DNA of 64,000 bases from NCBI RefSeq assembly GCF_041260155.1, contig NC_091941.1, forward strand, positions 36,652,747-36,716,746, given 5' to 3'. The notes below the pieces were generated by a model. The model was not told the origin of the DNA. It saw only the letters and a program-made list of their open reading frames with translations, and ran no database searches. Within the stretch, counting starts at the first letter, position 1; each line of letters begins with the position of its first letter. A program made the position numbers and the translations under genes. The DNA is from Ptychodera flava (lineage: Eukaryota > Hemichordata > Enteropneusta > Ptychoderidae). Positions 1 to 64,000 of the stretch are shown here, one piece after another.

Positions 1-44
1 ATATGTTCACTTACTTTTTACATTTTTAATATATTTCCTGATAG

Positions 45-3000
45 ATCATAAACTGCACAGGGCCTGCTGAACTTGTAGTGAGTACAGTTAGCAAAGAAGA
101 CCCACCATGCCCACATCCCTACAGTCTGGTTGGTAAAGACTGTCATGATGGAGTTTGTATCATAAAAGTGGGACCAGGACAGACATTGGTCAGGTAGGGA
201 ATCCCAAATATCTAGATACAACAATTTAATTGTTTGTTTTCACACTGTGACATGTATAGTGCAAAAGTTCAAGTAAATTTCGTATATCTGATATCATATT
301 TAGATAAATAATTACAGGCTGCTCAACTAACATTGTGATTCTTGAGTAAGTTGAAGTGTTTTGTGGTGATTTTTCTGAGGTTAATGAAGTTGAGATCAGA
401 AACAGGACTCAATATTGCCTTTTTCAGATTAATAGCATGTCATAGGTTTATTGAATTGTATGTAGAAATGTTCACAGAGAAACAAATGCTCGTATCAACC
501 TTTAGGAAAATCTTGAAAGGGGAAAGTTTATGACTCAGTCGCAGACTTGATAGCCATAGATCAAATTTTCTTGCTTATTTGGTAAACAACCCAAGATGAC
601 TGTCATTATCAACTTTGAACATAAAAGAGAAGGAGTAACCAGTGTTAGTGGTGCGGCATGGCAAACCCAATGTGCATTTTGTGATAAAAGCACCAAACTT
701 GGCTCAGATGTGTCTTAATATGTGCTGAACAAATTCAGATACCGAGCCACTGAAAATCTACCAAAACGTTGCCATGGTAACCATTTTTCAAAATGGCTGC
801 CAGACAGGTATTTCTCACCCAGTAAATGTCAACTACCGGTACATAAGTCGTTGGGTAACTTTAGGTTGAATAATTTCAATAAGAAACTGTGAAAAGAGTT
901 ATTTGAAAATTCTTTTAAATTTTCTTCACCACCTGACTTGTTAAACGGGTAAATACAGGCAAAAACACACAATTCTTATGCATAGATCCTATAAAAGGAT
1001 GACGCTATGTCAGCAGTCAAGAAATGCTAGGCCGTGGGCTATAGGGGTCTACTTGCACCCCCAGGATAACAAACCTATCTTTTAGAAGCTTTGGGATCCC
1101 TAGAATACGAAATAGAATTTTGACAGAAAAAAATATAGGGATGCAATAACTATTATGGTCAATTTTGAACGGTACCGCAAAATAACCATTTGCTATCCAT
1201 GTGCCTTTTTCTTGTAGTACTTGTAAGTCATCTGCTAAGTTTTTTTAACGTAATCTGACTTGTCGGATATCATTAGAATGGAAATTTATTCCTCTTTAAA
1301 ATGACATATGTAATATGCAATATCTTCGATAGATTTTTTATGAAATGGGACCAAAACTTACCCAATACCCCAAAATCTGAAATTCTACCAATTTTTTACC
1401 TTGGCATAACACAAAAGGCAATGCTTTGTATGACATCTGTTTATGTGCTACAAGGACATGTCAAAATGTGAAATAGACTTTTGATAGGAAAAATATTGGG
1501 ATGCTATAGGTCTACCGGTCATACCTTGAAGGGTACCGCAAAATTACAGTATTGCCAACTCGCATGCATTTTCGTTTAACCTGTCTTCTTGTAAGTCATC
1601 TGCTGAGCTTATTTTTTTACATAACCTAGCTTATGGGCTAACATTGGAAAGGGATTTTATTCTTCTTTTAGATGACATATTTTAATATGCAATATCTTCC
1701 AAAGTTTTTATAAAATATGACAAAAACTTACCTATACCCCAAACTTTATATTGCAAATTACTTGCACTGCTTATCTCAAGCTCTACCAATTTTTACCTAA
1801 ACATATCAAAAAGGGCAATTCTCTCTATGCAATCTGTTGTATTTGCTATGGAGACATATCAAAATATGAAAGAGACTTTTAACAGAAAAATCACTGGAAA
1901 AGGGAACTGTAAAGTCAAAGTATTGCGAATTGCATCTTTTTTGTTACACGTCATATTCTACCATTTTTTAACCTAGACATATAATAAAGGGTAATGCCTT
2001 GTATGAAATCTGTTTTATTTGCTATAAGAACCTGTCACAAATACGAAATAGACTTTTGGGCAATGCCTTTTGTGAAATCTGTTTATTTGCTACGAGGCCA
2101 TGTCACAAATATGAAATAGACTTTTAACTGAAAAAATATTGGGACGCAACAGCTGTCACAGTCATATGTTGAAGGGTACCGCAAAATCACGATTTTGAGA
2201 CCCATGAACATTTTTGTTAAACCTGTCTTTGTTTAAGTCATATGCCGAGCCTAACTTATACATAACCGTGGGTATCATTAGTAAAGCGATTTATTTTTCT
2301 TTAAGTTGACCTTTTGTAATATACAAATATGCGTTACAGTTTTCATGAAATAGGACCAAGACTTGCCTAATACCCCAAAGATTACATTTCAAATTACGGT
2401 TTATCTTACGTTCTACCATTTGTTTTTCCTCCACACAATACAGAAGGCATTATAATGCTTATTTGAAATCCGTTTTGTTTGTAGCAGACGTATGTCAATA
2501 TATGAAGTGAACTTAATATGATTTAGTCGCCACTGGGATCATATTTCTAGGGGTACACAGATACGGCAAATTTCCTGAAACATATACATTTTTACCAAAC
2601 ACGTCTTTATGAAAGAAGTCAGCCAAAATCATAGTCACGGATGATCTCATATAATATCAGCATCGCATATTAAATTATTTTGTTTCAAGTTTGTTTTGTA
2701 AGATTTGACCTGAAAGTTCTTATGTGGACGTCTAATTTAATATTTTTGGCAGAACAATTTTTGAAAACTAATTATGGTATTTGTTCTACTGGCTGTAATT
2801 GAGATGAAAAAGAAAGGCATTATACTGAATTATACAACCAACTGAATGACAAGCAAGGTGCAGAATTCAGCCTTTAAAGGTTCTGTTTTCTAAACTGTAT
2901 CAATGAGCACAGCTAATTCAACAGTTTAGCTGATCCATAATCGTTTCTAAACATTATACATTACATCGAAATTACCTGGGCGTTCCTAAAGAAAAACTTG

Positions 3001-6000
3001 TATAGATATATCAGAAAGCTGGACTTTCTTCATAAACAAAATATTATGGAATAGATATACCTGATATTTAGCTGCTCTAGTTATCGTTTCTAAACTTCAT
3101 AAATTAGCATAAGTGTCTAAAGATATGTCATTTAGCTTGGCTTTCTTCATTAACAAAAATAGGGATTTGTCCAATATTTAGCTGCTCTAATGATAATTTC
3201 TAAACTTCATAAATAAGCAGAAATTTAAATAGCCATTCTTAAGTACTTTATGGCATTCTCAGTAAAATATTTCAGGATATATGTGATATTGAACCAATCA
3301 AATCATCGTTTCTAATCTTTACGAATTGAATCAAAGGATGTTCAATAGTTTAAAAGCATGTGTCTGATACTTGATCGATCTAATTATTGCTTCTACACTC
3401 AGTATACTTTATAAAGTAGTTCAGATTTAGCTGGGCTGACATGTTCAAAACGTTCAAAATTTGGTAATAGCTTTTCTGTAATTGTGTGTTACTGAATGTG
3501 CAAATGATTTATTGTGAATACTGAACTGCGTAAAATCTCTAAGGTTTATGTTTCAATTTGGACTGGAGTGTCACTGTTTGTATAGGAAGGTTCCCATTTG
3601 ATCAGATAATTGGCCAGCCAACACTACCTTGCTTAGGTCTTGGGTGTATGTGTCAAGTGGATAACAAGAAAATGATTGGCAAATATTTAGGATTGTCGTT
3701 TAAAACTGTTGTCTTAGCCTATGTAAACACCATGGAAAGGAATAAAATACTCGCCAGCTGACTAACCATGCAAAAGCAAGCAGAGATCTAGGGAGTGCAA
3801 AGCACGGACATGACGGACAAAAGTGCAGCATTGTGTTTTAGCTTTGCTTTCCCTACCTTTCATGTTTGTTAAAACAAAAGAAAGTGGAGTAATACAATTT
3901 AATTTATGGTGCCAGGTTTTTGCATTTCAACAACAAATTATGTACGACCAAGAAATTAGTACCAAAATATACCATGTTCAAAATATTATAGGCATTAATC
4001 CATATATATATATTTATGCAATAGACAATTGACATTGAATAACTCTAAAAACCAATATCTAAATTATGAAATAGATATCAAATTACACAAGATCAGTTTC
4101 ATGTGAAATGAATTATGAAAAGTAATGTATAAAATATAGTACATATAGCCGAAAAATAATATACAAACATAATCGTGTTTTCCACGTGGTCAAATTTTAA
4201 ACGGCCGCACTTATGTACTAATTGTAGTTACATGATAAATCTCTAACATTGACAATTATGGGGATAAGAGATTTCCCCCAAAATGTTATTGTTTTTAACG
4301 TTAAAACTAGAAGGTTTGTTATACAGTAAATGTCATTGTGCTTTTTGATATGTAGGCCTACGCGTGAATGTAGATGAACAAGAGTGAGAGATTTGGTTAA
4401 ATTCCCCGCACAATTTTCCATGTCAGGCCTTGTGATTTAACACCTTGCAAAACTTGTCAATGGCTGACTTATAAAAAATTAGAAAAGATAATTAGTCAAT
4501 GTCAAAATATTGCACATATTCAACATTTCTACTCAAGAACACTCCATCCATCGGAAGAACATGGAACATGCTGTTTTTACACTCGGACGCATCATACCCT
4601 CCCTATCACCGCCATGGACCGATTTAGGCCAATTTTCAAAAACCTGGTGAGTGTCGCACGTACCAGCTACAACTCTAAAATGCTTAAAACTGGTACATCA
4701 ACGATTACAAATAAGAATAAAAAAATGTCTGTACAGTACCTTCTGATAGTTAACTGCACAGAACAGCTGACAGCTGATCATCGTATAAAACATTCAATTT
4801 GACAATTTTGAATCTCCCACTTTTGCCTTGTTGCAACCATATTGTCAATAATTTATTAAGAGAACCCGTTTTTCTGGTAAAATGAAATTATAAAACAGTA
4901 AAAAATGCAAATAGTAATCTTAATATGCATTTATGATGGTAATACATCCTCTTTTTACCACAGAGTCATCTGTAAGAGCAGCAACTACGGGATTTTACAG
5001 TAATTGACGGTCGTCATATTTAAAGATGGCTGTCATACCAGAACGAGGCTCTAACTGTGAGGGATCTGTATCCAAATTGATTTTAAAACAAAAAATATGC
5101 AAATGGTAAACTTAAAAGGCATTTATGATGGAAATACGTCCTTTATTCACCACAGAATCATCTGTAGAGCAGCAACTATTGGATTTTATAGTGACTGATG
5201 GTCGCCATTTTTAAAAATGGCCGCCAGACCAGAACGAGCTCAACCTGTGGTGGCTCGGTATCCAAATTGATTTATATTATGATGATCTACAATCGTACCA
5301 AATTTCGTGCTTTTATCACAAAATGCACAATTGTTATGAAAATTTTGGTTTATGCCGCACCACTATGTTCACTTACAATACACAATGATCAAACAATGAT
5401 CAGAGGTACTGTACTGGCGGTACACATGAACCATATCATATCATTAAACTCAGTACTTGTTATATATGTTTGTGAAACTTGGCTAACGTCATCTTCTTCA
5501 ATAGTTTTGTCATGCTCTCACCACCAATTTTACTGTATATTTAATGATAAGATAGAAAAATACCTGAGCTGATCACAAAGCAGGTTTATGTATTTTGTTT
5601 GTCAAATAATTTAGTTCACTTCAAATGTTTCTTGATAGCACCATAATCTAAAAGACAATATCAGATTGCATAATACAAGTTCTTGTTCTGGCCCCTAAAA
5701 TCCATGATAAAATGCCCTGTGCTCAGCTTGTCAACACAGCACCGCGCATGGAATGTCTAATGGTATGGATATTTATTATAGTGACATTTGCACTCGCTGC
5801 TCTCTGCTGCAACTGTGACAAAATACAAAATGCTAAACTGTAAAAATACTATACGTGCAACCAGCCCACGCGGGCTTACAGGTCACTTCAAAGCAGTAAA
5901 GTACAATAAATTAGCACTGGTGATACAAAAAATTTTTCCTGACAGTATAAGCTGCTTCAACAAAGCGAGCTAATGGTCTACAACAATTTATAAATAAGAA

Positions 6001-9000
6001 TTTATACTTTTCAGGGTCTGATAAGTCACTGAAGTTTGCTAATTTTTCTGTAATTTTGTCATATAGTATTCTACGACGATGGCCATATGCCTTACAGTAA
6101 AACAGAAAATGCGTTTCCGTTTCTGGGGTACGCATAAATCACAAAATTCACAAGTTCTATCTTCTACGTCTAGGTCTTGAAATCTACCCATTTCAATACG
6201 CAAGGGGAGGGTACCTGATCTTAAATAAGCAACGAGAGACCTCTGGCTCCGACACAGATTTACCTTAAGGTACTCTTCAGGGCCACAGGTCTCTTTAAAA
6301 GTTACGTATGTTCGTAGCTCGGGCAAAGCTAGCCCATTCCTGTTTTGTGTGATTATATAATAGGTCCTTTACCATGGACAGATTACATGATACGACAGAA
6401 TCAATTATGTCAGCCCTTCCTAATTCATTGAAAACATCATAAACCTCTGACGACCAATTATTATTATTAATGTTAAGATCTCAAATGAACACTTTCTTCG
6501 TGAGCCTGTTATCAGGCATCACAAGTAACCTGTTCCATATTCTTATCATATTCAACTTCCGTCTCTCCCGTGAAGAGGCCCATCCCGTACCTCCAGTAAT
6601 GGGGATACTATTGTTGTCTAATACTATTGTTGACAGATGAGAATTTATTATTTGAACAGATAACATGTACATGCCTTGTGTTTGCAGTTGTAATATTTTG
6701 TAATTCAATGTATTTTAAAGAGAGGAACAAGAGATTTATTTGTTTTATGAAGAATAAACAAATGATAAAAATATAGTCAAACATTAGAGCTACTAAATCC
6801 CCTTAATAAATAATATTGCATAGTGTATACATTGTATTTGTCTATTTCTAAGACAATTGCCTTTGTGAAGAAACTGAATATTACAAAAATCAAAGTAATA
6901 AACAGGGCAAGTTGTTATTTGGTGCATAATCAATTTGATGTAGAATTTGTTGTTTTCTCTAAATTTTCATAGCTCACATACAATATTGGAAGTCATTGCA
7001 AGAAATTTAGACACAAAACACCTCATCAAATTTTCTCTGAAATCAGTGATTAGATATCTTACTAACTTCATGTTTAACTCAATTTCCTCTGGCAAAATAG
7101 ATTTGGACGGTTTGTTTTATGTCAGTGATATTCTGTCATGCAGATATGCTCGTAGTTATTGCATAATTCATGTTTTACAACAGACAGACAATGGAGAGAT
7201 CATGCTTTCAATTGAAACACAAGGGAGTTTTGATTTTTTTCAAGGGTTACTCTGCTTTTGAATGACCCGTTGTAATAATAGTAAAGGGAAGTCATTTAAT
7301 CAAAAATATTGTTTGGCTGACACACTGCGTCAAAGGCATTTAGAACTTAGGACTGAACATTAAAATTGATGGCCTATAGTGACAGGCATAAAACTCAATG
7401 GAATGCTAAGTTTACATAGCTCAGCTCAGTACTCGTACAGTGCTCAGTTATTTGTGCAAAAGATTGCACAACACCCATAAAAGAAAATGAGACATCGTAA
7501 TACCTTCATAAATATTATTTGTAGGTAAGTCATATTGAATTAACCCCAAGGTGCAAGGCTTATTTTGACGGTGAGGTCAGCGATAACACTATAAAAGGCC
7601 CCTGCAGTGCAGACACAGTCATCACTGCTTACATCCTACACACACACACTGTTCACAATGCTAATTGACACAGATCTCTTTACGCAATTTTCTGTCAACT
7701 TTTTTGGATTTGGTATTGTTTGCACAAATATTAGTAGAAATAAATATGATGAGAAGCCTTGATGCAGCCTTGAGATAAAGCAAAGCAGTTTTTGTGATTT
7801 GACAAGAAAGCTCTTCATTTGTTAACAATATCGCAGAAGTGCACATTTGTTGCTTGAAATCATTGATTTCCTCGGAGGTTTGTCCAATAGACCATGTTCC
7901 GAACAGCGCGAGACATTCCGAGATATCGCGAGAATATGTGGTTCGCAGTGGACGTGTTCTCGCAACACAGGACAAACTGCGCAAAAACAGGACAAGTCGC
8001 TAATTACGTTAAACACTGCATAAAATATATGAAGTTGCAATCTTTGCTCAGTTCTGCACTTTTTCTAGTTCCATACAAAGTTTGACTTGTTAGTACTAAG
8101 CTGGAAACCTGTTTCTACGGGCATGTATTAAAGTCTCGCGAGATCTCGCAATCAGCGGAACATCATCTATTCTGTTTGCAGAAATATGGATGCTTATTTT
8201 GTGTACCAATTATTGAAATATTGGAAGTTTTTAAATAAATTTTTAGACACTGAAATTGAATCATACTCAAAATTTGCTTAGCTCCGGCAGTTGTTGTCCA
8301 TGACATCAGACACATTGGAGCTAGTATTTACATATTTGTTGCCACGGGTTACATACGTGTATTCTTGTATTATAATACAGTACTGTATGAATAAAAACTA
8401 CAAACTCCCATGTTGTGATGAATATTAAAAATTCCCTGGATCATGTTGCTTGGCAACATGAATCCTTTAGTATCACGTTTATGATGATGGGAAGTTTCAG
8501 TTCCCTTGTGTTGACCTTTGATAACCAACCCAGGTATAAACACTCATGCCATACTACATGTACTAGAATTCAAGGCAGTAATTGTCAACAACAAAGTATA
8601 ATATCACCATACAGTTCCCATTCACAATTGTTGTGTTGAATCAGGTCATGGTGGCATAGGGAACGTTTGTCTTAGTCTTGTATAATACAGAGTAAATATC
8701 TTCATCACAAATTATTTCACAGTTTTCATCAATGGTGTGCTGTTTTTGTAACCATGCTTAGAATTTTACAATATTCACACACATGTCATGAGCTGTATAA
8801 AGGTGGTGATTAATCTCTTCAAAAAGGAGAATTTGTGAAGCAAATTAAGTTGTGTGTGTACTACAGTACAGATGTCAACCCGATGTAGTAGAAACCAACA
8901 GAGTGAAATATGTTGTACATACATTGGATCTTTACAGTTCTGCAAAAGCAATTAATTTTGAGTGCAGCAACAATGGTGTTGCCATACCAGTTCAAGCAAA

Positions 9001-12000
9001 AATATTGACTTTACTACTGTCAGAGTTTAAAATCAAAGGAATTTCAATGATTTGTTTTTAGAATTATTCTGCTGCTTTTATTACAAGTGGTTGTATATTT
9101 TGCTACTTGTGGCTGCTTCCTGGATTGTTTTTGCAATTAACAACCTGTATTAAATATGGTAACTTGCATATGATACTGATGTCAATAATTATTTCCTGCA
9201 AATTTTCATATTCCTAAAACAAAATCACATGATATTTTTTTCATTCTTGTTGTTTCAGTGAAGCCATCGCCATTCACTCAATTGTAACAGATTTTCACTG
9301 AGTAGTAAAACTTCCCTTTTCTTTGATTACGACCATTGTGGATACATTAAGTTTCTGCTTCCTGTTTTTTTGTGGTGCTATTATATGAAGCCCCTTAGCT
9401 GCCAGGGTTCACTGACTCACACACACAAGCGAAAACATCTTTTAGACGTTGTGAATTCCACTATCACACTATATGTTTTTACTTTTTTCTTGTTCAGAGT
9501 ACAGCTGCCATAAATCACCATTTCGATAGAAAGAGCTGGAATGGTTTTCAACATTCTTGTGAATTTGTTATTAAGTTTGTCCTGTTGGTTTTTGTACAAC
9601 TGAAGTATGAGGTCCAAGAGCAAAAGGTCAAGTGATTACAAATGTGTAAATGTCCCTGGACACACAGTGAGAGGGCAAATATTTTTAAATTTTGGAGTGA
9701 GAAAATTGTAAACGATGAGACTCAGAATAATCCATCACTCTTACAATACAGGTTTGTAGACAATGTTTGGTGATAAGTAAAAGTGGCAAAATGTGTATAT
9801 TTTATCTCATTTAACATTTTTTTTCTTCATGACATAAAACAAACTGGAAATTTCTTAAATAGGTCACCATACAGAATCTCTTTCAAACATGGCATATATC
9901 AGAGTTTGCCCTTTGTACAGCTGGTAGCTCCACTGACAGAACATATCGTTCATAGTTTTGTATCCACAGTCATCTCAACATACAACTGCCATATTGGATT
10001 TATCCTTTGGTCTAAATGAATGGTTTTCTTACCCAAATATCCTCTTGTTTATTGAAAAGAGCAATTTTGTATTTTCTGTGCATTATGCCATTTTGCGTTA
10101 ACTTAAATTGGTGATTCAGAAAATAGCTTATGGCGATTGTTGATGTGATTCTGATTTGTGCAAATTATGCAGAAAAAAATTGGAATATTTGTATTTTTGA
10201 GGACATTTTGTTTTTGGTCTAAACATCTGCTTTCAAGAAGTGTTGTATAAATAGCATTAATATTTAGTCTGTACAACCTGGGCAATGGTGTCAGTTGGAT
10301 GTTTGTCAACGGTAACAAAGGTACCCATGTCCAACATTTTTATTTTGTAATTGTCTTTTGTCAAACATTATCAGGACATATTCCCATTGCTTGAATGTTT
10401 AAGTTTTTCATTTACCCTTTGAGTGCCAAAGTCAATTTTTGCTGCCTGTACAAAAAGTACCCCAGTCAATTTTTTTCAGATTTTTGCCAAAATTTTGATA
10501 AAAAACTGTGGCAAATGAAATGTGATGGCCATTTGGTCCAAAATTATCACAAAATTTACAGAAAAATTAATAACAATTGGTAAAATGTTGCACAAAAATT
10601 TTGGAGGGAAATAAATTACAGCACTCAAAGGGTTAAAAAGGATAAATACAGTTGCTGATATTTAAAACAGATCATGGATAATATTAGGTATATTTCTTTC
10701 TCAATATATTGAATGTATTACATTGTTCAACAAATGTTTGGGTATTAGCTTAAAATATAGTTGTAAATTTGGTAATCACTATGTACAGTAAGATTGTACA
10801 AATTATTATTTGGAATATTCTTTGGATTGTATTGGATACCAGGAAAAACCAGATTATTTACATGGTTGTCCTGTGTTAAACCTTTAGCTATACCACTTTA
10901 CCAAGCAACTATTTATGGTCACAGTCTTCCATGTTTCCTAGATTTGGATGTTTCAAGCATTTGATCTGACAGACTTTGAACAATGTACCAATTATGTGAT
11001 AAGCCTCTGGTTACAATATATTGTTTTGCACACGTTTGCTTCATTTGTGAAATGTTTTGTTATTTAAGTACTTAACATTTGCATTATGTTAGAGTCAAAA
11101 TTTTGCGAGTTTAAGTTGTATGTTGTTTATGATCATGATCTGAAATAGTAAATGATTATAGTTTTCCAGATCATAATAATCATGATTTTGAATTTTCAAC
11201 AGTTGTTCAGGTATGGGTGTGAGATGTGAAAGGAAGAAAGAAATAAAAGAAGCGTTTGAACTGAAACTAAAAAATCCAAGACAGGCATTCAGGGGTAAGT
11301 TATTGAAAATTGTCTAATTTATTGTATGTAACCAACATTGTACATCATGTCGTGTCCATTACTGTCCACATGTTTGAACCATTGAACTATATCATTCCAA
11401 CACTTAGTTTTTGCAATGATCATGTGACATTCAATTTAACTCTCTACAAAGTCTGTGACACCAATAATCGTTTTTGCTGTAAGCTTTTAGAATGGAGAAA
11501 GAATAATACAAATTGTTTGAAAAATTGAACTTCATTGGTACATGTATTGTCAGGTGTATATTTGTCATGATATCCTTCATTATCGTTGTAAAACCTTTGA
11601 TGTAGGTGTGTCACATTTCTTAATACCATTATTTTACAGAAGAAACATCAAGAAGACCAGACGATCTGGATGTCAACTGCTTGCGTCTTTGTTTCCAGCT
11701 TTACCAAGAACATCCCGATTATCCAGGCTCTATGGCTGTAGTATCCCAGCCAGTTTTGTCTAATCCAGTGTATGATAAAAGTGAGTTTTCACACACTTAT
11801 TTAATCGTACAAGCTTGTGACCAGATCAACATCTCTAATTGAATTTGCACTCTGAAATGGTACTTCTACTTGTTTTTCATTTGTTCACATGAAGGAAATT
11901 GCCTCTTTCATTTTACATTTTAAATATATTCAGCACGGGTATGTATTTGTTTTGAAGTAAACTGAGGAATGTCCTCTATGTACAAAATTTGTACAACCTA

Positions 12001-13068
12001 CAAACATTTAAAATAAAACGCATTTTGACTATAATGTGATTAGGGGATAACATTACTAGCCAATTTGTATTGGGGAAAATGTGCTTAATATATGTATGTT
12101 TACACAGTATATGTTACTCATTCACTCATAAACTTAAACAAATTTGGATGAAATTGGTGTAAACTTGAACTACTGATAAATCCTTGAAATCACAGTACAA
12201 TTGTTCACCTTTAATTGTATTCTTTATTTACAGAAGCAGCTGGAATGTGCAATTTACAAATTGTACGAATAGATAAAACAAGTGGGAAAGTGTCCGGTGG
12301 GGATGAAATCTACATGTTTGTAGAAAAGGTCAAAAAAGGTAAGAAATGTACATGTGTTATCATGATTGTCACGTGCACTATAGGTAACTTACAACTTACA
12401 TGTGATTTGTGAGTTTATGTGTTTCCAAACTATGGAGGTCACCAGGTCACTTGGAATGGATAACTCAACACTGTTCATTACTTTTTGAGCGAATACATGT
12501 CATCATGTGTGCATCCATTCTTAAACTGTGGTTTATCATGACAGTTTTGATGGACATGCAGCTTAGCAAGATATGTTGATCTAAAAATGCTTGTGACACT
12601 GGTGTATGGAGTATTGTAGAGCATATTTTATCAGTATTAGCAAGACTGTTTCAAAATTTCCAGCATTAGCAGTCAGGAATAAGCCTGTAATATCATGACC
12701 AGATAATGTTGTTCTTCACCTAAATCTTTTCATCTTTCTATGGAGTCTCTTGATTTAGCATATAAGTATTGGTTCTGTGGCTGAATAAAATGTCAAAGTT
12801 GTCTATAATGAAGATGAATATTGAATTCCAAATATTTAAAGCTATACAAGTTTTATATAACCACTTTTTGTTATACTTTAAAAATTTATTTCCATGTCTC
12901 TCTTTTACAGAAGACATTGAAGTCCGCTTTATGGAGGAACAGTGGGAAGCACGGGCAGACTTCGGACAAAGTGACGTCCACAAACAAGTAGGCTTTAATT
13001 ACCATATATATGGAGCACAAAGTTGTGTACATGTGTGTGTGTGTGTGTGTGTGTTTGTGTGTGTGTGC

Positions 13069-13128
<60 letters not shown>

Positions 13129-16100
13129 TGCAAGACCATAGCATGTATTATCCATCATAAAATGCTTGAAATGCGGAAATCACAAGGGAAAATCACTTGA
13201 TAAACTAAACTTGACAATGAAAGATTATGTAAAATTTGTTCAAATGAATGTGTTCTCAGTCAACAACCTGTCTTTCTATTTATTTCTTCATAGTATGCTA
13301 TTGTATTCAAAACACCGGCCTATCGAAAGCTGGACATCACAAATTCAATTACCGTACAAATCAAGCTCTTTAGACCCTCTGACAGCGAATACAGTGATCC
13401 AGTCAAATTCATATACAAACCAGCAGAATCAGGTGAGTTTCATAGATCATACATTTTAGCCTTTGTCCTACAATAAGTGAGTTACACAAGAAGATTAAAA
13501 GAAAGTGGCGCACATTTGATTCATTTAAGACATTTTTCTAAAGGACAAAACTTCCTGCAGAAATCTTCAGAAGCTGTGGATGCTCAGGGAAAGTAAAACT
13601 TTTTTAATTTTTTAATTTTTCCTTTAATTTATGTTAAGATTAGGTTCATATTAAATCTGCAGTTTTCACCCGTCAGAAGTAGCTATTGTTTTTATCATTC
13701 CCTCTTTTGATTGTGTAATCTGGTAATTATATAATACACAATGCCGGGCAGATGAATATTTCACATTGATAAAGAATTATTAGCATAAAATTTAAATGCC
13801 GAAACAATACCGAAACAGTGCTCCTTAATATAATTTGCATAAATTAATACTAATCTGCCCCATATCTTGCACTAATAGCTGGTAATACCGGACAATCCAT
13901 TTATGCTGTAGCTTTACAGTAAAGGAGAAACGTGTTTCACCAAAAATATTTCATTATGTTTCATCATGTGTCTTTCTTTCAGACGATGAAGGCATTCAAA
14001 GGAAGAGGCAGAAAGTGGCCAATTTTAGTAAATTTCTCACAGGAAACCAACCATTTAGTCGCAATAGTAAGTGACTTTCAATCTTCCACTACCCTATTAT
14101 CCCTCAAAATCATGAATATTATGTTTCGTGGTGACGATTAATACTCTTGTCTGTTCTTTTATTTCACCGGAGAACATGTGTTACTGATATTTTGATAAAA
14201 ACTCCATTCTGAATATGTATGTGATGAAACATTTTCTGCTGTCTTTTGTGAAATGCTGGCAAAATTTTGGACTGCAATCAATCACTGTCATATACTATAA
14301 AATGGTTATGGGTTCATGTGAGCAGCAGTCAGGTTTTCCTATTAACATAATTTTTGTTGTTTTTTCCAAAGAACAATTGCCAAAGCCAGAGTTAATTCCA
14401 CGACCAGGCTATGATGTCAGGGAATTATTACGGAGGAAAGTGGGAGAGAACTCAGGTGGTATGTTTGCTGTCCGTCCTAGTGGTCCTGTCTATCAACAAC
14501 AAAATGCCATGCAACGTCATCCACAGATGATGCCACCAAGAGGGGCAATGCCAGGGAGGCAAGCATTGAAGAGGCCGTATGGCACTGACAGGGTTCACGA
14601 ACCACCAGCCCACACAGCTACAACACTTATGCCAGGCATCCGTCAAGTTCCACCAAGTACAGCAGGACAGCATGGCTTTGCAGCTGGAAACCCTCCTGTA
14701 ATACGACATCATAGGAAAGAAGTCCCTATCCCACAAGCAGCACCAGCACTTCCGACATTGACAAAGCCACCTGGTGACTTTCCCTTCACTAGTGTCCTTG
14801 ACTTCCAGGCTGAGTCTTATCAGGCACCAGGTGTAGCACAGGCAATGAATGAAATCCTTGAAAGACAGGGGAGACATCCTCAAATGAGATCACCTAGAAG
14901 AGCAGCAGAGGCGCAGTCGTTTTCACCAATCAGTGATGACAGCTTCTCCTTCACCCATCAACGGTCACCAAAGATTGAATCCAGCGCCACCGAAGACAAA
15001 TTTTTTGATCAAATATTCCCAGGTTTATCCCCGACATCGGAGACTGACTTTGGAAAGCTTTCAGCAGATGCTGTGTCAGAATTCTTCGCTGCTAGTGAAT
15101 TTGAGGCAAACAGCTCGTCTACTCCAAAGCCAGATTTCAGACAGCGCATGAACCCTGCTCAGAGAGCTTTGGGAGCCTTGGGGAGTGATGTTGTCTGTGA
15201 TGGGAGTCCAGTGATTGATATGAAGGAGCCATTTGCCAGTGTCAGTGTTGGAGATGCTGCTGATGAGTTGAATGCAATTGCTCCTGACTTACCAGAAGGA
15301 GGAAATGGTACAGTTTATGGTATCAACCCACCTTTTAAGATTCCAAACACACATAATGATCAAACAGTACCTAACTCCAACCCCTGTCAGCAAATGGAGA
15401 CAGAGGTAATGGAGGCTGAGCAGGTAGTTCCGCAGACTGAGTTCTACCCGACTGTGTCTGCCGTGATCGATCATAATGGCGGGAAGCTGGAAATGCCGGA
15501 GTTTGGAGTTTGCCTGGTGGTTCCCCAGAATGCCATTCCGTCTGGGCAACCACAGAAAATCTTCCTGAGTGTCAGCTGGTGCAAAGTTGACAAGCCTCCC
15601 TTGGAAAACGGTGAATCGTGGGTCAGTCCTGTTGTTTGCTGCGAGCCAACTGGGTTGAAATTCCAAACACCCGTGGCACTGTCTTTCCAGCATTGCCTTA
15701 ATTTCAAGGATAAACACAGAGGATTCATCAATCTGCATTGTAGCAATACAGAAATTGGTAAGTTAATTTCTCTATGTTAAATCTTTCCTCTGAATTATAA
15801 TACTTTCTAAACATGTACTGATGTCAAGGTCATTTTCAGCATTGATACTCTTGATACTTCCTAGTAAATACTATCTTGTTAGAATGTAAATTTCTACACA
15901 ATAAATAAATGTATATAGCAGATTATGAAATAAATTACAGTTTATGTGATTTGGCAGTATAGCTGCTGATTAATACTTTCACAGGAGGATTGAAAGATTA
16001 ATGACTCTAGCATTTCCTTAAAAGAACTTAAAGTGAAAATTGTTAATATTTGTCCAAAAATCAGTTACAAGTTGCTTACGTGAAAAATCAACTTTCTAAA

Positions 16101-19100
16101 TTCTTGCAGGAACAGAAAACAACTGGCAGAAGAAATCCATCCTTGACCAAGGAGACTGTTCTTGTATTGTGGATGAGACAAGATGTATTGTTATCACGGA
16201 TCATTTCACAAAGTACGGAATGAGCGCCACAATGACGGAGGACATGTCAAAGCGTATCAAAGTTGCTGTGTTTGCGGCGCCAATGAGTCATTCACATTCC
16301 AATGCTGTTCTACGGGTCTACGCCATCAATGGCACTCCAGATGCATATCAGGTATGAGGACATCCGATAAAATCAGGTCAAAGGTCATGTGCTTGATCAA
16401 AATTAAGAACTTGAGTGTGTGCAAAATTAACCCAGCTAACATCCAATTTTGTTAATGTGTTATTCTGACATACATACAAAGGTTACATGTGAATAGAATT
16501 CTTCCTGTAGCCTTCTCTTGTTTTATTACAATTTATTGTCTGTCATACTCACCATAGAGGACATTAGCTGAATCTCTTTCCAACCTCATTTCAGTTTTCA
16601 ATCTATCATACATTATTTAATGTCAAACTCTAATGAAACATTGAAATTTTGCCTTTTTTGTATTCTTGCCTGTACAATCCTGCACATTCTAGGTAAAACC
16701 AACAGTAAATGCTTTATCGATTAACTGACTCACTAGTAAATGCAAAATATTCATTTTTAGGAAATGATAAATGAAGAGAAACAAATGAATGGCACTCTTG
16801 CTGAAGCGACAAAATATTATCCTTTTTTTGACAACAACATGGATTTGGATGTTATCTTGACCCATATTGACGATGGATGGGCATTAATCAATTGTCCAAC
16901 ACAAATTGTAAGTACTCTTTATTTATTTGTATCATTTTAATTTTTGTCACTGTAACTATCTAGTATGTCAAAGTTGCTTGGTTTTAATCCTTATTGGCTG
17001 ATTTCATATTGGTCAGTCGATTTCTATGATTTGTCAGCTACTGTATTTCCAGCAATTGGTTGGCAAACTGTTGAATAGTGTTTATTAGTTGACTGTAATA
17101 GGGTTTTCTATCGACTGTGCAATTGCACAAATTGTGCATTTCGAACCACTCTCTGCCCTTTAAAAGTTACTGACAGCACGAAAATCATGCACAAAACACA
17201 GCAAGCAAATACGCCCATATGATGGTGACCCAAGCGCATGGTGTAGTTACCTGTTAATTTGCTGTTGTCAAGTCAAGTCTGCCCCCTAATTTTGATGAAT
17301 GGGGCAGAAATTGCCCCTTCAATGAACATGCAGAGAAAACACTGCTGTAATTTGTTGGCTGATGTTTGTGATGAAGTTGACTGGACTTCTGTGATCACCT
17401 GACTGGTTTGTTTGATTTGTCAGCTGTTGTTTCTAGATCCTGTGACCAATAGGGTAATGTCTGTAAACTAAGTGGAAGTGTACAGTTGATTTATTTACAT
17501 TTATGCAAGAACAGAGACAATACCTGTAACTTCTGGTAACATCTTCATCATTTTGAATCTGTTTGTAACGTTTGAAGTTTAAAGATACTACATTCCATCG
17601 GACAATCCTGAGAACAAAGAGAGATATATTGTTTTAATAAGTAAAAAATCAGCATTTTTTATTTTTGTCCATTATACTTTCTTCTTCATCCCCCAAACAC
17701 ATGTCAAAATAGAAAGTGTTCTTGCACACATGATGCATCATGAATATTATGTAATGTTATTGTTGACAGAGAAATTCTTGTCTGGACTAGAATTCAGTTG
17801 TCAATGATAATACTTGACGTTACACACATACAGGATGTGTTGACAAATTCATTGCCATGCATGTGTTGACAAAGTCATTGCCAGGCTTCTGAACATGATT
17901 TATTGAGTGGAATAAGAAACTGTATTTCACAAAGAGAACAAACTTAATGCAAAATGCTTGGCAGTTACAGTCAATGGAGATTAAATGTGATGTACAATAC
18001 TATAGAATTATCAAGTGATATGCTGATTAAACTATCAATTTGCATATGTTCCTCCTGAAATTGCCTTATTGAGATACTTTACATGAAAATACCCCCGGTA
18101 CTGTGTTGTGTGTGATGTCATCTAAGTACCATTGAATGTATTCCTCAGTGACAATACATTCAGCACTGTTTCCATTTAAGATACAGTAACTGATAGAAAC
18201 ACCTCCCTGAATTCTATAATTACAGGTAGGAAGTGCCAGGGTGAGTTACTTTTTGACTCTCAAATTCTTAAAATATGTTCCTGGTCTACTACTTGTTTTG
18301 GCACATTTTGAAGCCCAGATCTACAACAAATGAATTTTTCACAGACTTTTTGTGAAAATAGAACCTTTAATTTTACCCAATTGAGTAAATCTTGGATTTT
18401 AAATTTGTTCAGCTGCTGCCGGTTTTTCTCAAATTTTAATAAATTTAAATAACTCTTTTTCTCTCACCTTGTACTTATAGGCTCTACCAAGGAAAGACAT
18501 CCTGGAAGGTTTCAAAACAAGCTGTACATTCCGCTTTGCTGATCAAGGAAAGGGTGCCTTAAATTTTGGAACCAACATCCATGTACACCAACAAAACAAT
18601 ACAAATAGCCCAATTTGCTTTGTTGTCAGTCAGAGTCTTGAGGTAATTTTTTTTCACATCTTTTATAAAAAAGTTCAGTGTTTGTTCCTTCTGTTCCACT
18701 GTATGGACAGTGGTTATACCTCTTATTTGACATGGAATCATCATGGACACAACAAACCAGTCTCTTGTAATGTTAAAAAAAGAATGAATCAGACAATATC
18801 ATACATGTCTCAGTGCAAGAGGGGCGTATCTGCTATGCGTTAACACTAGAGAAGCGCTCCTCTGGCACTGGGCCATTGATTATGAGTGTTACTGTGAAAA
18901 AACTGCAGGAAAATACAGAGCAAACTAGAACGGAACTGAGCGAGAGAGAAAGAGAGAAATGTGTGTGAGAGAGAGAGAGAGAGAGAGGAGAGAGACAGAA
19001 ACAGAGAGATATGACGGAGGAACAGGATAGCATCTGGCTAGAAAAATAATGTTTTTGTGAATGTTATTAATACCACTGAAACTGAAATGTGGTTCAGACT

Positions 19101-20090
19101 GTACATACATTTTTACAATCTTTCATGCCAGATTAATGACTGAATTATAATTTCTTTTTATATTTTCAGCCACCAAAGCCAGTACATGTACCTGTAGGAG
19201 CAAGTTATCCAGCATCCTATGTAGATCCTTGGAGTCAACGACCCCCGCCGAGAGCTGTTGAAAGACCAATGCTTGCACTACCCCCACCATCATTTGATGG
19301 CTCTGTGCAGAGTTTTCCATCCACCAACAACGCTTTCTTTCAAAGATCTCCATCTGCAGAAAGCACCATCAGACAATTGCAACAGCATCCACCTTTAGCT
19401 GTAGACAGGCTACGAAAGGTGATCCCGTTTCATATCAAATGTCAGCTTGGCTTGCGGTTAAATCCGCTGCGCGACCCCATTGGAAATGACTGGCGCATGT
19501 TGGCAGACGAGATGAAGCTCAGTGCTCTCATTGAAAACTTTAAAATGAAATCTAGCCCTACAGATGAACTCTTGTTGATCTGGGAATCCAACCATGATGC
19601 AAGTAAAGAGTTAGGTGAACTAATCCAGATACTACGCAAGATAGGAAGACCAGATGCTGCACAGATCCTGGAGGAATACCTTCAGCAGCAAGGTCAAGGT
19701 TTCCAACAAAATAGTAGTGGCAGTCACATGACGGGGATTTCAGCTCCCAACGCCCAACAACATGCCACTGTCAAGGTAGAGACAGAAGACAATGCCCCAG
19801 ACTTGCTTCAACTTCAAGCTGGTGATGCTCCAGTCCCAGATATCCGTCAAAATACTCCAAACATGCTTCCGAACCCTTCCAGTGTCCCCAATAATGTTAC
19901 AATGCCAAACTCACATGTACCAGGTGTTGATGGGCAGGGTGATTGTTTCGATAGCTTGGAATTTCTAAACGCAAAGTGTGATGCAATCCAAAATGAGCAG
20001 CTGAGGGATGCCACTCTCAACACACTTCAGATGAATAGATCCCAGTCTGACGAAGCCAATGAAAATTTTCAGTCAGAAATGCTTCATTGA
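45..20090 (+). CDS. Rel/NF-kB transcription factor fused to ZU5-UPA-death domain (5' partial)
   Basis: Exons read from splice sites and continuous phase: 45-193, 11203-11294, 11640-11780, 12234-12338, 12911-12987, 13294-13432, 13983-14066, 14372-15757, 16110-16351, 16761-16907, 18481-18642, 19170-20090 (stop TGA 20088-20090); 3645 bp, about 1214 residues. The first in-window exon starts inside the Rel homology domain (SLVGKDCHDG core), so the start codon and DNA-recognition loop lie upstream. Order: rest of Rel DNA-binding lobe (1-127, window numbering), IPT dimerisation lobe (128-236), basic NLS (RKRQK, about 241), Pro/Gln/Met-rich linker (262-615), ZU5 (618-760), UPA (765-908), Pro-rich spacer, death domain (982-1080), Asn/Gln-rich tail. 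No ankyrin repeats are seen. Known Rel proteins are cytoplasmic-nuclear dimers binding kB DNA; UNC5/PIDD-type ZU5-UPA-DD modules are autoinhibitory signalling platforms. The combined function is inferred. The Rel lobe looks closer to c-Rel/Dorsal (RLCFQ, VLSNPVYDK) than to p105. Confidence 0.9.
600..830. repeat. Dispersed repeat family C, copy 1
   Basis: Contains GGTGCGGCATGGCAAACCCA, TGCATTTTGTGATAAAAGCA, a GATACCGAGCCAC block and a terminal CAAAATGGCTGCCAGAC. The reverse complement of 4930-5400 carries the same blocks in the same order, so these are two diverged copies in opposite orientation. Confidence 0.7.
1100..2700. repeat. Diverged tandem repeat, unit roughly 270-380 bp
   Basis: The block GGGTACCGCAAAAT or a decayed form recurs near 1170, 1530, 1905, 2174 and 2550. 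Around each lie TGACATATTTTAATATGCAA-like, CTACCAATTTTTACC-like and GAAATAGACTTTT-like segments in the same order. Copies differ by many substitutions and indels, so the array is old. Confidence 0.75.
2930..3400. repeat. Short tandem repeat array, unit about 110-140 bp
   Basis: The block ATCGTTTCTAAAC followed by a CATAAATTAGCA-like stretch, then CTTTCTTCAT and ATTTAGCTGCTCTA, recurs from about 2941, 3084, 3196 and 3306. Copies are diverged. Confidence 0.65.
4930..5400. repeat. Dispersed repeat family C, copy 2 (reverse), with internal duplication
   Basis: Reverse orientation relative to 600-830. It holds two tandem versions of its own: CATTTATGATGG...CCACAGA.TCATCTGTA near 4930-5070 and again near 5115-5250, each ending in an AAATGGCNGCCATACC/AGACC-like block. 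Confidence 0.65.
5911..6713 (-). pseudogene. Decayed non-LTR retrotransposon (LINE) ORF2 C-terminal fragment
   Basis: Minus-strand translation shows the far C-terminal region of a LINE polymerase in pieces: RIWNRLLVMPDNRLTKKVFI (6481-6560), NWSSEVYDVFNEL (about 6430), ELRTYVTFKETCGPEEYL and SQRSLVAYLRSGTLPL (about 6200-6320), CEFC (about 6150), and ETETHFLFYCKAYGHRR (about 6070-6125). The CxxC...HFLFxC pattern is the usual zinc-binding end of these enzymes. An in-frame stop after KKVFI and at least two frameshifts break it. The reverse-transcriptase and endonuclease domains are missing. It sits antisense in the Rel intron. Confidence 0.8.
7590..7625 (+). promoter_or_regulatory. Candidate TATA/Inr core promoter inside the Rel intron
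   Basis: TATAAAAGG at 7590-7598 is followed 31 nt later by an initiator-like TCATCA (A at 7621). An ATG at about 7658 opens only a 34-codon frame. The spacing is canonical for a TATA promoter, but AT-rich DNA gives chance TATA boxes, so this is a candidate only. Confidence 0.35.
7900..8150. promoter_or_regulatory. Cluster of CGCGAGA / TCTCGCGAGA elements
   Basis: The palindrome TCTCGCGAGA lies at 8134-8143. Related CGCGAGA or TCTCGC sites lie near 7905, 7926, 7959 and 8145. In vertebrates TCTCGCGAGA is a known promoter element of CpG-rich housekeeping promoters. The surrounding intron is AT-rich and CpG-poor by eye, so the local concentration is notable. Confidence 0.4.
10413..10635. mobile_element. 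MITE-like repeat family A, copy 1
   Basis: Ends are inverted: ACCCTTTGAGTGC at the left and GCACTCAAAGGGTTA at the right. The inside carries AAAGTCAATTTTTG, TTGCCAAAATTTTGAT and ACAAAATTTACAGAAAAATT. The same parts recur at 25557-25769 and 27059-27279 in reverse orientation. No coding capacity. Confidence 0.75.
13031..13128. repeat. Compound (TG)n-(GA)n microsatellite
   Basis: About 50 bp of TG repeats with a few interruptions followed by about 45 bp of GA repeats, 40 bp downstream of the donor of exon 12911-12987. Long open frames across it on both strands are repeat artefacts. Confidence 0.95.
13983..14066 (+). other. Rel-domain end with nuclear localisation signal
   Basis: This 84-bp exon encodes DDEGIQRKRQKVANFSKFLT. 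The basic run RKRQK follows an acidic stretch, as in the family just after the IPT lobe, where it is the NLS masked by IkB-type ankyrin repeats. The exon ends in phase 1 and joins the linker exon at 14372. Confidence 0.85.
14372..15430 (+). other. Pro/Gln/Met-rich linker, possible activation region
   Basis: First two thirds of the 1386-bp exon 14372-15757. It encodes about 350 residues rich in Pro, Gln, Met and Ser, with no ankyrin or other recognisable fold. Two hydrophobic-acidic clusters stand out: DDSFSF (near 14935) and DKFFDQIFPGL (near 14995), followed by repeated Ser/Thr-Pro. Such clusters resemble transactivation motifs of Rel proteins, but that role is inference. The same uninterrupted exon runs straight into the ZU5 domain. 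Confidence 0.6.
15436..16210 (+). other. ZU5 domain with HFT motif
   Basis: Split over exons 14372-15757 and 16110-16351. Blocks match the UNC5 ZU5: GGKLEMPEFGVCLVVPQNAI, then SPVVCCEPTGLKFQTPVALS, then a Cys-rich CSCIVDETRCIVITD. In other family members the last block ends NLSTY (UNC5) or HFSWY (PIDD1); here it is HFTKY at 16202-16210. ZU5 domains pack onto UPA and the death domain to hold the module closed. Confidence 0.88.
16211..18642 (+). other. UPA domain coding segment
   Basis: Three exons (rest of 16110-16351, 16761-16907, 18481-18642). Blocks follow UNC5 UPA: KRIKVAVFAAP, LRVYAINGTPDAYQ, then DVILTHIDDGW and TSCTFRFADQGKGAL. UPA (conserved in UNC5, PIDD and ankyrins) sits between ZU5 and the death domain. 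Introns here are phase 0. Confidence 0.82.
18938..19012. repeat. Imperfect (GA)n microsatellite
   Basis: GAGA-rich tract with AAGA, TGTG and ACAG interruptions in the last Rel intron. Confidence 0.9.
19393..19684 (+). other. Death domain, UNC5-like
   Basis: Encoded inside the last exon. It reads VIPFHIKCQLGLRLNPLRD, then GNDWRMLADEMKLS, then SSPTDELLLIWESN, then LGELIQILRKIGRPDAAQIL. The GNDWRMLA and SPT...L..WE blocks match UNC5 closely. About 98 residues, normal for a six-helix death domain. It should mediate homotypic contacts with other death-domain proteins; the partner is unknown. Confidence 0.9.
19685..20090 (+). other. Asn/Gln-rich C-terminal tail with SUMO-type motif
   Basis: About 134 residues of low complexity after the death domain, ending in MLH and TGA at 20088-20090. 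It contains VKVE at 19770-19781, followed by acidic residues, a good fit to the sumoylation consensus (hydrophobic-Lys-x-Glu). No further domain is recognised. Confidence 0.6.
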
Positions 20091-20173
20091 TGTGACTTGT
20101 CAAATGCAGCCATAAAACTTATTTCTTTTAGGTTCAGGTCACTTCAAATTTACACTGAAAAAGGATGTAATAT

Positions 20174-20179
20174 AATAAA
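20174..20179 (+). terminator. Candidate polyadenylation signal of the Rel gene
   Basis: AATAAA 84 bp past the stop codon. Further AATAAA sites downstream (for example 22615) could serve a longer 3' UTR. Confidence 0.35.
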
Positions 20180-22755
20180 ACAGGTTATTTTCTAAAGCTT
20201 TCCATGTTTAGTACTACTAAATTTATCATAGGCTAATTAAAAGAAATCTCTATAAAAATTGAAAAGCATTCTAAAATTGCATGTTAGGCTGCAATGAGAC
20301 AAATTTTCATAGGTTAATTGCTAAACTTTCTGCAAAAAAATGGGGACATACGTTCTTTTAAAAATCAGTAACCATATCGTTAAATCTGAGATTTTTTGAA
20401 TAATTGCTAGTGGATAGCAAGTTTTTTTTAATGTATTATTCCAAATTTGGAATAGTTTACAGGAATATTTCCTGCCCTCAAATCTGTTACATGTGTGACG
20501 TTTTATGTCGGAAGCTGCTGCTTGCAATGAAAATACCAGTGAGAATTTCATCTAGGGATGGAATGCTGCAGTGAGTGACTAAAGCCAGTTTTTGAATTCA
20601 ATAGAAATGGCTGAAGTTGTGATATACAGCAGAGCCATTGTTTTGTCAGCTGCCGAGTGGATGAACCAAACAAAACACAAACAATCTCTACATGTTTTTA
20701 TCTCGAGAAATTGTTTTACAAATATTTTACAAATACTAGAGTAAGGGTATTTCAAAATTTCCTGCATAAGAAAGGCTGGTATTTTTTAAAGTTTGTAACA
20801 GATTCCAACATATAAGTAGGTGTGTTTTCACCATGATTAATTTAAGGTATATGTACTCATGGTAATGGACAGCGCCCTCAACCATGCTATGCTTCCTGGT
20901 CAGATTCAGCGTGGCTTTCACATGACAGTGAGGTTCATACCAAAAGCTGTATAATATCATTTGTGACAAGATTCGGAATCTGCACAAACATTCAACTGCA
21001 GGGTAAAATCACCTGAATTTATTTCAATGTTTGCTGAGGACCAGCATTGCCTTTGAAAGCCATGTTGATAACTACAAAATTCACAAAGCCTTTCCGCTTG
21101 TCATAATTGTAGATGACAAAGAAACCATTTGGTGTAACAAGCTACAAGTGTCAGCACTTCACCAAAAGCCTTTCATTGGTCCTATACAACCAAGAACAAT
21201 GACAAATTTACACAGACAAGGATGAAAGTGACAGCAAATTGCTTTCAGCCAAATGTTGAAAAAATGAATTGTTGATAAACATGATAATCGCAGATATGCA
21301 GACAACTTACCTTTCAAGGAACGCCGATCAAATGATATGTTGTGATGGCATTGTTACCAGTACATTTTCCAAGTTATGACAATATTGAATATCTTCAAAG
21401 AGCTCTTGAATAGGAGAAAAATGATGAAAAGTTGTCCAGTAAACTGTATCTTTGGCAGAGTAACAATGCAATGATAGCTTTGTAGTTTCCTTGCAGAGGT
21501 GGTTTTATCATAGAGTTTATGTTTATTGTGCTTGAGCAATATCATGGGCAAGCCGCATACTAATTTTTCTCATTATGTACAAGACCAGGAATTTCTAAAT
21601 AGAATATTGCACCTGGCATTCACTGTCAATGAACAACTATCATAGTTAGATTTAAATCATTGTAATTTTAAATTACCTGCTAGAATTTTACCTTTTAAAC
21701 ATGCTTTATTGTATGAATTTCAAGTTTCTTTAAGAAGATGCTTTTTGTAGAATTTAAAGTAAAGATTTATTTATAAGTGAAGTTTGTTTATAGCAGTATA
21801 AATTCTCCACGAACTTTTTTACGAATCTAGAATAGTTATAAAAAGATGCAAATCATAAACACAAACTTCTCATGAAAAAATTCTATCATCATTTTAAACA
21901 AAGCAAACATTTGGAGTTCATGGTGAGATTTTTGCAAGACATACTTATCGATGTTTGTATTAGAATTTATTAACATATTTAGTTATATATTTGAGATTTC
22001 TATCAATTCTATTGCCAATTATTTTTGTATTTCACACAATTAAATATTTTATGTCCTGGTAAACAACAGCTTTACGTGGTATTTGTTGCATTTTTAATCA
22101 ACTGATATTTTGTTTATTTTTTTAAAAACCTCAAAGGATTTTTGAAAGTTTGTTTATATTTCTGTAAAAAGCATTTAGTGTTAGCAGGCCTAAATCCCAT
22201 TACTTGATACAGATATGAATAGCTGTACACATGTAAGTAGAGATTTGTGTGACCTTTAACCTTTTGAACCCTCAGCTTGACTAGCAGAGATTAATTATCA
22301 AATCATGGTTTTGTGAAAAAACAAAATCAAATTTTTCCCTTTTTGATAAATATTTTCGGGGCATCAAGATGCAAGATATTTTGAATGAAAATCCCCAACA
22401 AGTTTACTTTGTTCAAAATAATGATTATGAAAGAAATTGGACATGAAGTTTAAAGTGTGTCATAGAGAAAGTACAGATAGCATTTATGGAAATTCACAGA
22501 AAATGATGTGTGACTGTTTTGGACTGACAGCATTGTCTGGTCCCTTTGTGTTTTATTGTGGTTTTATACCAAGCTTGCACCGTACAACAATAGTTTGTAA
22601 CATATCAATGGTGTAATAAAATCAAAGATTTTAAACTGAGTGTTTGGAGTACGTGTAGTATCTCTGGGACAAGCAGTGGCCAATGTTGTTATACATGTAG
22701 TGTGTATGAGCATGTTTGCGTCCAGGCTGTTGCAGGTCTAAGGTCGGTACTATAT

Positions 22756-22873
22756 ATTATTGCCTGAATACATGGTTTATGTGCCTGAGAGCAGATGATG
22801 ATTTGCCCGACGCCAGGAGGGCAAATTGTCTCCTGCTGCGAGGGCACATAAACCCATGTATTCAGGCAATAAT
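22756..22873. repeat. Large perfect-type hairpin (foldback)
   Basis: Left arm 22756-22785 (ATTATTGCCTGAATACATGG...) and right arm 22843-22873 are reverse complements over about 30 bp with one extra G. A smaller hairpin, ATTTGCCC...GGGCAAAT at 22801-22826, sits in the loop. Outside, TTTATTACATGCCTC (22877-22891) and GAGGCATGTAATAAA (23166-23180) form another inverted pair, so the unit may extend to 23180. Confidence 0.85.
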
Positions 22874-24681
22874 ATTTTTATTACATGCCTCTTCACGGTT
22901 AATGCTATATGACATTTAATTACATGCAGGGCATTTTCAAACAATTTTACCATTATCGACCAGCATCAAACAGATTTTAACGAAAATCAAAATAGCAGTG
23001 CGCGCATGGATATTTTACATCTAGCGTTAAGCGTCTACTTTGACGTCGAAAACGTCGAAGGGCTTCACTGGACCGGGTAACCATGGAAACCGGTCAGTAC
23101 ATCGTTCACAGGCCCGCATCCCGGATGTTCCTATTCAAAGCAATGCACTAATTTGCACTCACATCGAGGCATGTAATAAAGCTCTCCTTTGAAAGTACAT
23201 GAAAATCACTTATTGGAGCAGTTTTAATATGTATTGAATGTGCTCCAGGTGTTGACTGCCAGCAGCAGATTCACATACAATGTATCAGAATCTATGCAAG
23301 AAATACAATGGCAAAACTATCTATTACTTAAAGGTATACAGTCACCTGTAATCTAAATATGCCCATGTATGGTCAAAGGGTTCCTTGCTATTCAAAATGC
23401 CCATGTGAGGGCGCTGTTTTTAAAAAATGGCCACCTGCTTAAAATCTGTGATTGGTTAGATTTTCTCTTTCCATTGTAACTGTGGCAAAATTGGAACAGG
23501 TGAAAGTATACCTTTAAATAAAGACTAGCCATTTGATTTGCCTACATAGCTATCCAGTATAAGCTTCTCTTCCTAATTTCTGAAATGTTATATGGGTCCA
23601 CTTTCAATTATGGTACAATGCTCGCACAATGTTAATTATATTTGTTTGTACCATAATCTGCCTGTAGATAATATTTGTTCTAACTGAACACATTTGGAAG
23701 TAAAGTGTGTAACCTAGATGTGTGATTTGACAGATTAAATGTCGCATTGCTGAAATTACATTTATGTTTGCTGGGAATACATGTAGTTGTGTATGGGGCC
23801 CATAAATCTACATGTATGGTACATGAACAAACTTATCAGTTTTCTCTTATCATGGGTACTAGGGGTCTATAACTCAGCATTGTCATTGTTCTGGGCAGGA
23901 ACATGCAGGACATACCCTGTGAGATGTGGGTCATACTTCTAATGTTGGTAATGAAACATCACGACACGGAAATGATTCTTGAATATCTCTTTACTGTAGG
24001 ACAACATTTCCACTTTTACATCAATATATTTACAATATTTTAAGGTGGAAAAACAAGAGGAAATACTCCAAATAGTCAATACATTGAATGTTCCTCATGT
24101 GAAAAAAATTGGCACAAAATAACAGCCCTGCAAGCATCTCGTACAAACTTTCATTTATTGTAAACATTTCAGTGTATTATCTATCGTAACTGACATGTAC
24201 AAAAATCTACCCCTGTTATGATGCAATCTCTGACAGAAGTGATCATTTCACTGTGTAATGCCAACACATGAGAGATGTGCTATGTGCCTTTGCTGAGAGT
24301 GATGAAGTTTCTACATTGCAGTTGTAACATAGAAGCAACATACAAAAGCTGGCTGGCCGAATAGATCAGTATTTTTACAAAACAAATTTTATAGATAGGA
24401 GAAATCAAGAAGGCTATATGATAATCTCTTTTCGGCAAATATTCAGAAAATACTATTATATTAAAATCAAATAAATAAATAGTTCCAATGCTGGCTTTGC
24501 ATAACTGAAATCTGATGTAGCTACATGTAACAGAATTACAAGCACTAGGTTTGTCCTACTGAGATCTCTTTGCAAGTAATAGACACTGCAATACTGCAAC
24601 TTACACAATACAGACAACATCTGATACATTGCATGGTTGACCATTACACACATGAAGATTGTCTGTGTATTACTCACAGCA

Positions 24682-24687
24682 TTTATT
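24682..24687 (-). terminator. Candidate polyadenylation signal of RALGAPB
   Basis: AATAAA on the - strand, about 330 nt after the stop codon. Other TTTATT sites (24154-24159) lie further on. Confidence 0.3.
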
Positions 24688-25017
24688 TACAAAACCTGAC
24701 AGAAATCCTTGAATCTACACAGGAAACCAAGCATCCTCAGAGTTGATGTAATTTCCGTTACAAACATTTGTGAAGTGTAATCTGAATACTTGGCAACTTG
24801 ATCACTGTAGTCAAATAAATCTTTAAAAGAGTCTTTGCCACATATTGCACAAATTAAGAAAGAAATTCAAATTTTGATGTCACTAGGTAAAATCCATCTT
24901 AAATTTAAAATACATAAATTTCTGAAATCTATTAGCCAGACACAAGATGATACAAGTTCTATCTCAAGCTGTCTTCCATATGCAAATATTGACATTTTCT
25001 TTTCCAAAGACTGCCTC

Positions 25018-28000
25018 TCATTCTTCAAGGAACAGTGAGGTATAAAACTCTGGTTCACTCATTTTCTTTCGATATTTCCTGGTCATCTCTTGCAGTTTGT
25101 GTTTCCTTCTCACATGGGGTGGTGTGTGCCTAGGAAATGTGTAAAACAGAAATCTCTGGTCATTTCTTGGAAAACCTGTGGCAAACCTGGTCTGCTATTC
25201 AAAATACATTTTCAAGCCCTATGTAGAACACAGTTTCTTCAAATAACTGCTGCATCCAAAACAAGAATGTTACATTTGCCAAGTACATATCTCCGACAGG
25301 CTACATCTGAGAATCCACATTCAAAAGCATATTTACACACTTAGAAATTTAGCTTTGGTATTTTTGTTATCAACAAAATTGGGGAAAATTTTGCTGAAGA
25401 CATTTTAATGAATAAAAGATTTGTGGTGTTCGCTGATTTTAAGAATCTCTGTACATTTCATCTGAAGTCTTATGCACACACAAAATCATTGACAACTATG
25501 TACGTAGTTATTGTAGTAGTCTTTTTGGTGTTGACTATCATAGAATCACAGCCTTTAACCCTTTAACCCTTCCAATCAAATTTCAGTGCAACATTTTAAT
25601 AAATTTTTATGAATTTTTCTGTAATTGTTTTGATAATTTTGGACTCAATGGACATTTGTTGGCTACAGTTTTTTGTTAAAATTTTGGCAAAAATCTGAAA
25701 AAAAAAAAAATTGACTGGAGTATATCTTATAAAGGCGACAAAAATTGACTTTGGCTCTCAAAGGGTTAATGGGAGGGGTCATCGGAACTGCACACAATGG
25801 TTGTATGGGACCCATATGCCCAATGTAAACACTGTATCCAAGGTACATCGGTGATTGAATCAGATGACAGTTAAAACATGTTGGTCATAATGTATATTGT
25901 AAAAAATGTTGCAGCTATGTTGACATGATAGATCTAGATATTGTGCATGAAATACATTGTTTGTAAACAAGAAAGACACACAGGCTCAGTTATGATGACT
26001 CCTCCCTTTAAATACACACCCAAAAAGTTCCAAAATGCTGGTGTACTTACATATCATTTTCCAGTCTCTTTCTGCAGCAGATATTGAGAGCTGTCTGTCT
26101 GACAAGCACACCCAATGCCCTTCTGCTGACCACCATACCATCCATCAAGGGTATGGCCATGTGAGTTCTGTAACAAGTCAAAGGAGTGCATTGACAGAGT
26201 ATGTGTATTATCAAGGTTACACTGATTCACAAACCAACTAAAGTATTTTGTATCAACACAGTGAATGATAAATTGCATGCTACCATGTAACTTTTGAAAA
26301 CTTTCTTTCCTACTTCACATGCAATACACATGTATATGCAGAAAGCAAAATCATCACATCATGTCTAAAACAGGCTAAAGTGTAGTATTCATCAAGACGT
26401 TGATCTTGTTCATTTTGACAGAAGCAAAGAATGACAGTTTCCCACACAGATACAATCACAGTTATGTACTCTCTGACATAGCTAAGAGACTGGCTAAGAG
26501 AGTGCACAAATTCTTGTTGACTGTCATGGAGAGATGTGAGAAGTGAAATTATAACTCTTTTTTTCTCCTGAAGACCCATCTTACCTTCCTTCAACATGAA
26601 TTCTATAGAGACCACTTCTAAGAGGGTGGATAAAGATCAGGATAATCTCCCTGTCCAAGACTTTATTCAGAGATGAGCTGCTGAGCAACAGATATTCAAT
26701 TCCAGTGCTTGTCTCAGGCAGTATATCAGCTGTCATAGTACAGGGCAGAAAAAAATGAAATTATTAAAGTGCGTGATAGGGCAAAATGTTCATTCCAGGG
26801 TTTGGATGGAATTATGGCTCTGTCCTGTATGTAGCATGATGAAAATGATATAGAAGAATGGAAATTCCTAAACTGACTCAAAGAATTTAAGAAATTTTGT
26901 CATTCAGAGGGCATACCACTGCAAAAATATGTGATGAAATAACTATAAAATCTATTCATTGATCTAGACATAAGCGTTCTCTAACAAACAAAAACATAAG
27001 GGAAAAGGCCATGTATTAAAGAAAGTGGATCTTCACAGAGTCGCCAGTATATGTAATTAGCCCTTCAAGTACTGTAATTTTTCCCACCAAAATTTTAGAG
27101 CAACATTTTACCAATTTTTATGAATTTTTCTGTAATTTTTTTGATAATTTTAAACCAAATGGTAATGGCATTTTATTAGCTGCAGTTTCTAATCAAAATT
27201 TTGGCAAAAATCTTAAAAAAATTAACTGGGATATATTTTAAAAGGCGACAAAAATTGACTTTGGTGCTCAAAGGGTTAATATTCACAATAATGGCAATAC
27301 ACTCAGACGTTCATGAAAAGACTAGATACTATTTTTATTGACTGAAAGCACAAGATCCAAAGTGAGCTGTACTTACATAATGGAAATGTTTCATGATCAT
27401 CATAGTCTTCTAACCACACTACCATGACTTTAGTCTCTGGTCCTGTTAGTAAGCTCTGCCTGGTCGGGAAGCGTTTTGGTCTTCCGGGAGTTCCGGGACT
27501 GGTAGCCTGGGTATTCTGGGGATCACTGGATGCCAGATCCAGGGATAGATTCCGTGGTGATTTGGATGGCTTGGATGAACTGTCTGTTGTAGTCTCTGTC
27601 ACTGCTGGTTCACCACCTGCTGTGACTGAAATCAAAGAATGGAGGGGAAAATGCATGATTACGCATACATATGTATATTTTGTCAGTTTTTCAGTGTAGG
27701 TTAGCAACAATTAGTGAGAAACGACAAACGGAAAAATTTACTGAAATAGTTCTTGAATAAAAGTCATCGTTGATGACACAGTCCCCACTTGTTAATGGGT
27801 ACTTTGATTACATGTCCTAAGAGGATAGAGTCCTCTTCATTAATTGAGACATGCCCAAGTTTTGGCTAAGGACACAAAAAATTGTAACAAAATGGCTGCC
27901 ATGCAGCCATATTGGATCATATCAAGAAATAAATTGACATACATATGTATGACATAGGTTAATGTCCTTGTACCAACTTTGAATAAAATCGGTTAAGATA

Positions 28001-31000
28001 TGCCTTAGAGTATTATGGCCTTCGACAGGAAAAATCGTAATAAAATGGCCGCAAGGCAGCCATATTGGATCGTATCACATAACAAATTGACATGCATATG
28101 TATGACATTAGTCAATCTCCTTGTACCAACTTTGAATAAAATCCGTTGAAACATGTCTGAGTTATTGCTCTGTACATGAAAATATCGTAATAAAATGGCT
28201 GCCTAGCGGCCATATTGGATCGTATCACATAACAAATTGACGTACATATGAAAGACATAGGTCAATGTCCTTGTACCAACTTTGAATAAAATCGGTTGAG
28301 ATATGCCTGAGTTATGCCTCTGCATATGAAAAAATCGTAATAAAATGGCCACACAGCAGCCATATTGGATTGTATCACAAAACAAATTGACATGCATATC
28401 TATGACATTGGTCAATGTCCTTGTACCAACTTTGAATAAAATCGGTTAAAACATGTCTGAGTTATGGCACTGTATATGAAAATTGTAATAAAATGGCCGC
28501 CTGGCGGCCATATTGGATTGTATCACAAAACAAATCAACATGCATATCTATGACATTGATCAATGTCCTTGTACCAACGTTTGATAAAATCGGTTGAAAC
28601 ATGTCTGAGTTATGGCTCTGTACATGAAAAAATCGTAATAAAATGGCTGCCTTGCGGCCATATTGGATTGTATCACAAAACAAATGGATGTGCATATCTA
28701 TGACATTGGTCAATCTCCTTGTACCACTTTGAATAAAATCAGTTGAAACATGTCTGAGTTATGGCTCTGTACATGAAAAAATCGTAATAAAATGGCCGCC
28801 TGGTGGCCATATTGGATTGTATTACAAAACAAATTGATAAGCATATCTATGACATTGGTCAATGTCCTTGTACCAACTTTGAATAAAATCGTTTAAAACA
28901 TGTCTGAGTTATGGCTCTGTACATGAAAAAATCGTAATAAAATGGCCGCCTGGCGGCCATATTGGATCGTATCACAAAACAAAATGACGTGCATATCTAT
29001 GACATTGGTCAATGTCCTTGTACCAACTTTGAATAAAATCGGTTGAAACATGTCTGAGTTATGGCTCTGTACATGAAAAAATCGTAATAAAATGGCCGCC
29101 TGGCGGCCATATTGGATCGTATCACAAAACAAATCGACGTGCATCTGTATGACATATGAAGTAATCCTTGTACCAAGTTTGAATGAAATCGCTTCTTGCA
29201 TCTCTGAGATATCTGCGTGAACGGACGGACGCACACACGCACGCACGCACGCACGGACGCACACACGCACGGACATGACCAAACCTATAAGTCCCCCCGG
29301 ACACTGTCCGTGGGGACTAATAAAAGTCTTCCAAAAGTGGAAAATTTTGCAACATATGCTTTGCATAGCAAGTGAAAATTTGGAAAAGTCCTTCTTGAAT
29401 CTCTGCATAATTGAACATTATCCTGCCCTAAGTCATGTTGGTGTATCCATAGAGTGCTATTGATTGGAATATACAGTTGGAAAGATGTCATGAAACGTGG
29501 TTCAAAGCCAGTAATTTCCAATAATATGCAAGGTGATAAAGCAGATTTAAAAGAATTGTTGTTTGTGGAAGACTTACCTCCCTCAGATGAGTGTCTTCTG
29601 CCTGGTCTTCTCATTGGTTGCAGTGATGGTACAACAAACGCTACCTCCGACATCACATCTGCATAGTACAGTACAAACTTATCACCATTGAACAGTCCTC
29701 CGCCATGACAACTCATGTCGACATTCTCCCCAGAATCTATGGATGTAAATTTATTCAAATGATCATCATAAATTATACTTGCAACTTAATGAAGGAATAA
29801 AATAATAGAACATCTCTGCCCATCTAATTTTTGGCTTTTGTCATTGGTTGTGAACAGCAAATCGGTAAAAACACATGACAAAAGACATAGCTGTATACAT
29901 CAATGGTTACCCTTTCACCACCAACTTTTGCTCAAGTTAGAATGAGTCTCCGAGACAGACAATAAAACTCTCAGATTTAACATTGCTGGTATGCTTCTTG
30001 TCTGGGCTCAATTTGAAACTTGTGGAGTAGATGAAGTAATCACTGTGTTGATTTTTTGGAAAAATCAAAAATTTAATTCTTCCCCATAGACTTAACATAG
30101 GGATTGTGGCCATTTTGATTATTGGTAGATTTTAGGTAGTTTGTCCCTAGTATCAAAATTTGTACTGAGTCTGATTAATGAATTTCATTCTTGATTTTGA
30201 AACAAAGTGGTTTGAGCAAAAGTTTAAGTCTTTCAGTTTCAAGGTGCATACTACCAAAGTATTATTTTTTGGGACGGAAAAGTTGAACCTCACTAGGAAC
30301 AAACAGGGGGAGTGTTTGAAATGTTAACAGCTACAAATTACAGTGGTTCTTAGAAAACTAAACAACAACTGACATTTTTTCCACAAATCAGCTTCAGTAC
30401 ATTTGTATATACACACTTCATTAAAAGGAAGGCTTTATATCAGGACCCACTTGATATTTTTGTAATTTCTCGTTGATGAATTTTTAAAAGTCAGTATTTC
30501 AACAGAAAAGTTTGAAAACACCAACATATGGAAACTGACTTATGTTATAGACGTTATACGGTAAATACCACAAGAGTTGCGCTGTACCATTGTTTTCACC
30601 AGATTTACGTTTTAGGTTGCGCAATGTTTAGGTTGTAATGAGGCTTCTCACCTGTCTTGGTAGTATCTGAAGAGTGTTCTGAATCCATTGCCGTCTTCCA
30701 GCTAGTTGATATATGTCCAGTCCAACCACAGTGTTTGGATATCTGCACCGGCCATCCAAGGGATTTCAGGAACTCCATGAATTCAGCCTGAACGTTGTGA
30801 ATAGATTGCTGTGGGAAGACAGGCAAACATTGTTTCAGCTTCGACTTGCTGAATTTCTATTCAACCAAGCACATGTCAGGTAAGATTTAGATCTCTAGCC
30901 TATAGCAATGAATTTTAGTGGTATCAAAGTTTCACTTTGATGAATAGCTTATAAAGAAAATTTGTCCTCTTTCTCTATGATAGTGACATATAACTGAGAA

Positions 31001-34000
31001 TTGAAAACCTGGAAAGTTCTTTATGTATACAAAACTAAATTTTGAAATATCATGCTCTTGCAAAAGTGAAGGAAAGAAAAAACCTACCACATTACTGAGT
31101 ATTTGCTGTACAGTTTTCTGACCACTCTTGACATAGAAGATGAAAACTGTGTCATTATTGCGACTTGATATACTGTCCAGAAGTTCTAAATCACTATGGA
31201 AACCTGGAGCTTGATGGTCTAGGCTTACCAGGGCTGGTGGGATAGAACTGTTTGGAGGCTCCTATTACAAGAGAAATATCTATGTAGTTATATGATTGTG
31301 AATATGATCATTGATGTGATGACTATTTTCACTCTTGAAAGTATCAATGTGGCTTTGGATATGTAAACACTACCACTGGAATCTAAATAACACTGTGTAT
31401 ATGATCTTCATCAACTTTGATGGGTTTTCTACTGTTTGGATGTAAAGAAGTCTCCTGACTATGCATACATCTTTATTTTTCATTAATTTTGAATGCATGT
31501 TGTCTTTTGAAATGTGCAAGTGCTACATTTATCAACTGTCAAAGATTTCCTGTACTGTGGATCAGTACACCGATCTGTTGTCTTCATTGTAAACTGTTAC
31601 AGTATATCATTATAAATCTGTGGCTGTAACCTATGGAGTTTTTTAGTACAGTAAGTTTCGGTATCGGAGGACACAGAGTCCAATAACTTTGACGCGTAGT
31701 ACAATAGCTACAGGTGTTATTGGACGCTATTTGACCTTTGACCTCAAACACCTTTATGTAAATGGAGGGGAAGGAGAGTTGATTTTAAATTTTTAACAAA
31801 ATATATACCTCCAAACATTCAGTACTTCAGGAAGTTAATAGTGGTCAATCCAAAACCTGTGAATTTGAGTGAAATTATGCTGCTAACCTACAATTTCTAC
31901 CATATGCAATGCACCGCATGAGTTGAAATTTCATTCTGTGCGCTTAGTGGACATGCTGAACTCGTTCCCAGTTTGTTTATGATCGCTCAGTGAAATGTCT
32001 AACAGGCATCCCCAACACACTTTAATTTTGTCGTTTTCCTGGTAAAATTGGACTAAAAAGGTGTATAATAATAAGGTTATTCACAAAATACCAAGATTTA
32101 TGTCCTCTTACATTGTACGCTTTGGTATTGTCTGAGATGTGTAGTGTCTCGGACAATACCTCCGCTGCATGATGTACTCAGAAATAAATCCCGGTGTTTT
32201 GAGAATAACCTTATCAAAGTAAATATGACATCAACACAACTGAGATTACCTTCAGAGCATCCAGACTGAGATAACCTAACTGGGATAATAACAGTCTTGT
32301 GGGATGGAACTCCTGACATGGTTTGGGTGGCTTCACTTCAATATGCGGATTTGGATAACCTTGACTTTGCACTTCAGCTATTGCCGTCTCCTGTACATGT
32401 TTCTCATACTCGCTCTGTTCTTCGATCAGTTTCAACAGCTTTTCATGTTCAAGTTTCTGACTGTCAGTTTCTATTGCTGACAGTGTTGGAATACTCTGGT
32501 CTCTGGTACCAAATGAATCAAAGGAGGCTTGTTATTACAGCTTACCCATATCTGTGTATTTGTGAATGTTCTGAGATTTGTCTAACAAGTACTGCATAAT
32601 GTGCGGCAATTTACATTCATCTCTGACTCATATAGACACACATACATGTATTGGTATATACACGGTACCTACAGGCACTATATTATACTTTTGAGAGAAT
32701 ATTCTCTTTCCAACACATAGAAGAGAAAGTGTATGCAAAGAAGCTCTGCCGTTCGCCATCAATATCATCATGGAAAGTGGACAGATTTTGAAGCAAAGAT
32801 AGGATTTAGTTTGACACTTCTATGTCAGTTGATTGATATTACTCCATGGTATTACCATTTCTAAACTACTGACAGTATTCATAGTAGGAGAGCTCAGGAA
32901 CACAACAGAGGTACAGCATAATAATTTTCTACATGCACTGACTCAGCTGATCCGAGGGCCAGCTTCAGACAAATACATAAGAAACGCATACAGTATGCAA
33001 GCCTGGCCAACTTTGAGCAGTAGCCATGAAGCAATGAAGTACATGAAAATCAGACAGATAAATGTATTTCTGGATTGCACTCACAACATTTTGATCTTGA
33101 GATACTAAAATATTGCATGCACGCTCACAATATTTTTTAACAAACAGATAAAAGGGAGACTTACGCCTTTGTCACTTTTGCTTTATCGACAATTTCAGGG
33201 AAGTTTCTAGCCTGTACTTCATGATGCACTCCAACATTATTAATTGGCATTGGACGACCTGGATCTGCTAGAAATGCCTGGAGAAAGGAAATTTAAAAGA
33301 AGTATCAGCTTGGCTCTGGAAACGTCAGACTTAGTCCTGTAGCAAACTCGAAAGCCATGCATCTTTTTTGATAAGATAAAGTCGCAGCTCACCTTTTGAT
33401 TCCTAGCTAGATGTCTCAGCTGCATGGTCCATGCATGTCTACCACTGTGACCTCTGATTATGCTGGTCACTGTTGGCATAGCATCTGAGAGATGGAAAAC
33501 AAATGTCAAATCATAGCATTAATCCTAGGTAAACTCACAAATTGACAAGACAACATTGTACCGGTATTTCTATATGTGTCTGAGACCTAGAGAATGAGAT
33601 ACACCTACATATTTCATCACAATGCTTGAACTTGTATGACTGTAAGCCAGGTGTCTTCAAAGGTAGCTATCTTCCATTGCATAAGGCTCTGAAATTATCC
33701 CTACTTAATATAGCAGGCCATGTACATCTATTGTCACTTTCCTTGTGTTAAAACAATGAACGTTTTATAGTAGTTTCTAGTATGTAGGGAAGACTTCAAC
33801 AATTGTAAGGAACAAGACTGACTGCATCACAAATAGCCCTATGAACAACAAATCAAACACGGAATGTACTTGATCTGTAATCAATTATCAAGTAAAAAGT
33901 TATGCCAGTCAGTTTTGTACAGCATCTATTGGGGAAACCTACTGGTACAGTACTTTTTGTTGTATGCCTCAGTAGGAACATTTACATGTTCATGTACATG

Positions 34001-37000
34001 TACATGAACAATTTTAAGAGAAAAATATTGTGATAACATAACCACATAGTGTAATTGAGTAGTACACAATGGATCTTATTTTTTTTTAACACCAAAGCCA
34101 AGAAATAGATTTTGGAGATTTAAAATTTCACTTTTAGCACTCTCAAAGCAATCACCCAGTGCATGGGTCTTTCAAACACTAATACAAACAATGAGTTGAT
34201 GAATCTACAACAAATCAGTAATTCCACATACCTTGAGAATTGCCCAAAGGCTGTTCTAGAATAGCCAGTAGAACCCTGTTTTCAAGCACAAAGTATTTAA
34301 AGCTGCCGTCTTTATCTAATCCAGAGTTGCCCTTGGCATACTTCAGTAGAGATTCTTCATTTAACAGTGATGTGATCGCTGATGGACCACATGGGGGTGG
34401 AAAATAACCCTGTAAAAATTTTACAAAAAAATACAAAATGTCATCAAGTCTGACCTTTTTCCATCAAAACTCCTTATCAAGTCATCATAAATTAAAATTT
34501 CTACCTTTTATTAAAAGTTTCAGTGGTGTAATCAATGACAAAGTATGTGACCATTGACTCAAGTTACGAGGGGCACAGTAGAATTCTTCTTTTTTTGTTT
34601 GCAACTTTAGTGGCATAGTACAAACCACTGTTGAAATTCTGGTACTTCTTGAAAGATAAAATACAGCAGAACGTCAGAATATGCAGAACATTTGTACATC
34701 AGTGTGTCAAGAAAATTCCCTTTGAGACAAGAAAATTTTGCATGATACCTGTATTAGTATAGAGGTAACACAAAGAAATGTTCAGAAACTTCTAAGTTCA
34801 GTTAGAATGCACCTTGGTGACAGATATTCCGCTTCTCATAATTATATAATATTTCGCAAATCAATCAACTGCTTGTGTGTAGTCTCATTTTGAACCTTGT
34901 TGAGTGAATGAAGTTTTATCATTTTGTTTTTGTGAAAATTGGAAATTTAATTTTTCCAAATGGTGTTCAAAGAGAATTAAGCGGCCATTTTGAATTTAAA
35001 ATATTGCTAAATTTTTGGTAATTTGTCTCTGTTCTAACAAAATTTGCATGTTGACTTTTTATTCTTGATTATGAAAGAGATTTGTTTAAAGTCTCCTTCA
35101 GAAACCTGAGTGAAAGCTTCAAATTCAAGTCATGAAGATAGTTAATGTCAGTAGTTAGAAGACACACTGGTGCTCTTGCCCCACAGCCTGATACTTTGTA
35201 TGGCTCCTACACAGGTACAGTTGCTCAGATTTTTAAGTTCTGTAATTCTAACTAAAAAAGGTACATGTAGTATCCAGTAAATTACAGTTGTACACACTGA
35301 TCTTACTCCTTACACGTGCATGTACACAAGCCCACATAAATTATGTTGTATTCTACTACATTGTACATTGTAATTTATGTTGGTCCAACAACATACTGTA
35401 CCTTGGCATTAGTTTTAACCAAAGGAGAAATGAACTTTCACTTCCCGTCACAACTTGTTTTTTTCACGGTACACTTCCCACAAATTGAGACACAGCTTAC
35501 CAAGTGATCCATGATGAATCCCCTGACAAGCTCTGCTGCTTCTCTCACTCTCAGTGAAGCTGGTTTCTGTTCCTTGTCCTGTTTGTGGATTGCCGGCTCA
35601 CTCATCTTGTTCTGGGACTTGCTACCGGAAATGCCGAGCTCAACCACTTCCAGAACACAGTGAAGACATTCCTGATGAAGTTTATAAGAACAACATCAGG
35701 AATACAACACGGAATATTGACAACTCCGAGGACAATGCAAGGGCCACAGTTTGAGTTTATTTTAATACAAATCCCACATCAAATCGTTGTACTGGTAGAA
35801 AGTACACAAAAACAGTGGTGTACAGGTCAAAAACCATGTACATGTGCAAGTGTGTGATAACGTAACTTCAAGTACGTTACCAGTCTATAAGGGGACCTAT
35901 GACCTTTGAATATATCATTTGCTCTTTGTATTGAAAACATTTTCGGAAGGACTTCCCATTTTCCACAATCGAGTCTTGATCATTCATAATGGAACTTCTG
36001 CAATGTTTGTAACTTGGAACAGAATGAGTAATTATGATGATAGGGGATGGTATGGGTTACCTTGTCATTGAGGAGATAATGATGCTCTATAATCCAGACA
36101 CTTAGACACAGATATGCAGCTACAATCATAGTATGCAGATCTCTGGAGTGTGAGGGCGCTGGTCGACTACACTGGTGGGATATGTAGTCACAGATCCATT
36201 TCACTGCCCTTTTACATTCCAAGACATCTAGAGAAAGATGATGAGTAGATGATGAATGAACTCTTTTTTATCTTAATCCGACCAGACATACCACTCATTT
36301 TTTTGGTGGTATTCTTTGTGTAAATCAGTTTTCATATCTAAGGGTGAAACAAAAAAATTAACTCAACAATTGGTAGACTTTGTGAAAGTACTTGCCTTGG
36401 ATGTGAAGTTTGACCTTGGCCAATCCTGACAAAAGTTCCAGTGCAGCCAGTGAGACATGCAGATCTGATTTCCACGATGACATCAAACGCTGACATACCA
36501 GATGAGTACATCTGACAAACAAGCCCCAGGCTGTATCTGTAAAGTTTTTCACCACAGCAATATTTATCAGTTGGGACTATCATGTTTGTTTAAATAGCAG
36601 TTGCATACACATTTGATGACGAGGTGTTTAATACATGCAAATCATGCCTATCTGTGCTGAGCCATTTCAAAAATCTGACCTGTTAACAGAGTGCATGTAC
36701 TCCATGCTTGAAAATGCATTATTTGTTTTCCTAGAAAAATACATGTATAATAGGATGCAACCTTTCAAACACTAGGATTAGGACTGAGGTTTTCATAAAT
36801 CTTTATAGAGTTGTATGTGCACATTTGAATGGCAAACATTAGCCATTCTTACATTGTGCTGTTATTATCACCGTAAATTTGGTGACTCTATGTGGCCCTT
36901 GTCTCTGGGCTTCGATAAAACTGCAGCTATGAAAATGCTTTAATCCCCATAGGAGGTAATCAGTACACATATTGCTACCATATTTTCTATCAAATGGTAC

Positions 37001-40000
37001 AAACTTTGGACAGAAATTCATTTATAGGGACAGAATTCCCTGCAGCTTTGACCATTTATGGGCCGGGAGTAAGGGTAAGAGTTTTTATTTATTCCACCTG
37101 AAAGATATGCCCCATGATTTAGTAAGTTGCATCCTTGAATTAGAATTAACATCATCTGTAGAACACACCCATTGTTGTAAATATTGGGGTACCATTGTCA
37201 TTACGTACTGTCAATCATACTGACTGTGGTTTACACATTGCTCAGCAAAGGTTTGAACAAGTCATTCAATTCTGTCATTGTTGCAACTGATGATCTGACT
37301 TGTTAGTTTCAGGTAAAATTCCAAATCTATCATTCAACATCAGTATTGAGACATCATCATGCAATGGACAACACAAACAAACATATTGTACTGTACAAAT
37401 GTTATAGCAACAAATGCCTAAATATCAATATTTATGCTACTTGCAGGCTGGTAGGATTACATGTTGCTGCTTAGCAGCATCTTTGCAAGCTGAACATGCA
37501 TAAATTAACATTTATTATCGCACGATACTGACACTGAGATCCAAAATTAGTACTTAATATTGTTGTATTGAATCTCAAACATTATTACAAATAGTCGGTA
37601 TTTCATGTAAAGAACTATTAATGTAATTATCTTGTTTCACTTTCACCAAGGCATTACCTCTGCAGTTAAACATAAACTCTCATTTGCTAAGACAGTTTTT
37701 CAGTGACATTTGCCTTGCTTCAGAACAAAACATCTTTGCCTTTTTGAATCTGCATGTATTATAGTCTGCTTGCAGTCAAATCAAAGACAACAACTCTCCT
37801 GGGTGTATTAATTCATGGGGAGGGTAGTTTGAATGATTCAAACTAAACAAAACACAGTATTTTGCACGGTCTGGTGTTGATAATACTTTGCCACTACTCA
37901 TAATTTTGATGATGCGACTTCTTCAAATGGGCTGTTCCTCAATAGAGTGAGCTACTTTACCAGGAACTACCAAGACTTTATGTCAGAGTACATTTCAAAG
38001 CAGAGGTACAATGCAATATCTATGCACTGTATTGATAGTACAGGAAAGATATCAATCCTAGCATTTTGTAAATAACATCAATATGGTCGTAGACAGTAGA
38101 GTGGGATTCTACCCTCTACAACGTATGATATGGTTCATCTTTCACGGGTATGAATTTACAGTGAAAACAAGGATATTTCAGATTTTAATTATAGCAACAG
38201 ATGATTACAATAAAATCGTGTGTGTGACACACATACACTGTATGTTATGTAATGAATTGAATCTCTGTGTTTCAGATAAAGGCAGTCCATCCATTGATAT
38301 CACTGCACAGAATGAATTATAATATATAACTAACCCAGGGAAGCTGTAGTTTTTATCAGTAATGTATTTGGACAGAAGCAAGACAAAGTATCAATGAAAT
38401 TTATCAATGTACTGGTACAGTCATCCAAACTACACAACCAACATGTTGCTAAATTCACTTGATAAAATCAATATCTATTTTCTATTATGGCACAAATGTT
38501 GATATTAAACGAGCATAGCGATAACAAATGATTGCTGCAGTCACTACTATTGGCCTTCTGTATGCAGTTCATGTACATGTAATTACTGATGTATGAGAAA
38601 TGAGTTTTATTTTTTTGTTATCCAGAGGTGCTCACTTGACCAAAATTGTAGTTGCTTTTCGTGAAATAATTGCATGAAAAGTTTTGATTGTTCAAAGGGT
38701 TATGTATCAAAGTGTTGACTGTGGTATGTTAGGGTACAAGAAACTGCGACATGTAGGGGTACATGGGGATGGTTGGTAAGAACACTTACTTTCTATATCC
38801 TAACATACCTTGGCTGACACTTCTTTCGGCCAACATCATAACAGCAGCAAATAAAGACTTATAAAGACACCAAGGCTACAATTTTTTTATTCTAAGTTCT
38901 CTAGACTGTGGAGACCCTCAGTGGACACACAGATATAAGCACATATGACATCTATTTGTCATTTTCTTTTTACCACCTTGAATGTTTCTTTTTTCTTGGT
39001 TTCAAAATTTGAACTTGAAAATTTTAAAAATTTGAACACAAATTTCTGTCAGCACAAATAAATGCTGAACTGGTCATCCCAAGAGTGTTCACTGAAGGGT
39101 AGAAGAGCCACAGTTGTATGAGAACAAAGATATTGTACATTATGCTGCGCCTAGCACAGGTTCATAGCCTTTGCATTCATTTACACATACAAGTGTACAT
39201 TACCCAATATTTCTGTCATTTCAATTGAAGGCTGACTAACAACGTTGGTCTTGGGACTTCCAGACACTAATCATGATTATTACAGAGCATAAAGCAATAA
39301 TTTATTCTGGAGATAAATTTTTAAGCGATGCAATCAAACAGGAAACCATTGCCAAACTATTTTTTAAATTGGTAAATGACATATTATTTACCATGTACAA
39401 TGTAGTTAGTTATGTCACAAGAAAGTTTTGTAAACAATATTTCTGAAAAATCATAGCAACAAATTTTATAAAATTATAAAAAGGAAGTGAGTTATATTAT
39501 AGAGCACTTACACAGAGTATGCATTACAACTATTGATCAAACATTGTATGGTCTATTCTTTCATGGATTTCTTCTCATGAGTCAAACATCAATTCAAATG
39601 ACAAAATTGAGTAGCTTTATCGATAGAGACATGCAACGACACATTACAATCTTTAACGACAATATAACATTTCACGAGACAGATTTAGGTGACATGAATG
39701 CAGAGAAGACATAAAATACCTGTTAGTGGGCATTAGATGAATAAATTAATCAAAACAAAAGAATGTCATAATTTAGAATTATTTTTGTGTACAATGAGAT
39801 CAGGAATCCATGGTGACTGAATGAAATGGATTTTCCAAATATGACTCCGGTCATGTGACAATGGCTATGGTGAAACAGGGCAGCTGATTGGCTAGGTGAA
39901 TAACAAGCATGGTCAAGGCATGAAGCACTGATGAGCAAGCTGTGACCTTTGGCCCTCAGTGAAAATACAGCATTGCCAAATATGGACAGAGTCATGCAGC

Positions 40001-43000
40001 GACAGGATACATTGTCTTTTAACCAACTCACCAAACTCTTTTAGTGTATGCATAGCCTTTATTGTGCTGGGATTCTCACTATCAGCCATTGTATTCTCTG
40101 TGGAAGAGCTACGCAGTCTACCTGAACTCTCTGCTTGAAGAAAATTGCAAGGGGGAAAGGCAGAAGCCATGGAGATATGGGCAGCAGATGTTATCAATCA
40201 TCACCATATCCAGTTGAAATGTCGTAACTGAATATGCACATTATTCTTATAAGATAATTCTCATTTTCTGAGTTTCAATATATAAATCAAACTTGCACTG
40301 ACAGACACCCACCAACATAGAAAGCACCCATGATATAAATGTATGAATGTATACAGTTATACAGCAACATGCAGGGGACTTCAATCTGCTATAGCTCAGG
40401 GTAGACTTGCTAAATTACATGTTTTGATCACAATGACTGGAAAGCCATGAATGAGCCGATTGATGTCAATGGTTTTCCTAAAGTTTGAATGCTAGCAAAT
40501 GAGTCCCCATTAATGTTTACTACACTTCATTTGGTCTACCAAATTCATAATGCATGGATCTTTCCAAACTTTAGCAAACACTATCAGATGAAGAGACATA
40601 TCTGTTTCAAATATTTTCTTTGCTTGCTGTGGATTGATTCGCTTAACAAACACAATTTCAAATTATTTACACCTAACGTGATTTCTCTTACTTACAAATA
40701 ACATTGTATATGATAATATCAAGCTACTTTAATAATTACAGTCAACTGTCACGGATACCAAAGGTTGTTTCACTTTGCTTGAACTGAACAAACTCCATAT
40801 CAACTCAGTTCATATTTCAATTACTCAGTATTTGTGACTGTGTCAATCATCGCGTTGTCAGACTTAAATATTGCAAATGCTGTGAACATGAAGTCTGTGG
40901 CAACCATCATATCACACTAACAGAAGGAAAAATTCACATTATTAACAGAAGAATTTTTACAGATCACTTGGTATTTAAAATTATGGTAAATGATATTCTC
41001 CAGACAGACAATGCAACTGTGGCAATAACTGCATGGAATTGGAGATTTTTTCCTATCTTCACGCTCATCTTCCGAGTTTTGCTTTCTTGATAAAGTATAA
41101 ATTTAGATGAGCAATGTCTAAATAACTGTGTTCAATAACCAAACTCAAGTTTAACATAACTAGATATACACTTTAGGAAATCTTCTTGCCATAACAAAAA
41201 TTTGCACAAAAGGCAGATAATCAGATAGAGAATCATTCAGATTAAATTGATAAAGGTATTTATATTATTGAAGAATTACCAACAAATATGTAACTGCAAA
41301 TACAGGAAAAATCACAATAGAAGTCCTTTGTGATAAGTGTGATTATTCAGCTTTTGAAAAATTATTCAATTCTCACTTCTTAATTTTAAATTGTGCAAAA
41401 TGAAGATTTTCCTTCAGCTGATCATTTTACATACATGTATCTTATTGCAAACCAATTACAATTCAACAAAACAATGCTTACCTAGACTCTGTGATGGGTA
41501 CAGTCCTGCAGACACTGTACTATTACTGCTATCAACGGAACTTAAACTGACCCTGTCAAAGGACAAAATAAATCAACTTGTGACACAGATACTGTTGAGA
41601 GGGATTTCTGTTTGGCAGAATGTCACAAAATCATACAAAAAATGCTTGAAAGATAAAGACTACATACATGCATAAAATGAAGATGACTACTGTAGGACTA
41701 GATACACTGAGGTTGCTGGACCTTTCAGACCTCATCCTGTTATTTCACAGTACTTACCTTTCACTGGCATCTTCCTGGGCCTGTTGCATCTGCTGCTGTT
41801 CAATATCTTCACACAGAGCCGAGTCTTGTACACACACTAACATACCACCTGTTACAGAGTAAAGTTTATGAGACTTCAGTTACAGCTATCATTTTCCATT
41901 TGCATTTTTTCACCATACTGTACGGCAAATCTACTTTCCCAATGAACTAAATCTCCAAAAGAGAAGGTATGTTAGGGTCCTATAATTGACAACGTGAGAG
42001 TCAAAATGCGCGCTGCACACTCTGTGTCAAACTGAGCATGATGAGAGAGAGTGGGATGTACATGTACTTTGATAACAAAGTGCAGTGATGTTGACTCAAA
42101 AAAGTACCTGTGAATATCTATCTGACTTACCAAGTAACATCTGTGTGTTTGTAGAGTCGGTTTCACACTGCAGGGCACTTATCATCAGGTTGACAAGACG
42201 CAGCTTGAGTGACTGGAAAGTGACTGGTTTTGGAGGTTCTCCAGGGGCACTGTACAGCATGTCTTTACCTGTCAACAAATCTGTAATAAAATAATTTAAA
42301 ACACATGCTGGATTAGCTACATCGATAAATCATGTGAGTAAAAGTTAAATATTGTAACTTTTATCTAGTTTTGACACCTACCGTAGTATGAGCACATTTA
42401 CCAAAACTGAATGTCACATAGCCAATGGTTTGTGAATTGCATAGAAAAAAGCACACAATATGTACTTTTTACATTCATACTTCCCATTACATTAGGATAC
42501 AAATTTGTACAACAACCGCGGCAAAGCCAGTGCATAGGTAACTGATTGTAATACAAACACTAATAGTAATTAATATGTAGTCTGACTGCGCCTTGTTTAT
42601 CTATACTTTGTCGCTGTCAGTAAGAAATCTCAGCCGGGTGGCGTTAAATGGTACTGTCTTCAGGAAGTCCATGCCAAGTTGATTTCTTATATTATGTTTG
42701 GCAAGGAGACTTCTCATATCTAAACCAAGCACCCCGTGGTTTATTAGCTCTTTATAAAATAAAGGTGATGCTTCTATACTTTAAGGTTTTCCAGTACTTG
42801 TTGCAATTGTAGTTTCTGTTTGTATTACAATCAGTTATCTATGCACTGGCTTTGCCACGGTTGTATTTGATACACAGTGGCTGCAGATGGCACAACAGCA
42901 CATTTGTAAAGACTGCCAAGCAAACGTACCTTGTATGGTAAGTGACTTGAAGTGGTTTGGTAAACACAGCATTGACAACAAGAGGTGAATCGATGCCCTT

Positions 43001-43675
43001 CTTAACTGTTGCAATTGAACTTGTGACCTGATAAAACCCAAAATAAAGGAAAGTTATTAGATTATGGGGTCACATAATCACTTGATTAAACAATGTAACC
43101 TATTACCTAAACATCTCCATCTGTAATAACTGACCAATAATCAATGTAAAAAAATGTATTGTTGTGGTAGATGACTGTATTTGATTACGGTGTGTTAAAT
43201 TTGAAGACACAGTGTTAATTTGCAACACTGATATGCTCCTGTATCTATATTCATCTACAGCATGAGAATATATGGCAATAATTTAATTATTGGTAAATGT
43301 TATTTGATAATTACTAGTATTGTCCTACTGCACAGTAACACAATAATTAAATCTCTTGACAAGAATACATGTGGCATGGTGAAATCTACATAATAATATT
43401 ACTAAGTAAATACTGATAATGTGTATGATTACAACATTTAGCAAAGCAATCTGAAGCAATCAAACGGTACCTGATTTTGAGGTCTCTCTCTGGCAGTACT
43501 ATCTCTAGAGCTGAGATCATTTCAGGAACTAGAACTTGAACACCTTTCAAATCAATTCTAAATAGATCAGCTGAGTTGACTATGATGCTGGACAACACTT
43601 GTCCACTCATGTGCTGTCAAATAAACAATGAGTGACAGTTTCAGATCTTAGTGTCTATTAAGATATTTCAAGACA

Positions 43676-43710
<35 letters not shown>

Positions 43711-46700
43711 TCATTTGTGATTTAATTTATTCATGGAGTTAATGTCGAATCAGAAAATGTGCTCATGACCAAAACAGATGTGCAACAAAAATACAGTATG
43801 ATATTCACTCAGTTTAAGTCATAGATCTTTGGGTCCTCACATTGATTACATTGTAAATAATACTTAGATTAACCACCAGAGGCAACATTTCTTTCATTAC
43901 AAGAATATTATTCTTTATGGTGTCACTATTCATGATCAAAGCCAATATGTACACAACACTGGAACTGTTGCATCAGCAATCACAAGTTATGGTAATGTAC
44001 TGTAAAGATACATGTATACACCATTATAAAACCTAGATTCTCAATGTAAGAAATCATTGTGCACCAACATTACTGTACACCGCATACATAACTCCACCCC
44101 CTTGTACATAATGGGAAGAGTCAATATTCTGTAAGACAGCTCTCTTTTAAAAATTAGCTAGTATACAACAGAAAAACCATGTTGATATACAGAGTCTAAA
44201 TTTGGTTATCTTTATCTCTGTAGCCCTGTATAACAATATCTTCATGCATTTTCAGTCATTCCTAATAGTGTGTTTTCTTTCAATGCTTGGAAACATTTTG
44301 TAATATGGCAAAATATTTAAAAAGTCTTTTTTTTCCAAAACAAACCTCATCGTTCCTCAGCCCTTCAATGAGGGTAGAGTAAAACCTAGCCAGATACTCT
44401 GGCAGTATCTCTTCTGAAGACTTCTGGCTGCAAAATATCCTTGACAGGGTACCACAGGCTTCAGCACGGCCAGACTCGTAGCCCTCAACCATATCTGAAA
44501 CATCGAAGAGTGGATTAGGTGCCAGCATCGGGGTGGAGCCATTGGGCTGCATGGACATACGGCGTATGTCGGTGGTGAAACTGGCACTTCGTCGCGACTC
44601 GTTCCCAATGCTGAACCTACGAGCAGGCAAACCTGGAGATTTGGAGATAGAAAAAGAGAAAGGAAAGAGAAAGGAAAGAGATAGGATGATAAGGCGGGAA
44701 AAAGAAAGGGATTCTTGCATGAGTTACATGGGTTGGATAATGTGGAAATGCATGCATCTGAAAAAATGCAGTGGTCTGAATGTGAATCCAAATCTTTGTT
44801 TCCATAATGATGACATTGCAATGACATGCATGGATGGACACTTACCCACAGAATTGAATGTGTTTCACCTTACGTTTTCACACTTGTAAAATACACAGTG
44901 TAAAAGTGTATCTTAATCTAGTTCATGAATCATGAAATCCTTTTACCATGAAAAACCCATGTGCACATTTCAAAGTTTTAAGTCAGTTGATGCCAAATCA
45001 TTCAAACAGGCAAATATACTTGTCAGATAGCCGTATGTTGCAATCATATCGGAAACGGTTTAAGAGATGAGAATGATAAATTTGTTTCTGTGATATCTGC
45101 TTGTAAAATACATAATGTTCACAACAGCAGCTCGTATGATACATGCAGTGAAGTGGATCTCAATGAAATCATTTGGATGATAAACATGCAAAATTTTTTC
45201 AGCATCTTATCAATTTCATAGTATGCAACAGATGAAAAGAGCAAACCGAATTTTTGGCTGTGTTTGTCCTTTAAACTTTATTCTAACAGCCTAATTGTCC
45301 TGATCACTGCGGTTGAACTGTCACTGAAATCATTTTGTAAACATGTCTCCTTTCTTTAAGAACAAAAGATATGCATATTTGTTTGTACCAATATAATCTT
45401 TCTTATCATCACAGATTGCATATCATGTATTTTGGATACTACCAAAGTGTATTTTGGCTACTTTTGAACAAAATCATCGATGTGGACCATCAAGTGAATA
45501 CAGCAAAGTTCATGTAGAAGAATAATGATGATTTGTCTTGGATAATGTTAACCAATTAAAGTCTTAAAACACTGGAATTCTTAGTCATATAAATTACAAA
45601 ATGAGCTTGTGGAGAGAAAGCAGGATGCAAACCATGAGGTCAAGGGTCAAATCTGATATTTTCAGGGCTACCAATACACATCAAATTACAATGACCAGTG
45701 ACAAAGAAATCATTGAGGAGCTCCAAGATCAGTTGAGGATTTAACCCTTTCACCCCTGTTTCCCTGTAGACAGGTCCACGATCACCATTCATAACAATGG
45801 ATGGGCCAAACCATGGTGGCGAAAGGGTTAAGATAATCTTCTGACATCGGAGTGTCTTGGGAGAGTTCATCTTTTATGAGACAGTCTGTGTATCTAAGTT
45901 ATTGGCAGGACTATGGAAGCCATCATTTGTATTTTGATAGTTACATTTATATTGTAATATTACCTCATGGTAGCATTCATGTTTTCTGTTGACGCACCAA
46001 ATCACTATATTATACAGTTAACTAAAATATATGAAGATGAATTTTCACCGTACAGATCAAATGCAATGAACGATAGCAAGATGATTGTGTTAAACTGCCA
46101 TGGGCATTGTTACATGTAATTCATTCATGGCCAGTTTTAAATAGGTTCTGATGAATGTGTAGAAACACAGCGAAAAAGCTACATGTAAGGATACTTACAA
46201 ACTGTTAGGTGAAGATGCATGCCTGGAAAGTCAACCGTGCAACACTGTACATTGTGGGTGATAATACACATTGTGTACAAATATCGGTGGGTTGGGTACG
46301 GGGGGTAAGGGTTAATACATGTCAAAAAATACCACAAAAAGGACATATTGGAATAGAACAGAAAGCCAAGAATAAAGCCAGGATTCTGTATTAATTCCAC
46401 AAGTTTTCAATGATTTTTAAATCAGGCAACTCACCACACCCACCAGGTATTAGATTTAATTAGAAAAGCTAATTGTCCCTGATTTTACAATGATCATAAC
46501 CTGTACATGTTGACATATTATATTCAAAAATCTGGATAGACTTTCTGATCTTAAATCTTTTCTTCTCCAAGACCAAGGAAATTATAAAATCTCCTGTAAA
46601 ATTCAGGCAATCAAGTTTTTGAATTTCAAACCAACAAATCTGGCTATTGCTTCAGGTGTATCAGGGAAGATAAAACATATTTTCAAATTTTATTATATGA

Positions 46701-49700
46701 CTCTGGAGTTGTAATTAAAATTTTAAAAAATTCAAACAAAACAGAAATATCTTGTCATTTTAGGGTCTCATTCACTGGTTATCTGTGGATTTCACGCTGA
46801 AAATCTGATAACATGCAATGATCATGAATAAATGCTGTATTTAACTGAGATCTCTGTAACTTTGGCTGTATCACTAGGGGCTTGAATGTTAGCTTTGTTT
46901 AATAGCCTATGAAAAGCAAAATCGTGGAAAGGACTCTGGTATATCTGGAAATAGGAAAGTTACAAAATTGAATTTTAGCTTCAATTAATGGTCAATGAAA
47001 AGCCAAAATCATGGAAAGGACTCTGGTACGTCTGGAATAGGAAAGTTACAAATTATCACATTTGCTCCACTGACAACACAGGCCACACTATGATAAACTG
47101 AAATACAGAGAGAGAAATATTCTGTTTTCTTCTGCAATTTCAATTTTCTTCATACGAATTACTAGCATGATAAAATATAACAGCAATATTTCTTAGTACT
47201 ATATCCTGTGCATATAAGCATAATTACAGAATACAAGCAGTATACTAAAGTAGTTACTGAAAAAAGTGTTAGGTAAGTTCCTATAGCTTAGATTATACCT
47301 TTGAGAGAATATTTTTAGTTTATCTTATTCTTAAAAGTTTCAAGGAACCATTTAACAAGCCATGCCAGAGAAAGACTGATTACAGAACAAAAGAATCGAG
47401 ATTAGGATGTATTATGCAAAATTAATGTAGAACTATCAAAGATGGCTGTTAGTCAGATACTTCTTTGAAGAACCAAAGGATGAAAGGAGAAAATTTTATA
47501 TCTGTTATGGATTTATGAAATGGGAATGAAAATAATATGATACATTAACACAAAAGTTGTAATGGCTCTGTATAATATTAAGTCATATCGATCTGAGTTC
47601 AACTATGGAGTAAAACAGTGTATCTAGCTTGTATGTTTGTAAGGTTCTCTCCAAAGTGGTAATACGAACACACACATATATAGCTAGTGGTTTGGGAGAA
47701 GAGGGAAGAATGCAGTGAATTCTACACTGCTGATAACAGTGGCTACCATGCTGAGCCTGTGCAGTGTGTACACATTGCTGTGGCAACAGCCATAAAAGTG
47801 TGAGGTTACAGGAATGGTTTGTGAAATAGCTGCATGTCAGATGAAGCATCAATCTTTTATTAATCAAGTTAATCTATCAGCATTTCCTGTGCACACATGT
47901 ATCTCAGAGTGTCAAACCAAATGCTGAGAGGTAGAGACTCATTTCACTGATACCTGCAACAGACACTGGCAGTGAAAGGCTACGTACATGGTATACTGAT
48001 ACAGAGCCAATACAACTTTTGTGTTTTGAAAACGAAAATGAAAAAAAACAGCATTTGAGAGACAAAATGAGTGGGTACCCACCACTGTCATTGGGCTTAG
48101 CAGTGTTGCTACTGGCATATTTGTCATGGCTTACTGTTTTACCAGGCAGAAGAAACGTACTAAACATGGGAAGACCGACACCACCAACACCGACACCATT
48201 ACCAGCGGAAGGTCTGACATGAAAGCGGCACACATATTTACGGCTGTTCATGGCCACATGTAACTTACAACCTGTGAGAGCAGCCTCGAAGAGCCAGGAT
48301 CCAAACAGGTGCAGGACGCTGTTACACTGTGGTCTCTTGGGTACCGGGGGTGGCCTTTCAATCACAGGTTGACTCGGGCTGGTACCACCACTTAGTGGGG
48401 ATGTTGGCGTCAACACTTGCCGGGGTGTGGTCAGTGATTTGTCCTTGCTTCCTTTGCTGGATGATCCAGCAACACTGAAACTCTTTGCCATCTTTCTTGT
48501 CTGTGTTGGGGTAGGTGTCAGCCCTGGCTGGCCGGGTGGTGGCATGGCAGGTACTGACATCCGGTTAGACTTTTCCTGGTGAACTACCTCAACCTGGTGA
48601 TGCTGGATACCTGCATGTAGAGCATACCCAGTAGATGTAATATCCCTCAGTAATTACAATTTGAAAACAAAGAAACTTGATATATCACTTCTTCTATATG
48701 TACAAGTACATCTGGTCTAAAGAATGGAATGATCGTTTCCTGTAAAATGTTCCATTGGAAGCTTAGGATGATTTATGTAAATTATTTCAGTATACTTTGT
48801 GAAGAGAAAATCTGAAATGTGACATGCATGAAATGTGAGATGCATATGTTCAATAACAGCAAACATTGTTTGTCTCACTTACTTTTTTAAGTTACAGGTT
48901 TTAATATTTCATTTCGACTTTTAGATTCTTTGAGCAACTTTTGCTTTAGCAGTTGGTAAATTTGCAAATCCCCGTTTGAGTTATTATGACAATAAAGTTA
49001 CACAGAATGGATTGACTCAGTACAGTTGAATTGAAATATGGTGGTCTCATACTCATGATAATACCTAGATGGAAGATTGCAGAGGTCACACAGGGGTCAT
49101 GAATCAGGAAGCTGATTCCCTTTCAGTCAGATTTAATCACGATGTATAAAAATTGACAACAGGAATTCAGCATAATGAAAGAAACTTTCCAGTACTTTGC
49201 TGAAGTACAGTTACATGCGTTTTACACATCACTAAACATGGTAACTTACCAAGAAAGGCGTCTACCAAGACAGAAATTCCTCGCATTGCTTTCAAATAGA
49301 TCTGTGGCAACGAGTGAAGACACGGGTGCTGATGAGGATCAATGACATCTTCACTTGTCAGGGCCATGTGTAGAAACTTTGGCGTGTTACTGATGGTGAT
49401 GGGTCTGGACAGATCCACCGGATTACTCATGATATGAAGGAATCTAAACCAACTCTGAGCAATAGCATCATTTTCCATATCAGCCGGGATAATGCTGGCA
49501 TCATCGTCACCTGTAACAAGGACCAATCGACAATGCATAGGCTGTGAACTCTTTTGCAACTGAAAAAGGTTAAACTGGCAAGTCAAATTGCAAATAAAGT
49601 AGCCGTCGACTTTCACAAAGATAATTTTATGTCCTAAATGTAAAGTTGACATGTTGTTGGTCAACCTCATTGCTCAAACCACTACGTAAGAATCTTTGAA

Positions 49701-52700
49701 CTCCTCTTTAATACAGCAACACAAACAAATACAACTCCCATGGCGGTCTTGGTCTGATTTGTAATACACCTAATTTTCGAATGTACATTGCTGTTGAAAG
49801 TAAAAGAAAGCAAATTTCTTTGGAATGAAATTGTGCAGTTTGATCTACAAAAAATAATTGTTTTTATTACACCATATTAACCCTTCTACCTACACTGTTT
49901 GGTTTGACCATACAGTGTGTGTACACTGGTTGGTCAGCACATCATGCATGGAACTAGCTAGTGTAAGGTGGGATGTAAACTCACTGATTTTCAGTTCTGG
50001 AAAGTTTGGACCGTGGAGAAACTTCAGCATCCTAGATGTGAGTACTTTATTCACTCTGTTCCACTGATCTACCAAATGTACATGATGTCTCCAGGTGCTG
50101 CACATGTCTCGGAGTGTCTTCCAGAGTGGAGGAGACGGAAACATCTGGCACATGCAAGGAGCCAGATCTCAAAGAGCACACTCACAAGTCTGTCACACAG
50201 CTGATTTGCTAAGCCATCTGTGGAAAGACATGGTTTTTTTCCAGATTTAGCTACTTTTGTATGGAGAATGTATACATCATTGATGAAACGATGAAAGATG
50301 ATCTAATGTTTCCTTTCTTACAGAAACAAATAGCTGTAATTTTAATATCTATTCCAGAACACATGTAAATTTTCTTCTTTTTCTTCCCAAAGTATATTGA
50401 AATACTTAGTATTTATTTGCCTTGCCAACACAACACATTGATTAAAATATAAAATGTTACTGTTGACGAATGAATTCTAGTCTGGACAAAAATTGAATCA
50501 AACATCGGACAATACAAAGATGTTGGCTTGTCGAAAAATTGCACAGCAGGTTTTTGGTACGATTTAATTAGTTGAGCATGAAATGGCAGTTTCAGAAAAA
50601 AAACAATGGAAATTAACAGTTCCGCCAATAATTTTTCACAAAATTTCTCAATATCACGATGAATAATGCTAGCAAAATCAAATTATATTGTCAACCCACT
50701 TTCTGAATAAAGGTGCCCTCAATTATTTATTTTTGAGTACACTCAGGTTTCAATAGTGTTTAGGAGATCTGTGAGAACCAAGGGATTCATCTAAGTTGTT
50801 TTTCAATGTAAAGCTTTTTGAATAGTAGTATCCATTTGTCAAATCTTTTCCATATCATCATGGTTCCCTATATGCCTAGATTTTTGGCGAAAACCACTGT
50901 GACATTATGAAGTTTCTGTCCGTATACCAGAACATGTAACTATGATTAGTTATGGCACCTGATATTAGAAACTGTAACACAACAGATGTTAACTGACCTG
51001 GTTCAGTCGGTGGTGCCAGTATCTTGTCATTGATAGACAACAGAAATTGTAGAAGCACTTCCCATGTTTGTCTTGACATGAGTTGACTCTCCTTAGCCAA
51101 TGTTTGTACTGTCCTCAGCACACGGTGACAAAGTATTATCTGTTTCTTACTTTCACCTTATCAGGAAAATAATGTAAGTATGACAAAGAGGACATAAATA
51201 TCTGTAACTCACATAGTTTCAAAATGATAAATCTTTGGAAAGATGTGTCATTTCACTTGTCCAGGTATAAACAAAACTGCAAATGATGTCAGCTTCTTTA
51301 TCTGAAATCATGACAGATTGTATGTCTTGTCATTGATAATAAAACCTATAGTAAATCCTCACCTCCTTCTTTGGGATCAAATAAGTTGACTAGATGATGG
51401 AACATAAGCTGGCAGTATGGATTTGGATCCCTTGATATGGGCTCTGGAATGCTTGGCTTTGGTTGTGTCAAAACAGATAACCATTCACAGTAGATGTTGA
51501 CACAGTCACGTATCGCATCATGTTCAGTCAGTGGCAAACTCAGACCAAAACATACAACCTGTAGACACACAGTGACATGTACTTTCAATCTTTAAGCAAC
51601 CAAACTATCGTGGAATTCCATTTTCTTTCACAGTAGAGTTAGTTTACTACAATGGGAAGTGGGTATGAAAGAGTCACATTTCAATGAAAATTGCAAGAAT
51701 ATTTCAACAATCATGGTGTTAATGAATTCCCACTACAATTTCCCCTGAGCCATGTAAGGTCTACTTTCAACTTCCATGATTACACGTATATATGATTAAG
51801 ACAGAGTTTGAAATCAGATAGAGAGACAGAATAACATAGGGCCAATGTCCCTGAAGCTACTATAGACATGGATACAAAATTAAGTATTTCCTGACTGTAT
51901 GAAATTATCTCACTTAGGTCATCCTAGGGACTTGTAAACCAATGTCTGACCAGCAGTTTTGAAAGAACAAGCAACTCAACAGTTGACAGAGCTCTGCTGT
52001 GTTATGTAGAGAATAACCTTTTGTGACACATGTATTGATGAAGAAGGTAGATATCTTTGATTAACATTGTAAGTGAGTTCTGTTGAATAAGTTGAGACTG
52101 TAAATACTCACACAGTGAAGATACAAATGTTTGAAACTTAAGAAGTTCAAGGTCATCAAAAGCATTATAAGGAATCTGTAACTTTCATTGCACTGTTTAC
52201 ACAGATTGCATAATTGCTATAAATAGCACATGAGGAATCTAACAGCCCAGCTTTACCATAAAACCCCTATCACTTTGACCACTCTTTTAATTGACCACTC
52301 TATTTTTTTCCTCAAAACGTAATTTTATTTTATCCTTACCAAGTCAACCATAAGTGGAAATTAGAACTTTCTCTATCTCTATCTCTATCTCTATTGACTA
52401 TTTTGAGCAATTTCTTTTAGATAACATACAGGGCACAATAAATGACGGTTCAGAATATGTCAAAGTTGGGATTCAGGAAAGTTGCCTTTACATGTTTTAA
52501 TCCTCCAAGATGGTAAGCATTTCACTATGAACTGTCAAAAAAAGTTGAACTTTCTGATAATTCTACATAAAATCATTTTGGCTTTGATGATTTCCTAATT
52601 AATTCAATTATTTAAAATCATATTAATTATTTCTTTCTGGGTGAATTGATAGGGTTTATACAGTACAAGAATTACATACAATGTAAGTCAAATTTTGACC

Positions 52701-54361
52701 AAAAATGACAAAAAAATTCCTAAAAAATACACATTTGCATATTTCATCACAATTTGAACAAATCTAAGTTGGGTTATCCCTAGGGACCTGTATACCAAAT
52801 AACAAAGCTGTCTGACCAGCGGTTATGAAGAAGAAGATTTTTTACCAAAAACACCTTTTTTGGCATTAATTTGCCTATTTTCAACAATATCAAAAAATTA
52901 AAAAAAATAGTTTGTCAAAATCATATTTTTCATCTACACAACAAATATCAAATCAGTAAGTACTGCGGTTCTCAAGATATTTGAGTGGACGGACGCCTCA
53001 CAAACGGACATACATACATACATACATACAGACTGACGCCGGACGCCGGACGGATACCCATCCCAATAGCTTCTATAGACTATAGTCTATAGTAGCTAAT
53101 AATATACAGATGATGGATGTTGACTGACATCAAAAGAATTACGAATAAATAGGAACGAGAAGAACTGCATGTAAAAAGGAATATGCGTTAAATTCACAAA
53201 AGCCTTTCATGATTGTTTTCTAACAAATTTGTGCTCCATTCTCCTCAGTGCTGTTTCATAAGGTCATTATGACCTTGTAACTCGACCTAAATGCCAGCCT
53301 GTGTCAAGTCTGGCCAAACTTCGCTTTTCAGGCCATTGCATTCACCCCACAATCTACGCAGCAGCCTACCACTAACGCAACAGTCTGCTTAAGTTCATTC
53401 CTTCAATTTACTCTGTTTTTGATATTTATATGCCCAAAGACTTCGAGCAAGTCTACCCTGTCGTTTACAAAATTAAATAGTAAAAAATTCACATGATTCA
53501 ATTCATGATTGTTTAACACTCCAAATGACTGTGTAAGTGAATGATGTTAGAGATAACAAAGGAGACATTAGCACACAGAGAATGTTTTCTGTATAGCTAC
53601 TTCAACTCTTGTGTGTATTATATATGGATATACAACAGTCAAGGTTTAAAGTTCTACTTCTCATGTGTGGATAGGTGAGAATGGAATGGAGTAGCTATTC
53701 TTTGACAGTGGATAGCTATAACCACAACTATTTTCAAAGCACTGATAATATTCCACGGGAGCATACTCCCTACGTATTACAAATGAGCCACAAGTCGGCA
53801 TCTGATCAAGAATCCGCATGTAACTACAGGTAAATACTAGGGTGGGCGGAGCTCGAGACCATGAAAATATTGTATAGTTTCACTCCAGCATTAGCAAGGG
53901 GAGTGGCAGGGCCATAATGCGAGAGGTAAACATGATGCTGACTATGGTCAGAACGAAGAATGTATACTATTGCAGAAAGTACCAGTCTTTCGTGTGATTG
54001 TGAGCAGCCGATAGTATTATTTACTCCGTCAGAGGTAAACTCCCAGCTCTTCCATCCACAACAGAGCTGCAGACTACAAGAGTCACTTCTTAACAACACC
54101 TCAAAATAAAAAGCTAGGTTAATATTCCGCAGCCCAGTTACTTACTTCCATAGTCCATTGGACCTGCTTTTCCGATTCCAAACGGCTCTCCTTGACTGAT
54201 GCATGGGCGCTTGTACTGGCAATACTTAAAGATGAAGCTAAGTGTCTGACAACAGACACCGCCACTTCTCGTCCGACACCAGCAGGGTAGCTGTCGAGAA
54301 CACTGCAGTGGTTTTTATCATTCTGTATGGCGGTTTGGAGAGAAGCCCATTCAGAATACAT
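25018..54361 (-). CDS. RALGAPB: Ral GTPase-activating protein subunit beta
   Basis: Twenty-seven exons, high to low: 54146-54361 (start), 51363-51558, 50998-51156, 49985-50217, 49250-49510, 48242-48610, 44346-44632, 43471-43613, 42930-43027, 42131-42280, 41758-41848, 41482-41552, 40032-40130, 36396-36536, 36061-36227, 35501-35671, 34232-34409, 33393-33484, 33165-33277, 32250-32502, 31088-31261, 30652-30808, 29578-29736, 27377-27625, 26585-26729, 26051-26167, 25018-25129 (stop 25018-25020). About 1533 residues; the vertebrate protein is near 1494. It starts MYSEW as in vertebrates and ends [13 protein letters not shown]. Helical repeats fill the first 1100 residues; a Rap/RanGAP-like domain spans about 1175-1500 ([44 protein letters not shown]). 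The subunit is known to stabilise the catalytic alpha subunit; no catalytic Asn-thumb motif is seen here. A 1-bp deletion is evident in exon 4 and the exon 14 donor is GC. Confidence 0.95.
25557..25769. mobile_element. MITE-like repeat family A, copy 2
   Basis: Starts with AACCCTTTAACCCTT and ends CTCTCAAAGGGTTAA; the inside shares ATTTTGGCAAAAATCTGAAA and GACAAAAATTGACTTTGG with copies 1 and 3. In a RALGAPB intron. Confidence 0.75.
27059..27279. mobile_element. MITE-like repeat family A, copy 3
   Basis: Left end AGCCCTTCAAGTACTG (decayed), right end GGTGCTCAAAGGGTTAA. The central AGCAACATTTTACCAATTTT and GACAAAAATTGACTTTGG match copies 1 and 2. Confidence 0.75.
27780..29318. mobile_element. 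TIR-bounded element built of nine ~150-bp tandem units
   Basis: Ends are AGTCCCCAC (27780-27788) and GTGGGGACT (29310-29318). Inside, units recur with ATGGC at 27892, 28045, 28195, 28345, 28493, 28643, 28792, 28942 and 29092, a period of 148-153 bp. Each unit has TTGTACCAACTTTGAATAAA, ATCGTAATAAAATGG, and a near-palindrome ATGGCCGCCTGGCGGCCAT followed by ATTGGAT. The right end carries an ACGGACGGACGCACACACGC-type tract (29217-29275). No transposase frame is present, so it is probably non-autonomous. It lies between RALGAPB exons 23 and 24. Confidence 0.85.
29920..30260. repeat. Dispersed repeat family B, copy 1
   Basis: Shares AAAAATCAAAAATTTAATT, CATAGACTTAACATAGGGAT, GTGGCCATTTTGATT, a TAGTTTGTCCCTAGTA block and AAAGTTTAAGTCTTTCAGTT with the reverse complement of 54975-55330, and with 34870-35140 in the same orientation. 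Confidence 0.75.
34870..35140. repeat. Dispersed repeat family B, copy 2
   Basis: Same order of blocks as copy 1: GTCTCATTTTGAACCTTGTT, AAAATTGGAAATTTAATTTT, GCGGCCATTTTGAATT, TTGGTAATTTGTCTCTGTT, ATTCTTGATTATGAAAGAG. More diverged at its right end. Confidence 0.65.
36394..36399 (-). other. GC splice donor after RALGAPB exon 14
   Basis: The exon end reads CAAG followed by GCAAGT. Using the nearby GT instead would shift the frame into a stop, while the GC donor keeps [12 protein letters not shown] in frame and in line with the family. GC-AG introns with a strong remaining consensus are a known minor class. Confidence 0.8.
43676..43710. repeat. (AAC)n microsatellite
   Basis: About 11 ACA/AAC units 60 bp upstream of RALGAPB exon 8 in the preceding intron. 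Confidence 0.95.
45741..45831. repeat. Small inverted-repeat element
   Basis: 91 bp starting TTAACCCTTTCACCCC and ending GGCGAAAGGGTTAA, so the ends are inverted repeats of about 14 bp. Inside is TTCATAACAATGGATGGGCC. It resembles the TTAACCCTTT ends of family A but the interior is different. Confidence 0.7.
49985..50217 (-). CDS. RALGAPB: RALGAPB exon 4 with a 1-bp frameshift
   Basis: The exon begins in the frame [25 protein letters not shown] and ends in another frame, [19 protein letters not shown]...[16 protein letters not shown]. Both parts match the family (vertebrate: FEVWLLAC..CFP.PPYWKT). The switch falls at about 50136-50143, where TGTTTCCG should be one base longer. Length is 233 bp whereas the flanking phases demand 234. 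Read literally, translation stops about 25 codons later. Confidence 0.85.
51855..53097. mobile_element. TIR-bounded non-autonomous element
   Basis: Perfect 13-bp terminal inverted repeat AGCTACTATAGAC (51855-51867) and GTCTATAGTAGCT (53085-53097). The block CTAGGGACNTGTANACCAA...GTCTGACCAGC recurs near 51925 and 52790, so the inside is partly duplicated. The right end holds CAAGATATTTGAGTGGACGG, a CATA microsatellite (53008-53030) and GACGCCGGACGCCGGACGG, then a second TATAGACTATAGTCTATA palindrome. No protein is encoded. It lies in RALGAPB intron 1. Confidence 0.8.
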
Positions 54362-54482
54362 CGTAAGATCTTCCTATTTCACAAAATTAAATCTAAATTA
54401 CGACGATACGGTAGAATGTGAAGCATGTGCCTCTTCATTTTCACAACTGCTTCGTGATGAATGATCAGATTCTGTCATCTTG

Positions 54483-54492
54483 AATATGGCGG
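54483..54492. promoter_or_regulatory. YY1-type ATGGCGG element upstream of RALGAPB
   Basis: AATATGGCGGAT about 125 bp upstream of the RALGAPB start codon, near GCGCGCAT and TTGCGCA. ATGGCGG sites near start sites are typical of TATA-less housekeeping promoters. No TATA box is seen nearby on the - strand. Confidence 0.35.
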
Positions 54493-54908
54493 ATATGTAC
54501 GGCTGCGCGCATATCATTTGCGCAGGGAGGATTTCCCTCGATGTTGTGGTGTTTCGAAAACGAGGCTGGTGGAATTCCCACTGTGTAAAATAAGGGCAGG
54601 GGAATTTTGATTTTTAGCCTTTCAAACTGCGATCGCGATCCATTAGAGGGTTCACAGGAACACGCTTCTCAGAAAAAGGATGTATTGGTTGATAGGACCG
54701 ATTGTCTTCGAATAAATACTTCAAAGTACGCTGTAAGACTTGCAGTTTTGTTGTCAGGACTGACATTTTTTCCGGACGGATGATTGCAATTTTCAAAACT
54801 ACAAAGCCAATGCGACGGTCTCTACATTAACATGTTGATTTTTGGAAATATTTAATAATTTAGAAGTACTTTTGATACTTAGGTAACGAATTCCAGACAT
54901 TTATACTT

Positions 54909-54910
<2 letters not shown>

Positions 54911-54968
<58 letters not shown>
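54911..54968. repeat. (GA)n microsatellite, about 58 bp
   Basis: Uninterrupted GA dinucleotides in the RALGAPB-TRPC intergenic region, directly next to family B copy 3. Confidence 0.97.
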
Positions 54969-54971
<3 letters not shown>

Positions 54972-54974
54972 TCC

Positions 54975-55330
54975 CTTAAGGTAATATGCACCTCGAAAGT
55001 GAAAGACTTAAACTTTTGCTTAAACTTTCCTCAGTGAAACTTTCAACCATTCTCTTACCGAAGTAAGAATAAAAATCAGGGGTCACCGTGCAAACTTTGG
55101 TACTAGAGAGACAAATAACTTACGATTTCTCGATATTCGAAATTCAAATGGCCGCAATCCCTGTGTTAACTCTATGAAAATAAATAAAATTTTCGATTTT
55201 CGAAAAACTAAGACGGTGAAAACTTTTCTTTCGCCAAGAGCTTCAAAATGAGCCCCCACAAGTGGTAGGTCAGAAGAAAATTGATAAAATTTGAAGGCCC
55301 GATTTCTGTCCCCGAGGTGCGTTCTACCTT
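54975..55330. repeat. Dispersed repeat family B, copy 3 (reverse)
   Basis: Reverse orientation relative to 29920-30260. It reads TATGCACCTCGAAAGTGAAA, GACTTAAACTTTTGCTTAAA, CAAACTTTGGTACTAGAGAG, AAATGGCCGCAATCCCTGTG and TTCGATTTTCGAAAAACTAA, each the counterpart of a block in copy 1. Confidence 0.8.
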
Positions 55331-57041
55331 AACCGATTCCGATCATCTATCCTGAGTCTAAAGCATACATTTTTGCACAATTTGCATGTGTATTAGTATC
55401 AACGGATACAGCTGATGATCTACAACTCCCGTAACATTCGCTTCTCTGACTTACGTTACCAAGAGTTAGAAGCTGTTGATTTAAAGGCTTGTCCAGCAAC
55501 GACATGTGTTTGTGATATCCTTGTCGATGCGGTTTCAAGACCCAATCACGACAAGAGGCAATTGACGTCTGGGTGATACTCTTACATGGAACCGCGCATG
55601 AATTACAAAAACTCTACCTCGGTTTTGGCTTTTCAGATTCACTCATAAACCACCCTCTCACCGAAGAAGATAAACGAGTATTCCCTGACAAGTGCAATAG
55701 CACGGAAGTACGTAAAATTTTCCATGCACCACTGAGGTAATTGTATTCAACAAACTACTTGCAGTCGGTAGGATTTTGCTTTTATATTCCCCATTCTTTA
55801 TTTCCAATTTAATTATTCCCTAATGTCTTTAGTGGGTCAAATTAATGATGAGGTAATTTTTTTTCCAATTTGTAAGTTAATATGAATGACAGTCAGATTA
55901 AAATGTTGACATAAAGGAACAGGCATTGGCATGGTTTCATTACGCTCACTTGTTACTTTTGTCAATTACGCTGCATATTCAAAAGTAGGCTTGGAGAATT
56001 TCTGATAATATATTTCAAAGTCCGATCAAAAGCATTGTGCACATTCACACAGACAGACTCAACACTGGTATATACAATAAATAAAAAAGGCGTCAATTTT
56101 ACTGAGTTGCTATGACTTTCTCTTTATCTGCATCGTTTCTTCACATTAAAAGTGAAATAAAACATAGGAAGTAGACTCTAGATATAACCCGTCACCATAA
56201 AAGTACAAAGCTGTCAAACTCTCAAGAAACAAATAGCGTTCTCTGGCTGAAAAGCTATCATTACTCTCTGATTGTTTTCAAATTTTTGATTTCCGGGTCC
56301 TTTGGAATCCTGTTTACAGCCTCAGTAAAGTTACGTTGTTTGCCCTTAATTCCATCGGAAAGACATCAACGAGAAATATATAGATGGTCTTCTTCTGGAA
56401 GTTAATTGCGACTATGACGGAATGCATACACGTAAATTCACGCACATTCGCCTGTATGATAAATGGTATTTAAGTATAAATCCCTGGTACATACACACTT
56501 TGAATATGAAAGAAGTCTGTGAAATCGATATGTATAAAATGCTTACATACGGTATCTGACACAAGATACACTTCATTTTCAATGCTATATTCTTGATATG
56601 AAAAAAAGTACTGAACTTTACTTGTTGGAAAACAAGATGGGCAATATCTGAAATGTTCCTATTTGATTTTTGTCTCAAAACAGGATTTGAAAGAAATATG
56701 TGAAATAAACTCATAGTAATTGCTGTATGCGCTGAAAATCTAAATTTCACCTCCAAAGGTATTCTAAAAATCTACTAAAATAATGATATTAATAATCGAT
56801 ATTTACGGATCGATTGCAGAATGGTCAAAAAAATCCTAACGACTGCTCTTGAGATATATTAAAATTTATAATTTTACAGTTATCCATTTCATGACTTGAA
56901 CATTTTGTGGATATTAAGTGATTCAAAGAACGCTAGGATAAAGAGGGATAACATTCACTATAGGTAAACTACTGAAGAAATTAATTTCATTCTTAGACGA
57001 TGAAAGAGTTTCCATGGACTCCTGTTTAAACGCCAACAAAT

Positions 57042-58155
57042 TTAAAATTCTGTGTCGTGAGACAGCCCCGGAATAAATGACTCTTCGAAGGTAATGTTGT
57101 CATCTGTGGCATCTTCATCAACAACGGCAGCTGGATGACCAGCCTTCTCTATAGCGTCTATCTTCTCCTTGACTCGAAGATCTTCCGGATTTGATGCCTT
57201 GCGATACAATACGGGCTTTGGAACTTCGAAGCTCAATGAATGCCTTTTGGGAATACTTGTTGCAGTCTCGCTCGTCTCGGTGTCTGTCAGAGAAGGAGTT
57301 CGCTCCTCAAGCACGTCATAATTCTGATCACTGCAATCTCCTTTTGCCTCACTCGGGAGACTAGGAGATTCATCTGAAGTATGCATCGAGACATCAGTTT
57401 CCAATCTTGAATCAACATCAGCTGCTGTCAGCACCAGTTCGTCTTGGGTTCCCGATGGCGAAATCGCTTCCTCTCTGCTGTACCGTTCTTCGTCCTTAAA
57501 CACTTCTACATCCAGCAGACCAAGGCTACCTTCACCGTCAACATCTCTGATATATCCATCGCTATCATCATTGTCGCTATTACCGTAAAAAGTCTTGCCG
57601 CCGGTATCCTTTGCAGTTGTGTGATCGACTCGCTCGATTCTTTCTTGATTGATCCATATCGGACCAGAGTGATCGGTTTGCACTTCAGTTTCGCGACTTT
57701 CTTTCCCAGGTTCCTCCATTTTGACTGACTCTCTCATGTCTACAACGCTCGGCGCAGCTTGCTGGAGGTTCATCGTCTCAACAACGACAGGTGAGGTTTC
57801 AGGGTGGAAGACGGTCGCTTCTTCGTCAATATGCGTACTGCTCAGACATTTCCTCAACTCATGAAGCATATCACTTCCCATGGTAGCCGTTCTAAGTCGA
57901 TATTGTTCTTGATTCTCGGACAGCTTTCGTTCTAAAATCTTCATGGCTTCATCGCTCTGGCTCCTAGCGCTTGTCAGCTGACTTTGCATGGCTCTGGCAA
58001 ACTCGCTGTCGGCCAGCTTACTTTTCGAAAGAGCGGCCTCAAGCTGCAGTACTTGGTCCATTACTGTTGTGTTCTTGTTGTTCGATTTACCCACTTCAAG
58101 TTGTAATCCGTTCAATCTATCCATCATCTTCTGCATCATGCCATACACTTCAAAC
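57042..58155 (-). other. TRPC cytoplasmic tail exon: coiled coil, acidic region, C-terminal TEF
   Basis: One exon of 1114 bp coding 370 residues. The start, [20 protein letters not shown], leads into about 110 residues of heptad-like helix rich in Leu, Lys, Glu and Gln. The remaining 250 residues are acidic and Ser/Thr-rich with no known fold. The last three residues, TEF, fit a class I PDZ ligand (Ser/Thr-x-hydrophobic). Vertebrate TRPC4/5 also end in a PDZ ligand, though of different sequence. Confidence 0.75.
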
Positions 58156-61100
58156 CTGTTTGTGGAAGGAAACACGAATACAATTACATTACCATAATTT
58201 TTTGATGCTTTTTAAAATTTTGTTCTTGAAAACAAGCACAGTTTCGTTTGCTTTTCCCCGAATGATATCTTGAAGCACAAAGAATGAGCCTTGCAGACAC
58301 AACGCATGTTCGATATGATTTTTGGAATAAAACCGGGAACTTGTCCCTTCTTTCACCTTGAATATTTAAAGATTTCACAATGTAGCTCGTGCAGAACATG
58401 ACTTCAAATGTGCACTATATTGTCAATACTGCCCTTTGTCCCGGTGGTTGTGCTGTGAAATATTTTCGAAAAGTTGATATATCGCTATATGCTTAAAACT
58501 AAATCCCTTATCTGACGGCGAACAGGTGCAGTAAATAAACCAATAGGGTGGATAAAATTAAAAATGTGAAAGAGGGCGCTGATAAACTGTCTGTAAAAGA
58601 AAATAGAGGCGGTGAAATTGAGATCTCAGAGCTCGAGATGAGCATAGTGATAGAGAGAAGAAAGACTGACTGAGATGGACATATAAATAGGTAGACAGAA
58701 AGGCAGTGAGATATGTCTCAGATAGTATTGGAGACATGGGTCAGAGGTAGGCTAGCAGACTGACTTACCGGCTAGCAGATATATGGATAATTTATGGAAT
58801 TGAGATCAGCTACAAAGATTTGGAATGGAGATGGAAAAATGTGATTTACATCTGTCAGAAAGATGACTAGTGATGAGACCATTGCTATTTGAAGAATGAA
58901 GGACGTATACATAGAATGAATCATGAAAAACTAGTTATTACTATCATTTTTTGACATTGTGTTTTCGCTAACCTGAAAGTTGACATATCTTGTTTCACAC
59001 TTCGTATGTCACTCAATTTTATCTCTTTAGCATCATCCTGTTCACGAGCTGAGGTTGTAATGTCTGAGAAATAGCGATGGATTAGCTTACGGCAGAGGTC
59101 CTGTGAACACAAAACATCGGAAAAATATTGAGATTTCGAAAAAGTTAATCACCCATTTCACACTCCGAGCGGAAATTTTCCAAAGGTATAAATATCAAAT
59201 TTCGTGGCAACTTTTAGCAATTATATTTTGCGGCACAAAGTCATGTTTAAGCTAAAGTCTCAGGAAGTTTTAAGTGACCCATCTATTTCTTAGTCTCACG
59301 TACATATTTTTTCGCCTGTTAAGAAAGGAACACTCATTTGTTACGCTTAACTTCAAAACGTACGAACTCTGGGTTGTCAATATAAAGCGGAGTGTTCTTG
59401 AAATCGTACAGCCTTCGTATTATCCCTTGTCGAGTCTTTTATACACACAACTTCTTAAAATAGTTCCATGTCGTATATTGATATAGTTTACATATTTCAC
59501 ATCAATCTTCAAGTTGAAAGAAAGAAATAACACAAAAATAACGGCAAAACTTACCTTATAGGCTCCCCCCTCTTTCTTCTTCCCCTTCTCCTTCTTCTCC
59601 CTCTTCTCTTCCTTCTTCTTTACTGGTTCTTGTCCTTTCTGAAATTAGAAACTTGTTGATTAGTTAAATCATAGGGGGCTGCCTACATGTCCGTCCCTAG
59701 GGGTGGGTATGGGTGTTTTGTTATATTGCTAATAAAGAACGCGCCAGCAAGATATAACAGAAGATCTAGATTATACCTTGCTGGCGCGTTCGTTGTTGAC
59801 TCTGTCAAAGTTAATCCGGTGATAATCTGGTGACAGCGCCACGGTCCACAGATTAGTAATTTACCCTTGCTTACTTTGGCGAGTTTGGCAATAAAAGTCA
59901 TCAGATAATAGACGCAACACATTGACAAGACTTCGCGTAAGATTATCAAACGACAAATAGGTGGCACGGCGAAGTAGTAAAGAAATCGTTACAAAACCAG
60001 TGCTAATATACGACAAAGACACCAAAGCTGCAAAGAAAGGTTGATTGATAGCATAGACAGTCTTCCCCTCTACTGTCTGTGGTTGTAGATATCTTTATTA
60101 GCAATCCATATCATAGTCAAACGTATTAAAATAAAATAAACCATAGAAAGAAGAACCTTGTGCTGAGACCAAGACACCCCTGGGGACGGACTTTTGTATG
60201 GTTAAATGGTTAAATCACTTGAAACACAAGGGAAGAAACATAAGACATTGGAATTCAATGTTATCAGTGATTACTTTTATCGCATTGAACAAACGCCCAT
60301 AACTGAAGAAGTGACATATATCACTATTTTGTCGGTATGATTACAATATTTACCCGTAAGCCAATCCTATATGTCAACTCATATAACTAATAAATGATCT
60401 TTGAATTCCGAGATTACGTACATTATGTATCGAACCAGAGAATTATAAAATATTGTCAGAGCCCTCTATACAGGCTTCTCTTTGACATTTTGTTCAGGTA
60501 CGGTAAGCATTCTCAGATATAACATCTCTGTATTACCAGAATTTGAGCTGTAAATTCAAAGAAAAGTTAACAACTTTCTAAATACTAAAAAAACTAGTAG
60601 AATACCTTTTTATCATCTTCACTACATTGAAAAATGCGGAAGACAGACTTTGGACTTGGTACGATGTTAAATGGAGGAGGCAGAGTTGCTCCTCTCACAA
60701 GGTGACTCATCCACATTTCGGATCTGGCAAACTTCCACTCAGTATCAGCGTTTTCCTTTGGGATAGTGAAAAATGCAAACATTGTTATCGAAAGTTTTCC
60801 TTTTTGATGTGCACATATTTGGATGAATTTTCCAGTATGTTAGGTGTGTGTGTGTGTGTGTGTGTGTGTCTGTGTGTCTGTGTGTGTGTAAAATACATTT
60901 TATCTTTCTATGTCTAGAGAAATCATATCGAAGTCCTTGATATGTTGAAATTGCCAACAAAACATTGTATGTTTACTGTTCAATACTGGTTAATGTTATT
61001 GTCATTTGTCAACTGTAAACAATTTGTACTATACAATTTGTACTTCGTTCTGTTAACAAGTTTAATACCATGTATTTCCAGATATACTAAATAGGGAGAC

Positions 61101-61603
61101 AAATAAAATATAAACTTCTCCTCTAGAACAGAAATAACAAAACATTAGCTAAAGCTCAAGCTGCTGTCCGCATAGACTAGTAATAACAACTAATTTATCT
61201 ATCATCGGTGAAGATGGTGTGTGGAGCGTCCGTCTCTCATATTTCAAAAGTAAGCGAAAAATTCATTCTTGGCAATGTGGTTAAAGAATTGAAATAGTGA
61301 ACTCACAACAATCCTCTCGTACGTGGTGCTCATCAATGCAATGAGTAGATTCATCAGAATAATCAGAGCTATAATGTGGTAAGCAGCGAATACGACAATT
61401 CCAAATTTTTCGGTGATGTCATTCTTTGTGTCCAGAGTATCTAACTCAGTCAGTCCGTATAACGACCAGTAGAGCAATACTAGCGATTTCGCCAAGCTAA
61501 TGTAAACAAGATAGCAATGTTATGTTCTGTAGCAAGATTAGCAAACAGTGCACGGTACCACAATTACGAGTTTTTTGGAAGGACTTATATGACAATAACA
61601 ATC

Positions 61604-61684
<81 letters not shown>

Positions 61685-63891
61685 CCTAAAACATGATATC
61701 ATATGGTACAGATTGGACAGTCATGCACTTTCTCGCAGAGCCTGTGTATAGGACTGTACAATTCTTAATTTGTAACAAACTACGGTTGACGCATAATAAT
61801 TACTGTGTTCAACTCAGTTGTCTGCAGATAAACATTAGAGACCCGATCACAGAAGTTCACATTAATATAGAAAAGCGGTTAACAAATAGACAAGACTTTG
61901 CTTTAGCATAGTAGCAATACTGAGTTGCCTGTATGACCATTGTTGCCCCAAATGCCAATATCCCTAACAAGTTTTATCGTTCGATCCAAAGAGGTGCACT
62001 GAGAGCGCACAGGAAGCAATGTAAGGTGATATTATAATGATGACCAAATTCCCCCCCCCCAAAACGACAACCCTTTCTCTAGCCATGATTTTTTTTCGAT
62101 TTACCTTGAATAAGTTTGATCATCTTCATGTATATCTCCTTCTGTAACATCTTGCAAGTATATCTGAGTCATACCTAGCGCAAAGGCTAACCAAATCACC
62201 CCAAAGATGAACAGGAACCGAAGTATATCTACCACTATCTTCACAACTGATATTTGTAAGGGTCCAACATGTTCATGGATTAGCATAATGCGTATGAATC
62301 TGATTATGCTGATGATATTGGCGCAGGCATATATATTTCCGGCAATGCGACTCAAACTGGATTCGTTCGAGTTAGAAGAGTTTGCCTGTTTGTATCATGA
62401 AAGAAAAATAGCTATAATTACAATGGGACTACTCATGCTATTATTTGCAACAAAGTCAATCTAATTATGGTTATGCTACGCATGACCGAGATTTATTATA
62501 ATAAAGTTTCAAACATATGTAATAAGACAACTCATAACACTAAGTGCATGTTCCCCTCTGTGTTGACTTTTTGCATGTTTGGGTTGTTGTAACATCGAAG
62601 GCGAACATCACAGTTCGATTTGATTCCCATTGGTCTATTTAAAAACTGTTATCTGAGCGTTGTAAATCTTTTACTTTTATCGATTTATCAATTTTATGGA
62701 AACTGACATTAAACAAAGATTGAAAATACACTTTTGTGAACCTTTTTAATGGTGCCGAAGATACTATCACAGATACAGTTTATTTTATGAGTTAACGATA
62801 ACTTCCTTGAAATCAGTTGGTAATAGTTTAGTCACGATCGTTACCTAAATATTGTTGTATTTGGATTATATCGGGGTGAAAAACCATCATAAGCATATCC
62901 TTTGTCCGAAATTATGTTGGTTAATTAGGCGATTTATTCATTCATCCATTCAATTGAGTTTTATACGTCGCGTGATAGTTTGTATATCTGTATATGGATG
63001 TGGTGCTTCATTTAACTTCAGCTCGGTGGAGGGGGTCGAGGACAAAATGAAGCAATTTAGTTCGGTAATTGAACTAACTTTTCAGAGGAAAGGCTGTAAT
63101 AGCAGTCGATTGGTTTTGAGCACTGACTTCTTGGACTGGTGAATAGGTACGAATTTGATGAAGTATTACTAAACTGGTTGCAAAAGTTGTAAAGGCATGC
63201 TTTTGTTTTGTTCTGTTTGGTTTGTCACAGTAGTTACCAAAACAAACATAATCATGTGTACCTCAGGACAAAAGCAAATGAATGTTTATTATTTCTGATG
63301 AAGTGGTACAGGGTTTTGTTTTATTACCGAGGACCCTTGCAAGACATTTTGTTGGGTATTATCGGCGCGGCCATGTTTGCTAGGCATATTTGATTTTCAT
63401 TTTGCCAATTTCACACACACACACACACACACATTTATATGGATGAGTGATTGGTTATTATTATGATAGACTCTCGGAGGTCTATGGTATTATATATTAT
63501 GTGAAGTGTTGTTACACATTGCGTTATTATTACAAACTGTGTTTGGGTAGTATTACATATTAGGTTATACAATGAGGTGATATAAACCTTCATTTACAAA
63601 GTTCGTTGAAGTGAACAGGCAAGTTTTGTTCTTTGTTCTTCTCCAAACAATTGAAAACCTCAATAGTAATTTTATTCTTTTGTAGGATTTTTCAAACTCA
63701 CATCAATGAAGCCCGCAATTCTCAGTCCAAACCATATCCAGTATGAGCTAAGCTGTATGAAATCCACTAAATTCCATGGATCCGTCAAGTACGATCTATA
63801 TCCAAGCGACTGAAATTCCTTGATTTCGCGCCACGTCATCGCTGTGTAGGAATAGAACTTCTCAAAATATATCTTCACTGTCATAGATGTA
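57042..63891 (-). CDS. TRPC-type cation channel, C-terminal half (5' partial)
   Basis: Exons, high to low: 63702-63891 (5' edge uncertain; 63877 also possible), 62105-62385, 61307-61496, 60606-60755, 59555-59638, 58973-59100, 57042-58155 (stop 57042-57044); about 711 residues. Features in order: [18 protein letters not shown] (membrane segment 3), [20 protein letters not shown] (segment 4), [20 protein letters not shown] with segment 5, pore [12 protein letters not shown], segment 6 [23 protein letters not shown] box [10 protein letters not shown] with [13 protein letters not shown], a Lys-rich 28-residue exon, then the [15 protein letters not shown]...[11 protein letters not shown] motif, a coiled coil and an acidic tail. 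TRPC channels are tetrameric, Ca-permeable plasma-membrane channels opened after phospholipase C signalling. LGPLQIS- and KQD-type motifs point to TRPC1/4/5 relatives; the ankyrin region and first two segments are outside the window. Confidence 0.93.
59555..59638 (-). other. Lys/Glu-rich TRPC exon
   Basis: Exactly 28 codons, phase 0 on both sides. It encodes [20 protein letters not shown] and more, ending GGAYK. Because it is symmetric it could be skipped without shifting frame. It sits between the TRP box and the conserved C-terminal helix. Confidence 0.8.
59689..60191. mobile_element. 503-bp MITE with 17-bp TIRs and internal hairpin
   Basis: Left end GTCCGTCCCTAGGGGTG (59689-59705); right end CACCCCTGGGGACGGAC (60175-60191), its inverse with one mismatch. 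Inside, arms 59737-59757 and 59771-59791 (GAACGCGCCAGCAAG...) form a 20-bp stem with a 13-bp loop. No open frame of note. Confidence 0.85.
60844..60890. repeat. (TG)n microsatellite
   Basis: About 46 bp of TG with three TC interruptions, 90 bp upstream of the TRP-box exon in its - strand orientation. Confidence 0.95.
61608..61681. repeat. (CT)n microsatellite, 74 bp
   Basis: Uninterrupted CT repeat in the intron upstream of the pore exon (61307-61496, - strand). Confidence 0.97.
63412..63433. repeat. (CA)n microsatellite
   Basis: Eleven CA units in the intron preceding the segment 4/5 exon of the TRPC gene. Confidence 0.95.
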
Positions 63892-64000
63892 CTGAGTAGA
63901 TTGTTACCACTCTAGGACACCTCATGACATCTCATTGCTTTGAACCGGTGTATATTGATTTGAACCAGTTGCTCTGACAGTCCTTATGTATAGTCTCCAT

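Follow-up and report, generated by a model that had tools for sequence, protein, structure and literature searches.

NF-kappaB factors are normally restrained by ankyrin repeats, which are carried either within the precursor itself, as in p105 and p100, or by IkappaB. UNC5 receptors carry extracellular immunoglobulin and thrombospondin domains in front of their ZU5-UPA-death module. Self-cleavage has been described in related domains: D'Osualdo et al. place the self-cut of CARD8 between Phe296 and Ser297, within the ZU5-like part, equate the scissile Phe296 with Leu677 of UNC5b, name HFS as the motif of PIDD and Nup98, and find that His252 of CARD8 (His624 of UNC5b) is needed, probably through an effect on stability (PMC3210808). 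Pairing between ZU5 and the first strand of UPA keeps the C-terminal part of NLRP1 from being released (PMC8081665). Here we describe a gene of the acorn worm Ptychodera flava that almost certainly encodes a Rel homology domain (RHD) and a ZU5-UPA-death tail as a single fused protein; at the level of sequence, this domain order is present in one predicted polypeptide in each of two species.

The window, that is, the whole 64-kb stretch of DNA analysed (64,000 nucleotides), contains 12 exons of this gene on the forward strand (45..20090). Each exon begins after an AG acceptor and all except the last end at a GT donor, and together they splice in phase, in one frame, to give 1214 residues (Table 1). 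The sole stop of this frame lies at 20088-20090 and is followed 3′ by an AATAAA that begins at 20174, while the sequence for residues 1-85, from the start codon on and with the codons of the DNA-recognition loop, lies upstream of the window. The exon model was made before it was compared with P0001, an uncharacterised 1299-residue NCBI prediction from Ptychodera flava, which the 1214 residues match at 100% identity and 100% query coverage; because P0001 is itself a prediction, this is agreement with the splice model and no proof of expression. The original prediction had reported the gene as 13294..20090. That interval was borne out as the 3′ part of a single forward-strand gene, but as an account of the gene's extent it fell short, since five further Rel exons lie upstream within the window (45-12987). 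The three junctions on which it relied, 13432/13983, 14066/14372 and 15757/16110, have GT/AG borders and keep the frame, and its reading that the Rel and NLS exons splice in phase into a stop-free 1386-bp exon, followed by UPA and death exons and a single stop, held. The long exon (14372-15757) is open across 461 codons, against a maximum of 170 in 500 mononucleotide shuffles.

Table 1. Coordinates of the Rel-ZU5 gene features in the window; residue numbers are those of P0001.
Feature	Position	Strand	Basis
Rel exon, RHD DNA-binding domain, from residue 86	45..193	+	spliced model
Rel exon, RHD DNA-binding domain	11203..11294	+	spliced model
Rel exon, last part of RHD DNA-binding domain (ending at residue 212)	11640..11780	+	spliced model
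Rel exon, RHD dimerisation domain	12234..12338	+	spliced model, Pfam
Rel exon, RHD dimerisation domain	12911..12987	+	spliced model
Rel exon, end of RHD dimerisation domain	13294..13432	+	spliced model
Exon with NLS-like RKRQK (residues 326-330, codons 14000-14014)	13983..14066	+	motif only
1386-bp exon covering the linker (residues 357-703, approximately) and the beginning of ZU5 (residue 709 onward, 15454)	14372..15757	+	
Exon: end of ZU5, H-F-T site, start of UPA	16110..16351	+	spliced model, Pfam
Predicted self-cleavage site H841-F842/T843	16202..16210	+	alignment
UPA exon	16761..16907	+	spliced model, Pfam
UPA exon, with the end of the Pfam UPA match at residue 979 (18600)	18481..18642	+	
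Last exon, with a second linker, the death domain (Pfam match at 19455-19679), a tail bearing the conserved RSxSDE, and the stop	19170..20090	+	

The window also holds other open frames and exons, all on the minus strand. The 11-kb intron at 194-11202 encloses an open frame (6039-6368) that has no Pfam match and that we take to resemble the C terminus of a reverse transcriptase of the LINE type. Beyond the gene, 51346-51591 and 29285-29785 are probably exons for the beta subunit of a Ral GTPase-activating protein (within 29285-51591); they match the solved RalGAP beta chain at 8.9e-16 (68 residues) and 9.5e-5 (33 residues), respectively. At 27876-29191 a 150-bp unit is repeated in tandem about 8.8 times, with minus-strand open frames that encode repeated peptides. 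The segment 62101-62394 is an exon for a cation channel of the TRP type, closest to TRPC4/TRPC5 (2.3e-13; Pfam Ion_trans, 1.7e-7), and a 389-codon open frame at 57042-58211 has no Pfam match at E 0.01.

Pfam searches were run at E 0.01, and five families were found in P0001, all exceeding their curated cut-offs: RHD_DNA_bind (PF00554; residues 44-212, 7.9e-51), RHD_dimer (PF16179; 221-317, 4.4e-34), ZU5 (709-799, 1e-22), UPA (856-979, 4.3e-11) and Death (1089-1163, 2e-15). The RHD, ZU5, UPA and Death domains named by the original prediction were likewise recovered above curated cut-offs from the spliced 1214 residues (RHD_dimer 4.1e-34, ZU5 9.3e-23, Death 1.9e-15, UPA 3.9e-11), with RHD_DNA_bind at 3.5e-29, this domain being clipped by the window edge. 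A Microcephalin match at the end of ZU5 fell below its cut-off (E 0.07, or 0.0013 with exon 16112-16351 alone). The linker (357-703) and the tail gave no Pfam family. Ankyrin families were found in neither P0001 nor its Glandiceps talaboti counterpart P0002 (Pfam, E 0.01), and the idea of ankyrin repeats in the linker was rejected, as Pfam found none there. Immunoglobulin and thrombospondin domains of the UNC5 receptor kind were not among the five families of P0001 at the same threshold. Neither acorn-worm protein contains an IkappaB-type DSGxxS degron, which would fit release by a route other than that of IkappaB without proving such release. The otherwise variable tail of both ends in RSxSDExNxN (P0001 1283-1288, window 20037-20054), a possible phosphorylation site. 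A C-terminal transactivation domain is a trait of class II Rel proteins; at this end the acorn-worm protein has the tail with the conserved RSxSDE.

The tail has the UNC5-type module order of ZU5, UPA and Death. Among solved structures the ZU5-UPA segment matched UNC5B best (2.4e-29), followed by ZO-1 (2.5e-14, ZU5 only) and the ankyrins (0.0012 and worse), and the death domain matched UNC5H2 (1.1e-6) and then MyD88 (1.1e-5). Since the nearest solved matches are UNC5B and UNC5H2, 'UNC5-type', the term under which the tail was originally described, is a fair name for it.

P0002 comes from a different family of acorn worms (Spengelidae, as against Ptychoderidae for Ptychodera) and has RHD_DNA_bind, RHD_dimer, ZU5, UPA and Death in identical order, with a weaker Death match (1.3e-7; 32.1 bits, cut-off 22.6). 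The two proteins are 68.8% identical over the RHD, 62.5% around the NLS, 57.9% from residue 704 through the H-F-T site, 46.8% over the death domain and 45.5% over 844-990 (UPA). Identity is lower in the linker (34.1%), residues 1-43 (32.5%), residues 991-1072 (31.5%) and the tail (29.2%). They share ten identical runs of at least 8 residues, three of them within ZU5-UPA, and the linker contains motifs common to both species, for example DFPFxSVL and SPVIxM.

Against solved structures the RHD scored highest with c-Rel (263.7 bits), followed by p65 (242.2), RelB (235.2), p52 (219.3) and p50 (212.8). The matched segment is 273 residues long, compared with 276-279 in Dorsal-type proteins and 288-308 in the ankyrin-type proteins (n=11), and the acorn-worm loop ends in TAGS, where Rel and Dorsal have SAGS and p105/p100 have SHGG. 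Two RHD trees were built, the first from 29 of 121 proteins hand-picked across groups and the second from 27 of those 29, omitting P0069, whose cut was over-long, and P0097, which formed a long branch. In both, the acorn-worm pair sits on its own long branch (0.93 and 1.02 changes per site; support 100/100) and the ankyrin-type and Dorsal-type proteins form separate groups; long-branch warnings were raised in both runs. A lone c-Rel-like protein (P0003) is loosely placed; that label is ours, as its source names it p105 and ankyrin repeats are absent from it.

The DNA-recognition loop is RFRYKSEGETAGS (RFRYKSEGE) in both acorn-worm proteins. It follows the family pattern RFRYxxEG as RFRYKSEG, with Ser at position 6, and has Glu after EG. 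In the set of 120 proteins that have an R[F/Y]RY loop, Cys occupies position 6 in 118 (24 with CEGR and 94 with CEGP), and Ser together with Glu occurs in the acorn-worm pair only. Position 6 has been described as Cys in nearly all Rel/NF-kappaB proteins and as Ser in several insect Relish proteins and in Nematostella, where the Cys/Ser difference changed DNA binding, transactivation and sensitivity to thiol reagents (PMC2751831). The loop Glu would reverse a charge and may shift the choice of DNA; we saw no precedent for it in the material examined.

A phmmer alignment to UNC5B places Q676-L677-G678 of UNC5b opposite H841-F842-T843 of P0001. UNC5b numbering was set so that the disulphide Cys663/Cys670 and Glu666 fit, and the register is anchored by His624 (H788 in P0001), Cys663/Cys670 (C828/C835) and Glu666 (D831); because these residues are shared with UNC5b, they fix the register and give no argument for cleavage. 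At the position of CARD8 Phe296-Ser297, where a self-cleaving ZU5 has Phe followed by a nucleophile, both species have Phe followed by Thr in place of Ser. HFT lies at 882-884 of P0002 within TDHFTKYG, an 8-residue run identical in P0001 and one of the three in ZU5-UPA, and neither protein has another HF[S/T] triplet. In 119 other proteins such a triplet occurs at 7 of 111692 positions, with an expectation from composition of about 1.3e-4 per site. A fly ankyrin has HFF (PHFFAVV) at an apparently equivalent place, positioned by eye, which suggests that H-F may be ancestral or structural and that the nucleophile Thr is the informative residue. In GAIN domains, which are cut at an H-X-S/T site, Thr works as a nucleophile with His as the base, yet one GAIN protein keeps an intact HLS and is uncleaved (PMC13062082).

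The catalytic His of NLRP1 and CARD8 sits 26 residues ahead of the scissile Phe (PMC8081665). By counting, the corresponding position 816 of P0001 is Gln, and that of P0002 is Ile; the acorn-worm domain was therefore not classed as NLRP1/CARD8-type. Two histidines close by in P0001, H796 and H803, are not conserved, being Asp and Gln in P0002. The His at −2 of the PIDD/Nup98 type is present in both acorn-worm proteins, and in Nup98 its mutation had a slight effect on cleavage (PMC3210808). We judge self-cleavage of ZU5 between F842 and T843 to be slightly favoured; the predicted site is conserved in two sequences and has Thr where the known self-cleaving ZU5 domains have Ser.

A whole-protein search recovered these two acorn-worm proteins among 7989 scored candidates. 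An RHD-centred search gave 169 matches from 2076 candidates of 0.55-1.75 times the query length, a range in which a shorter relative from Saccoglossus, echinoderms or amphioxus could be missed. ZU5 or UPA was present in the acorn-worm pair only, among the 120 matches listed of the 169; the other matches listed were RHD domains with or without ankyrin repeats, and many of the p105/p100 proteins among them also carry Death. A ZU5-centred search gave 3 matches from 2808 candidates, namely the acorn-worm pair and a single ankyrin from fly; this search needs shared exact words and left UNC5 receptors unlisted too, so that absence elsewhere, including Saccoglossus, does not follow from these searches. 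The original prediction had known of no described Rel protein with ZU5-UPA, and we found no description of this architecture in the open-licence literature on Rel homology, ZU5, hemichordate NF-kappaB and domain shuffling. Where excerpts of papers name ZU5 alongside Rel homology or RHD, the terms refer to separate proteins, and the excerpt of a study of UPA-Zu5 modules joined to TRADD-N domains does not contain the term Rel homology (PMC8195603). Each part is known; the open-licence literature searched describes neither their combination nor a possible self-cleaving transcription factor.

The explanation that we consider best, with a probability of about 0.48, is that ZU5 cuts itself, that the fragments are held together non-covalently, and that the tail restrains the Rel part until a death-domain signal or degradation intervenes. 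ZU5 would cut itself after F842, as in PIDD, CARD8 and NLRP1, to yield an RHD-NLS-linker-ZU5 fragment and a UPA-death domain-tail fragment. The two would stay joined without a covalent bond, the first UPA strand connecting them as it does in NLRP1. In the resting state the Rel fragment, on which the NLS-like RKRQK would remain after the cut, would be masked or tethered by the UPA-death fragment. Recruitment of the death domain to a signalling complex, or degradation of one fragment, would then free Rel-ZU5 for nuclear entry. Such a protein would work in a manner similar to p105/p100, with self-cleavage replacing proteasome processing and ZU5-UPA replacing the ankyrin repeats. That the tail restrains the Rel part, for which the blocked release in NLRP1 speaks, seems to us plausible at slightly under even odds. 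Of the original prediction, the architecture is supported; inhibition by the module and receptor-proximal sensing stay hypothetical. The full proposition, a transcription factor activated by its own self-cleaving ZU5, in which cut-and-hold of the PIDD/NLRP1 kind replaces the ankyrin and proteasome logic of p105 and a death-domain signal directly frees the Rel factor with no separate IkappaB step, is bolder and on balance unlikely.

The most serious competitor, a reading that we regard as possible and clearly second in line, is that ZU5-UPA-death stays uncut and closed, a scaffold like that of UNC5b and the ankyrins, and serves as a fold-back inhibitor or binds a death-domain partner while the protein acts as a full-length Rel factor. 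The solved structures nearest to the tail are those of UNC5B and UNC5H2 (2.4e-29 and 1.1e-6), UNC5b is described as autoinhibited (PMC8081665) and has no cleavage triplet, and the NLRP1-type catalytic His is missing from the acorn-worm protein. However, UNC5B has QLG at the very site at which both acorn-worm proteins keep H-F-T, and the presence of this triplet at a known ZU5 autocleavage position leads us to prefer a self-cut, non-covalently held tail to the static closed tail of the original prediction. The near-equal scores of the death domain with MyD88 and UNC5H2 (1.1e-5 and 1.1e-6) could instead point to an adaptor, through which the death domain would join a MyD88/IRAK-like or other complex so that Rel is modified and launched at the receptor without any masking. 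Death domains are cross-similar, so that the MyD88 score names no partner, and the ZU5-UPA that accompanies the death domain would be left unexplained; we consider this improbable.

In a further reading, two genes were merged by gene prediction, with Rel ending after 14066 and ZU5-UPA-death starting at ATG 14215: the open frame of the long exon reaches upstream to 14188 and takes in this ATG, and both protein models are automatic predictions, so that a shared error is conceivable. The separate start, which the original prediction had named as its own alternative, did not survive, since ATG 14215 is intronic, lies before the splice site and is absent from P0001. The flanks of the 14066/14372 junction are conserved in P0002 (EGIQRKRQKV before, LPKPE after), the splice sites are in phase, the linker is conserved, and Glandiceps has the five domains in the same order, which makes an artefactual fusion unlikely. 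We therefore rejected a fusion made by gene prediction on the strength of the conserved Glandiceps ortholog and junction, and give it very little probability.

If the self-cut, held tail is the correct reading, one protein may serve as both the switch and the released factor. A Rel protein with ZU5-UPA-death instead of ankyrin repeats would represent a second, independent solution to a built-in inhibitor, and would link Rel factors to the self-cutting switches of PIDD and of the NLRP1/CARD8 inflammasomes. With PIDD, CARD8 and NLRP1 the acorn-worm protein has in common a hydroxyl residue directly after Phe at the equivalent ZU5 position, and with PIDD and Nup98 the His at −2. It differs from the former three in using Thr where they use Ser and in having a DNA-binding factor at its N-terminus, with no LRR, NACHT or CARD found. 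The UNC5 netrin receptors share its ZU5-UPA-death order and are its nearest solved relatives in sequence; however, they have Q-L-G at the site, whereas the acorn-worm protein has H-F-T and a transcription factor in front. Class II proteins (c-Rel, RelA, RelB, Dorsal) resemble it in that c-Rel is the best solved RHD match and ankyrin repeats are not found, and differ in that the acorn-worm protein adds a ZU5-UPA-death tail, has Ser and Glu in its loop and sits on a long branch of its own. Class I proteins (p105/p100, Relish) share with it the plan of an RHD and NLS followed by a C-terminal regulatory half, in which they have ankyrin repeats and the acorn-worm protein has ZU5-UPA in their place.
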